Part shown: positions 1-64,000 of the stretch, piece after piece
How the letters are laid out: each line of letters starts with the position of its first letter
How positions within the stretch are numbered: position 1 is the first letter of the stretch
Assembly: GCA_963662155.1 (NCBI GenBank)
Contig: OY759268.1
Location: forward strand, 1,335,001 to 1,399,000
DNA length: 64,000 nucleotides
DNA from: Lamellibrachia columna
Taxonomy: Eukaryota; Annelida; Polychaeta; Sabellida; Siboglinidae
Direction: 5' to 3'
Made by a program: the position numbers and the translations under genes
The notes under the pieces: generated by a model
Databases searched by the model: none
What the model was told of the DNA's origin: nothing
The model's input: only the letters and a program-made list of their open reading frames with translations

Positions 1-180
1 ATTACATGTACCAGCTTCATAGTCGGTCAGCTTGTCTTGCTGTGGCTGCAGCCAATCTGTGGACTGGCTTGTCTGATTCAGTGAAGATGGCAAAGGCAGT
101 TATTATCACATCTCTGTATAGAGCCTGAGAGCAACTTCAATTGATCAGGTGCTATATAAATACTTTTATTATTATTTATT
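1..180 (+). mobile_element. 3' end of a LINE (RT C-terminus and tail)
   Basis: A frame at about 20-127 reads like the C-terminal end of LINE reverse transcriptases (AVAAANLW, then SDSVK) and ends in a stop near 127. A tail follows containing GTGCTATATAAATAC and TTATTATTATT, a common LINE/SINE 3' end. The element is cut by the window edge, so its clade cannot be set. Confidence 0.6.
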
Positions 181-1204
181 CATATGTGCAAACATATAAA
201 GAATATATGCATCAACATTAGTCTAAATTTTGAAATGTTAAATTACTATCTAATATCGCCAGATTTTGCTACAGATTACTAGACCTGTCACTACAGAAAG
301 CCGTTCAGATTGAAACCAGTATTTTTATTCAGTCAAACCGGTATTCCATACGGTATGTTACATCTTCAGTTGACATTAAATTTACTTGAAGCTTCCAAAA
401 CTTTGATACATCATGGCATGCAGTAGTGTGCTACTTCCGTGCTGAGTGCACATCATATAAGTTGATTAATGACCACAGTGTGGCGCCACTGTTATGTCCA
501 CACGACTGCGTGCAGAACGTATGTTCTCATGTCAGGTTTAGGGCGAAAATAATTATGAATGAGCTTAAATTATGGTAGCCATTAAGGTATCGTAATCTTA
601 GCATAGTCTTTCATTAGTATGTTTTAGATGCACAAAAAAACGTATACTGTACTGTATAAAATATACCGTATGTACCACATACAGCCATATGGTACACTAA
701 TCTTTTATTTCATATTTTTAATGATAATTATTACCAAAAGTTATGATGCTTTAACGGAGCACATTTAAATTACTCCAAATTGTGCGCACTGCAGAGTATT
801 CGCAACATGCAGAGTTAACACAGGCTTGGCTCAAAGTAAGTGTGTGGTAATCCAAGTTTCTCCTTAAAATCTACCCCTGAATATAATACTGTTGACTGCT
901 GTATGCCTGTATCGTGTATGATATAGTTGGGATTATGACTCCCCAAAATCATGAATTGCCTGAACTTATATTTTGTCTGGACACTGAAGAATCATCACAT
1001 TCAAGTAACGCCGCGTTTGTCATTCATTGTCCTCGGCATGGGCCTGGCACATGCGCCCCATTCATGATTATATCATCGTTAATTTGCATAAATCATAGTT
1101 TCATAAATGAGCTTAGACAAATTCATATAATGTAGCGATAGATAATTCCATAAATTTTCTGAATGCAATTAACCAAACTTAATGCAGAAGTATATTATAC
1201 TTAC
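181..1204. other. intron of the SELENOT gene, no further exon seen
   Basis: AT-rich sequence downstream, in the minus sense, of the SELENOT exon 1 donor. I looked for the next exon, which should carry the in-frame UGA selenocysteine codon followed by GY, and did not find it. It probably lies beyond the left edge. The short open frame at 914-1135 on the plus strand has no recognisable domain. Confidence 0.5.
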
Positions 1205-1371
1205 CAAAACATAAATTTGATTGTTGGCCCCGCAAAAGCAGCCATTTTTGGCTCGGGAATATTTTTAGGCGATTTTGGCTGAGCGTCGGCTACTCCAGTC
1301 AAATCCCGCCACGTTATCAACACAAATACTATTAAAAGGGCCAAAATACCAAATTGGCCGAGTTCAGCCAT
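1205..1371 (-). CDS. SELENOT: selenoprotein T, first coding exon (partial gene)
   Basis: SELENOT is an ER-membrane thioredoxin-fold oxidoreductase with a CxxU redox centre. The exon encodes 55 residues plus two bases of the next codon. It opens with Met-Ala-Glu at 1371, followed by a hydrophobic stretch (residues about 7-20) fitting the family's N-terminal signal or membrane segment. It ends in AGPTIKFMF, which matches the segment just before the CxxU motif. The last two bases are TG, followed by the donor GTAAGT (1204-1199), so the split codon is compatible with the conserved Cys. The Sec codon itself must be in the next exon, outside the window. An upstream in-frame ATG at 1458 would add 29 residues, but the 1371 start fits the usual length better. 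The identification rests on the GPTIKFMF block, the N-terminal hydrophobicity and the splice position. Confidence 0.8.
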
Positions 1372-1697
1372 TGATATAAAGTTTGGTACTTTGCAGATTT
1401 TACTCTCAGTGACAATTACATGATTAGAAACGGACGACGAAAACACCAAGACAATCACGCCTCCTCCGTCGGTTGTTCTGAAGTTGTCCCGTCTATGCCT
1501 CGCAGAGCCGCAACTGGATTAGTCGTGCAGCGCCACCAGAGGCCGCCACCTGTACGTTTCAAATGACGTCGGTCGGGGGAGCATCTATCGTGTTGATTTT
1601 ATCGAACACAAAATTATAACCAATTCGTCATTTTGCAAAAAAATGTAGCATTAAGCCCTACTAGAACCAATTTGTAGTTTTATGAACAATTAATGTG
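1372..1697 (-). promoter_or_regulatory. probable SELENOT 5' UTR and promoter region
   Basis: This stretch upstream of the SELENOT start is richer in CpG (about 1430-1610) than the flanking AT-rich DNA. It holds a TGACGTC element at 1564-1570 (CRE-like) and a GCGCCACCAGAGGCCGCC stretch near 1530 that loosely resembles a CTCF core. No TATA box is evident. The promoter role is inferred from position and composition. Confidence 0.4.
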
Positions 1698-1753
1698 CCT
1701 GACTCGGTAGTATCACTGGTTTCAACAGGTAAGTCAATGACAATGTTGCACAG
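1698..1753 (+). repeat. isolated single copy of the 58-bp array unit
   Basis: One diverged unit of the array at 5656-13262 stands alone 4 kb to its left, with a short internal insertion (GACAAT) relative to the array consensus. On the plus strand it contains CAACAG followed by GTAAGT, a perfect 5' splice-site consensus; array units have GTGAGT here. It may be the ancestral seed or a stray copy. Confidence 0.75.
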
Positions 1754-2229
1754 AAGAAGATTTGTGTTTATTTGACCAATGTAACATTTCAAAAGATACA
1801 CACATACATTCATGTTAACAAAACAATAATACCTAGTATAAGTTTGTAATTTTACTATGAACGTGGTGTGTATTAAGATGTATAAGGTAATGGCTATAGG
1901 GTGAGGAGACTCCTCTAAGACTAACTAGTCGCTATCGAGGAGCCACCTATAAATTGGAACATTTATAATTTAGTAAATTAAATTAGTTGGCCTAACAAGT
2001 TATAATTTTTATAAAGAGAAAAAATAAATAAAATTAATAGAGTTCGTCCAACAAGTACAAATAGAAGGAAAACGAAATGTCATGCACGTATGCGTGCGTG
2101 CATGTATGCCTTTAAAGTGTGTACTCTCTTTGTGAAGTTGTGAATATGTGCGTTCGTTGAGTGCGTGCGTGCGTGTGTTTAGTGCATGTTTTGTCATTAT
2201 TGGTTCTGCCTACATGTGTAACAATTTGC
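1754..2229. other. intergenic; TG/CG microsatellite at about 2080-2185
   Basis: AT-rich spacer with a degenerate CGTG/CATG-type simple repeat at 2080-2185. No gene seen. Confidence 0.5.
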
Positions 2230-5200
2230 TATATTACACGAGGTTTGTTAGTTTTGTATGTATTGATGTTTGGTGTAGTTCGCAAACCCACTTAGACTAT
2301 GTGTGATGATTTTTTCTATTACCAGGGCTGGTGTATTGTTTAAAGTATTAGGTAGATTGTGTCTCAGACATCGCTTAGCAAATTCATGTTGTGTTCTAAA
2401 TGTATGTAATTCATGTTGTCTTCGTGTGTTGTGGGTGTGGATGTTTGCATTTGGTGTCAACTGCCAATTTTGCAGGTACGGTGGTAATAGGTTGTGCATA
2501 AATTTATAATAGAACTTGAGTTCTTGTAATCTTAGTAAATCTGTGATTTTTAATAAATTTAATCTTTTGAAAAGCGGATCCATGTGCGAGTTGTATCTAC
2601 TCGTTGTTAATATTCTAAAGCCTTCTTTTGTACTTTGTATATTCTTTCACGTTGAGAGCCCCATGCCATGATGCAATAGTTCATATGTGGTAGGACTAGT
2701 GTTTTTTTAATTTTGGGGTAATATATGTTTAAGCTTATTTAACACTCCAATTGTTGTGGAACACTTATTTGAAGTGATTTCAAAATGTTTCCTCCATTTT
2801 AAATTTGGGTCCAGAGTTAGACCTAGGAAGTTGAATTCATTAACTTTTGTAATGTTTGTGTTACCGATTTGGAGCGTAGGTGCATTTACTTGTTTATTTG
2901 GCCTGTGGAAAAGCATATTTAACAAGATTTAACAAGATTTGCCATCCAAGCCAAAGGCCCAGATGGCAAGTGGACAAGGAAGCCATTGGCTTATCGAGAG
3001 TCCAACAATGTTCACCTACTTATAACCCGCCCTCCTGATATATGTGTCAACCTTGTTTTTAAACATATTCACGCTGCTAGCAGTTACACAATCTGTAGAC
3101 AATTTGTTCCATTCATTTATTGTCCTCTGTGAGAACGAGTGCTTCCTGATGTCCAATCTACATTGATCCTTTACTAATTTTACCTCATGTCCTCTAGTTC
3201 TGCTATCCTTCTTGAGTGAGAAAAACATATTTCTATCAATAATTTCATACCCATTCAATATCTTAAAAACTTCAATCTGATCTCCTCTTAACCTCCTTGT
3301 CTCTAGAGTTGTTAAACCACATTCTTTCAGGCGTTCTTCATAACTAAGGTCTCTCAGTTCTGGAATCATTTTAGTTGCTCTCCTTTGTATGCGTTCAAGC
3401 GTATCTATATCCTTCTTACGATATGGTCTCCATGCTTGTATACAGTATTCTAAATGAGGTCTAACTATTGCTTTATAAAGAGGTATAATTAACTTTTTTC
3501 CCTTGTATGTTATGTTTCTTCTAATCAATCCAAGAATTTGATTACCCTTTGAAGCTGCAATACCACACTGCTCTGAAACTTTCATATCAGCGCTTATTGT
3601 AACTCCTAAGTCCTTTTCTTTTACAGTAGTACCCAGAACAGTATCTCCCATTTTATAGTTTACATTCAAGTTCCCATGTCCTGTATGTAGGCATTTACAT
3701 TTCCCAAAATTGAACAGCATCTGCCATTTCTCAGACCATTTCACTAATCTGTCTAGATCGTTTTGTAAATGTTGTTTATCACCATCAGTATTAACCTTTC
3801 TAAACAGTTTTGTGTCATCCGCAAATTTCAGTACGTTACTTGTTATACTGTCGTCCAAGTCATTGATATAAATTAAGAATAATATAGGTCCTAGTACTGA
3901 CCCTTGAGGTACCCCACTCAAAACCGATTTCCAATTTGAAACTTCTCCATCTACTACAACTCGTTGTCTTCTGTCAGTCAGCCATTGTTCTATCCAGTCA
4001 GTTATGCTATCCCCGATACCATGGGCTTTTAATTTAAGTAGCAATCTTTGATGTGGCACTTTGTCAAAAGCTTTCTGAAAATCTAAGTAGATAATATCTA
4101 CTGGCGATCCCACGTCTATCCACTTAGTGATTTCTTCCAAAAAACATAACATATTTGTTAAGCATGACCTTGCTTTAAGGAATATATCTAGATTTGTTTA
4201 TGTTTAGTGACAGTTTGTTAATTTCAAGCCATTCGTTTATTTTACCAAGTTCGTCATTAATTAGGGAACCAGCATCAATGTTCTCCGTGTTTTTTTATTA
4301 TTTTAATAAAATTATTTAGCGTACTTGAAAGGGTAGTGTCGTCAGCATAAGTTATAAAATTAAACATTTCACCAGACTGTGAAATATCATTTATGTAGAT
4401 TATAAACAATAGCGGCCCAAGAATAGACCCCTGTGGGACACCAGTGCTTATATTCAATGTTTTAGATTTAATATCGCCCAATTCTATATATTGTTTTCTA
4501 TTTGTTAGGTAGCTGTTGAGTAGTTTCAGTGTGTGGCCCTCCAACCCATAGTATTTTAGTTTGTCCAGTAATATTTTATGATTAATGGAATCAAAAGCCT
4601 TTGATAGATCGAGAAAGATGTTTATAGGTATTTTATTGTTGTCCATTTGAGTAGTGATTCTATCTACCAACTCTAAGGTGGCATATTCTGTTGAGTGACC
4701 AGGTCGAAAACCATATTGATTTTCTGCAAACAATTTAGAATCTTCGAAATATTCATACAGTTGACTACTAATTTTTCTATAACTTTTGATATGGTTGGCA
4801 AAATAGAGATTGGCCTGTAATTAGTTAATAAGGCTGGGTCTTCTTTCTTAAAAATGGGAATGACTTTGGCGAGCTTTAGTTTTTCAGGGAAAACACCAGT
4901 GTGTATGATTTGATTTGTTATTAGCGCTAAGGATTTGACGAGTGATGGCGCAATGTTTTAATAAATTTGTAGATATACCATCTGAACCACAGCTCTCTTT
5001 CTTCGGGAGATTGTTTATAGTTCTCTTGATAGTTTCTTCATCAATTTCTTTAAATTTGAAATTTGTGTTTTGTGCATTCTTGAGATAGTATCTGTGGTTT
5101 TTCTCGCCTGAATAATGTATACTTTTAGCGAGATTTGAACCAATACTAGTAAAGCAAGTATTAAATATATTTGCTATTTCTAATTTGTTAGTTATTTCAG

Positions 5201-5655
5201 TATTATTCTCCTTAATTATCATGGGAGATAATTCTTTTAATTTCTTCCTAGAAAAAATTTCATTGATGGTTTTCCATGTATTTCTGATATCGTTTTAAAT
5301 TTGGTGAATGTTGTTTCGAAGTAAATGTTTTTAGCTGCTTGGATGCTGCTCTTTAATATGGTATTGTATGTTTTTAAGTTTGTGTTTAGGGTATTGTATT
5401 CTTGTGTGCCGGGTCTTGTCTTTTTCAATTTTGAATATAATTTATCTCTGTATCTTATTGATTTAAGCAATTACTGTGTTATCCATTTTGACTTCTTTAT
5501 ATTTTTAAAATTTGACTAATTTACAGGGCATGTTTTTCTTTAGCAATTAAAATAGCATCGTGTATTATGTCATAGTTCATATTTGTATCAGCTGACCTGC
5601 TTTTATCTAGTTTGTTGTATATTTCCGATGCAATGATTTCATTCTTTACTTGGGT
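2230..5655 (-). mobile_element. L2/CR1-group non-LTR retrotransposon (LINE-A), 5'-truncated, split by a CR1 insertion
   Basis: Minus-strand LINE in two pieces: 5' part 4185-5655 and 3' part 2230-2933. The 5' part has RT motifs in order: FRPGHST, DLSKAFDS (first catalytic Asp), GVPQGSILGP and YADD (catalytic Asp pair), at 4275-4733. A pre-RT segment with several frame breaks lies at 4884-5650. After the break, the 3' part (2707-2925, then 2248-2583) carries the thumb/C-terminal region (LGLTLDPNLKW). The reading frame before the break (...INKSRY) resumes as KYAF after the break, which is what an insertion predicts. No endonuclease domain is present, so the copy is 5'-truncated. It is pseudogenised by frameshifts. 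The left end of the 58/61-bp array abuts its truncated 5' end. Confidence 0.8.
2934..4184 (-). mobile_element. 5'-truncated CR1-like LINE copy B1 inserted in LINE-A
   Basis: A 378-residue open frame at 3016-4152 gives the RT and C-terminal region: DFQKAFDKVPH, GVPQGSVLGPILF, FADDTKL, then YCIQAWRPYRKKD. The 3' UTR (2934-3015) ends in tandem AAATCTTGTT units, as expected of a LINE tail. The frame is intact, and its predicted protein differs at only about 8 residues from copy B3 at 50309-51707, so both are recent members of one subfamily. It lacks the endonuclease and ORF1 by 5' truncation and cannot move by itself. Confidence 0.85.
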
Positions 5656-8600
5656 ATGTTGTGTCCTGACTCAGTAGTATCACTGGTTTCAACAGGTGAG
5701 TCAATGTTGTACAGGTATGCTGTGTCCTGACTCAGTAGTGTCACTGGTTTCAACAGGTGAGTCAATGTTGCACAGGTATGTGTCTTGACTCAGTAGTATC
5801 ACTGGTTTCAACAGGTGAGTCAATGTTGCACAGGTATGTTGTGTCCTGACTCAGTAGTGTCACTGGTTTCAACAGGTGAGTCAATGTTGCACAGGTATGT
5901 GTCTTGACTCAGTAGTGTTACTGGTTTCAACAGGTGAGTCAATGTTGCACAGGTATGTGTTTTGACTCAGTAGTATCACTGGTTTCAACAGGTGAGTCAA
6001 TGTTGTACAGGTATGTGTTTTGACTCAGTAGTGTCACTGGTTTCAACAGGTGAGTCAATGTTGCACAGGTATGTGTCTTGACTCAGTAGTCACTGGTTTC
6101 AACAGGTGAGTCAATGTTGTACAGGTATGCGTTTTGACTCAGTAGTGTCACTGGTTTCAACAGGCGAGTCAATGTTGCACAGGTATGTGTCTTGACTCAG
6201 TAATGTCACTGGTTTCAACAGGTGAGTCAATGTTGCACAGGTATGTGTTTTGACTCAGTAGTATCACTGGTTTCAACAGGTGAGTAAATGTTGTACAGGT
6301 ATGTTGTGTCCTGACTCAGTAGTGTCACTGGTTTCAACAGGTGAGTCAATGTTGCACAGGTATGTGTCTTGACTCAGTAGTATCACTGGTTTCAACAGGT
6401 GAGTCAATGTTGCACAGGTATGTTGTGTCCTGACTCAGTAGTGTCACTGGTTTCAACAGGTGAGTCAATGTTGCACAGGTATGCTGTGTCCTGACTCAGT
6501 AGTGTCACTGGTTTCAACAGGTGAGTCAATGTTGCACAGGTATGTTGTGTCCTGACTCAGTAGTGTCACTGGTTTCAACAGGTGAGTCAATGTTGCACAG
6601 GTATGTGTTTTGACTCAGTAGTGTCACTGGTTTCAACAGGCGAGTCAATGTTGCACAGGTATGCTGTGTCCTGACTCAGTAGTGTCACTGGTTTCAACAG
6701 GTGAGTCAATGTTGTACAGGTATGTGTTTTGACTCAGTAGTGTCACTGGTTTCAACAGGTGAGTCAATGTTGCACAGGTATGTGTCTTGACTCAGTAGTG
6801 TTACTGGTTTCAACAGGTGAGTCAATGTTGCACAGGTATGTGTTTTGACTCAGTAGTATCACTGGTTTCAACAGGTGAGTCAATGTTGTACAGGTATGTG
6901 TTTTGACTCAGTAGTGTCACTGGTTTCAACAGGTGAGTCAATGTTGCACAGGTTTGTGTCTTGACTCAGTAGTCACTGGTTTCAACAGGTGAGTCAATGT
7001 TGTACAGGTATGCGTTTTGACTCAGTAGTGTCACTGGTTTCAACAGGCGAGTCAATGTTGCACAGGTATGTGTCTTGACTCAGTAGTGTCACTGGTTTCA
7101 ACAGGTGAGTCAATGTTGCACAGGTATGTGTTTTAACTCAGTAGTATCACTGGTTTCAACAGGCGAGTCAATGTTGCACAGGTATGTGTTTTGACTCAGT
7201 AGTTTCACTGGTTTCAACAGGTGAGTCAATGTTGTACAGGTATGTGTTTTGACTCAGTAGTATCACTGGTTTCAACAGGTGAGTCAATGTTGCACAGGTA
7301 TTTTGTGTCCTGACTCAGTAGTGTCACTGGTTTCAACAGGTGAGTCAATGTTGTACAGGTATGTGTCTTGACTCAGTAGTGTTACTTGTTTCAACAGGCG
7401 AGTCAATGTTGCACAGGTATACTGTGTCCTGACTCAGTAGTGTCACTGGTTTCAACAGGTGAGTCAATGTTGCACAGGTATGCTGTGTCCTGACTCAGTA
7501 GTGTCACTGGTTTCAACAGGTGAGTCAATGTTGCACAGGTATGTGTTTTGACTCAGTAGTGTCACTGGTTTCAACAGGTGAGTCAATGTTGTACAGGTAT
7601 GTGTCTTGATTCAGTAGTGTCACTGGTTTCAACAGGCGAGTCAATGTTGCACAGGTATACTGTGTCCTGACTCAGTAGTGTCACTGGTTTCAACAGGTGA
7701 GTCAATGTTGCACAGGTATGCTGTGTCCTGACTCAGTAGTGTCACTGGTTTCAACAGGTGAGTCAATGTTGCACAGGTATGTGTTTTGACTCAGTAGTGT
7801 CACTGGTTTCAACAGGTGAGTCTATGTTGTACAGGTATGTGTTTTGACTCAGTAGTGTCAATGGTTTCAACAGGTGAGTCAATGTTGTACAGGTATGTGT
7901 CTTGACTCAGTAGTATCACTGGTTTCAACAGGTGAGTCAATGTTGCACAGGTATGTTGTGTCCTGACTCAGTAGTGTCACTGGTTTCAACAGGTGAGTCA
8001 ATGTTGTACAGGTATGTGTCTTGACTCAGTAGTGTCACTGGTTTCAACAGGCGAGTCAATGTTGCACAGGTATGCTGTGTCCTGACTCAGTAGTGTCACT
8101 GGTTTCAACAGGTGAGTCAATGTTGCACAGGTGTGTTTTGACTCAGTAGTGTCACTGGTTTCAACAGGTGAGTCAATGTTGCACAGGTATGTGTCTTGAC
8201 TCAGTAGTGTCACTGGTTTCAACAGGTGAGTCAATGTTGCACAGGTATGTTGTGTCCTGACTCAGTAGTGTCACTGGTTTCAACAGGTGAGTCAATGTTG
8301 CACAGGTATGTGTCTTGACTCAGTAGTGTCACTGGTTTCAACAGGTGAGTCAATGTTGCACAGGTATGTTGTGTCCTGACCCAGTAGTGTCACTGGTTTC
8401 AACAGGTGAGTCAATGTTGCACAGGTATGTGTCTTGACTCAGTAGTGTCACTGGTTTCAACAGGTGAGTCAATGTTGCACAGGTATGTGTCTTGACTCAG
8501 TAGTGTCACTGGTTTCAACAGGTGAGTCAATGTTGCACAGGTATGTGTCTTGACTCAGTAGTGTCACTGGTTTCAACAGGTGAGTCAATGTTGCACAGGT

Positions 8601-11600
8601 ATGTGTCTTGACTCAGTAGTGTCACTGGTTTCAACAGGTGAGTCAATGTTGCACAGGTATGTGTCTTGACTCAGTAGTATCACTGGTTTCAACAGGTGAG
8701 TCAATGTTGCACAGGTATGTTGTGTCCTGACTCAGTAGTGTCACTGGTTTCAACAGGTGAGTCAATGTTGCACAGGTATGCTGTGTCCTGACTCAGTAGT
8801 GTCACTGGTTTCAACAGGTGAGTCAATGTTGCACAGGTATGTTGTGTCCTGACTCAGTAGTGTCACTGGTTTCAACAGGTGAGTCAATGTTGCACAGGTA
8901 TGTGTTTTGACTCAGTAGTGTCACTGGTTTCAACAGGCAAGTCAATGTTGCACAGGTATGCTGTGTCCTGACTCAGTAGTGTCACTGGTTTCAACAGGTG
9001 AGTCAATGTTGTACAGGTATGTGTTTTGACTCAGTAGTGTCACTGGTTTCAACAGGTGAGTCAATGTTGCACAGGTATGTCTTGACTCAGTAGTGTTACT
9101 GGTTTCAACAGGTGAGTCAATGTTGCACAGGTATGTGTTTTGACTCAGTAGTATCACTGGTTTCAACAGGTGAGTCAATGTTGTACAGGTATGTGTTTTG
9201 ACTCAGTAGTGTCACTGGTTTCAACAGGTGAGTCAATGTTGCACAGGTATGTGTCTTGACTCAGTAGTCACTGGTTTCAACAGGTGAGTCAATGTTGTAC
9301 AGGTATGCGTTTTGACTCAGTAGTGTCACTGGTTTCAACAGGCGAGTCAATGTTGCACAGGTATGTGTCTTGACTCAGTAGTGTCACTGGTTTCAACAGG
9401 TGAGTCAATGTTGCACAGGTATGTGTTTTGACTCAGTAGTATCACTGGTTTCAACAGGTGAGTCAATGTTGCACAGGTATGTGTTTTGACTCAGTAGTGT
9501 CACTGGTTTCAACAGGTGAGTCAATGTTGTACAGGTATGTGTTTTGACTCAGTAGTATCACTGGTTTCAACAGGTGAGTCAATGTTGCACAGGTATTTTG
9601 TGTCCTGACTCAGTAGTGTCACTGGTTTCAACAGGTGAGTCAATGTTGTACAGGTATGTGTCTTGACTCAGTAGTGTCACTGGTTTCAACAGGCGAGTCA
9701 ATGTTGCACAGGTATACTGTGTCCTGACTCAGTAGTGTCACTGGTTTCAACAGGTGAGTCAATGTTGCACAGGTATGCTGTGTCCTGACTCAGTAGTGTC
9801 ACTGGTTTCAACAGGTGAGTCAATGTTGCACAGGTATGTGTTTTGACTCAGTAGTGTCACTGGTTTCAACAGGTGAGTCAATGTTGTACAGGTATGTGTC
9901 TTGACTCAGTAGTGTCACTGGTTTCAACAGGCGAGTCAATGTTGCACAGGTATACTGTGTCCTGACTCAGTAGTGTCACTGGTTTCAACAGGTGAGTCAA
10001 TGTTGCACAGGTATGCTGTGTCCTGACTCAGTAGTGTCACTGGTTTCAACAGGTGAGTCAATGTTGCACAGGTATATGTTTTGACTCAGTAGTGTCACTG
10101 GTTTCAACAGGTGAGTCTATGTTGTACAGGTATGTGTTTTGACTCAGTAGTGTCACTGGTTTCAACAGGTGAGTCAATGTTGTACAGGTATGTGTCTTGA
10201 CTCAGTAGTATCACTGGTTTCAACAGGTGAGTCAATGTTGCACAGGTATGTTGTGTCCTGACTCAGTAGTGTCACTGGTTTCAACAGGTGAGTCAATGTT
10301 GTACAGGTATGTGTCTTGACTCAGTAGTGTCACTGGTTTCAACAGGCGAGTCAATGTTGCACAGGTATGCTGTGTCCTGACTCAGTAGTGTCACTGGTTT
10401 CAACAGGTGAGTCAATGTTGCACAGGTATGTGTTTTGACTCAGTAGTGTCACTGGTTTCAACAGGTGAGTCAATGTTGCACAGGTATGTGTCTTGACTCA
10501 GTAGTGTCACTGGTTTCAACAGGTGAGTCAATGTTGCACAGGTATGTTGTGTCCTGACTCAGTAGTGTCACTGGTTTCAACAGGTGAGTCAATGTTGCAC
10601 AGGTATGTGTCTTGACTCAGTAGTGTCACTGGTTTCAACAGGTGAGTCAATGTTGCACAGGTATGTTGTGTCCTGACCCAGTAGTGTCACTGGTTTCAAC
10701 AGGTGAGTCAATGTTGCACAGGTATGTGTCTTGACTCAGTAGTGTCACTGGTTTCAACAGGTGAGTCAATGTTGCACAGGTATGTGTCTTGACTCAGTAG
10801 TGTCACTGGTTTCAACAGGTGAGTCAATGTTGCACAGGTATGTGTCTTGACTCAGTAGTGTCACTGGTTTCAACAGGTGAGTCAATGTTGCACAGGTATG
10901 TGTCTTGACTCAGTAGTGTCACTGGTTTCAACAGGTGAGTCAATGTTGCACAGGTATGTGTCTTGACTCAGTAGTGTCACTGGTTTCAACAGGTGAGTCA
11001 ATGTTGCACAGGTATGTTGTGTCCTGACCCAGTAGTGTCACTGGTTTCAACAGGTGAGTCAATGTTGCACAGGTATGTGTCTTGACTCAGTAGTGTCACT
11101 GGTTTCAACAGGTGAGTCAATGTTGCACAGGTATGTGTCTTGACTCAGTAGTGTCACTGGTTTCAACAGGTGAGTCAATGTTGCACAGGTATGTTGTGTC
11201 CTGACCCAGTAGTGTCACTGGTTTCAACAGGTGAGTCAATGTTGCACAGGTATGTGTCTTGACTCAGTAGTGTCACTGGTTTCAACAGGTGAGTCAATGT
11301 TGCACAGGTATGTTGTGTCCTGACCCAGTAGTGTCACTGGTTTCAACAGGTGAGTCAATGTTGCACAGGTATGTGTCTTGACTCAGTAGTGTCACTGGTT
11401 TCAACAGGTGAGTCAATGTTGCACAGGTATGTGTCTTGACTCAGTAGTGTCACTGGTTTCAACAGGTGAGTCAATGTTGCACAGGTATGTTGTGTCCTGA
11501 CCCAGTAGTGTCACTGGTTTCAACAGGTGAGTCAATGTTGCACAGGTATGTGTCTTGACTCAGTAGTGTCACTGGTTTCAACAGGTGAGTCAATGTTGCA

Positions 11601-13262
11601 CAGGTATGTGTCTTGACTCAGTAGTGTCACTGGTTTCAACAGGTGAGTCAATGTTGCACAGGTATGTTGTGTCCTGACCCAGTAGTGTCACTGGTTTCAA
11701 CAGGTGAGTCAATGTTGCACAGGTATGTGTCTTGACTCAGTAGTGTCACTGGTTTCAACAGGTGAGTCAATGTTGCACAGGTATGTGTCTTGACTCAGTA
11801 GTGTCACTGGTTTCAACAGGTGAGTCAATGTTGCACAGGTATGTTGTGTCCTGACCCAGTAGTGTCACTGGTTTCAACAGGTGAGTCAATGTTGCACAGG
11901 TATGTGTCTTGACTCAGTAGTGTCACTGGTTTCAACAGGTGAGTCAATGTTGCACAGGTATGTGTCTTGACTCAGTAGTGTCACTGGTTTCAACAGGTGA
12001 GTCAATGTTGCACAGGTATGTGTCTTGACTCAGTAGTGTCACTGGTTTCAACAGGTGAGTCAATGTTGCACAGGTATGTTGTGTCCTGACCCAGTAGTGT
12101 CACTGGTTTCAACAGGTGAGTCAATGTTGCACAGGTATGTGTCTTGACTCAGTAGTGTCACTGGTTTCAACAGGTGAGTCAATGTTGCACAGGTATGTGT
12201 CTTGACTCAGTAGTGTCACTGGTTTCAACAGGTGAGTCAATGTTGCACAGGTATGTTGTGTCCTGACCCAGTAGTGTCACTGGTTTCAACAGGTGAGTCA
12301 ATGTTGCACAGGTATGTGTCTTGACTCAGTAGTGTCACTGGTTTCAACAGGTGAGTCAATGTTGCACAGGTATGTTGTGTCCTGACCCAGTAGTGTCACT
12401 GGTTTCAACAGGTGAGTCAATGTTGCACAGGTATGTGTCTTGACTCAGTAGTGTCACTGGTTTCAACAGGTGAGTCAATGTTGCACAGGTATGTGTCTTG
12501 ACTCAGTAGTGTCACTGGTTTCAACAGGTGAGTCAATGTTGCACAGGTATGTTGTGTCCTGACCCAGTAGTGTCACTGGTTTCAACAGGTGAGTCAATGT
12601 TGCACAGGTATGTGTCTTGACTCAGTAGTGTCACTGGTTTCAACAGGTGAGTCAATGTTGCACAGGTATGTGTCTTGACTCAGTAGTGTCACTGGTTTCA
12701 ACAGGTGAGTCAATGTTGCACAGGTATGTTGTGTCCTGACCCAGTAGTGTCACTGGTTTCAACAGGTGAGTCAATGTTGCACAGGTATGTGTCTTGACTC
12801 AGTAGTGTCACTGGTTTCAACAGGTGAGTCAATGTTGCACAGGTATGTGTCTTGACTCAGTAGTGTCACTGGTTTCAACAGGTGAGTCAATGTTGCACAG
12901 GTATGTTGTGTCCTGACCCAGTAGTGTCACTGGTTTCAACAGGTGAGTCAATGTTGCACAGGTATGTGTCTTGACTCAGTAGTGTCACTGGTTTCAACAG
13001 GTGAGTCAATGTTGCACAGGTATGTGTCTTGACTCAGTAGTGTCACTGGTTTCAACAGGTGAGTCAATGTTGCACAGGTATGTTGTGTCCTGACCCAGTA
13101 GTGTCACTGGTTTCAACAGGTGAGTCAATGTTGCACAGGTATGTGTCTTGACTCAGTAGTGTCACTGGTTTCAACAGGTGAGTCAATGTTGCACAGGTAT
13201 GTGTCTTGACTCAGTAGTGTCACTGGTTTCAACAGGTGAGTCAATGTTGCACAGGTATGCTG
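5656..13262 (+). repeat. minisatellite A, 58/61-bp unit, about 130 copies
   Basis: Head-to-tail array of a unit reading TGACTCAGTAGTGTCACTGG, then TTTCAACAGGTGAGTCAATG, then TTGCACAGGTATGTGTCT. A second class has GTTGTGTCC and is 61 bp. In the right third (about 11-13.26 kb) the classes alternate as 61-58-58, giving a 177-bp higher-order repeat. A block of about 2.3 kb is duplicated: rare variants near 7015, 7297 and 7821 recur about 2294 bp later. Each unit carries two plus-strand donor-like sites, CAG/GTGAGT and CAG/GTATGT. The array lies between the M1AP 3' end and SELENOT. Confidence 0.95.
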
Positions 13263-13877
13263 TGTCTTTATTCTACAATTAACTAAGGGAAATTAATTCA
13301 TCATTAATTTATTGGCAAATTGAAGTGAATCAATTGGTCATCCTTTGTTGGGCGTTAGGCTAGCGTAGACCTAGGCTAACATTTTTACATAAAATAAAAA
13401 GAGTATTGCACATATTAAGTATGCTAATTTAACACTCCAAATTAGACTCTTTCAATATATATTTACATAATTGTAATCTGTTTTCAGTTGTCTATATAAT
13501 ATGTTGCTTTAATTGTTTCTTCAATGATTCTACGAAAGCATGCAGTTTGTGAGACAATTACTACAGCGGGTGTATAGTAATTCCACGAGGCAGCACAATA
13601 AATAAATCCCAGAATTCAGTTCCTGAAATATATAACTGATGGTTGTTGAAATGTTGAAAGCAAGTTAACTTCAATAGTTGTTTTCCCAACTTGCTCGTTT
13701 TCACTAATATAACAACTCTGTTTAATGAATTGTATACAAAAATTACAATAAGTTGTGAAATTGTACACAAAACAATACAATAATCATTAGCTTAACTAAA
13801 ATTCAAGCAGGTTTCTATGACAACATACTAGCAAACTATGATAAATGTCACTATGGTTCCTTCTCAAGAACTGTCAC
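13263..13877 (-). other. M1AP 3' UTR and downstream flank
   Basis: Sequence following the M1AP stop codon on the minus strand. AATAAA polyadenylation signals on the minus strand lie at 13308-13313 and 13267-13272, about 570-610 nt after the stop and just before minisatellite A begins. The actual 3' end is not shown by the sequence. Confidence 0.4.
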
Positions 13878-14027
13878 TCATAGTTCTGTTGGGAATGATT
13901 CCATTGGTTTCCCATAGATGTCTCTGCCTGTCTTCTGTCGCGCATTTTTGCTGCCACTGCTTAGTTGATCAGTAGGCCAACCTGTGGCGCTGCGTCCCAC
14001 AGACGAGGCATTTCCTCCACCAGAAGT
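13878..14027 (-). CDS. M1AP: M1AP, terminal coding exon
   Basis: Acceptor CTTTTGTTTTTGCAG directly precedes 14027. The exon opens in phase 0, encodes 49 Ser/Gly/Lys-rich residues (TSGGGNASS near the start, SGSKNARQKTGRD in the middle) and ends with TGA at 13878-13880. Low complexity and basic character fit the poorly conserved M1AP C-terminus. Assignment rests on the strong acceptor, phase agreement with the exon at 15559 and the resulting total length, not on residue identity. Confidence 0.65.
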   Translation of the reverse strand, partial: TSGGGNASSVGRSATGWPTDQLSSGSKNARQKTGRDIYGKPMESFPTEL

Positions 14028-15558
14028 CTGCAAAAACAAAAGTAATTCATATCACTGCTGCTGGTGCAGTCACTTGCACAATTAATTAACCATAAAGTTA
14101 GTAAGCCTAGCTAATAGTTATTTAATCAAACATTATTGCAAAGAGCCAGAAAACGAATGCATTATCAATGCCTGTTTATTAATTACTTTGATAACCTTAT
14201 CTTGTAGGTCATTCTTTGTAATTTCTTGAGTAATTAGACAACACTATCATGTTCAATCACCCTCAGTCTCACCCTGTCATATCATAATATCATGATATAT
14301 AATCACTACTGTATATATATAACACCAACATGTTATATTACACTCACTTTGTACTATTATCTCAAATTATATAATATATATACGATATTAACTAATAAGT
14401 ACATAACACTAGGTAGTTTTTTCACAACCCATTTGGGGTTTCTAAAGCTATTTGTGGTCATACTGTAACCTCCATGATTGTCACCTTATTGCATGTAATG
14501 TGGAAGTATATTGTATATAGTGTGTCGTAAAAGCGTTTAGTCTCTCTATATATTACGACAAGGGGGTTCCCAATATAAAGAAGAATTAACAAATAAAACT
14601 TCACTGTATTAACCAACCTTAATCTTTATTATAACAATTAATATTAAACCCTGACAGTCTACCAGTTCCAGCCAAGCTTACAACACCTATCTGCAGTTCA
14701 CCAGTGTACCCAGTCCTTGGCTGAGAGGGAAACCATCCTTAGCCTACACCACTGCCTGCCTGCAACTTTACTGTCTTCCTCTCCTCTACAACACTGTATA
14801 ACATCCAACCCTGGCTCACCAAACACTCACTAGCCAATCATTATCTCTCACTTTCCTGCCTTCTAGTTTGAACAGACTAACTAACACCACACGTTTCTCA
14901 AGAGGCAACAGTCCCTGGGTAATTAATTAACACTGATACTTATCAATCTTATGACACTGGACCTTGACTCTTATCTAACACCCCTGCACTGACACCCAGC
15001 ACTGACACCCCAGCACTGACACCCAGCACTGACACCCCAGCACTGATACCCAGCACTGAAACCCCAGCACTGACACCCAGCACTGACACCCCAGCACTGA
15101 CACCCAGCACTGACACCCCAGCACTGACACCCCAGCACTGACACCCCAGCACTGACACCCAGCACTGACACCCCAGCACTGACACCCCAGCACTGACACC
15201 CCAACACTGACACCCCAGCACTGACACCCCAGCACTGACACCCAGCACTGACACCCCAGCATTGCCACTGGCAGGATACTTAAAGCATGTAGTTGGATCT
15301 AACAAGCAAAACTTATATCGAACTGATGACATAACAATTATATTATAGAACTGATGTGTTTATAATAATGAGCATTACCACTAGTGAATAAAATAAAATC
15401 CAAAAATATGATCACGTAAGTTTCTAAGACATAAACTTTTTTTAAATCAAGTTTTTACTGAGTTGGCCTGTAATTAATTATTAATGAGAAACCCTGACCA
15501 TTGTTACAGGGGACCGAGGAACTGTTCCTACAAAAGCCCCTCGTTCCTCCCGACTGAC
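14028..15558 (-). other. M1AP last intron
   Basis: Holds the 14/15-bp minisatellite B near its 5' side, and an 8-bp inverted repeat (TGTCGTAA ... TTACGACA) at about 14522-14560 with a 22-base spacer. The rest is AT-rich. I see no further gene between 14600 and 14980. Confidence 0.5.
14981..15264 (+). repeat. minisatellite B, 14/15-bp unit
   Basis: About 19 copies of CAGCACTGACACC(C), with the C run varying between CCC and CCCC. Length variation scrambles any reading frame. The open frames on the minus strand (SVLGCQCWG-type) are repeat artefacts. Confidence 0.95.
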
Positions 15559-15678
15559 CTGGGGCTTCCTCTTTCCCGCGATGGTCAATGGGCGACCTTT
15601 TGTTGACAGCTGAGTGACCAGACTCTCGCACAGACCAGACGAAAACAACAGAGGGTTGTAGCTCGACTCAACCGCCAC
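15559..15678 (-). CDS. M1AP: M1AP, penultimate exon
   Basis: Acceptor TTGGGTTCTCTGTAG precedes 15678 and donor CAG/GTCAGT follows at 15558. The exon has exactly 40 codons, phase 0 at both ends. It encodes VAVESSYNPLL then LFSSGLCESLVTQLSTK. The E-x-x-YNPL block corresponds to the LEPTYNPL region of vertebrate M1AP as I recall it. The frame stays open past the donor to a TAA near 15480, so readthrough to an alternative C-terminus is possible. The phase match with the terminal exon favours splicing. Confidence 0.75.
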
Positions 15679-15739
15679 CTACAGAGAACCCAAGCAATAT
15701 AATGGTGGTCTTCACCCTAATGTAAACTAATGCATTTGC

Positions 15740-15935
15740 TATGTAGAATTTGTACGAACAGTTCCACAGACAAAGTTCGCGTGTACAGGGAAATGTGGCC
15801 CTGGAACTGTTCCCACAAACCCCCCTCGCTCCTCCTTACTGTGTGAAATATTTTTATGGGGGGCTCCTGCGACAGCGACCAGATATTGGCATACTATTTT
15901 GAGCAAATTCTGAAATTCGCTTAGCGAATGCTTCA
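15740..15935 (-). repeat. second copy of a GGAACAGTTCC-containing block in the M1AP intron
   Basis: On the minus strand a block around 15790-15835 resembles the stretch just after the penultimate exon (15500-15550). Both contain a CGAGGGG element, then TTTGT(A/G)GGAACAGTTCC, and both translate in one frame to (K/R)EERG(G/A)FVGTVP. GGAACAGTTCC is an 11-base palindrome. The block could be a partially duplicated exon edge or a dispersed repeat; I cannot tell which. Confidence 0.5.
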
Positions 15936-15959
15936 CATTTCAGACCCGAGAGTGAACTA

Positions 15960-16126
15960 GTGCAGTGAAACCTCATTAATCTTGACACCTCAGTCCCCAG
16001 TGATTATGTTCCTATTAACAAGGTTTCCAGATAGGTGAATCACATACACAGTAATTAGTATTTGGAGATTCTGTCCCATGAAATTATGTCTGGATGGTGA
16101 GGCTATGTGTCCGTAGGTTCCAGTGT
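15960..16126. mobile_element. pogo/Tigger-like MITE
   Basis: The left end CAGTGAAACCTCATTAATC and the reverse complement of the right end (CACTGGAACCTACGG) form imperfect terminal inverted repeats. The interior (TTCCTATTAACAAGG, then CCAGATAGGTGAATCA) resembles the usual subterminal sequence of pogo/Tigger-type elements. It is about 165 bp with no coding capacity. Exact ends are uncertain. Confidence 0.5.
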
Positions 16127-16187
16127 TGGAGTTATTGCATATTAATAACTTAACATATTAATTTCTTTTGCATTACCAATTAAGTAG

Positions 16188-16732
16188 ACATAACATTGGC
16201 TCTCATGGTAATAAAGTGCTAATGCTGGTATTACATAACATTGGCTCTCATGGTAATAAAGTGCTAATGCTGGCATTACATAACATTGGCTCTCATGGTA
16301 ATAAAGTGCTAATGCTGGCATTACATAACATTGGCTCTCATGGTAATAAAGTGCTAATGCTGGCATTACATAACATTGGCTCTCATGGTAATAAAGTGCT
16401 AATGCTGGCATTACATAACATTGGCTCTCATGGTAATAAAGTGCTAATGCTGGTATTACATAACATTGGCTCTCATGGTAATAAAGTGCTAATGCTGGTA
16501 TTACATAACATTGGCTCTCATGGTAATCAAGTGCTAATGCTGGTATTACATAACATTGGCTCTCATGGTAATCAAGTGCTAATGCTGGTATTACATAACA
16601 TTGGCTCTCATGGTAATAAAGTGCTAATGCTGGTATTACATAACATTGGCTCTCATGGTAATAAAGTGCTAATGCTGGTATTACATAACATTGGCTCTCA
16701 TGGTAATAAAGTGCTAATGCTGGTATTACATT
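16188..16732 (+). repeat. minisatellite C, 45-bp unit, 12 copies
   Basis: Very uniform 45-bp unit beginning TAACATTGGCTCTCATGG. The unit is a multiple of three, so both strands show long in-phase frames (HNIGSHGNKVLML on plus, YHESQCYVMPALAL on minus). It lies wholly in the M1AP intron between the exons at 17076 and 15678. Few variants (GTAATCAAG twice, GGCATT against GGTATT) suggest recent expansion. Confidence 0.95.
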
Positions 16733-16887
16733 TTAGGTATTCGACCTAATTAATAAGCCTACAGTAAACATGAAAAAAAATGGGGCCATGAAAAAATGTA
16801 AAGGAATCTATTCTTATAAGCATTCACCAAAATTTGGGTTTCTCTAGACGATAAGGTAACTGTTTAACACTACTGGTGTCATTTGGT

Positions 16888-16960
16888 GACTAGTGTACAT
16901 CTGAAAAATGGTGCTGTTTAACACCAGATGGCGACATTTTTCAGTTGTTCCACACTAGTC
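16888..16960. repeat. imperfect inverted repeat (hairpin) in M1AP intron
   Basis: GACTAGTGT...CTGAAAAATG pairs with CATTTTTCAG...ACACTAGTC across a short centre that includes GGTGCTGTTTAACACC, itself a smaller stem. The whole is 73 bp. It could be a MITE remnant; no function is visible. Confidence 0.6.
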
Positions 16961-17075
16961 AAATTAAAAAAACATTGATCCTGCTGATTAAAAAGGGTAA
17001 GTCTGTATCCTACTCAAAGATTGTTGCCGTTTCTTGGTTGACTTCACATGCAATGATCCCACTGTAACAACTGAC

Positions 17076-17318
17076 CTGTGAGAGACACGCATCCATGACA
17101 GAGATAGTTTCCTCAGTCGGTTCGTCGGCCGAGCTGAAGTGCCGCGGCAGTATGATCTCATTGACAGCGACAGCCTTGAGCAGGAGGTGACAGGGCTGGT
17201 GGGAAGGAAGGAGGAGGAAGTGTCCACAGGGCTTGGGAGTGGGAACATTGTACACAAAGCGGGACTTGGAGACAGTCTCGGAGGGCGTAGTCTCCAGGCA
17301 GGCCAGCAACACTTCATT
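17076..17318 (-). CDS. M1AP: M1AP, conserved C-terminal-half exon
   Basis: Acceptor TTAGTGTTTGTGTGCAG precedes 17318; donor CAG/GTCAGT follows at 17075. It has exactly 81 codons, phase 0 at both ends. The sequence runs NEVLLACLETTP, then a centre FLLLPSHQPCHLLLKAVAVNE, then ISVMDACLS. LLLKAVAxxE and the preceding hydrophobic run match the LLVKAVATRE region of vertebrate M1AP in order and spacing. M1AP is a vertebrate germ-cell protein needed for progress through male meiosis I; in family knowledge it acts with the ZMM-type crossover proteins. No catalytic motif is visible. Confidence 0.88.
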
Positions 17319-17439
17319 CTGCACACAAACACTAACATCATGTCAATACTGTTCACATTATATGGCATGGAGATGTTCCAACTCTACTCAGTAACATGTT
17401 ACCTCCTCCTCCAGTAGTGTGAACAGCCACCAGGGCATC

Positions 17440-17591
17440 AACGTCTCACCACACAGCTGCTGGGGCAATTCCACCCTCAAACACTGCTGGCTATAACAGG
17501 ACATTCTTACTGACCACTGACCACCTCTGGAATGAACTCCCAGTGAAAATCATTACAATTATGGAGAGAGTTTCAAGAAAGAATTCAACAC
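17440..17591 (+). mobile_element. LINE C-terminal fragment
   Basis: The frame around 17500-17560 reads LTTDHLWNELPVKI, the C-terminal W-N-(E/S)-LP signature of many LINE reverse transcriptases. It runs directly into minisatellite D, which may have arisen at its 3' edge. Confidence 0.5.
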
Positions 17592-18168
17592 CTTCCTTGG
17601 TACCTTGCGTCAACGCCTGCCCCCAGAGTGGAGAGGGACAGCTGCTCTGTCAAGGAAGAAGTCACCTTCCTTGCTGCCTTGCGTCAGTGCCTGCCCCTAG
17701 AGTGGAGAGGGACAGCTGCTCTGTCAAGGAAGAAATCACCTTCCTTGCTGCCTTGCGTCAACGCCTGCCCCTAGAGTGGAGAGGGACAGCTGCTCTGTCA
17801 AGGAAGAAATCACCTTCCTTGCTGCCTTGCGTCAGTGCCTGCCCCAAGAGTTGAGAGGGACAGCTGCTCTGCCAAGGAAGAAGTCACCTTCCTTGCTGCC
17901 TTGCATCAGCGCCTGCCCCTAGAGTTGAGAGGGACAGCTGCTCTGTCAAGGAAGAAATCACCTTCCTTGCTGCCTTGCGTCAGTGCCTGCCCCTAGAGTT
18001 GAGAGGGACAGCTGCTCTGTCAAGGAAGAAATCACCTTCCTTGCTGCCTTGCGTCAGCGCCTGCCCCTAGAGTGGAGAGGGACAGCTGCTCTGTCAAGAA
18101 AGAAATCACCTTCCTTGCTGCCTTGTGTCAGTGCCTGTCCCTAGAGTGACAAGGGACAGCTGCACAAG
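17592..18168 (+). repeat. minisatellite D, 74-bp unit, about 8 copies
   Basis: Copies start near 17592, 17665, 17739, 17813, 17887, 17961, 18035 and 18109. On the M1AP sense (minus) strand each unit contains TTTCTTCCTTGACAG and GTCCCTCTCCACTCTAG, two pyrimidine-rich acceptor-like sequences, and an ACTGAC branch-point-like word about 40 nt before the first. It lies between two M1AP exons, upstream of the real acceptor at 17319. Confidence 0.9.
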
Positions 18169-18373
18169 CCAAGAACAAAGCCGACATAGAAAGCAAACAT
18201 TAATATATCACACATTTTCGGACTCATCATCAGTGCCTCCAAAACTGTAGTCAGGAGAACAAACTGAGACACGGCCTTGCAGACGTGGATCATTTAACCT
18301 ACCTTGGCAGTGTAATGTCTGAAGATGGAAACTGTTTTATTGACGTCAATAATAAGCAAGCACCACTGTGACA
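18169..18373 (+). mobile_element. LINE reverse-transcriptase fragment
   Basis: The frame at about 18270-18350 reads LADVDHLTYLGSVMSEDGN, then DVNNK, the VDxFxYLGSxxSxDG block found after the RT catalytic core in many LINEs of the RTE/I groups. It is short and broken at both ends. Confidence 0.55.
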
Positions 18374-18830
18374 GTAACTGAAGTCATACCTCATGTCATA
18401 GGAGCTGTACCAGGGCCTGGAAGTAACTGAAGGCATACCTTGTGTCGTAGGAGCTGTACCAGGGCCTGGAAGTAACTGAAGGCATACCATGTGTCGTAGG
18501 AGCTGTACCAGGGCCTGGAAGTAACTGAAGGCATACCTTGTGTCGTAGAAGCTGTACCAGGGCCTGGAATTAACTGAAGGCATACCTTGTGTCGTAGGAG
18601 CTGCACCAGGGCCTGGAAGTAACTGAAGGCATACCTTGTGTCGTAGAAGCTGTACCAGGGCCTGGAAGTAACTGAAGGCATACCTTGTGTCGTAGGAGCT
18701 GTACCAGGGCCTGGAAGTAACTGAAGGCATACCTTGTGTCGTAGAAGCTGTACCAGGGCCTGGAAGTAACTGAAGGCATACCTTGTGTCGTAGGAGCTGT
18801 ACCAGGGCCTGGAAGTAACTGAAGGCATAC
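18374..18830 (-). repeat. minisatellite E, 49-bp unit built from an M1AP exon end and its donor
   Basis: About 9-10 tandem copies continuing from the true exon end at 18831. On the sense strand each unit is CAGGCCCTGGTACAGCTCC, then TACGACACAAG, then the donor GTATGCC, then TTCAGTTACTTC. That is the last 30 coding bases of the exon plus the 5' splice site and about a dozen intronic bases. The units are 49 bp, so three units equal 49 codons, and the frame through the first five or so units has no stop. A variant near 18568 introduces TAA. Confidence 0.93.
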
Positions 18831-18932
18831 CTTGTGTCGTAGGAGCTTTACCAGGGCCTGGAAGTCATGTCTGTTTGTCTCCAGCTCGTCCCAGTCCGTT
18901 TTCCAACAACTTGTGGCGTCAACCAACAGGGG
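18831..18932 (-). CDS. M1AP: M1AP, exon with the TSCW / DWDELETN block
   Basis: Acceptor CTGCTGTCTCCAG precedes 18932 and donor AAG/GTATGC follows at 18830. It has exactly 34 codons, phase 0 at both ends. It encodes PLLVDATSCW then DWDELETNRHDFQALV. The run DWDELETN followed by F-x-AL, preceded by TSCW, is the strongest match to vertebrate M1AP in the window. The 3' end and donor of this exon are tandemly repeated downstream (minisatellite E). Confidence 0.9.
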
Positions 18933-19282
18933 CTGGAGACAGCAGGCAAAGGAAAACAATATTACTGTAAAGAGCCTAGCGTTTATGTTTCATAAAATTT
19001 ATATATTATTAAATATCACAAAACTACAATGTTTTTTAAATTCTTAATGTAATTGTATCAGTTGAAATGAAGACAGTAGTAAATGATAGGCTAAAATAAA
19101 AAAATTATATAGCTAAGTATTGAATAGTAAGCTTACTATAGAACTAAATAAGTTTAAACTATAATGACAACACTGCTGTCAAATATCTTCTTTGTGCATA
19201 AAATGGTCATCTACATAGGTCATCAATAATGTTTAAAATGACCAGTAATGTAGCCTGGCCAAATATTTACTGCTCCACCCAC

Positions 19283-19429
19283 CATGCCATACAGAACTGA
19301 TTCACAGATGGCAGCACTGGGCAGACGTCTAATGACACGCAATGAATGCACGGGAACAGTGGTGCCCCCTGTCACTCCGCAAACAGCCATCTTGGAAGAT
19401 GGTGGCGGAGTGGGACGAACATTTGCCAC
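19283..19429 (-). CDS. M1AP: M1AP, exon preceding the TSCW exon
   Basis: Acceptor CACTTTGGACTCACAG precedes 19429; donor ATG/GTGGGT follows at 19282. It has 49 codons, phase 0 at both ends. The exon starts VANVRPTPPPSSK, a variable Pro/Ser stretch, then HSLRVIRRLPSAAICESVLYGM. HxLRVIxxLxSxxxCESxxYG aligns with the HYKLQVIKALKSSGLCESLTYG region of vertebrate M1AP and joins directly to PLLVDATSCW of the next exon, as expected. Confidence 0.87.
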
Positions 19430-19659
19430 CTGTGAGTCCAAAGTGAGGCTCTGAAAGTGGGAGTGACGTCATTCTGGTCAGGCTTCAATTAAATGTTCCT
19501 CCTCAATTCTATTTTTTTATTAAAATTTTATTATTTAATTATTATTTAATTTTTGATTCTATTGTTCGCTCATCTGATTTAAAAACCATTCCGCAAAAAA
19601 ATCAAACCTGTCTCGTATCGACAGCGACATGCTGACTTGCTTGTATAACTTCGGTTGAC
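19430..19659. other. M1AP intron, AT-rich, nothing seen
   Basis: Polypyrimidine-containing lead-in to the exon acceptor and an AT-rich stretch at 19500-19560. No other feature. Confidence 0.5.
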
Positions 19660-22600
19660 TTGCTCTATCTACACAACACTCACCCTACTTGGCTAGTCTA
19701 CTGCATCTACACAACAGCCACCCTACTTGGCTAGTCTACTGCATCTACACAACAACCACCCTACTTGGCTAGTCTACTGCATCTACACAACAACCACCCT
19801 ACTTGGCTAGTCTACTGCATCTACACAACAATCACCCTACTTGGCTAGTCTACTGCATCTACACAACAGCCACCCTACTTGGCTAGTCTACTGCATCTAC
19901 ACAACAACCACCCTACTTGGCTAGTCTACTGCATCTACACAACAGTCACCCTACTTGGTTAGTCTCCTGCATCTACACAACAGTCACCCTACTTGGCTAG
20001 TCTACTGCATCTACACAACAATCACCCTACTTGGCTAGTCTACTGCATCTACACAACAATCACCCTACTTGGCTAGTCTACTGCATCTACACAACAGTCA
20101 CCCTACTTGGCTAGTTTACTGCATCTACACAACAACCACCCTACTTGGCTAGTCTACTGCATCTACACAACAGTCACCCTACTTGGCTAGTCTACTGCAT
20201 CTACACAACAGTCACCCTACTTGGCTAGTCTACTGCATCTACACAACAATCACCCTACTTGGCTAGTCTACTGCATCTACACAACAGTCACCCTACTTGG
20301 CTAGTCTACTGCATCTACACAACAACCACCCTACTTGGCTAGTCTACTGCATCTACACAACAGTCACCCTACTTGGCTAGTCTACTGCATCTACACAACA
20401 GTCACCCTACTTGGTTAGTCTCCTGCATCTACACAACAGTCACCCTACTTGGCTAGTCTACTGCATCTACACAACAGCCACCCTACTTGGCTAGTCTACT
20501 GCATCTACACAACAGTCACCCTACTTGGCTAGTCTACTGCATCTACACGACAGCCACCCTACTTGGCTAGTCTACTGCATCTACACAACAGTCACCCTAC
20601 TTGGCTAGTCTACTGCATCTACACAACAACCACCCTACTTGGCTAGTCTACTGCATCTACACAACAGTCACCCTACTTGGCTAGTCTACTGCATCTACAC
20701 AACAGTCACCCTACTTGGCTAGTCTACTGCATCTACACAACAGTCACCCTACTTGGCTAGTCTACTGCATCTACACAACAGTCACCCTACTTGGCTAGTC
20801 TACTGCATCTACACAACAACCACCCTACTTGGCTAGTCTACTGCATCTACACAACAGTCACCCTACTTGGCTAGTCTACTGCATCTACACAACAGTCACC
20901 CTACTTGGCTAGTCTACTGCATCTACACAACAATCACCCTACTTGGCTAGTCTACTGCATCTACACAACAGTCACCCTACTTGGCTAGTCTACTGCATCT
21001 ACACAACAGCCACCCTACTTGGCTAGTCTACTGCATCTACACAACAGTCACCCTACTTGGCTAGTCTACTGCATCTACACAACAACCACCCTACTTGGCT
21101 AGTCTACTGCATCTACACAACAGTCACCCTACTTGGCTAGTCTACTGCATCTACACAACAGTCACCCTACTTGGCTAGTCTACTGCATCTACACAACAAC
21201 CACCCTACTTGGCTAGTCTACTGCATCTACACAACAACCACCCTACTTGGCTAGTCTACTGCATCTACACAACAGTCACCCTACTTGGCTAGTCTACTGC
21301 ATCTACACAACAGTCACCCTACTTGGCTAGTCTACTGCATCTACACAACAGCCACCCTACTTGGCTAGTCTACTGCATCTACACAACAGTCACCCTACTT
21401 GGCTAGTCTACTGCATCTACACAACAGTCACCCTACTTGGCTAGTCTACTGCATCTACACAACAGCCACCCTACTTGGCTAGTCTACTGCATCTACACAA
21501 CAGTCACCCTACTTGGCTAGTCTACTGCATCTACACAACAACCACCCTACTTGGCTAGTCTACTGCATCTACACAACAGTCACCCTACTTGGCTAGTCTA
21601 CTGCATCTACACAACAGTCACCCTACTTGGCTAGTCTACTGCATCTACACAACAGCCACCCTACTTGGCTAGTCTACTGCATCTACACAACAGTCACCCT
21701 ACTTGGCTAGTCTACTGCATCTCCACAACAGTCACCCTACTTGGCTAGTCTACTGCATCTACACAACAGCCACCCTACTTGGCTAGTCTACTGCATCTAC
21801 ACAACAGTCACCCTACTTGGCTAGTCTACTGCATCTACACAACAGTCACCCTACTTGGCTAGTCTACTGCATCTACACAACAGTCACCCTACTTGGCTAG
21901 TCTACTGCATCTACACAACAGTCACCCTACTTGGCTAGTCTACTGCATCTACACAACAACCACCCTACTTGGCTAGTCTACTGCATCTACACAACAGTCA
22001 CCCTACTTGGCTAGTCTACTGCATCTACACAACAGTCACCCTACTTGGCTAGTCTACTGCATCTACACAACAGTCACCCTACTTGGCTAGTCTACTGCAT
22101 CTACACAACAGTCACCCTACTTGGCTAGTCTACTGCATCTACACAACAATCACCCTACTTGGCTAGTCTACTGCATCTACACAACAGCCACCCTACTTGG
22201 CTAGTCTACTGCATCTACACAACAACCACCCTACTTGGCTAGTCTACTGCATCTACACAACAACCACCCTACTTGGCTAGTCTACTGCATCTACACAACA
22301 ACCACCCTACTTGGCTAGTCTACTGCATCTACACAACAGTCACCCTACTTGGCTAGTCTACTGCATCTACACAACAGTCACCCTACTTGGCTAGTCTACT
22401 GCATCTACACAACAGTCACCCTACTTGGCTAGTCTACTGCATCTACACAACAGTCACCCTACTTGGCTAGTCTACTGCATCTACACAACAGTCACCCTAC
22501 TTGGCTAGTCTACTGCATCTACACAACAGTCACCCTACTTGGCTAGTCTACTGCATCTACACAACAGTCACCCTACTTGGCTAGTCTACTGCATCTACAC

Positions 22601-24112
22601 AACAATCACCCTACTTGGCTAGTCTACTGCATCTACACAACAGCCACCCTACTTGGCTAGTCTACTGCATCTACACAACAATCACCCTACTTGGCTAGTC
22701 TACTGCATCTACACAACAACCACCCTACTTGGCTAGTCTACTGTATCTACACAACAACCACCCTACTTGGTTAGTCTCCCCCATCAACACAACAATCACC
22801 CTACTTGGTTAGTCTCCTGCATCTACACAACAATCACCCTACTTGGTTAGTCTCCTGTATCTACACAACAACCACCCTACTTGGCTAGTCTCCCCCATCA
22901 ACACAACAATCACCCTACTTGGTTAGTCTCCTGCATCTACACAACAATCACCCTACTTGGTTAGTCTCCTGTATCTACACAACAACCACCCTACTTGGCT
23001 AGTCTCCCCCATCAACACAACAATCACCCTACTTGGTTAGTCTCCTGCATCTACACAACAATCACCCTACTTGGTTAGTCTCCTGTATCTACACAACAAC
23101 CACCCTACTTGACTAGTCTCCCCCATCAACACAATAATCACCCTACTTGGTTAGTCTCCCCCATCTACACAACAACCACCCTACTTGGCTAGTCTCCCCC
23201 ATCAACACAACAACCACCCTACTTGGTTAGTCTCCCCATCTACACAACAACCACCCTACTTGGTTAGTCTCCTCCATCTACACAACCACCCTACTTGGTT
23301 AGTCTCCTCCATCTACACAACAACCACCCTACTTGATTAGTCTCCTCCATCTATACAACAACCACCCTACTTGGTTAGTCTCCTCCATCTACACAACAAC
23401 CACCCTACTTGGTTAGTTTCCCCCATCTACACAACAACCACCCTACTTGGTTAGTCTCCTCCATCTACACAACAATCACCCTACTTGGCTAGTCTCCTGT
23501 ATCTACACAACAATCACCCTACTTGGCTAGTCTCCTGTATCTACACAACAACCACCCTACTTGGTTAGTCTCCCCCATCTACACAACAACCACCCTACTT
23601 GGTTAGTCTCCCCATCTACACAACAACCACCCTACTTGGTTAGTCTCCTCCATCTACACAACAACCACCCTACATGGCTAGTCTCCCCCATCAACACAAC
23701 AACCACCCGACTTGGCTAGTCTACTGCATCTACACAACAACCACCCTACTTGGTTAGTCTCCTCCATCTACACAACAACCACCCTACATGGCTAGTCTCC
23801 CCCATCAACACAACAATCACCCTACTTGGTTAGTCTCCTGTATCTACACAACAACCACCCTACTTGGCTAGTCTACTGCATCTACACAACAATCACCCTA
23901 ATTGGCTAGTCTACTGCATCTACACAACAACCACCCTACTTGGTTAGTCTCCTCCATCTACACAACAACCACCCTACTTGGCTAGTCTCCCCCATCAACA
24001 CAACAATCACCCTACTTGGTTAGTCTCCTGTATCTACACAACAACCACCCTACTTGGTTACTCTCCCCCATCTACACAACAACCACCCTACTTGGCTAGT
24101 CTCCTGCATGTT
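19660..24112 (+). repeat. minisatellite F, 38-bp unit, about 117 copies
   Basis: The unit reads CTAGTCTACTGCATCTACAC then AACAGTCACCCTACTTGG. The middle (19.9-22.7 kb) is very homogeneous, with AGTCACC, AACCACC and AATCACC variants interspersed. The right edge (22.75-24.1 kb) is more diverged, with CTCCCCCATCAAC and CTCCTGTAT forms arranged in a local three-unit pattern. It lies in the M1AP intron between exons at 41670 and 19429. Confidence 0.95.
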
Positions 24113-24460
24113 TCAAATATCCCTAGGCAGCTCAGATCATCAATTTCACAAACTGATGATCTGGCCAACTTAACTTGGCCAAACGTGCTTTCTCTGTCGC
24201 TGTGCCTAGGGTCTGGAATGAACTAGGGTCTGGAATGAACTCTCCATCACTTTGAAAACATCTGAAACTACAGCCATTTAAAAAAAACTCAGATATGTCA
24301 CATATTTATTCCAAACTGCATTTCCACCGTTTTGATAATGGCTTTTGCAAGTCCCAGTTCATGATTATGCTTAATGATTTTGTTTTGTTGCGCTTCTGAG
24401 CTCAGGTTCCTGAGGATATGGGCGCCATAGAAGTGAATTATTATTATTATGAGTCGCGTC
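24113..24460 (+). mobile_element. 3' end of a LINE
   Basis: Reads RQLRSS, then a SVAVPRVWNEL-like segment and ITLKTSETTAIFKKN, typical of a LINE RT C-terminus. A 17-bp piece (CTAGGGTCTGGAATGAA) is duplicated in tandem and breaks the frame at about 24205-24240. The 3' tail is GCGCCATAGAAGTGAATTA followed by TTATTATTAT. Confidence 0.6.
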
Positions 24461-24499
24461 ATGGACTTTTCTGCAGTGGCTCATGAGAGATGGAGTCCA

Positions 24500-24910
24500 C
24501 AGCTGGGGTGCGATAGCATACCGGTTAGAAGGCCGTGGGGTGCGATAGCATACCGGTTAGAAGGCCGTGGGGTGCGATAGCATACCGGTTAGAAGGCCGT
24601 GGGGTGCGATAGCATACCGGTTAGAAGGCTGGACTCTCAATCGAGAGAACCCAGTTTCAAATCCTACTGCGGTCGCTTCGAACCTTTGACAAGTTTGATC
24701 ACCCCATGTTGCCACAGTTCACTCACTCAGTATAAATGAGTACCTGGCAATACAGACAGTGGTGGATATGTGAACGCAATTGCAGCGTGGCTGAATGCTT
24801 CCCAGAGAAGTTGAGATGGCCTTGGAATGAACAGGTCTGCCAGGGGGTGAAGCGTAAAGCGCTTTGATCAGTCCTATGGACTGGATACCGTGCTATATAA
24901 GAACTTACCT
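24500..24910 (+). mobile_element. tRNA-derived SINE with tandemly repeated head
   Basis: The tRNA-like head reads GGGGTGCGATAGCATACCGG, TTAGAAGG, then CTCTCAATCGAGAG and a B-box-like CAGTTTCAAATCC. The first 33 bp of the head occurs four times in tandem at 24506-24637. The body contains GTGGCTGAATGCTTCCCAGA, also present in the SINE at 63140. The 3' tail GTGCTATATAAGAACTT resembles the LINE tail at 1-180, suggesting a LINE partner. Confidence 0.75.
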
Positions 24911-24982
24911 TTACAGCAGGTTACACATTTACCCCATGTGGGATATTTTACTTCCCCTGGCAGACACCAGGTAGAAGGGACC

Positions 24983-27900
24983 AACGTTCTACCACACAGC
25001 CACAACCTGTCCCCTCTACCAGCAGTCCAATGTTCTACAACACAGCCACAACCTGTCCCCTCTACCAGCAGTCCAATGTTCTACAACACAGCCACAACCT
25101 GTCCCCTCTACCAGCAGTCCAATGTTCTACCACACAGCCACAACCTGTCCCCTCTACCAGCAGTCCAATGTTCTACCACACAGCCACAACCTGTCCCCTC
25201 TACCAGCAGTCCAATGTTCTACCACACAGCCACAACCTGTCCCCTCTACAAGCAGTCCAATGTTCTACCACACAGCCACAACCTGTCCCCTCTACCAGCA
25301 GTCCAATGTTCTACCACACAGCCACAACCTGTCCCCTCTACCAGCAGTCCAATGTTCTACCACACAGCCACAACCTGTCCCCTCTACCAGCAGCCCAATG
25401 TTCTACAACACAGCCACAACCTGTCCCCTCTACCAGCAGTCCAATGTTCTACCACACAGCCACAACTTGTCCCCTCTACCAGCAGTCCAATGTTCTACCA
25501 CACAGCCACAACCTGTCCCCTCTACCAGCAGTCCAATGTTCTACAACACAGCCACAACCTGTCCCCTCTACCAGCAGTCCAATGTTCTACCACACAGCCA
25601 CAATCTGTCCCCTCTACCAGCAGTCCAATGTTCTACCACACAGCCACCACCTGTCCCCTCGACCAGCAGTCCAATGTTCTACCACACAGCCACATGTCCC
25701 CTCTACCAGCAGTCCAATGTTCTACCACACAGCCACAACCTGTCCCCTCTACGAGCAGTCCAATGTTCTACCACACAGCCACAACATGTCCCCTGTACCA
25801 GCAGTCCAATGTTCTACCACACAGCCACAACCTGTCCCCTCTACCAGCAGTCCAATGTTCTACCACACAGCCACATTATGTCCCCTCTACCAGCAGTCCA
25901 ATGTTCTACCACACAGCCACATTATGTCCCCTCGACCAGCAGCCCAATGTTCTACCACACAGCCACAACCTGTCCCCTCGACCAGCAGTCCAATGTTCTA
26001 CCACACAGCCACATTATGTCCCCTCGACCAGCAGTCCAATGTTCTACCACACAGCCACAACCTGTCCCCTCGACCAGCAGTCCAATGTTCTACCACACAG
26101 CCACATTATGTCCCCTCTACCAGCAGTCCAATGTTCTACCACACAGCCACAACCTGTCCCCTCTACAAACAGTCCAATGTTCTACCACACAGCCACAACC
26201 TGTCCCCTCGACCAGCAGTCCAATGTTCTACCACACAGCCACAACTTGTCCCCTCGACCAGCAGTCCAATGTTCTACAACACAGCCACAACCTGTCCCCT
26301 CGACCAGCAGTCCAATGTTCTACCACACAACCACAACCTGTCCCCTCTACCAGCAGTCCAATGTTCTACCACACAGCCACAACCTGTCCCCTCGACCAGC
26401 AGTCCAATGTTCTACCACACAGCCACCACCTGTCCCCTCGACCAGCAGTCCAATGTTCTACCACACAGCCACAACATGTCCCCTCTACCAGCAGTCCAAT
26501 GTTCTACCACACAGCCACAACCTGTCCCCTCTACGAGCAGTCCAATGTTCTACCACACAGCCACAACATGTCCCCTCGACCAGCAGCCCAATGTTCTACC
26601 ACACAGCCACAACCTGTCCCCTCGACCAGCAGTCCAATGTTCTACCACACAGCCACAACATGTCCCCTCGACCAGCAGCCCAATGTTCTACCACACAGCC
26701 ACAACCTGTCCCCTCGACCAGCAGTCCAATGTTCTACCACACAGCCACAACCTGTCCCCTCTACCAGCAGTCCAATGTTCTACCACACAGCCACAACCTG
26801 TCCCCTCTACCAACAGTCCAATGTTCTACCACACAGCCACAACCTGTCCCCTCGACCAGCAGTCCAATGTTCTACCACACAGCCACAACCTGTCCCCTCT
26901 ACCAGCAGCCCAATTTTCTACCACACAGCCACAACCTGTCCCCTCTACCAGCAGCCCAATGTTCTACCACACAGCCACAACCTGTCCCCTCGACCAGCAG
27001 CCCAATGTTCTACCACACAGCCACAACCTGTCCCCTCGACCAGCAGTCCAATGTTCTACCACACAGCCACAACCTGTCCCCTCTACCAGCAGTCCAATGT
27101 TCTACCACACAGCCACAACCTGTCCCCTCTACCAGCAGTCCAATGTTGTACCACACAGCCACAACCTGTCCCCTCTACCAGCAGTCCAATGTTCTACCAC
27201 ACAACCACAACCTGTCCCCTCTACCAGCAGTCCAATGTTCTACCACACAGCCACAACCTGTCCCCTCTACCAGCAATCCAATGTTCTACAACACAACCAC
27301 AACCTGTCCCCTCTACCAGCAGCCCAATGTTCTACCACACAACCACAACCTGTCCCCTCTACCAGCAGTCCAATGTTCTACCACACAGCCACAACCTGTC
27401 CCCTCTACCAGCAGTCCAATGTTCTACCACACAACCACAACCTGTCCCCTCTACCAGCAGTCCAATGTTCTACCACACAGCCACAACCTGTCCCCTCTAC
27501 CAGCAATCCAATGTTCTACCACACAGCCACAACCTGTCCCCTCTACCAGCAGCCCAATGTTCTACCACACAGCCACAACCTGTCCCCTCTACCAGCAGTC
27601 CAATGTTCTACCACACAGCCACAACCTGTCCCCTCTACCAGCAGTCCAATGTTCTACCACACAGCCACAACCTGTCCCCTCTACCAGCAGTCCAATGTTC
27701 TACCACACAGCCACAACCTGTCCCCTCTACCAGTAGTCCAATGTTCTACCACACAGCAACAACCTGTCCCCTCTACCAGCAGTCCAATGTTCTACAACAC
27801 AGCCACAACCTGTCCCCTCTACCAGCAGTCCAATGTTCTACCACACAGCCACAACCTGTCCTCTCTACAAGCAGTCCAATGTTCTACCACACAGCCACAA

Positions 27901-30900
27901 CCTGTCCCCTCGACCAGCAATCCAATGTTCTACAACACAACCACAACCTGTCCCCTCGACCAGCAGTCCAATGTTCTACCACACAACCACAACCTGTCCC
28001 CTCTACCAGCAGTCCAATGTTCTACCACACAGCCACAACCTGTCCCCTCTACCAGCAGTCCAATGTTCTACCACACAGCCACAACCTGTCCCCTCTACCA
28101 GCAGTCCAATGTTCTACCACACAGCCACAACCTGTCCCCTCGACCAGCAGTCCAATGTTCTACCACACAGCCACAACCTGCCCCCTCGACCAGCAATCCA
28201 ATGTTCTACCACACAGCCACAACCTGTCCCCTCTACCAGCAGTCCAATGTTCTACCACACAGCCACAACCTGTCCCCTCTACCAGCAGTCCAATGTTCCA
28301 CCACACAACCACAACCTGTCCCCTCTACCAGCAATCCAATGTTCTACAACACAGCCACAACCTGTCCCCTCTACCAGCAGTCCAATGTTCTACTGCACAG
28401 CCACAACCTGTCCCCTCGACCAGCAGTCCAATGTTCTACCACACAGCCACAACCTGTCCCCTCTACCAGCAGCCCAATGTTCTACCACACAGCCACAACC
28501 TGTCCCCTCGACCAGCAGTCCAATGTTCTACCACACAGCCACGACCTGTCCCCTCTACCAGCAATCCAATGTTCTACAACACAACCACAACCTGTCCCCT
28601 CTACCAGCAGTCCAATGTTCTACTGCACAGCCACAACCTGTCCCCTCGACCAGGAGTCCAATGTTCTACCAAACAGCCACGACCTGTCCCCTCTACCAGC
28701 AATCCAATGTTCTACAACACAGCCACAACCTGTCCCCTCTACCAGCAGTCCAATGTTCTACTGCACAGCCACAACCTGTCCCCTCGACCAGCAGTCCAAT
28801 GTTCTACCACACAGCCACAACCTGTCCCCTCTACCAGCAGCCCAATGTTCTACCACACAGCCACAACCTGTCCCCTCGACCAGCAGTCCAATGTTCTACC
28901 ACACAGCCACGACCTGTCCCCTCTACCAGCAATCCAATGTTCTACAACACAACCACAACCTGTCCCCTCTACCAGCAGTCCAATGTTCTACCACACAGCC
29001 ACAACCTGTCCCCTCTACCAGCAGTCCAATGTTCCACGACACAACCACAACCTGTCCCCTCTACCAGCAATCCAATGTTCTGCAACACAACCACAACCTG
29101 TCCCCTCTACCAGCAGTCCAATGTTCTACAACACAGCCACAACCTGTCCCCTCTACCAGCAGTCCAATGTTCTACCACACAGCCACAACCTGTCCCCTCT
29201 ACCAACAGTCCAATGTTCTACCACACAGCCACAATCTGTCCCCTCGACCAGCAGTCCAATGTTCTACCACACAGCCACCACCTGTCCCCTCTACCAGCAG
29301 TCCAATGTTCCACCACACAGCCACAACCTGTCCCCTCTACCAGCAGTCCAATGTTCTACTGCACAGCCACAACCTGTCCCCTCTACCAGCAGCCCAATGT
29401 TCTACCACACAGCCACCACCTGTCCCCTCTACCAGCAGTCCAATGTTCTACCACACAGCCACAACCTGTCCCCTCTACCAGCAGTCCAATGTTCTACCAC
29501 ACAGCCACAACCTGTCCCCTCTACCAGCAGCCAAATGTTCTGCCACACAGCCACAACCTGTCCCCTCGACCAGCAGTCCAATGTTCTACTGCACAGCCAC
29601 AACCTGTCCCCTCTACCAGCAGCCCAATGTTCTACCACACAGCCACCACCTGTCCCCTCTACCAGCAGCCCAATGTTCTGCCACACAGCCACAACCTGTC
29701 CCCTCTACCAGCAGTCCAATGTTCTACTGCACAGTCACAACCTGTCCCCTCTACCAGCAGTCCAATGTTCTACCACACAGCCACCACCTGTCCCCTCTAC
29801 CAGCAGTCCAATGTTCTACCACACAGCCACAACCTGTCCCCTCTACCAGCAGTCCAATGTTCTACCACACAGCCACAACCTGTCCCCTCTACCAGCAGCC
29901 CAATGTTCTGCCACACAGCCACAACCTGTCCCCTCGACCAGCAGTCCAATGTTCTACTGCACAGCCACAACCTGTCCCCTCTACCAGCAGCCCAATGTTC
30001 TACGACATAGCCACAACCTGTCCCCTCTACCAGCAGTCCAATGTTCTACTGCACAGCCACAACCTGTCCCCTCTACCAGCAGCCCAATGTTCTACCACAC
30101 AGCCACAACCTGTCCCCTCTACAAGCAGTCCAATGTTCTACCACACAGCCACAACTTGTCCCCTCTACCAGCAATCCAATGTTCTACCACACAGCTACAA
30201 CCTGTCCCCTCTACCAGCAGTCCAATGTTCTATCTCACAGCCACAACCTGTCCCCTCTACCAGCAGTCCAATGTTCTACCACACAGCCACAACCTGTCCC
30301 CTCTACCAGCAATCCAATGTTCTACCACACAGCCACAACCTGTCCCCTCTACCAGCAGTCCAATGTTCTACCACACAACCACAACCTGTGCCCTCTACCA
30401 GCAGTCCAATGTTCTACCACACAGCCACAACCTGTCCCCTCTACCAGCAGTCCAATGTTCTACAACACAGCCACAACCTGTCCCCTCTACCAGCAGTCCA
30501 ATGTTCTACCACACAGCCACAACCTGTCCTCTCTACAAGCAGTCCAATGTTCTACCACACAGCCACAACCTGTCCCCTCGACCAGCAATCCAATGTTCTA
30601 CAACACAACCACAACCTGTCCCCTCGACCAGCAGTCCAATGTTCTACCACACAACCACAACCTGTCCCCTCTACCAGCAGTCCAATGTTCTACCACACAG
30701 CCACAACCTGTCCCCTCTACCAGCAGTCCAATGTTCTACCACACAGCCACAACCTGTCCCCTCTACCAGCAGTCCAATGTTCTACCACACAGCCACAACC
30801 TGTCCCCTCGACCAGCAGTCCAATGTTCTACCACACAGCCACAACCTGCCCCCTCGACCAGCAATCCAATGTTCTACCACACAGCCACAACCTGTCCCCT

Positions 30901-33900
30901 CTACCAGCAGTCCAATGTTCTACCACACAGCCACAACCTGTCCCCTCTACCAGCAGTCCAATGTTCCACCACACAACCACAACCTGTCCCCTCTACCAGC
31001 AATCCAATGTTCTACAACACAGCCACAACCTGTCCCCTCTACCAGCAGTCCAATGTTCTACTGCACAGCCACAACCTGTCCCCTCGACCAGCAGTCCAAT
31101 GTTCTACCACACAGCCACAACCTGTCCCCTCTACCAGCAGCCCAATGTTCTACCACACAGCCACAACCTGTCCCCTCGACCAGCAGTCCAATGTTCTACC
31201 ACACAGCCACGACCTGTCCCCTCTACCAGCAATCCAATGTTCTACAACACAACCACAACCTGTCCCCTCTACCAGCAGTCCAATGTTCTACTGCACAGCC
31301 ACAACCTGTCCCCTCGACCAGGAGTCCAATGTTCTACCAAACAGCCACGACCTGTCCCCTCTACCAGTAATCCAATGTTCTACAACACAGCCACAACCTG
31401 TCCCCTCTACCAGCAGTCCAATGTTCTACTGCACAGCCACAACCTGTCCCCTCGACCAGCAGTCCAATGTTCTACCACACAGCCACAACCTGTCCCCTCT
31501 ACCAGCAGCCCAATGTTCTACCACACAGCCACAACCTGTCCCCTCGACCAGCAGTCCAATGTTCTACCACACAGCCACGACCTGTCCCCTCTACCAGCAA
31601 TCCAATGTTCTACAACACAACCACAACCTGTCCCCTCTAACAGCAGTCCAATGTTCTACCACACAGCCACAACCTGTCCCCTCTACCAGCAGTCCAATGT
31701 TCCACGACACAACCACAACCTGTCCCCTCTACCAGCAATCCAATGTTCTGCAACACAACCACAACCTGTCCCCTCTACCAGCAGTCCAATGTTCTACAAC
31801 ACAGCCACAACCTGTCCCCTCTACCAGCAGTCCAATGTTCTACCACACAGCCACAACCTGTCCCCTCTACCAACAGTCCAATGTTCTACCACACAGCCAC
31901 AACCTGTCCCCTCGACCAGCAGTCCAATGTTCTACCACACAGCCACCACCTGTCCCCTCTACCAGCAGTCCAATGTTCCACCACACAGCCACAACCTGTC
32001 CCCTCTACCAGCAGTCCAATGTTCTACTGCACAGCCACAACCTGTCCCCTCTACCAGCAGCCCAATGTTCTACCACACAGCCACCACCTGTCCCCTCTAC
32101 CAGCAGTCCAATGTTCTACCACACAGCCACAACCTGTCCCCTCTACCAGCAGTCCAATGTTCTACCACACAGCCACAACCTGTCCCCTCTACCAGCAGCC
32201 CAATGTTCTGCCACACAGCCACAACCTGTCCCCTCGACCAGCAGTCCAATGTTCTACTGCACAGCCACAACCTGTCCCCTCTACCAGCAGCCCAATGTTC
32301 TACGACATAGCCACAACCTGTCCCCTCTACCAGCAGTCCAATGTTCTACTGCACAGCCACAACCTGTCCCCTCTACCAGCAGCCCAATGTTCTACCACAC
32401 AGCCACAACCTGTCCCCTCTACAAGCAGTCCAATGTTCTACCACACAGCCACAACTTGTCCCCTCTACCAGCAATCCAATGTTCTACCACACAGCTACAA
32501 CCTGTCCCCTCTACCAGCAGTCCAATGTTCTATCTCACAGCCACAACCTGTCCCCTCTACCAGCAGTCCAATGTTCTACCACACAGCCACAACCTGTCCC
32601 CTCTACCAGCAATCCAATGTTCTACCACACAGCCACAACCTGTCCCCTCTACCAGCAGTCCAATGTTCTACCACACAACCACAACCTGTGCCCTCTACCA
32701 GCAGTCCAATGTTCTACCACACAGCCACAACCTGTCCCCTCTACCAGCAGTCCAATGTTCTACTGCACAGCCACAACCTGTCCCCTCTACCAGCAGCCCA
32801 ATGTTCTACGACATAGCCACAACCTGTCCCCTCTACCAGCAGTCCAATGTTCTACTGCACAGCCACAACCTGTCCCCTCTACCAGCAGCCCAATGTTCTA
32901 CCACACAACCACAACCTGTCCCCTCTACCAGCAGTCCAATGTTCTACTGCACAGCCACAACCTGTCCCCTCTACCAGCAGCCCAATGTTCTACAACACAG
33001 CCACAACCTGTCCCCTCTACCAGCAGCCCAATGTTCCACCACACAGCCACAACCTGTCCCCTCTACCAGCAGTCCAATGTTCTACTGCACAGCCACAACC
33101 TGTCCCCTCTACCAGCAGCCCAATGTTCTACAACACAGCCACAACCTGTCCCCTCTACCAGCAGCCCAATGTTCTACAACACAGCCACAACCTGTCCCCT
33201 CTACAAGCAGTCCAATGTTCTACCACACAGCCACAACCTGTCCCCTCTACCAGCAGTCCAATGTTCTACTGCACAGCCACAACCTGTCCCCTCTACCAGC
33301 AGTCCAATGTTCTACCACACAGCCACAACCTGTCCCCTCTACCAGCAGTCCAATGTTCTACCACACAGCCACAACCTGTCCCCTCTACCAGCAGCCCAAT
33401 GTTCTACCACACAGCCACAACCTGTCCCCTCTACCAGCAGTCCAATGTTCTACCACACAGCCACAACCTGTCCCCTCTACCAGCAGTCCAATGTTCTACC
33501 ACACAGCCACAACCTGTCCCCTCTACCAGCAGTCCAATGTTCTACCACACAGCCACAACCTGTCCCCTCTACCAGTAGTCCAATGTTCTACCACACAGCA
33601 ACAACCTGTCCCCTCTACCAGCAGTCCAATGTTCTACAACACAGCCACAACCTGTCCCCTCTACCAGCAGTCCAATGTTCTACCACACAGCCACAACCTG
33701 TCCTCTCTACAAGCAGTCCAATGTTCTACCACACAGCCACAACCTGTCCCCTCGACCAGCAATCCAATGTTCTACAACACAACCACAACCTGTCCCCTCG
33801 ACCAGCAGTCCAATGTTCTACCACACAACCACAACCTGTCCCCTCTACCAGCAGTCCAATGTTCTACCACACAGCCACAACCTGTCCCCTCTACCAGCAG

Positions 33901-36900
33901 TCCAATGTTCTACCACACAGCCACAACCTGTCCCCTCTACCAGCAGTCCAATGTTCTACCACACAGCCACAACCTGTCCCCTCGACCAGCAGTCCAATGT
34001 TCTACCACACAGCCACAACCTGCCCCCTCGACCAGCAATCCAATGTTCTACCACACAGCCACAACCTGTCCCCTCTACCAGCAGTCCAATGTTCTACCAC
34101 ACAGCCACAACCTGTCCCCTCTACCAGCAGTCCAATGTTCCACCACACAACCACAACCTGTCCCCTCTACCAGCAATCCAATGTTCTACAACACAGCCAC
34201 AACCTGTCCCCTCTACCAGCAGTCCAATGTTCTACTGCACAGCCACAACCTGTCCCCTCGACCAGCAGTCCAATGTTCTACCACACAGCCACAACCTGTC
34301 CCCTCTACCAGCAGCCCAATGTTCTACCACACAGCCACAACCTGTCCCCTCGACCAGCAGTCCAATGTTCTACCACACAGCCACGACCTGTCCCCTCTAC
34401 CAGCAATCCAATGTTCTACAACACAACCACAACCTGTCCCCTCTACCAGCAGTCCAATGTTCTACTGCACAGCCACAACCTGTCCCCTCGACCAGGAGTC
34501 CAATGTTCTACCAAACAGCCACGACCTGTCCCCTCTACCAGCAATCCAATGTTCTACAACACAGCCACAACCTGTCCCCTCTACCAGCAGTCCAATGTTC
34601 TACTGCACAGCCACAACCTGTCCCCTCGACCAGCAGTCCAATGTTCTACCACACAGCCACAACCTGTCCCCTCTACCAGCAGCCCAATGTTCTACCACAC
34701 AGCCACAACCTGTCCCCTCGACCAGCAGTCCAATGTTCTACCACACAGCCACGACCTGTCCCCTCTACCAGCAATCCAATGTTCTACAACACAACCACAA
34801 CCTGTCCCCTCTACCAGCAGTCCAATGTTCTACCACACAGCCACAACCTGTCCCCTCTACCAGCAGTCCAATGTTCCACGACACAACCACAACCTGTCCC
34901 CTCTACCAGCAATCCAATGTTCTGCAACACAACCACAACCTGTCCCCTCTACCAGCAGTCCAATGTTCTACAACACAGCCACAACCTGTCCCCTCTACCA
35001 GCAGTCCAATGTTCTACCACACAGCCACAACCTGTCCCCTCTACCAACAGTCCAATGTTCTACCACACAGCCACAATCTGTCCCCTCGACCAGCAGTCCA
35101 ATGTTCTACCACACAGCCACCACCTGTCCCCTCTACCAGCAGTCCAATGTTCCACCACACAGCCACAACCTGTCCCCTCTACCAGCAGTCCAATGTTCTA
35201 CTGCACAGCCACAACCTGTCCCCTCTACCAGCAGCCCAATGTTCTACCACACAGCCACCACCTGTCCCCTCTACCAGCAGTCCAATGTTCTACCACACAG
35301 CCACAACCTGTCCCCTCTACCAGCAGTCCAATGTTCTACCACACAGCCACAACCTGTCCCCTCTACCAGCAGCCAAATGTTCTGCCACACAGCCACAACC
35401 TGTCCCCTCGACCAGCAGTCCAATGTTCTACTGCACAGCCACAACCTGTCCCCTCTACCAGCAGCCCAATGTTCTACCACACAGCCACCACCTGTCCCCT
35501 CTACCAGCAGCCCAATGTTCTGCCACACAGCCACAACCTGTCCCCTCTACCAGCAGTCCAATGTTCTACTGCACAGTCACAACCTGTCCCCTCTACCAGC
35601 AGTCCAATGTTCTACCACACAGCCACCACCTGTCCCCTCTACCAGCAGTCCAATGTTCTACCACACAGCCACAACCTGTCCCCTCTACCAGCAGTCCAAT
35701 GTTCTACCACACAGCCACAACCTGTCCCCTCTACCAGCAGCCCAATGTTCTGCCACACAGCCACAACCTGTCCCCTCGACCAGCAGTCCAATGTTCTACT
35801 GCACAGCCACAACCTGTCCCCTCTACCAGCAGCCCAATGTTCTACGACATAGCCACAACCTGTCCCCTCTACCAGCAGTCCAATGTTCTACTGCACAGCC
35901 ACAACCTGTCCCCTCTACCAGCAGCCCAATGTTCTACCACACAGCCACAACCTGTCCCCTCTACAAGCAGTCCAATGTTCTACCACACAGCCACAACTTG
36001 TCCCCTCTACCAGCAATCCAATGTTCTACCACACAGCTACAACCTGTCCCCTCTACCAGCAGTCCAATGTTCTATCTCACAGCCACAACCTGTCCCCTCT
36101 ACCAGCAGTCCAATGTTCTACCACACAGCCACAACCTGTCCCCTCTACCAGCAATCCAATGTTCTACCACACAGCCACAACCTGTCCCCTCTACCAGCAG
36201 TCCAATGTTCTACCACACAACCACAACCTGTGCCCTCTACCAGCAGTCCAATGTTCTACCACACAGCCACAACCTGTCCCCTCTACCAGCAGTCCAATGT
36301 TCTACAACACAGCCACAACCTGTCCCCTCTACCAGCAGTCCAATGTTCTACCACACAGCCACAACCTGTCCTCTCTACAAGCAGTCCAATGTTCTACCAC
36401 ACAGCCACAACCTGTCCCCTCGACCAGCAATCCAATGTTCTACAACACAACCACAACCTGTCCCCTCGACCAGCAGTCCAATGTTCTACCACACAACCAC
36501 AACCTGTCCCCTCTACCAGCAGTCCAATGTTCTACCACACAGCCACAACCTGTCCCCTCTACCAGCAGTCCAATGTTCTACCACACAGCCACAACCTGTC
36601 CCCTCTACCAGCAGTCCAATGTTCTACCACACAGCCACAACCTGTCCCCTCGACCAGCAGTCCAATGTTCTACCACACAGCCACAACCTGCCCCCTCGAC
36701 CAGCAATCCAATGTTCTACCACACAGCCACAACCTGTCCCCTCTACCAGCAGTCCAATGTTCTACCACACAGCCACAACCTGTCCCCTCTACCAGCAGTC
36801 CAATGTTCCACCACACAACCACAACCTGTCCCCTCTACCAGCAATCCAATGTTCTACAACACAGCCACAACCTGTCCCCTCTACCAGCAGTCCAATGTTC

Positions 36901-39900
36901 TACTGCACAGCCACAACCTGTCCCCTCGACCAGCAGTCCAATGTTCTACCACACAGCCACAACCTGTCCCCTCTACCAGCAGCCCAATGTTCTACCACAC
37001 AGCCACAACCTGTCCCCTCGACCAGCAGTCCAATGTTCTACCACACAGCCACGACCTGTCCCCTCTACCAGCAATCCAATGTTCTACAACACAACCACAA
37101 CCTGTCCCCTCTACCAGCAGTCCAATGTTCTACTGCACAGCCACAACCTGTCCCCTCGACCAGGAGTCCAATGTTCTACCAAACAGCCACGACCTGTCCC
37201 CTCTACCAGTAATCCAATGTTCTACAACACAGCCACAACCTGTCCCCTCTACCAGCAGTCCAATGTTCTACTGCACAGCCACAACCTGTCCCCTCGACCA
37301 GCAGTCCAATGTTCTACCACACAGCCACAACCTGTCCCCTCTACCAGCAGCCCAATGTTCTACCACACAGCCACAACCTGTCCCCTCGACCAGCAGTCCA
37401 ATGTTCTACCACACAGCCACGACCTGTCCCCTCTACCAGCAATCCAATGTTCTACAACACAACCACAACCTGTCCCCTCTAACAGCAGTCCAATGTTCTA
37501 CCACACAGCCACAACCTGTCCCCTCTACCAGCAGTCCAATGTTCCACGACACAACCACAACCTGTCCCCTCTACCAGCAATCCAATGTTCTGCAACACAA
37601 CCACAACCTGTCCCCTCTACCAGCAGTCCAATGTTCTACAACACAGCCACAACCTGTCCCCTCTACCAGCAGTCCAATGTTCTACCACACAGCCACAACC
37701 TGTCCCCTCTACCAACAGTCCAATGTTCTACCACACAGCCACAACCTGTCCCCTCGACCAGCAGTCCAATGTTCTACCACACAGCCACCACCTGTCCCCT
37801 CTACCAGCAGTCCAATGTTCCACCACACAGCCACAACCTGTCCCCTCTACCAGCAGTCCAATGTTCTACTGCACAGCCACAACCTGTCCCCTCTACCAGC
37901 AGCCCAATGTTCTACCACACAGCCACCACCTGTCCCCTCTACCAGCAGTCCAATGTTCTACCACACAGCCACAACCTGTCCCCTCTACCAGCAGTCCAAT
38001 GTTCTACCACACAGCCACAACCTGTCCCCTCTACCAGCAGCCCAATGTTCTGCCACACAGCCACAACCTGTCCCCTCGACCAGCAGTCCAATGTTCTACT
38101 GCACAGCCACAACCTGTCCCCTCTACCAGCAGCCCAATGTTCTACGACATAGCCACAACCTGTCCCCTCTACCAGCAGTCCAATGTTCTACTGCACAGCC
38201 ACAACCTGTCCCCTCTACCAGCAGCCCAATGTTCTACCACACAGCCACAACCTGTCCCCTCTACAAGCAGTCCAATGTTCTACCACACAGCCACAACTTG
38301 TCCCCTCTACCAGCAATCCAATGTTCTACCACACAGCTACAACCTGTCCCCTCTACCAGCAGTCCAATGTTCTATCTCACAGCCACAACCTGTCCCCTCT
38401 ACCAGCAGTCCAATGTTCTACCACACAGCCACAACCTGTCCCCTCTACCAGCAATCCAATGTTCTACCACACAGCCACAACCTGTCCCCTCTACCAGCAG
38501 TCCAATGTTCTACCACACAACCACAACCTGTGCCCTCTACCAGCAGTCCAATGTTCTACCACACAGCCACAACCTGTCCCCTCTACCAGCAGTCCAATGT
38601 TCTACTGCACAGCCACAACCTGTCCCCTCTACCAGCAGCCCAATGTTCTACGACATAGCCACAACCTGTCCCCTCTACCAGCAGTCCAATGTTCTACTGC
38701 ACAGCCACAACCTGTCCCCTCTACCAGCAGCCCAATGTTCTACCACACAACCACAACCTGTCCCCTCTACCAGCAGTCCAATGTTCTACTGCACAGCCAC
38801 AACCTGTCCCCTCTACCAGCAGCCCAATGTTCTACAACACAGCCACAACCTGTCCCCTCTACCAGCAGCCCAATGTTCCACCACACAGCCACAACCTGTC
38901 CCCTCTACCAGCAGTCCAATGTTCTACTGCACAGCCACAACCTGTCCCCTCTACCAGCAGCCCAATGTTCTACAACACAGCCACAACCTGTCCCCTCTAC
39001 CAGCAGCCCAATGTTCTACAACACAGCCACAACCTGTCCCCTCTACAAGCAGTCCAATGTTCTACCACACAGCCACAACCTGTCCCCTCTACCAGCAGTC
39101 CAATGTTCTACTGCACAGCCACAACCTGTCCCCTCTACCAGCAGTCCAATGTTCTACCACACAGCCACAACCTGTCCCCTCTACCAGCAGTCCAATGTTC
39201 TACCACACAGCCACAACCTGTCCCCTCTACCAGCAGTCCAATGTTCCACCACACAGCCACAACCTGTCCCCTCGACCAGCAGTCCAATGTTCTACTGCAC
39301 AGCCACAACCTGTCCCCTCTACCAGCAGCCCAATGTTCTACGACATAGCCACAACCTGTCCCCTCTACCAGCAGTCCAATGTTCTACTGCACAGCCACAA
39401 CCTGTCCCCTCTACCAGCAGCCCAATGTTCTACCACACAGCCACAACCTGTCCCCTCTACAAGCAGTCCAATGTTCTACCACACAGCCACAACTTGTCCC
39501 CTCTACCAGCAATCCAATGTTCTACCACACAGCTACAACCTGTCCCCTCTACCAGCAGTCCAATGTTCTATCTCACAGCCACAACCTGTCCCCTCTACCA
39601 GCAGTCCAATGTTCTACCACACAGCCACAACCTGTCCCCTCTACCAGCAGTCCAATGTTCTACCACACAGCCACAACCTGTCCCCTCTACCAGCAGTCCA
39701 ATGTTCTACTGCACAGCCACAACCTGTCCCCTCTACCAGCAGTCCAATGTTCTACCACACAGCCACAACCTGTCCCCTCTACCAGCAGTCCAATGTTCTA
39801 CCACACAACCACAACCTGTGCCCTCTACCAGCAGTCCAATGTTCTACCACACAGCCACAACCTGTCCCCTCTACCAGCAGTCCAATGTTCTACCACACAG

Positions 39901-40456
39901 CCACAACCTGTCCCCTCTACCAGCAGTCCAATGTTCTACCACACAGCCACAACCTGTCCCCTCTACCAGCAATCCAATGTTCTACCACACAGCCACAACC
40001 TGTCCCCTCTACCAGCAGTCCAATGTTCTACTGCACAGCCACAACCTGTCCCCTCTACCAGCAGTCCAATGTTCTACCACACAGCCACAACCTGTCCCCT
40101 CTACCAGCAGTCCAATGTTCTACCACACAACCACAACCTATCCCCTCTACCAGCAGACCAATGTTCTACCACACAACCACAACCTGTCCCCTCTACCAGC
40201 AGTCCAATGTTCTACAACACAACCACAACCTGTCCCCTCTACCAGCAGTCCAATGTTCTACCACACAGCCACAACCTGTCCCCTCTACCAGCAGTCCAAT
40301 GTTCTACTGCACAACCACAACCTGTCCCCTCTACCAGCAGTCCAATGTTCTACTGCACAACCACAACCTGTCCCCTCTACCAGCAGTCCAATGTTCTACC
40401 ACACAACCACAACCTGTCCCCTCTACCAGCAGTCCAATGTTCTACTGCACAGCCAT
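24983..40456 (+). repeat. minisatellite H, 46-bp unit, about 336 copies
   Basis: The unit reads CCAATGTTCTACCACACAGC, CACAACCTGTCCCCTCTACC, AGCAGT. Common variants are TCGACC for TCTACC, ACAACACA for ACCACACA, ACTGCACA, and AGCCC for AGTCC. The unit contains no stop in any plus frame and 46 is 1 modulo 3, so all three plus frames are open for kilobases with a 46-residue period. This explains apparent proteins of up to 2703 residues, which I do not annotate. Embedded duplications at 2300 bp (50 units) and 5842 bp (127 units) are visible from shared rare variants. It lies in the M1AP intron, in antisense to these frames. Confidence 0.97.
27510..39210 (+). repeat. tandem duplication of a 5842-bp block inside minisatellite H
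   Basis: Rare variants recur exactly 5842 bp apart: CAGTAGTCC at 27731 and 33573, ACGACATAG near 30003 and 35845, and frame starts at 30041/35883, 31743/37585 and 32341/38183. 5842 is 127 x 46. Homology breaks near 27510 on the left (CAATCC against CAGTCC) and near 39200 on the right, so two copies lie head to tail. Confidence 0.9.
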
Positions 40457-40756
40457 ACACAATTTAATTTTGGTAAAATTATCAAACAAACTATGAAATG
40501 TGAACAATTGATAAACTATGATTTGGTTATTTTCATGAGAAGGGTAACTGTCACCAAACTGAGGACTTCTTAATTTGTCTGTATGCCTACACTTTTATCT
40601 AATATACAATCATTGTCATTTCAGCATGTTTACAGAATACAATAGTTTGGTTAAATTCACATAGTTTTTGTTATTAGTTGTGTTTCAATCAGTGAGGGCA
40701 TTTCTTAATGTAACCATTTATTCATTACAGTGACAATGATAAGTGGCCATATGTAC
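40457..40756. other. M1AP intron spacer, nothing seen
   Basis: Ordinary AT-rich sequence between two arrays. No repeat or coding signal. Confidence 0.5.
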
Positions 40757-41515
40757 CAAGTACCAACTAGAGTACAATGTACCAACAGTACAAATTACCA
40801 ACAGAACAAAGTACCAACAGTACAAATTACCAACAGAACAAAGTACCAACAGTACAAATTACCAACAGTACACAGTACCAACAGAACAAAGTACCAACCG
40901 AACAAAGTACCAAGAGTACAATGTACCAACAAAACAAAGTACCAACAGTACAAAGTACCAACAGAACAAAGTACCAACAGAACAAAGTACCAACAGAACA
41001 AAGTACCAACAGTACAAAGTACCAACAGAACAAAGTACCAACAGAACAAAGTACCAACAGTACACAGTACCAACAGAACAAAATACCAACAGTACAAAGT
41101 ACCAACAGTACAAAGTACCAACAGAACAAAGTACCAACAGTACAAAGTACCAACAGTACAAAGTACCAACAGAACAAAGTACCAACTAGAGTACAAAGAA
41201 CCAACAGTACAAAATACCAACCGAACAAAGTACCAAGAGTACAATGTACCAACAAAACAAAGTACCAACAGTACAAAGTACCAACAGTACAAAGTACCAA
41301 CAGAACAAAGTACCAACAGGACAAAGTACCAACATAACAAAGTACCAACAGTACAAAGTACCAACAGAACAAACTACCAACAGTACAAAGTACCAACAGA
41401 ACAAAGTACCAACAGAACAAAGTACCAACAGTACAAAGTACCAACAGTACAAAGTACCAACAGAACAAAGTACCAACAGAAAAAATACCAACTAGAGTAC
41501 AAAGAACCAACAGTA
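40757..41515 (+). repeat. minisatellite I, 16-bp unit, about 47 copies
   Basis: Unit GTACCAACAG(A/T)ACAAA, period 16, with a CCAACTAGAGTACAA variant near 40766, 41184 and 41488 marking a partial block duplication. It ends about 150 bp from the donor of the M1AP exon at 41670. All long open frames here (QSTNRTKYQ and similar) come from the period. Confidence 0.95.
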
Positions 41516-41669
41516 GTGGATAAGCAACATGCAATGGTAAATTAATTAGTGATAATTGTAGAATCATCTAACTGATGCCACAGATTACGCAATGCTAACG
41601 ATGTCAGATGTACAAATTATTTATATTTATTTCTTATCATATCTATGAAATGTAACCATGGTAACTCAC

Positions 41670-41743
41670 AAATTGACTGAGGAAGGGAAGCTGGGCGGGA
41701 TTCAAGAGTCTCTCGTGAATGTCGCACTGCAACACTCGCAGTC
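41670..41743 (-). CDS. M1AP: M1AP, short exon with CDIHERLL
   Basis: Acceptor GCTGTGTTGTTTTAG precedes 41743; donor TTT/GTGAGT follows at 41669. The exon begins with two bases (GA) that complete a Gly codon with the phase-1 G of the upstream exon, then 24 codons: LRVLQCDIHERLLNPAQL, then PFLSQF. LxCDxxERLL matches the LKCDLQERLLCPSLL segment of vertebrate M1AP. It is too short for simple ORF detection and was found by following the family order. Confidence 0.87.
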
Positions 41744-42118
41744 CTAAAACAACACAGCTGTAAACATTAAATGAATAAACTATTGTTTTAAAATGGCTGT
41801 TTACTGACATTCAAAGGTAGAATAAAACATAATGACATCACTTCATCACAATATCCTAACAGTGACCAGTTTCCCGAAGCATTTGAACCATACAACGGAA
41901 CTGATGTGGACATTAGACGCAGACTACTGGGAACAATCGTAAAGAGTGCTGTGAACAACTGTATATAACTACATATATTTTGTGAAACGAGAACCTTCGT
42001 ACAACGGTTCGTACAGCAGGAACGCTTCATGAAACTGACCACAGAACTTTGTTGAGCAACTATATATATCCAAATAAATACACAGCAAAACAAACTGATT
42101 ATCCTGAACTGAACTTAC

Positions 42119-42217
42119 CATCATTCTGAGAGTCTGGAAGGATTAGATGCAAATGTTCTTTGTCAGTGCCAACGTCATGCAACCAGCTAGTGAAGACACC
42201 CTGTAGACTGTTCAGGT
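42119..42217 (-). CDS. M1AP: M1AP, exon with SWLHDVGTD, whose 5' edge is repeated
   Basis: Acceptor CACTGTGTTGTAG precedes 42217 and donor ATG/GTAAGT follows at 42118. It begins with AC, completing an Asp codon with the phase-1 G of the upstream exon, and ends in phase 1. It encodes (D)LNSLQGVFTSWLHDVGTD, then KEHLHLILPDSQ. DxxSxxxxFxxWLHxxGTDxExxHLxL matches vertebrate M1AP. The first 22 or so coding bases and the acceptor are the unit of minisatellite J, so the frame is open upstream into the array, reading GVHCVVDLTSLQ per unit. Confidence 0.88.
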
Positions 42218-45200
42218 CTACAACACAGTGGACACCCTGCAGACTGTTCAGGTCTACAACACAGTGGACACCCTGTAGACTGGTCAGGTCTACAACACAG
42301 TGGACACCATGTAGACTGGTCAGGTCTACAACACAGTGGACACCCTGTAGACAGGTCAGGTCTACAACACAGTGGACACCCTGTAGACTGGTCAGGTCTA
42401 CAACACATTGGACACCCTGTAGACTGGTCAGGTCTACAACACAGTGGACACCCTGTAGACTGGTCAGATCTACAACACAGTGGACAACCTGTAGACTGGT
42501 CAGGTCTACAACACAGTGGACACGTGTAGACTGGTCAGGTCTACAACACAGTGGACACAATGTAGACTGGTCAGGTCTACAACACAGTGGACACACTGTA
42601 GACTGGTCAGGTCTACAACACAGTGGACACCATGTAGACTGGTCAGGTCTACAACCAAGTGGACACCGTGTAGACTGGTCAGGTCTACAACACAGTGGAC
42701 ACCCTGTAGACTGGTCAGGTCTACAACACAGTGGACACCCTGTAGACTGGTCAGGTCTACAACACAGTGGACACCCTGTAGACTGGTCAGGTCTACAACA
42801 CAGTGGACACCCTGTAGACTGGTCAGGTCTACAACACAGTGGACACCCTGTAGACTGGTCAGGTCTACAACACAGTGGACACCATGTAGACTGGTCAGGT
42901 CTACCACACAGTGGACACCCTGTAGACTGGTCAGGTCTACAACACAGTGGACACCATGTAGACTGGTCAGGTCTACAACACAGTGGACACCATGTAGACT
43001 GGTCAGGTCTACAACACAGTGGACACCCTGTAGACTGGTCAGGTCTACAACACAGTGGACACCCTGTAGACTGGTCAGGTCTACAACACAGTGGACACCC
43101 TGTAGACTGGTCAGGTCTACAACACAGTGGACACCCTGTAGACTGGTCAGGTCTACAACACAGTGGACACCCTGTAGACTGGTCAGGTCTACAACACAGT
43201 GGACACCCTGTAGACTGGTCAGGTCTACAACACAGTGGACACCATGTAGACTGGTCAGGTCTATAACACAGTGGACACCCTGTAGACTGGTCAGGTCTAC
43301 AACACAGTGGACACCATGTAGACTGGTCAGGTCTACAACACAGTGGACACCCTGTAGACTGGTCAGGTCTACAACACAGTGGACACCCTGTAGACTGGTC
43401 AGGTCTACAACACAGTGGACACCCTGTAGACTGGTCAGGTCTACAACACAGTGGACACCCTGTAGACTGGTCAGGTCTACAACACAGTGGACACCCTGTA
43501 GACTGGTCAGGTCTACAACACAGTGGACACCATGTAGACTGGTCCGGTCTACAACACAGTGGACACCCTGTAGACTGGTCAGGTCTACAACACAGTGGAC
43601 ACCGTGTAGACTGGTCAGGTCTACAACACAGTGGACACCATGTAGACTGGTCAGGTCTACAACACAGTGGACACCATGTAGACTGGTCAGGTCTACAACA
43701 CAGTGGACACCCTGTAGACTGGTCAGGTCTACAACACAGTGTAGACTGGTCAGGTCTACAACACAGTGGACACAATGTAGACTGGTCAGGTCTACAACAC
43801 AGTGGACACCGTGTAGACTGGTCAGGTCTACAACACAGTGGACACCGTGTAGACTGGTCAGGTCTACAACACAGTGGACACCGTGCAGACTGGTCAGGTC
43901 TACAACACAGTGGACACCCTGTAGACTGGTCAGGTCTACAACACAGTGGACACCGTGTAGACTGGTCAGGTCTACAACACAGTGGACACCATGTAGACTG
44001 GTCAGGTCTACAACACAGTGGACACCCTGTAGACTGGTCAGGTCTACAACACAGTGGACACCCTGTAGACTGGTCAGGTCTACAACACAGTGGACACCGT
44101 GTAGACTGGTCAGGTCTACAACACAGTGGACACCATGTAGACTGGTCAGGTCTACAACACAGTGGACACCGTGTAGACTGGTCAGGTCTACAACACAGTG
44201 GACACCGTGTAGACTGGTCAGGTCTACAACACAGTGGACACCATGTAGACTGGTCAGGTCTACAACACATTGGACACCATGTAGACTGGTCAGGTCTACA
44301 ACACAGTGGACACGTGTAGACTGGTCAGGTCTACAACACAGTGGACACCATGCAGACTGGTCAGGTCTACAACACATTGGACACCATGTAGACTGGTCAG
44401 GTCTACAACACAGTGGACACCATGTAGACTGGTCAGGTCTACAACACAGTGGACACCATGTAGACTGGTCAGGTCTACAACACAGTGGACACCCTGTAGA
44501 CTGGTCAGGTCTACAACACAGTGGACACCCTGTAGACTGGTCAGGTCTACAACACAGTGGACACCCTGTAGACTGGTCAGGTCTACAACACAGTGGACAC
44601 CGTGTAGACTGGTCAGGTCTACAACACAGTGGACACCCTGTAGACTGGTCAGGTCTACAACACAGTGGACACCATGTAGACTGGTCAGGTCTACAACACA
44701 GTGGACACGTGTAGACTGGTCAGGTCTACAACACAGTGGACACCCTGTAGACTGGTCAGGTCTACAACACAGTGGACACCATGTAGAATGGTCAGGTCTA
44801 CAACACAGTGGACACCCTGTAGACTGGTCAGGTCTACAACACAGTGGACATGTGTAGACTGGTCAGGTCTACCACACAGTGGACACCATGTAGACTGGTC
44901 AGGTCTACAACACAGTGGACACCGTGTAGACTGGTCAGGTCTACAACACAGTGGACACGTGTAGACTGGTCAGGTCTACAACACAGTGGACACCCTGTAG
45001 ACTGGTCAGGTCTACAACACAGTGGACACCCTGTAGACTGGTCAGGTCTACAACACAGTGGACACCATGTAGACTGGTCAGGTCTACAACACAGTGGACA
45101 CGTGTAGACTGGTCAGGTCTACAACACAGTGGACACCCTGTAGACTGGTCAGGTCTACAACACAGTGGACACTCTGTAGACTGCTCAGGTCTACAACACA

Positions 45201-46595
45201 GTGGACACCATGTAGACTGGTCAGGTCTACAACACAGTGGACACGTGTAGACTGGTCAGGTCTACAACACAGTGGACACCGTGTAGACTGGTCAAGTCTA
45301 CAACACAGTGGACACCCTGTAGACTGGTCAGGTCTACAACACAGTGGACACGTGTAGACTGGTCAGGTCTACAACACAGTGGACACCCTGTAGACTGGTC
45401 AGGTCTACAACACAGTGGACACCATGTAGAATGGTCAGGCCTACAACACAATGGACACCCTGTAGACTGGTCAGGTCTACAACACAGTGGACACGTGTAG
45501 ACTGGTCAGGTCTACCACACAGTGGACACCATGTAGACTGGTCAGGTCTACAACACAGTGGACACCGTGTAGACTGGTCAGGTCTACAACACAGTGGACA
45601 CGTGTAGACTGGTCAGGTCTACAACACAGTGGACACCCTGTAGACTGGTCAGGTCTACAACACAGTGGACACCCTGTAGACTGGTCAGGTCTACAACACA
45701 GTGGACACCATGTAGACTGGTCAGGTCTACAACACAGTGGACACGTGTAGACTGGTCAGGTCTACAACACAGTGGACACCCTGTAGACTGGTCAGGTCTA
45801 CAACACAGTGGACACCCTGTAGACTGGTCAGGTCTACAACACAGTGGACACCATGTAGACTGGTCAGGTCTACAACACAGTGGACACGTGTAGACTGGTC
45901 AGGTCTACAACACAGTGGACACCGTGTAGACTGGTCAGGTCTACAACACAGTGGACACCCTGTAGACTGGTCAGGTCTACAACACAGTGGACACCATGTA
46001 GACTGGTCAGGTCTACAACACAGTGGACACGTGTAGACTGGTCAGGTCTACAACACAGTGGACACCCTGTAGACTGGTCAGGTCTACAACACAGTGGACA
46101 CCATGTAGACTGGTCAGGTCTACAACACAGTGGACACCCTGTAGACTGGTCAGGTCTACAACACAGTGGACACGTGTAGACTGGTCAGGTCTACCACACA
46201 GTGGACACCATGTAGACTGGTCAGATCTACAACACAGTGGACACCGTGTAGACTGGTCAGGTCTACAACACAGTGGACACGTGTAGACTGGTCAGGTCTA
46301 CAACACAGTGGACACCCTGTAGACTGGTCAGGTCTACAACACAGTGGACACCCTGTAGACTGGTCAGGTCTACAACACAGTGGACACCATGTAGACTGGT
46401 CAGGTCTACAACACAGTGGACACGTGTAGACTGGTCAGGTCTACAACACAGTGGACACCCTGTAGACTGGTCAGGTCTACAACACAGTGGACACCCTGTA
46501 GACTGGTCAGGTCTACAACACAGTGGACACCATGTAGACTGGTCAGGTCTACAACACAGTGGACACGTGTAGACTGGTCAGGTCTACAACACAGA
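42207..46595 (-). repeat. minisatellite J, 36/35-bp unit built from an M1AP splice acceptor and exon start
   Basis: About 122 units. On the sense strand each reads GGTGTCCACTGTGTTGTAG, then ACCTGACCAGTCTACA. That is the 3' splice site plus the first coding bases of the exon at 42217. Near the exon, nine units in a row are 36 bp (12 codons) and in frame. A 35-bp variant (GACACGTGTAG on plus) first appears at about 42521. Between 44.7 and 46.6 kb it recurs every 107 or 143 bp, a higher-order repeat of three or four units. Long open frames on both strands are by-products. Confidence 0.95.
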
Positions 46596-46629
46596 GCAGT
46601 CTACGCTAGAAGGCTCAGCCATGTCACCA

Positions 46630-46960
46630 TTTTTCAAATCAAATCAAATCAGTTCTTTATTTCCAAGTGAAAATAGAACTTTGTAACATATACATATACA
46701 CAACAAATGTCTGTAATTCAAATGGAAAGGGAGAAAGTAGAAGTGTATTACTTATTAATCACTTTCCCCCAATATCCAAGTAACATGTACATATTAATAA
46801 TAAACATAAATTTATAGTATATTGTTAGTAAATAACAAACAACTGAAACCCATTTACACATGTATATTTCTAACTGTTTTATACCGCACAGCAATTTATT
46901 TAAGTAATTTATACTCTTCAAGGAAATATATTTTATATCATTTTTTAAGATTCTTTAACA
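46630..46960 (-). mobile_element. LINE 3' UTR fragment with (GATTT)n tail
   Basis: On the minus strand the fragment ends in repeated GATTTGATTTGATTTG, preceded by a 3' UTR (TCACTTGGAAATAAAGAACT) of a type usual for CR1/Crack-like LINEs. No RT remains before the next element begins near 46966. Confidence 0.5.
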
Positions 46961-46965
46961 AGAGA

Positions 46966-49900
46966 TTTAACAAGATTGCCATCCCAAACAACAAGTTCCA
47001 GATGGCAAAGTGGACAAGGAAGCCATTGGCTTATCGAGAGTCCAACAATTTTCTCATCTATGTGTAGCCCACCCTTATCAAATATCTGTCAATTCTATTT
47101 TTAAACATATTCACACTACTAGCATTAACACAATAATTTGGCAGTTTGTTCCATTCATTTATCACCCTCTGTGAGAAAGAGTACTTTCTCATGTCCAACC
47201 TACACTGCTCCTTAAATAATGCTGCTTTGTGTCCTCTGGTTCTACTGCCTTCTTTAAGTTTGAAGAACATATTCCTATCAACATCCTCATAACCGTTCAC
47301 TATTTTAAACACTTCTATTTGGTCTCCACTTATTCTCCTGGTCTCTAGTGTTGTCAAACCACATTGTAATAAGCGACTTTCATAACTAAGGTCTCTCAAT
47401 TCTGGAATCATTTTGGTTGCTCTTCGTTGTATTCTTTCTAGCTTGTCTATGTCCTTTTTACGATACGGCCTCCATGCTTGAATACAATATTCCAAATGTG
47501 GTCTAACTATTGTTTGTACAGGGGTACAATTAGCTGTTTCTCCTTGTACATGATAGTTCTCCTAATTAGCCCTAGAATTTGATTTCCTTTTGAAGCAGCA
47601 ATCCCACATTGCTCTGAAACTTTCATGTCAGCACTAAATGTTACTCCTAAGTCCTTTTCTTGTGTGGTTCTACCTAGTACAGCATCCCCCATTTTATATT
47701 CTTCGTCCATGTTTCCATGCCCTATGTGTATACATTTGAACTTCCCAAAATTTAATAACATTTGCCATTTTTCTGACCATTTAACTAATTTATCTAGATC
47801 ATCCTGTAAACTTTGTTTATCTGTATCATTTGTAACCTTTCTGAATACTTTTGTGTCATCTGCAAATTTGAGTACTTTGCTAGATATGTCATCTTCTAGA
47901 TCATTTATATATATTAAAAACAGTATAGGGCCTAATACTGATCCCTGTGGTACCCCACTCAAAACCGATTTCCAGTTTGAAATCTCACCGTCTACTATTA
48001 CTCTCTGTCTTCTGTGTGTAAGCCACTTTTCTATCCAGTTGATTACATCATTACCTATACTATGAGCTTTTAGTTTAAGTATCAATCTTTGGTGTGGCAC
48101 TTTATCGAAAGCTTTCTGAAAATCTAAGTAGACAACATCCACTGGTGACCCGTCATCTACCCACTTTGTAATTTCTTCAAAAAAACACAAGAGATTGGTT
48201 AGACATGACCTTGCTTTTAGGAACCCATGTTGAGATGTATTTATTAAATTATGTTTTACAAGGAATTCCACCATGTGGTCTCTAATTAATGTTTCGAGTA
48301 ATTTACATATAACTGATGTTAAACTCACTGGTCTGTAATTTTCTGGCTTGTTCCTCGATCCCTTCTTAAATAGTGGCGTAATGTTTGCTTCTTTCCATTC
48401 TGATGGAACTATTCCTTCTTCTAGTGACAAGTTAAACAATTTTGCAAGTTTGCTCAACAATTTCCTTAAGCAGTTTTGGTGGTATCCCATCAACTCCAGG
48501 TGATTTATTATCTTTCATCTTCTTAATTTTGTTTGCTAGCATTACAGGAGTTACAAATAACTGCCCTAAATGTTCTGATTTATTTCCCTAAAATTTAGTA
48601 AATGGAACTGGAAGTGAGCTGATATCTTCTGTGGTAAATACTGAGCTGAAATACTCATTCAGGACCTCTGCCATTTGAAACCCCTCTGAAATTATGTTTC
48701 CCCTGTTGTTTTCCAGTGGTCCGACCTTATCTTGAACGTTCTGTTTACTCCTTACATAAGCATAGAAACTCTTGCTGTAATTTTTTATATTACCTGCCAA
48801 TTTTTTTTCAAAGGTTCTTTTAGATTTTCTAATTTCAGTTGTAGCTAGGTTAAGTTCCTCTTTGTAATTTGCATAGTCTTCATCCTTTCTGGTATGCCTA
48901 TAAACCCTCTACATAGTTTGCTTAAACACTATTTTTCTAATAGCTTCTTTTGACAAGTGTTTCTTTCTAGACCGTTTTCCTTGTTTTTTCAAGGGAACAA
49001 ATTTATCGATGATACTCTCAATTTCATATTTTAGAATATTCCAACATTCAATTGTGGTCTTATTCATCAGCATGTTATTCCAATCTAGCTTTGCTAAGTA
49101 TTTTCTCATATCTTTATAGTTACCTTTGTGGAAGTTTCTCCTATACGTTTTTTTATTTTTACTTTCTGATTTTACATTGATGTCAAAATGTATTTGATTG
49201 TGGTCACTGTTACCCAATGGTTCATGTATTTTTACATTGTCGACTAATTCTTTTTGTGATGATAAAACTATATCTAATACATTTTCTCCCCTGGTTGGTT
49301 CTAGCACGTGCTGAGTAAGGAAGCTCTCCTGAATTTAAAATAAAAATTGTTGGTCATCACCCCCTGTACTCTCTAGAGATTTCCATTGTATGTGACCATG
49401 GTTAAAATCTCCCATTATGATACATTCCCCTTTACTAACTTCCTTTATAGCATTTTGTATTTTTGTGTTATCCGCTTCGTTTATGCTTGGACTTCGGTAA
49501 ACTAATCCAATAGTTAATTTTTATTTTCCTGAAACAATTTTGCACCAAACAGCTTCATCGTAATCTGCTTCGCTTTCTAATTTTATTTCATAAGCCTGAA
49601 TAGATTCTTTAACATATAAAATAACTCCCCCGCCCCTTCTTCCTATTCGATCTCTCCTAAACATTATGTATCCTGTCAATCCTAATTCAGCATCTGTAAT
49701 GTTTGTGTTGGCCCATGATTCGGTTATACCAATTATGTGAGGGTCAATATCTTCTACCATAATGTTTAATTCGTTTTTCTTATTTCTTATACTCCTAGCA
49801 TTTAAACACACGCATCTATAACCTGCTTCAGACATGTTTTTCGGACATTTTGTTATTGGCTTATCTGTACTAGCGGCCTCTTGTCCTGCTTGAGGCATCT

Positions 49901-50308
49901 CTAAGTAACCCCCCTGCGTTCTAGTTTAAATAGTGTTGACTACCAAAAATATTCGTTATGCTACCCATGCCACTGTCTACTGCTGCTGCTAGCCCTTCCG
50001 CAAATACTGCTGCCCCCTTTCCACTTAGATGCAGCCCGTCCTTCATGTACATATCAGCCCTTCCAACAAAACTTCCCCACAAAACCCACTTCCTCTTCTC
50101 TACATAGCTTCTCGACTAGCATGTTAATTGCCATCCCCCGGCAATTTCGATATCTATGACCCCTCCTTCCTATAACTGGTAGAATCCCTGACAGTATTAC
50201 CTGCTCAACCCGCGTCTGCTTTAGTGTTCTGACCAAATTCCTGTATTTCCTAACTATGGCAGTTGTACCCTCCCTCTCTACGTTATTTGTCCCCTACGTG
50301 TACTAAAA
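46966..50308 (-). mobile_element. older CR1-like LINE copy B2 with ORF1 esterase, endonuclease and RT, decayed
   Basis: The main part of a near full-length element, continuing at 51711-51862 beyond an inserted copy. Going 5' to 3' on minus: ORF1 end with an SGNH-esterase-like block (SGILPVIGRRGHRYRN, then DGLHLSGKGAAVFAEG); ORF2 start near 49898 with an AP endonuclease (CLNARSIRNKKNEL, ITESWA, RIGRRGGGVILYVKE); a middle region at 48588-49307; RT at 47507-48493 (DFQKAFDKVPHQRL, GVPQGSVLGPILF, KFADDTKVF); C-terminus at 47058-47495 (EYCIQAWRPYRKKD). Frame breaks lie near 47500, 48500-48590, 48850, 49310-49520 and in ORF1, so it is dead. The 3' UTR shares CCATTGGCTTATCGAGAGTC with B1 and B3. Confidence 0.85.
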
Positions 50309-51707
50309 TTATTTAAAAAGGGTTCGAGAAATAAGTCAGAAAATTACAGACCAGTGAGTTTAACGTCAGTGATTTGTAAATTATTAGAAAGGTTAATTAA
50401 AGACCATATGGTGGACTTCCTCATTAAGCATAAATTATTAAATTCATCTCAACATGGATTCCTTAAAGCAAGGTCATGCTTAACAAATATGTTATGTTTT
50501 TTGGAAGAAATCACTAAGTGGATAGACGTGGGATCGCCAGTAGATATTATCTACTTAGATTTTCAGAAAGCTTTTGACAAAGTGCCACATCAAAGATTAC
50601 TACTTAAATTAAAAGCCCATGGTATCGGGGATAGCATAACTGACTGGATAGAACAATGGCTGACTGACAGAAGACAACGAGTTGTAGTAGATGGAGAAGT
50701 TTCAAATTGGAAATCGGTTTTGAGTGGGGTACCTCAAGGGTCAGTATTAGGACCTATATTATTCTTAATTTATATCAATGACTTGGACGACAGTATAACA
50801 AGTAATGTACTGAAATTTGCGGATGACACAAAACTGTTTAGAAAGGTTAATACTGATGGTGATAAACAACATTTACAAAACGATCTAGACAGATTAATGA
50901 AATGGTCTGAGAAATGGCAGATGTTGTTAAATTTTGGGAAATGTAAATGCCTACATACAGGACATAGGAACTTGAATGTAAACTATAAAATGGGAGATAC
51001 TGTTCTGGGTACTACTGTAAAAGAAAAGGACTTAGGAGTTACAATAAGCGCTGATATGAAAGTTTCAGAGCAGTGTGGTATTGCAGCTTCAAAGGGTAAT
51101 CAAATTCTTGGATTGATTAGAAGAAACATAACATACAAGGGAAAAAAGTTAATTATACCTCTTTATAAAGCAATAGTTAGACCTCATTTAGAATACTGTA
51201 TACAAGCATGGAGACCATATCGTAAGAAGGATATAGATACGCTTGAACGCATACAAAGGAGAGCAACTAAAATTATTCCAGAACTGAGAGACCTTAGTTA
51301 TGAAGAACGCCTGAAAGAATGTGGTTTAACAACTCTAGAGACAAGGAGGTTAACAGGAGATCAGATTGAAGTTTTTAAGATATTGAATGGGTATGAAAAT
51401 ATTGATAGAAATATGTTTTTCTCACTCAAGAAGGATAGCAGAACTAGAGGACATGAGGTAAAATTAGTAAAGTATCAATGTAGATTGGACATCAGGAAGC
51501 ACTCATTCTCACAGAGGACAATAAATGAATGGAACAAATTGTCTACAGATTGTGTAACTGCTAGCAGCGTGAATATGTTTAAAAACAAGGTTGACACATA
51601 TCTCAGGAGGGCGGGCTATAAGTAGATGAACATTTTTGGACTCTCGATAAGCCAATGGCTTCCTTGTCCACTTGCCATCTGGGCCTTTGGCTTGGATGGC
51701 AAATCTT
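50309..51707 (+). mobile_element. young 5'-truncated CR1-like LINE copy B3 nested in B2, opposite strand
   Basis: Frame open from the 5' end (LFKKGSRNKSENYRPVSLTS) with an ATG at 50354 and stop at 51625 (423 residues). Motifs: DFQKAFDKVPHQRL, GVPQGSVLGPILF, FADDTKLF, EYCIQAWRPYRKKD. The 3' UTR ends GGCAAATCTTGTT. No frame damage is seen. It lies inside the ORF1 esterase sequence of B2: B2 reads GLGKGGS on the right and ILVHVG on the left of the insertion. Near identity to B1 marks recent activity of this subfamily. Confidence 0.88.
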
Positions 51708-51710
51708 GTT

Positions 51711-51862
51711 AAAAACAGATCCACCCTTGCCCAAACCCACAATGTTTTCTACCCTCTCAGTTATTGCCTCTATTTTGGCCCCAGGCAAGCAAACTACAAC
51801 GTCCTCTCCCTTGTTTAAGACTCTGTCGGTCTTCCTAACTATTGAGTCCCCCAATTCTGGAT
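51711..51862 (-). mobile_element. 5' piece of CR1 copy B2 (ORF1 esterase, GDS block)
   Basis: Minus-strand frame GDSIVRKTDRVLNKGEDVVV, then CLPGAKIE and GLGKGGS. The GDS motif is the nucleophile block of the SGNH/GDSL esterase found in CR1-type ORF1. Its continuation is at 50308 and below. The B2 copy is itself truncated here, abutting LINE-C. Confidence 0.75.
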
Positions 51863-52815
51863 AGTAACTGAACTTCTTATTGACTCATCTAAAGAGTTCC
51901 AGAGTTTAACACCGTACACAGACGTACACTTAGCTTTTAAAGTTGTTCGTGCATACACATGTTTTAATTTATTACTTTGGCATGTTACATGCAACATGGT
52001 ATATTTTACATTGAAGAATTTTTGAAGGTTATCAGGCAACAATTCATTGTTGGCTTTAAACATTATCATATAAATTCTTAATTTTATTAGATCAAAGAGC
52101 TTAAGAATGCCTAGATCACAAAATAGTTTATTAGAATGACATAATGAATTCTCATTACAAATGAGTCTGACTACCTTTTTTTGCAATATATAAACACCAT
52201 TAATATATGTTTTATACGTATTGCCCCATACTTCACAGCAGTATGATATATAAGGGAGAAATAGCGAACAATATAGTATAAAAAGCGAATTTTTGTTTAG
52301 TAAGTATTTCGCCCTATATATAACTGAATAGTTTTTGATAATTTAGATTTGATCATACCAATATGTTCTTTTCAATTGAGCTTATCATCTATTAAGATTC
52401 CTAAAAACTTAGTAACATATACTCTATCTAAAATTGTATTGTCGACTTTTATGTCAATATTTGTTTTTTTACAATAGTTGCCAAACAACATATAGTTTGT
52501 CTTATCTATGTTTAAGGATAATCTATCTACTGAAAACCAGATATGTAACTTTCGTAGTTCAGTGTTGATAGTTTTGCTGAGCTGGGTTTGATCTTTCCCC
52601 GAGCAAAATATAATAGTATCATCAGCGAAAAGAATGAATTTTAGTAATGTAGAAATATTACAAAGATCGTTTATATATAGTATAGTTTTGGGCCCAGAAT
52701 AGAACCTTGCGGTACCCCACATATCACATTTAATAAATCCGAATTGTTATCCTCAATGCTAACATACTGTAGTCTATTATGCAAATAACTTTTTAGCCAT
52801 TCAGGAATGCAGCAG
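51863..52815 (-). mobile_element. L2/CR1-group LINE-C fragment
   Basis: Minus-strand RT pieces: EWLKSYLHNRLQYVSIED, then GVPQGSILGP near 52710, a frameshift, then ILYINDL, FADDTIIF, and VDRLSLNIDKTNYMLF (52372-52722). The C-terminal part is at 51870-52186 (KKVVRLICNENSLCHSNKLF, then LWNSLDESIRSS). It is truncated at 5' before the first catalytic motif and broken by B2 at its 3' side. It is a different family from B1-B3. Confidence 0.8.
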
Positions 52816-52986
52816 CGCGGTTTCTTATTACGGGACACAAGACGACCCACATCCTAATATGGTATTCCATCGTCCAACAGCGATGCGTCAGTGAATCATG
52901 GCAGGTGCAACAAAGCCATCAGGCTAAAATTCCTGGTCACCCAAGAAAGTTGGAATCACGCATCGTCATTTGGTTTTTTCAGCTTA

Positions 52987-53573
52987 CCCACCCTCCTTCC
53001 CCAACTTCCCCACCCTCCTTCCCCAACTTACCCACCCTCCTTCCCCACCCTCCTTCCCCAACTTACCCACCCTCCTTCCCCAACTTACCCACTCTCCTTC
53101 CCCAACTTACCCACCCTCCTTCCCCAACTTGCCCACCCTCCTTCCCCAACTTGCCCACCCTCTTTCCCCAACTTACCCACCCTCCTTCCCCAACTTACCT
53201 ACCCTCCTTCCCCAACTTACCTACTCTCCTTCCCCAACTTACCCACCCTCCTTCCCCAACCTCCTTCCCCAACTTACCCACCCTCCTTCCCCAACTTACC
53301 CACCCTCCTTCCCCAACTTACCCACCTTCCTTCCCCAACTGACCCACCCTCCTTCCCCAACTTACCCACCCTCCTTCCCCAACTTACCCACCCTCCTTCC
53401 CCAACTGACCCACCCTCCTTCCCCAACTTATCCACCCTCCTTCCCCAACTTACCCACCCTCCTTCCCCAACTTACCCACCCTCCTTCCCCAACTTACCCA
53501 CCCTCCTTCCCCAACTTACCCACCCTCCTTCCCCAACTTACCCACCCTCCTTCCCCAACTAACCCACCCTCCT
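52987..53573 (-). repeat. minisatellite K, 22-bp unit, about 27 copies, G-rich on the M1AP sense strand
   Basis: Plus-strand unit CTTACCCACCCTCCTTCCCC + AA; sense strand TTGGGGAAGGAGGGTGGG + TAAG. Each unit carries runs GGGG, GGG and GGG and, across the junction, GG/GTAAGTT, a consensus 5' splice-site core. It lies 85-670 nt downstream of the real donor at 53657. Quadruplex potential is inferred from the G runs. Confidence 0.93.
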
Positions 53574-53657
53574 TTTTTTGTAGGGATTAAGTCAATGTTG
53601 CCAAAAATATGCCTAAACCCCCCATTTTTATCCCTATAGACGATGTAATATACTGAC

Positions 53658-53820
53658 CATTGTCCACCGTGAGCAGGTCAACTAGGCCACCCAGCTCACT
53701 CTTACGTGACTGGTCAGATGAACTGCTGCCCTGGCTGCTACTGGACCTCATGAGGTCATCATGGGTCAAGGTTGGGGCGTACAGCAGGGAGGGGGACGAC
53801 ACGCAAATGATCTGTACTTT
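53658..53820 (-). CDS. M1AP: M1AP, Ser-rich middle exon
   Basis: Acceptor GTTGTGTCTTTCAG precedes 53820; donor ATG/GTCAGT follows at 53657. It has 54 codons plus one base. It encodes KVQIICVSSPSLLYAP, a Ser-rich linker (SSSSQGSSSSDQS), then ELGGLVDLLTVDN. The ending (DLxTxDN then D from the split codon) matches the DLQTIDND region of vertebrate M1AP and joins in phase to the exon at 42217 over an 11.4-kb intron. Confidence 0.82.
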
Positions 53821-53929
53821 CTGAAAGACACAACACACACTCACCAGGGGGCGCCACTCACATGATGAACATTCTCAATTCGTTAACAAACAAGTTGTTG
53901 GGTGGTTTTGTACGAGGGGCGGTGTTGTG

Positions 53930-54250
53930 TTCAGTTGTAATTGAGTAATTTGTAATTAATTGTAATTAATAAAAATTACATTGTAATTGTAACATATTTT
54001 TTTTTAAACATCATCATTGTAATTTAACTGTTGAGGCTTTGTAATTGTATATCGTAACTGAATATTGTAATTGTCTATTGTGTCTATTGTAATTGACTAT
54101 TTTAATTATAACTGACTTTTGTATATGACTTGTAAATGAATATTGTAATTGTGTATTGTAATTGTAAAATACTATTGTAATTGTGACTGACTATTGTAAT
54201 TGTAACTGACTACTGTAATTCACTATTGTAATTGTAACTGAATACAAACC
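53930..54250 (+). repeat. degenerate TTGTAATTG simple repeat
   Basis: Repeated TTGTAATTGTAACTGA-like words with much drift. M1AP intron sequence with no coding signal. Confidence 0.7.
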
Positions 54251-54494
54251 TGGTGACAAGAATACACAAATTCACCTAAAAGTTGGTAAGACTCTATTTA
54301 AAAATTAGCAATAATGATACATGTAATCTTTTGTAAAAACAATGCAGTTCTACTCGACCTATGAACTATCACAATTAACCCTTTATGAAGTTGGATTACT
54401 GGGCACCCTGCATGCTGAATAATGGCTCCTTCAAAATATGCGGGGCTCATTTGCTTCTGTAATTTTTAGTTTATCCTCATCTTATACAAATGGT

Positions 54495-54592
54495 GCGCCT
54501 AAAGTGCCTAATGTGCCTAATGCGCCTAAAGTGCCTAATGTGCCTAATGCGCCTAAAGTGCCTAATGTGCCTAAAGTGCTTAATGTGCCTAA
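54495..54592 (+). repeat. minisatellite L, 9-bp unit
   Basis: About ten copies of the 9-mer GTGCCTAAA / GTGCCTAAT / GCGCCTAAA. In the M1AP intron. Confidence 0.9.
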
Positions 54593-54631
54593 AAAAAATA
54601 ACATCGTATATTTCCTGCAGTAGTGTGGAAA

Positions 54632-54845
54632 GTGTGCATAAATCAGTGTTCAGCGTGTCTATGAGGCAATCATAGTCACCAGTAGTGTGCATAAATCAGT
54701 GTTCAGCGTGTCTATGAGGCAATCATAGTCACCAGTAGTGTGCATAAATCAGTGTTCAGCGTGTCTATGAGGCAATCATAGTCACCAGTAGTGTGCATAA
54801 ATCAGTGTTCAGCGTGTCTATGAGGCAATCATAGTCACCAGTAGA
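54632..54845 (+). repeat. minisatellite M, 53-bp unit, 4 copies
   Basis: Four near-identical 53-bp copies starting GTGTGCATAAATCAGTG and ending AGTCACCAGTA. The array begins 45 nt downstream of the M1AP donor at 54890 in the sense direction. Confidence 0.93.
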
Positions 54846-54890
54846 AAAAACCAGGAAACCCACAATGGAATAACCATGCAACGGCCTAAC

Positions 54891-55004
54891 CTGCAGTGAG
54901 TCCAGGTCAAGGTCATGTGTTGCTCTCTCCACCTGCTTGGCAACAGTCGTTATGTTTCGGCCCGTAACCATGGAGATCTCCAACTGGTTCCAACATCCCG
55001 CAGC
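54891..55004 (-). CDS. M1AP: M1AP, exon with LEISMVTGR
   Basis: Acceptor TTTATGTTTCTTCAG precedes 55004; donor CAG/GTTAGG follows at 54890. It has 38 codons, phase 0 at both ends: AAGCWNQLEISMVTGRN, then VAKQVERATHDLDLDSLQ. SLEIxxxTxxxxxxVxKQxExxxxDxDL is the matching order in vertebrate M1AP. Confidence 0.85.
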
Positions 55005-55079
55005 CTGAAGAAACATAAACACGAGAGTCATAAATTAGGAAAACAAAAAACTAACCAGCATTTATGAGTAAGTATTTAT

Positions 55080-55200
55080 TATTATTTATTATTATTATTA
55101 TATTGGAATTTATATAGCACCCAAATCCAATTAAGATAAAATGTTCTCAGGCGCTTTACAAGAAACTGCATAAATTAAATAAAACTATAAAATACATAAT
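55080..55200 (-). mobile_element. LINE/SINE 3' tail fragment
   Basis: On minus: GTAAAGCGCCTGAGAACA, then GGGTGCTATATAAATTCC and a (TTA)n run. The same tail type (AAGCGC... GTGCTATATAA) is seen in the SINE near 24870 and in the LINE end at 1-180. Confidence 0.55.
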
Positions 55201-56812
55201 TTACATTTAGTCCATAGTTGCAACCCTGGTGGATTAAAAATATTCAATAGATTGAAACAGTGTGAACATTATATAATACTGATCTGGAGAAATATGATGT
55301 GGAGTCAATATTTGGATGCTGTAACAGTGCGTAACTATACACTAAACATTCATGTGTTGATTTTGAACTAACAAATTCAAGACACCCAATGCAATTGTCT
55401 TTACAGTCAATCAAAATAATTGTTAAAAATGCTTCAAAAGATTGGCAAAGAACCACAGTATCTGTGCATCTTTAATGGCATAACACATGCATCACTTGAG
55501 TGTTATGAATCTCACTAAGAGGCATTTCAAGTGAGGTCTTCATTTCTTATGAGAGTCAAAGGTTTGTCATACTTCGTAAGATAAACAAACCCATATGTGA
55601 GCTGCCATTGAAACGAGAGCTGACAAAGCTTAAACTTAGTTGGCCAACAGTTAACTCCGTCATCCAATTCCCTTAGCATTAAGAAACATGTATACGATGC
55701 AAAACACATTTTAATTGGCTGACTGACAACTGAACAACCAATCAATGGCCACAATATATTTTTAGCAGCTAGCCGAGTACATGGCAATTTTCTTAATGCG
55801 CTATTAATGCTATTGTTTTATTGGAGGAAAACAGAAAACATGGTTGAAAAGTTGTCTGATTATATAGCGACACTGCGGAGATAACAACTGTATGTAAAGA
55901 TGGTTGTGTAGCATTGTAGCGTTACATTGTACCGAGTCTGAGGGCAGAAAGGTGTCATTACAACGAACAAATTATACCTTGGTTTAACACAGTATTTATA
56001 ATTCATACAACTACTCAGTCCTCGATTTGTGGATTACGACATTCTTCCTGCATATTTATTAATGTTTGTAACTAATGATAATGACTGATTAATGAACGAA
56101 ATTATATAACTGCTTCTGTGAAGTTCTGACTATGACTTTGTAACTCAAACTGTCTGGTTTTCTTATTTGTTTTCTTGGACGTTTTTAATTATTGTAGGCT
56201 TTCATAATTATTAGTTATAAATTTCACTTGTAATACTGTCATTAGCATAAAGTTTACGTAATACATGTAATTTTAAGTTGGAAATTGAAAATGAAAAATT
56301 CCATTATTATTCCTGGTGTCCACAGATTGGCCAAAATAACTTTTAATTTGACTAGTTGGGTCATTCTGTGTCAAACCAATGGTCAAAAAGTTGATGTCTC
56401 AGAATATTAGTTCAGTAGATTTCTAATTGCCTTACCTTCAGTGTAATTCAGCCTTACACTGTTCAGCAAGTTTAGCAAGTCCTATGTCCACCATTTATTA
56501 ACTGCGCATAGTTCTTTATAAGGTAAACAAAATAATAAAATTTCAAGATAGCGTTCTGCCACATTTACTTTGGTTATTTCTTGTCAGTTTGGGAGAATTT
56601 GGGAGAAATTTAGGAGAGAAAGCCATTGGACAGAACAGTGATTTTCAGTTGCAATATAAATTAAATGAAGCAGAACATCATCCTGAAAATTTAATATGTT
56701 GTTTACCTAACAGAGGACCATGCACAGTTAAAAAATGGTTGTCATAGGACCATTTTGACCATCCATTGAGTGGTCACTTAAGACAGGTTTGACAATATTT
56801 AGCTAGGCCTAC
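55201..56812. other. M1AP intron, no feature recognised
   Basis: AT-rich. Short open frames at 55244-55456 and 55527-55787 on minus have no recognisable domain, and I see no splice-flanked coding block. The ends lead into the exon acceptor at 55005 and the donor at 56812. Confidence 0.5.
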
Positions 56813-57025
56813 CTGTAGTGTACACTGGGCGTGCTTTCTAAACATGGACAGGGCTTTGTGTATACACTCAGTCACACCACCGCTCCCTGCCATCCCAGAA
56901 TGCACCAATCCACTACTTCCTGCCATCCCAGAATGCACTTGTTGGTTGTGAACAACCGAGAGTTCCTGGAGAGCGGCGTATAGACGGGGGTAGTTACCCC
57001 GGACATGTTGCAGGGGAAACAACAC
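56813..57025 (-). CDS. M1AP: M1AP, second conserved exon, with an internal coding duplication
   Basis: Acceptor TTTCTACCCCCACAG precedes 57025; donor CAG/GTAGGC follows at 56812. It has 71 codons, phase 0. VLFPLQHVRGNYPRLYAALQ matches the ILPFVQVKGNFARLQTCISEL region of vertebrate M1AP. In the middle, VHSGMAGSSGL is followed at once by VHSGMAGSGG, a direct 33-bp duplication in the coding sequence that keeps frame. The end, HKALSMFRKHAQCTLQ, aligns with the EDGLQQFKQYSRH segment. Confidence 0.88.
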
Positions 57026-57441
57026 CTGTGGGGGTAGAAACATATACCCTACACCAGATGTTGTAAAAACTTAGAACATTTACCTTTTCTTGTGATCTGT
57101 GACTTGAACATGTATTGTCAAATTTCACAGCTATAAAGAAATTAAATCATGGGTTGTCATGCTAAATAAACAATCTTCAAAATGTGCAAAATATTTAAGG
57201 AGGTAGGATTCAGTTTTGGTAGTTGACACCCAAAGGCCCTGCAGAAAACATGTACACGAATCATTGATAATAAAATATGAAACTTGTTATATTACTGTTC
57301 TGTTCAATTCTTATCAGATATATATCATGAAACAAATGCCTCGTCTTACAGGTGATACTGAAAGAGTATCGATCCCTATTGCAAAAGTTTCTTCAAATTT
57401 ATGTAAGAAAATTTATTAGTATAGTAAATTTGACCCCTTAC

Positions 57442-57599
57442 CTGTGGACAGTCTCCCAGGCTGATCAAGCCAAAGAACTGTATTCTCTGTGGCCCAGACA
57501 AACTACACGCTACTGCGAACAGTCGCTCCAAGGCTGCTTGCAGGCTGGCACAGGTGTCGCCATCTAGTGGCCAGCCTAAGTCCACTACAAGAATGCGAA
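57442..57599 (-). CDS. M1AP: M1AP, first conserved exon
   Basis: Acceptor ATTTTCCCGCAG precedes 57599; donor CAG/GTAAGG follows at 57441. It starts with two bases (TT) completing a codon from an upstream phase-1 exon, then 52 codons: RILVVDLGWPLDGDTCASLQ, later LERLFAVACSLSGPQRI and FFGLISLG. The pattern RxLxVxxxxPxxxDxCxxLxxALxxxFxxACSLxGPxRxxxFxL matches the N-terminal domain of vertebrate M1AP at positions about 22-70. A long pyrimidine tract (57648-57962) lies upstream of the acceptor on the sense strand. Confidence 0.9.
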
Positions 57600-57647
57600 C
57601 TGCGGGAAAATTTACAATGAATATTTTTGTAGATGTAATACATGGGA

Positions 57648-57962
57648 GGGGGAGCAAGGAAGGGAGGGTCAAGGGAGGGAGCGAGGAAGGGAGGAAGCAA
57701 GGTAGGGAGCGATGAAGGGAGGGAGCAAGGGAGGGAGGGAGCAAAGAAGGGAGGGAGCAAGGGAGGGAGCGAGGAAGGGAGGAAGCAAGGGAGGGAGCGA
57801 GGAAGGGAGGGAGCAAGGGAGGGAGCGAGGAAGGGAGGAAGCAAGGCAGGGAGCGAGGCAGGGAGGGAGCAAAGGAGGGAGCGATGGAGGGAGCGAGGAA
57901 GGGAGGAAGCAAGGGAGGGAGCAAAGGAGGGAGCGAGCAAGGGAGGGAGCATGGGAGTGAGG
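57648..57962 (-). repeat. array N: 310-bp GA-rich (sense CT-rich) tract next to an M1AP acceptor
   Basis: Irregular 8-12 bp units of GGGAGGGAGCAAGG / GAGCGAGGAA on plus, so CCTTGCTCCCTCCCTTCC on the M1AP sense strand. Its near edge is about 48 nt from the 3' splice site at 57600. Confidence 0.92.
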
Positions 57963-59540
57963 GAGTGGATGCAAATATATAAACAATGTGTTGGCTCCAT
58001 GAATACATTATACAGGTTGGAACCAAATTTGCTATACTTAATACAATGTAATTCTGAAAAAAATTTTAGAAACAGTTCATGAATTGAACCTATCCACTAT
58101 GACATACGTACTAGGTCATTTGTACAAATTTTCTCAGTTTTGTTGAAATTATGATAAAAATGACAAAATGGTCATGTGATACTATATATGATTAAAGGTT
58201 CAAGAACTTTATTGTCCATTTAAAAATACATAAAAAATATTATTCTTTAAGTACACATTGCACTGCCAGTAGTAAAATTGGCAAAAGCACACATCACATA
58301 AACACCCTTTCACAAGTTACCAGATGTTATCAAAGTCACTTTTTTCTATGCTTTTTCAAAAAGCCTGCTCCATTTTATTAAACCAACTGCAGATATGACA
58401 AAAAACTATTCACACACAATATATTTGAAAATCAACAAACCTGATTTACAATGGGCTACATGAATTGAGAATGCTAAATGAATTGAGAAGGCTAAATGAA
58501 TTGAGAAGACTGAATGAACTTAGAAGGCTAAATGAATTGTGAAGGCTAAATGAATTGAGAAAGTCATTGATATGTCCAACTAGCGACATCTCCAATTATG
58601 CGAGATCCAGCTAAACCTTAAACTAGATTTATTTCTTGCAATTCATCAAACTCCAGAACTTAGGCATTATAAAGCCACATAATATTGCTTGTTTTGAGAT
58701 TTTGACATTATTAGTTCATTAAAAGTTAGCCTAAAAATAAAAGGCTAAAATATATCAACTATTCCCAGTAATAACCCCTAGAAAGTTATCATTATGCGTA
58801 CCAAATTTGTGCGAAACACCTTTTCTAACAAATTGTTTGCACTCAATCGATGCAGTAACTTGTATTGATTAAGAATATTGATACCTTCCACAAAAGTTTA
58901 AGATTGTTGTGAAAACAGCATTCTTATAATTCTATTATAAAGAATAAAAATTTGGCACGTCAAACAAATCCACCTGTTCCCATTTTGTATCTGCACCAAT
59001 GTTAAGTAGGTAACTTTTAATGTAATTTTTACCATTAAAAAACAAAAGAAATTGCCAACATGTATATATTATTTAAAAGTTTGGTGATATTTGACCAATT
59101 GTAGATCATGGAAAAAATAGTTGGTAAGAATTGGAAATATGACAATATATTAAATTAACATTGTTTTGCTTTACTATAATGACTGCATATGTGTGTCTGC
59201 TAGTGCATTTTAGTGCCAGCAATTTTAAATTGATCTAGCACTTGCTGGCATATTTACCTTGTATTATCGCTTACCCGGAAGCTATTTCTAAAATCCCTTT
59301 TGCTATGTATTCCTTGTCCTTTAGTGTGGAATACTTAATGTGGTCAGTAATAATTTTATTTATATTTCCTTGACAGTATCTCATAAAATAAGTTCATGAA
59401 AAATAATTGTGTTGTAATTGTGTTGTGTTGTCAACTTGTCAGGCACGTGCACTTCCCAAAAAATTATAATGAAGTACAGTACCCTAGGAAAAGGCTCATT
59501 TATAAATGTCACGAATATCACCAATGGAATGGTTTTAGAA
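57963..59540. other. M1AP first intron, with a short 18-bp repeat at 58455-58566
   Basis: AT-rich intron. At 58455-58566 about six copies of AATGAATTGAGAAGGCTA occur. A stretch near 58195-58225 (AAGAACTTTATTGTCCATTT) resembles the start of a reversed LINE 3' UTR. No coding region seen. Confidence 0.5.
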
Positions 59541-59544
59541 AAAC

Positions 59545-60765
59545 TCAGGTTAGAAGGTGAATTAGAAACAGTGGCTAGGCTTGAAAGACAGCAACGCCAG
59601 GTTGGAGTAACAAGCCCAACAAGGTGAATTAGAAACAGTGGCCCGGCTCGAGAGACAGCAACGCCAGGTTGGAGTAACAAGCCCAACAAGGTGAATTAGA
59701 AACAGTGGCCCGGCTTGAGAGTTAGCAACGCCAGGTTGGAGTAACAAGCCCAACAAGATGAATTAGAAACAGTAGCCCGACTTGAAAGACAGCAACGCCA
59801 GGTTGAAGTAACAAGCCCAACAAGGTGAATTAGAAACAGTGGCCCGGCTTGAGAGACAGCAACGCCAGGTTGGAGTAACAAGCCCAACAAGATGAATTAG
59901 AAACAGTAGCCCGGCTTGAGAGACAGCAACGCCAGGTTGGAGTAACAAGCCCAACAAGGTGAATTAGAAACAGTGGCCCGGCTTGAGAGACAGCAACGCC
60001 AGGTTGGAGTAACAAGCCCAACAAGGTGAATTAGAAACAGTGGCCCGGCTTGAGAGACAGCAACGCCAGGTTGGAGTAACAAGCCCAACAAGGTGAATTA
60101 GAAACAGTGGCCCGGCTTGAGAGACAGCAACGCCAGGTTGGAGTAACAAGCCCAACAAGGTGAATTAGAAACAGTGGCCCGGCTTGAGAGACAGCAACGC
60201 CAGGTTGGAGTAACAAGCCCAACAAGGTGAATTAGAAACAGTGGCCCGGCTTGAGAGACAGCAACGCCAGGTTGGAGTAACAAGCCCAACAAGGTGAATT
60301 AGAAACAGTGGCCCGGCTTGAGAGACAGCAACGCCAGGTTGGAGTAACAAGCCCAACAAGGTGAATTAGAAACAGTGGCCCGGCTTGAGAGACAGCAACG
60401 CCAGGTTGGAGTAACAAGCCCAACAAGGTGAATTAGAAACAGTGGCCCGGCTTGAGAGACAGCAACGCCAGGTTGGAGTAACAAGCCCAACAAGGTGAAT
60501 TAGAAACAGTGGCCCGGCTTGAGAGACAGCAACGCCAGGTTGGAGTAACAAGCCCAACAAGGTGAATTAGAAACAGTGGCCCGGCTTGAGAGACAGCAAC
60601 GCCAGGTTGGAGTAACAAGCCCAACAAGGTGAATAAGAAACAGTGGCCCGGCTTGAGAGACAGCAACGCCAGGTTGGAGTAACAAGCCCAACAAGGTGAA
60701 TTAGAAACAGTGGCCCGGCTTGAGAGACAGCAACGCCAGGTTGGAGTAACAAGCCCAACAAGGAG
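59545..60765 (+). repeat. minisatellite P, 67-bp unit, about 18 copies
   Basis: The unit reads GGTGAATTAGAAACAGTGGC, CCGGCTTGAGAGACAGCAAC, GCCAGGTTGGAGTAACAAGC, CCAACAA. Copies in the right half are almost identical. The left edge is more diverged (GGCTAGGCTTGAAAG). Since 67 is 1 modulo 3, a 64-residue frame recurs every 67 bp on minus; it is an artefact. Confidence 0.96.
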
Positions 60766-60959
60766 AGCATTTCAGTTTTGACTCCAACAATGCCAGAACA
60801 GGTAAAAACCCTTTAACCACAGTAGTTAATAAAGTGCTCTTAGATGATGCTTTCAAGATGCCATTTGCAGTTAAATATAAAAACAAGGACATGTATACAA
60901 AATAAATTATCTATTTGGCTAAAGTTTTGAGTTTTGGAAATGTTATGGTGACAGTAAAT

Positions 60960-61750
60960 ATGAATTATTATTCCCACATAATTGTGCTAGTCAACATTTT
61001 TACATTTCTGAACTTCACAAAAAGTGGCCTTTACAGTGATGCTACACTTGAAGTATCTTTAATAAATGAAAAAACCTTCTTAAATGTATGCATTGTGAAA
61101 TTGGCATATTAATATCTTCCCATAGAATTGAGCTAGAGCTAAAATGTATGAATTTCTGAACTTCTTAGAGTGGCCTTTACAATGACACTACACTTGCAGG
61201 ATATTTACACAAAAATAATTTTTTCAGTTATGCATTTAGGAAACTGGCTTGAAATAAAAAAAAAAATTCTTGACTATGGCGACATTTAAATATTAATATA
61301 TTCCCACATAATGAAGCTACAGTCTAAACGTTTGCATTTCTGAACTTTTTAAATAGTGACCTTTACAATAATACTACATTTACAGGATATTTAATAAAAA
61401 CATGTTAAAGTCATGCATTCTGGAAATTGGCTTGAAATCAGCAGACACTTTTTTTAATGTGCTGACCTTTAAATATTAATATCTTCCCATAGAATTAAGC
61501 TAGAGTCAAAATGTTTGCATTTCTGAACTTCTTAGAGTGACCTTTACAATGGTACTATATTTACGGGATATTTAATAACAAATGTTGTTAGTTATGCATT
61601 GTGGAAATTGGCTTGAAATCAGTAGACACTTTTCATGATGGTGGTGACCTTTAAATATTAATATCTTCCCATAGAATTAAGCTATAGAGTCAAACTGTTT
61701 GCATTTCTGAACTTTTGAAAGAGTGGCCTTTACAATGATACTACACATGT
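60960..61750 (+). repeat. diverged tandem repeat Q, about 180-bp unit, 4-5 copies
   Basis: Copies beginning with (TAATAT)CTTCCCATAGAATT start near 60967 (partial), 61112, 61296, 61480 and 61659. Each contains CATTTCTGAACTTCTTAGAGT, then GGCCTTTACAATGAT, then GGATATTTAATAA and GAAATTGGCTTGAAATCAG. Divergence between copies is high, so this is old compared with the minisatellites. The period is close to a nucleosome repeat length. Confidence 0.85.
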
Positions 61751-62460
61751 GGGGTAACAAAAACCTTTGACATGCCCATGCCCATGGCCATGGCATAAAA
61801 GTCCAACAAATTTAACTGTTTCAAGTTTTTATGTAAAGATACAACATATTTGACTTAATCAGACGCAACCGTACATAGTAATCACAAAAATAAAGTTACT
61901 GCATGGCCCTGTCATGCTAATACATTGAATGCGTTGCGTCTTGCTGTACAATTAGACTAAATTAAATAAGTTAATTGTACGCGTAATGATTTTCGTGCGC
62001 TGGCGTCTTTTACCGAAATGTGTTTTCCAACGTTTTGTTTACGTTGTTCAATAATCGAAAGTAGTTAACTAAAAAAACACTTTTCTAACAATTTGTTTGC
62101 AGCTGAATCGATGAAGTAACTGTTGTGTTGTACCGCAAACGTTTCTTTAGGTTCGGTCCTTCATATTTGAGTGACTGACAGTCACAGCGACACTGTCACT
62201 GTCACTTACAGCGACATTTGTCGACAGGTCGTGCCTTGCGAAAACGACATTATCATATCTCACTGGAACGAGAATTGCTGTACCTGGCTGTCTGTTAAAA
62301 ACGGATCGTTGATTCTGCATGTAGATAACTTATCACATAACAACATAAGGCGTTCGTTTTAAACTCCAGAAAAGGCGCCACTATATAGGACACATTAAAC
62401 GCAAAATGGCTCCAAGCATACCGCCCTCTGTCGGGATTTCACGCACACATTCAAACTCAC
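61751..62460. other. M1AP first intron, 5' part; no feature recognised
   Basis: Mixed sequence with CpG becoming commoner after 61950. No coding block with splice support apart from the candidate exon to the right. Confidence 0.4.
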
Positions 62461-62482
62461 CATCAGTGGCGCCACTCACCAT
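62461..62482 (-). CDS. M1AP: candidate M1AP first coding exon (start codon exon)
   Basis: On minus, an ATG at 62482 opens MVSGATD and is followed by donor ATG/GTGAGT at 62460. The last base (G) leaves phase 1, exactly what the exon at 57599 needs (it begins with two bases), giving MVSGATD-V-RILVV. A second GTGAGT donor lies 19 bp upstream (62479-62474), also in phase 1 with another frame. It would be shorter than the vertebrate N-terminus, and no homology supports it. This is an inference from phase and position only. Confidence 0.35.
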
Positions 62483-63139
62483 TGATATGCTGAGTGGCGC
62501 TATTAATGGGAAAGCGTAGGGGAATGTGTGGAATACATTGAGACGATGGTATCGCCACATGCCGAACATACATGCACAAGTATACTTGCTCTTTTTGTTG
62601 GTACCACGAAAACCCATCCTCGCTAACCAGGGGTGGTAGTAGCACTACGTATACTACCCCTGGCAGAAAAAATAACAGTTCAGTTTTCCCACGCCATGTG
62701 TGAATGTAGGCTGGATCAGTTGTACTTGGTCGACGTCTTTTTTAGCCTTGCTTATCCAGGCTTCGTGCTGTGGCGCCATTCAACCAGCACAAGCTTCCAG
62801 AAAATCCACCGGTGTCAACATTACCGCTTTCGGGCGGAAACTATCGGTTTTATTCCTTTGGCCCACTTTCCCACCCTTTGCCTCTGGACGAATTGTCCCT
62901 CTTTCGTCAAAAACAAAAAACATTCACGGTAAAATCGATGTATGTGTGTGTGTGCGTACATGTTTGTGTACTTGCGTGCGTGCGTGCGTGTGTTGAACTC
63001 GAAGCCATTCTAAGCACATGTTGTTTCTTTAGTGTCACATTTGTTCGCTCGTGCTTTCACCTTTTGTGTCCACAAGAGCCAGCGCGACGACTAGTCGTGA
63101 CCACGTCTCGTCCCCCTGTGTGCAATTCCTTCTGATGTT
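62483..63139. other. probable 5' flank of M1AP; TG/CGTG microsatellite near 62940-62995
   Basis: Moderately CpG-containing DNA without a convincing gene. Several short overlapping frames at 62633-63135 on plus lack domains and splice support. A degenerate TGTG/CGTG simple repeat lies at 62940-62995. Confidence 0.4.
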
Positions 63140-63296
63140 TGGGGCCCGGTGGCGTAGCGGTTCTAGAACGTCGATCGGGCTCTCAATCGAGAGAATCAGG
63201 TTTCGAATCTTTGACAATGTTGTTCACCCCACATTGTCACTCAGCTGCAAATGTTGCGTAGCTGAATGCTTCCCAGAGAAGTTGAGTTGGATCTGC
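63140..63296 (+). mobile_element. tRNA-derived SINE
   Basis: Head GGGCCCGGTGGCGTAGCGG (A box TGGCGTAGCGG) then CTCTCAATCGAGAG and B box GGTTTCGAATC. The body has TTTGACAATGTTGTTCACCC and GCTGAATGCTTCCCAGAGAA, shared with the SINE at 24500-24910. The 3' part has been converted into the 36-bp array that follows. Confidence 0.8.
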
Positions 63297-64000
63297 CAGG
63301 AGTGACGTACAAAGTAGAGTAGGAATGTCTGCCAGGAGTGACGTACAAAGTAAAGTAGGAATGTCTGCCAGGAGTGACGTACAAAGTAAAGTAGGAATGT
63401 CTGCCAGGAGTGACGTACAAAGTAGAGTAGGAATGTCTGCCAGGAGTGACGTACAAAGTAGAGTAGGAATGTCTGCCAGGAGTGACGTACAAAGTAAAGC
63501 AGGAATGTCTGCCAGGGGTGACGTACAAAGTAGAGTAGGAATGTCTGCCAGGAGGAACGTACAAAGTAGAGTAGGAATGTCTGCCAGGAGTGACGTACAA
63601 AGTAAAGTAGGAATGTCTGCCAGGAGTGACGTACAAAGTAAAGTAGGAATGTCTGCCAGGGGTGACGTACAAAGTAAAGTAGGAATGTCTGCCAGGAGTG
63701 ACGTACAAAGTAGAGTAGGAATGTCTGCCAGGAGTGACGTACAAAGTAAAGTAGGAATGTCTGCCAGGAGTGACGTACAAAGTAAAGCAGGAATGTCTGC
63801 CAGGGGTGACGTACAAAGTAGAGTAGGAATGTCTGCCAGGAGTGACGTACAAAGTAAAGTAGGAATGTCTGCCAGGAGTGACGTACAAAGTAAAGTAGGA
63901 ATGTCTGCCAGGAGTGACGTACAAAGTAGAGTAGGAATGTCTGCCAGGAGTGACGTACAAAGTAAAGTAGGAATGTCTGCCAGGAGTGACGTACAAAGTA
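63297..64000 (+). repeat. minisatellite R, 36-bp unit, at least 19 copies, runs off the window
   Basis: The unit reads GGAATGTCTGCCAGGAGTGA then CGTACAAAGTA(A/G)AGTA. It starts exactly at the SINE body and resembles the SINE segment GGTCTGCCAGGGGGTGAAGC at 24834. Each unit holds TGACGTAC, a CRE half-site-like word. The 251-residue open frame on minus is a product of the 36-bp period. Confidence 0.95.

Follow-up and report, generated by a model that had tools for sequence, protein, structure and literature searches.

The window, a 64,000-nucleotide stretch of the genome of the deep-sea vestimentiferan tubeworm Lamellibrachia columna (contig OY759268.1, positions 1,335,001 to 1,399,000), contains a complete copy of the fertility gene M1AP on the minus strand. 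In the final model the joined exons run from 62320 to 13878, a span of 48.4 kb, and comprise 12 exons with an intact frame of 546 amino acids and GT-AG at all 11 introns, as shown in Table 1. A protein search made with the first gene model returned 16 matches, of which 13 are named meiosis 1 arrest protein (or -like) and 15 carry PF28287; together with the intact frame, this bears out the identification of the gene as M1AP in the initial annotation. The top matches are two Lamellibrachia satsuma proteins, followed by the M1AP proteins of Lingula, Saccoglossus, echinoderms and vertebrates, and the Lingula protein aligns over 100% of the model with 40% identity (E 1.9e-85). A Pfam search with the same model gave no domain at E ≤ 1, and its first 249 residues gave no relative by sequence in the PDB at E ≤ 1.

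The protein search, the Pfam search and the alignment of relatives all used this first model, which had no exons 1, 11 and 12 and carried a wrong stretch of 15 residues instead of exon 7; its exon 5–6 junction was correct. The true exon 7 was revealed by an L. satsuma protein, on which a mini-exon at 24911-24957 was dropped, together with an apparent frame break in exon 8 that was gone once exon 7 was known. The final model is 92% identical to one L. satsuma piece over 305 aligned residues and 98% identical to the other over 227.

Tandem arrays make up 62.8% of the M1AP span (30.4 kb) according to TRF. The largest lies in intron 7, and the L. satsuma model P0001 runs into a translation of its 46-bp repeat straight after exon 7. 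This array is therefore probably older than the split between L. satsuma and L. columna, as judged from that reading. The M1AP gene of L. satsuma appears as two adjacent protein models, one of them running into an array, an example of the wrong gene models to which duplicated splice edges give rise. Two of the 22 splice boundaries of M1AP are duplicated in a 24-mer test. One is the donor of exon 9, where the 49-bp unit includes the end of the exon together with the donor; the first donor joins LLRHK to NEVLLA, as in L. satsuma P0002. The other is the acceptor of exon 6, described below.

Table 1. Exons of M1AP and tandem arrays within the gene, in positions of the window.
Feature	Position	Strand
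M1AP exon 1 (start codon)	62284..62320	-
M1AP exon 2	57442..57599	-
M1AP exon 3	56813..57025	-
M1AP exon 4	54891..55004	-
M1AP exon 5	53658..53820	-
36-bp minisatellite, 123 copies, across the 3' splice site of exon 6	42195..46594	-
Copies 10-123: acceptors whose use would bring in a premature stop; 35-bp copies begin at number 10	42519..46594	-
Copies 2-9: upstream acceptors adding 12-96 residues in frame if used	42231..42518	-
Intronic part of copy 1, CACTGTGTTGTAG: exon-proximal acceptor, the probable site of use	42218..42230	-
M1AP exon 6, 99 nt, enters in phase 1, DLNSLQGVFTSWLHDVGTDKEHLHLILPDSQND; first 23 nt inside the 36-bp array	42119..42217	-
M1AP exon 7 (LRVLQCDIHERLLNPAQLPFLSQF)	41670..41743	-
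46-bp array in intron 7, about 336 copies; largest in the gene	24981..40455	
M1AP exon 8	19283..19450	-
M1AP exon 9; last 35 nt and donor inside the 49-bp boundary array	18831..18932	-
49-bp minisatellite, 10 donor copies, across the 5' splice site of exon 9	18373..18865	-
M1AP exon 10	17076..17318	-
M1AP exon 11	15559..15678	-
M1AP exon 12, ending FPTEL and stop	13878..14027	-

The 36-bp array at the exon 6 acceptor

TRF, run on the window, reports the exon 6 array at 42195-46594 with a period of 36, 122.9 copies and 95% matches, and a register search finds 123 acceptor copies, in agreement with the figure of about 120 given earlier. The search pattern itself demanded AG, which is found in all 123 copies; the count is nonetheless that of TRF. 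Read on the minus strand, the unit consists of the acceptor followed by the first 23 bases of exon 6, and the terminal copy of the array is the edge of exon 6. Since AG is present throughout and 22 of the 23 exon bases equal the unit consensus, the proposal that the acceptor and exon start of M1AP form the unit of a minisatellite is upheld. At the single differing base, A is present in copies 1 and 2, C in 120 of the 123 and G in one; the consensus C encodes T, which is the residue found in the L. satsuma exon (DLTSLQ).

The spacing is regular: of 120 gaps between copies, 102 measure 36 bp and 16 measure 35 bp, while one is 27 bp long and one, of 72 bp, corresponds to two copies. Over the first 28 bases of the unit, differences per copy average 0.57 in copies 1-14, 0.11 in copies 15-58 and 0.19 in copies 59-122, and from copy 71 outward every third or fourth unit is a 35-bp copy. 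A 19-base core of the unit has 108 exact matches in the genome (879.7 Mb, 30 contigs), all on the reverse strand and all inside the exon 6 array.

Choice of acceptor at exon 6

Exon 5 ends in phase 1 (VDN G), and splicing to the exon-proximal acceptor completes D, to give VDN-D-LNSLQGVFTSWLHD. In an alignment of 15 relatives, two of which (P0002 and P0009) do not contain the region, this junction fits without a gap in all 13 that cover it, which are therefore free of insertions at this point. In the L. satsuma model, DN is followed directly by DLTSLQGVF; the L. satsuma proteins may themselves be predictions only. Use of any upstream copy would either insert at least 12 residues at the junction or break the frame. 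The exon-proximal acceptor is therefore probably the site used, because it gives a gapless fit to the relatives and results in the conserved protein.

This acceptor scores 4.7 in a weight matrix, compared with a median of 9.15 for the 68 acceptors of other exons of the same genome from which the matrix was built, a median on the high side because these were preselected by a score cut-off. Of the 122 upstream acceptors, 114 equal or exceed the proximal one in score. The choice therefore cannot rest on the sequence of the acceptor, and the proximal copy is probably singled out by its position instead.

An alternative, raised in the initial annotation, is that the array is a variable-number coding repeat, in which acceptors 2-9 would be used in some transcripts and would add 12-96 residues, as GVHCVVDLTSLQ repeats, varying with allele and tissue. 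It was stated there that the nearest nine upstream acceptors would insert multiples of 12 residues in frame; the in-frame property is correct, but the number is eight, copies 2-9 giving open insertions with no stop. The equal or higher scores of most upstream acceptors fit such use, and there are precedents in human genes: a small fraction of ABCA7 mRNA keeps one repeat unit (PMC5954066), and two downstream repeat units serve as donors in IFI6 (PMC4526556, citing Turri 1995), according to the available excerpts of these papers. Against this, an insertion is found in none of the 13 relatives covering the junction, nor in the L. satsuma model, and copies 10-123, which make up 114 of the 122 upstream copies, break the frame and lead to a premature stop in every case. 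A coding repeat is therefore unsupported, and we consider it unlikely.

The same premature stops might instead serve a purpose. If the copies were functional decoys, mis-splicing to copies 10-123 would lead to transcript decay, and the length of the array would tune the dose of M1AP. A parallel is provided by ABCA7, where a longer repeat is described as going with lower expression and more skipping of exon 19 (PMC5954066). This explanation is quite unlikely, given that similar arrays are present elsewhere in M1AP and in other genes, and that the amphioxus arrays discussed below are reported or suggested, in the parts of the papers available, to leave regular splicing undisturbed (PMC3087553; PMC3902484).

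Origin and growth of the array

The residues at the edge of exon 6 can be aligned with M1AP of Lingula, Saccoglossus (where they read SLQNFF), echinoderms and vertebrates, and the coding edge is therefore old. We infer that duplication proceeded from the exon into the array. Our preferred explanation, in which we have considerable confidence, is that the array is a splice-boundary minisatellite, or 'mirage', seeded from the exon edge of M1AP, that the proximal acceptor is most likely the one used, and that the array is a by-product of minisatellite load. A short segment running from the last bases of intron 5 into exon 6 would have been duplicated in tandem, and the copies would have multiplied on the intron side to reach 123, so that the terminal copy is still the real exon edge. 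A base change in the exon copy would have followed the seeding, and would have been passed to copy 2 by local copying or conversion. Recent growth appears to have taken place mostly at the intron end of the array, at a distance from the exon, because the differences per copy are high in copies 1-14 and the recurrence of 35-bp copies lies outward of copy 71.

Splicing would most likely still take place at the acceptor nearest the exon, giving the conserved protein. Exon definition predicts this choice and would probably bring it about, by pairing the acceptor with the GTAAGT donor of exon 6 across the shortest exon. The simplest account of the array itself would be as a side effect of how heavily this genome is loaded with minisatellites, which would catch splice edges about as often as array ends fall at any other place within introns.

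Assembling tandem arrays is difficult, and the copy number comes from one assembly, so that it might be inflated by assembly error. We regard this as very improbable, considering that the differences between copies are ordered (the greater divergence of copies 1-14 and the recurrence beyond copy 71) and that the neighboring 46-bp array is also read in the independent L. satsuma gene model. A repeat spread from elsewhere, with a coincidental match to the exon edge, or an exon captured from the repeat, would suit a genome rich enough in minisatellites for them to fill so much of the gene, but can practically be dismissed in view of the 22 of 23 exon bases shared with the consensus, the conservation of the exon residues in M1AP of other phyla, and the confinement of all 108 matches to the core within the exon 6 array.

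Splice-edge arrays in other genes and other animals

A survey of one protein family, with splice sites assigned from sequence, was used to find how often arrays cross exon edges in the same genome. A search with PF00069 gave 136 exon-level kinase matches, of which 122 were examined: the 30 best and 92 others (86 loci). When the DNA was read by eye, arrays were found to cross 11 boundaries in 10 of the 92 short exon matches. They cross the acceptor in L039, L041 (diverged), L058, L059, L071, L097, L102 (diverged), L107 and L111, and the donor in L059 and L115, so that L059 has an array at each exon edge. L071 may be an Aurora-like kinase and L059 an STK36-like one. Arrays near a boundary and not across it (L042, L044, L051, L053, L056, L063 and L082) are excluded from this count. 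Among the 30 best matches, TRF finds no array overlapping a match edge, and two have a duplicated 24-mer within 30 nt of the edge, these being edges of the match with splice sites unassigned. A first look based on TRF terminal units gave about four expected among 168 match edges.

An automatic test covered 152 boundaries (87 acceptors and 65 donors) placed by a scoring script, which missed the terminal copy in L058, L097 and L111. Nine boundaries are duplicated, the test having missed L041 and the donor of L059, and the same nine are duplicated within 400 bp. Duplicated positions make up 19.5% of 1,104 intron positions versus 2.7% of 368 exon positions; the fair control, however, consists of intron positions with copies on one side only, as at an exon edge, and these amount to 744 of 15,303 (4.9%). 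With this 24-mer control and an equal search range, 7.4 duplicated boundaries are expected (P = 0.32), which gives no support to the idea that arrays target splice sites. Acceptors alone give 8 of 87 (P = 0.061), or 9 of 87 with the addition made by eye (P = 0.026, uncorrected and biased, since the control was not read by eye). All boundaries with the two additions made by eye give 11 duplicated (P = 0.12, with the same bias), and a comparison of acceptors with donors including these additions also gives P = 0.12. Because the rate at boundaries is close to that of intron positions at array ends, we read the boundary arrays, on these sequence counts, as chance catches in a minisatellite-filled genome, with targeting unsupported by the rate. 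The values for acceptors alone mean that some targeting of acceptors may nevertheless occur.

Decoys could be scored in 12 arrays. In seven, the median decoy equals or outscores the real site, and in five (L058, the acceptor of L059, L102, L107 and L115) it scores lower; L041 showed no decoys under the probe used. Weaker decoys are thus rejected as a general rule. Judged by these scores, position is the best account for M1AP, whereas in some other genes the real site also appears stronger, and therefore site strength may matter there.

Arrays of this kind have been described in amphioxus under the name of mirages: in the globin gene BflGb6, the 3' end of an intron is duplicated in tandem along with the 5' part of an exon (PMC3087553). 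The genes concerned, in the available parts of the reports, are Adh3, BflGb6 and BflGb9 (PMC3087553), with TnC and PGBD5 added later (PMC3902484), and duplicated splice edges have been proposed as a route to new introns (PMC3087553). As described in those excerpts, amphioxus mirages resemble the M1AP array in that their repeats span 3' or 5' exon edges with a splice signal in many units. In M1AP, the exon 6 acceptor and the exon 9 donor lie inside arrays together with 23 and 35 exon bases respectively; the authentic edge of exon 6 is the terminal copy, which fits the normal protein in 13 of 13 relatives; and the splice signal is carried by the unit, AG being present in every acceptor copy and GT in all nine donor decoys of exon 9. 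Amphioxus is a chordate, whereas L. columna is an annelid. The BflGb6 haplotypes have six and three units of 150-160 bp in the available account, compared with 123 of 36 bp here; the Adh3 unit (given there as 10-72 bp) is similar in length to that of exon 6.

The IFI6 (6-16) minisatellite of humans has a short unit and about 26 copies. It is described in the part of the source available as providing multiple donors (PMC4526556, citing Turri 1995), and is thus on the donor side, in contrast to the acceptor-side array of exon 6. The human ABCA7 intron 18 VNTR is built of 25-bp units, numbering from about 12 to 427, and its first two bases are the donor GT of exon 18, according to the available excerpts (PMC5954066). 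It resembles M1AP on this description, in that the unit holds the splice site and the array starts at the exon edge and reaches hundreds of copies; it differs in being donor-side, with measured effects of length on splicing, whereas the exon 6 array is acceptor-side and known from sequence. The donor array of M1AP exon 9 is the closer match to ABCA7. The suggestion in the initial annotation that no gene had been described with an acceptor as the minisatellite unit is therefore contradicted, as far as these excerpts go, by the amphioxus BflGb6 mirages (PMC3087553), and copy numbers up to about 427 are known on the donor side from ABCA7 (PMC5954066).

The literature matches listed include no splice-boundary minisatellite in an annelid, no acceptor array of 123 copies and no case of several such arrays in one annelid genome. 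Earthworm metallothionein has minisatellites in its first intron that are not placed on a splice edge in the excerpt available (PMC12783039), and the available part of the Ridgeia genome paper mentions tandem repeats only as an annotation step. We conclude that the M1AP array belongs with the mirages, and that what is apparently new is the phylum, the number of acceptor copies (123) and the spread across genes.

Boundary minisatellites would thus seem to extend beyond amphioxus and rare human loci. The choice among near-identical 3' splice sites is usually studied with artificial minigenes. M1AP is a natural gene with 123 acceptors of near-equal local sequence, which differ mainly in position, and several other genes of this tubeworm genome have smaller versions at both sides of exons, providing natural tests of splice-site choice. 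We tentatively raise a wider possibility, which we think unlikely: that splice-edge minisatellites are, in this tubeworm lineage, a lasting feature of the whole genome, at about one in ten short exons, with choice by position alone in many genes and low-level use of distal copies in some, including M1AP. If this is true, the spliceosome would choose by position among tens to more than a hundred near-identical sites in many genes, and the distal copies would give isoform or dose variation that changes with the length of the array.

A kinase exon with arrays at both edges

At L059, a kinase (PF00069) exon locus elsewhere in the same genome, both edges of one kinase exon carry a boundary array, that is, a minisatellite whose unit spans the exon–intron edge.

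Arrays and open frames around M1AP

Very long open frames are found on the + strand of the 46-bp array in M1AP intron 7, and an L. satsuma gene model terminates in translation of this array. The second 36-bp array has open frames on both strands. In the 58-bp units, CAGGTGAGT resembles a splice donor when read on the + strand; no gene to which this array belongs was noticed. Open frames in three further intervals resemble fragments of non-LTR retrotransposon reverse transcriptases.

Arrays and open frames in the window and at L059
Feature	Position	Size	Copies	Location
58-bp-unit array	5660–13268	7.6 kb		downstream of M1AP
46-bp-unit array	24981–40455	15.5 kb		M1AP intron 7
Second 36-bp array	63292–64000			window edge
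Open frames	2707–5470, 47058–48514, 50225–51625			
L059 acceptor array, 105 bp unit	within G000:C9:2959500–2961200		~6	across acceptor
L059 donor array, 35 bp unit	within G000:C9:2959500–2961200		~9	across donor

Duplications within M1AP coding exons

Exon 3 contains an internal, in-frame 33-bp duplication (window 56877–56938; VHSGMAGSSGL / VHSGMAGSGGV), which is shared by P0001, an L. satsuma protein model. The end of exon 2, RIQFFGLISLGDCPQ, occurs once in the window and twice in P0001; this doubling is possibly a young boundary duplication, at a further splice edge of M1AP.
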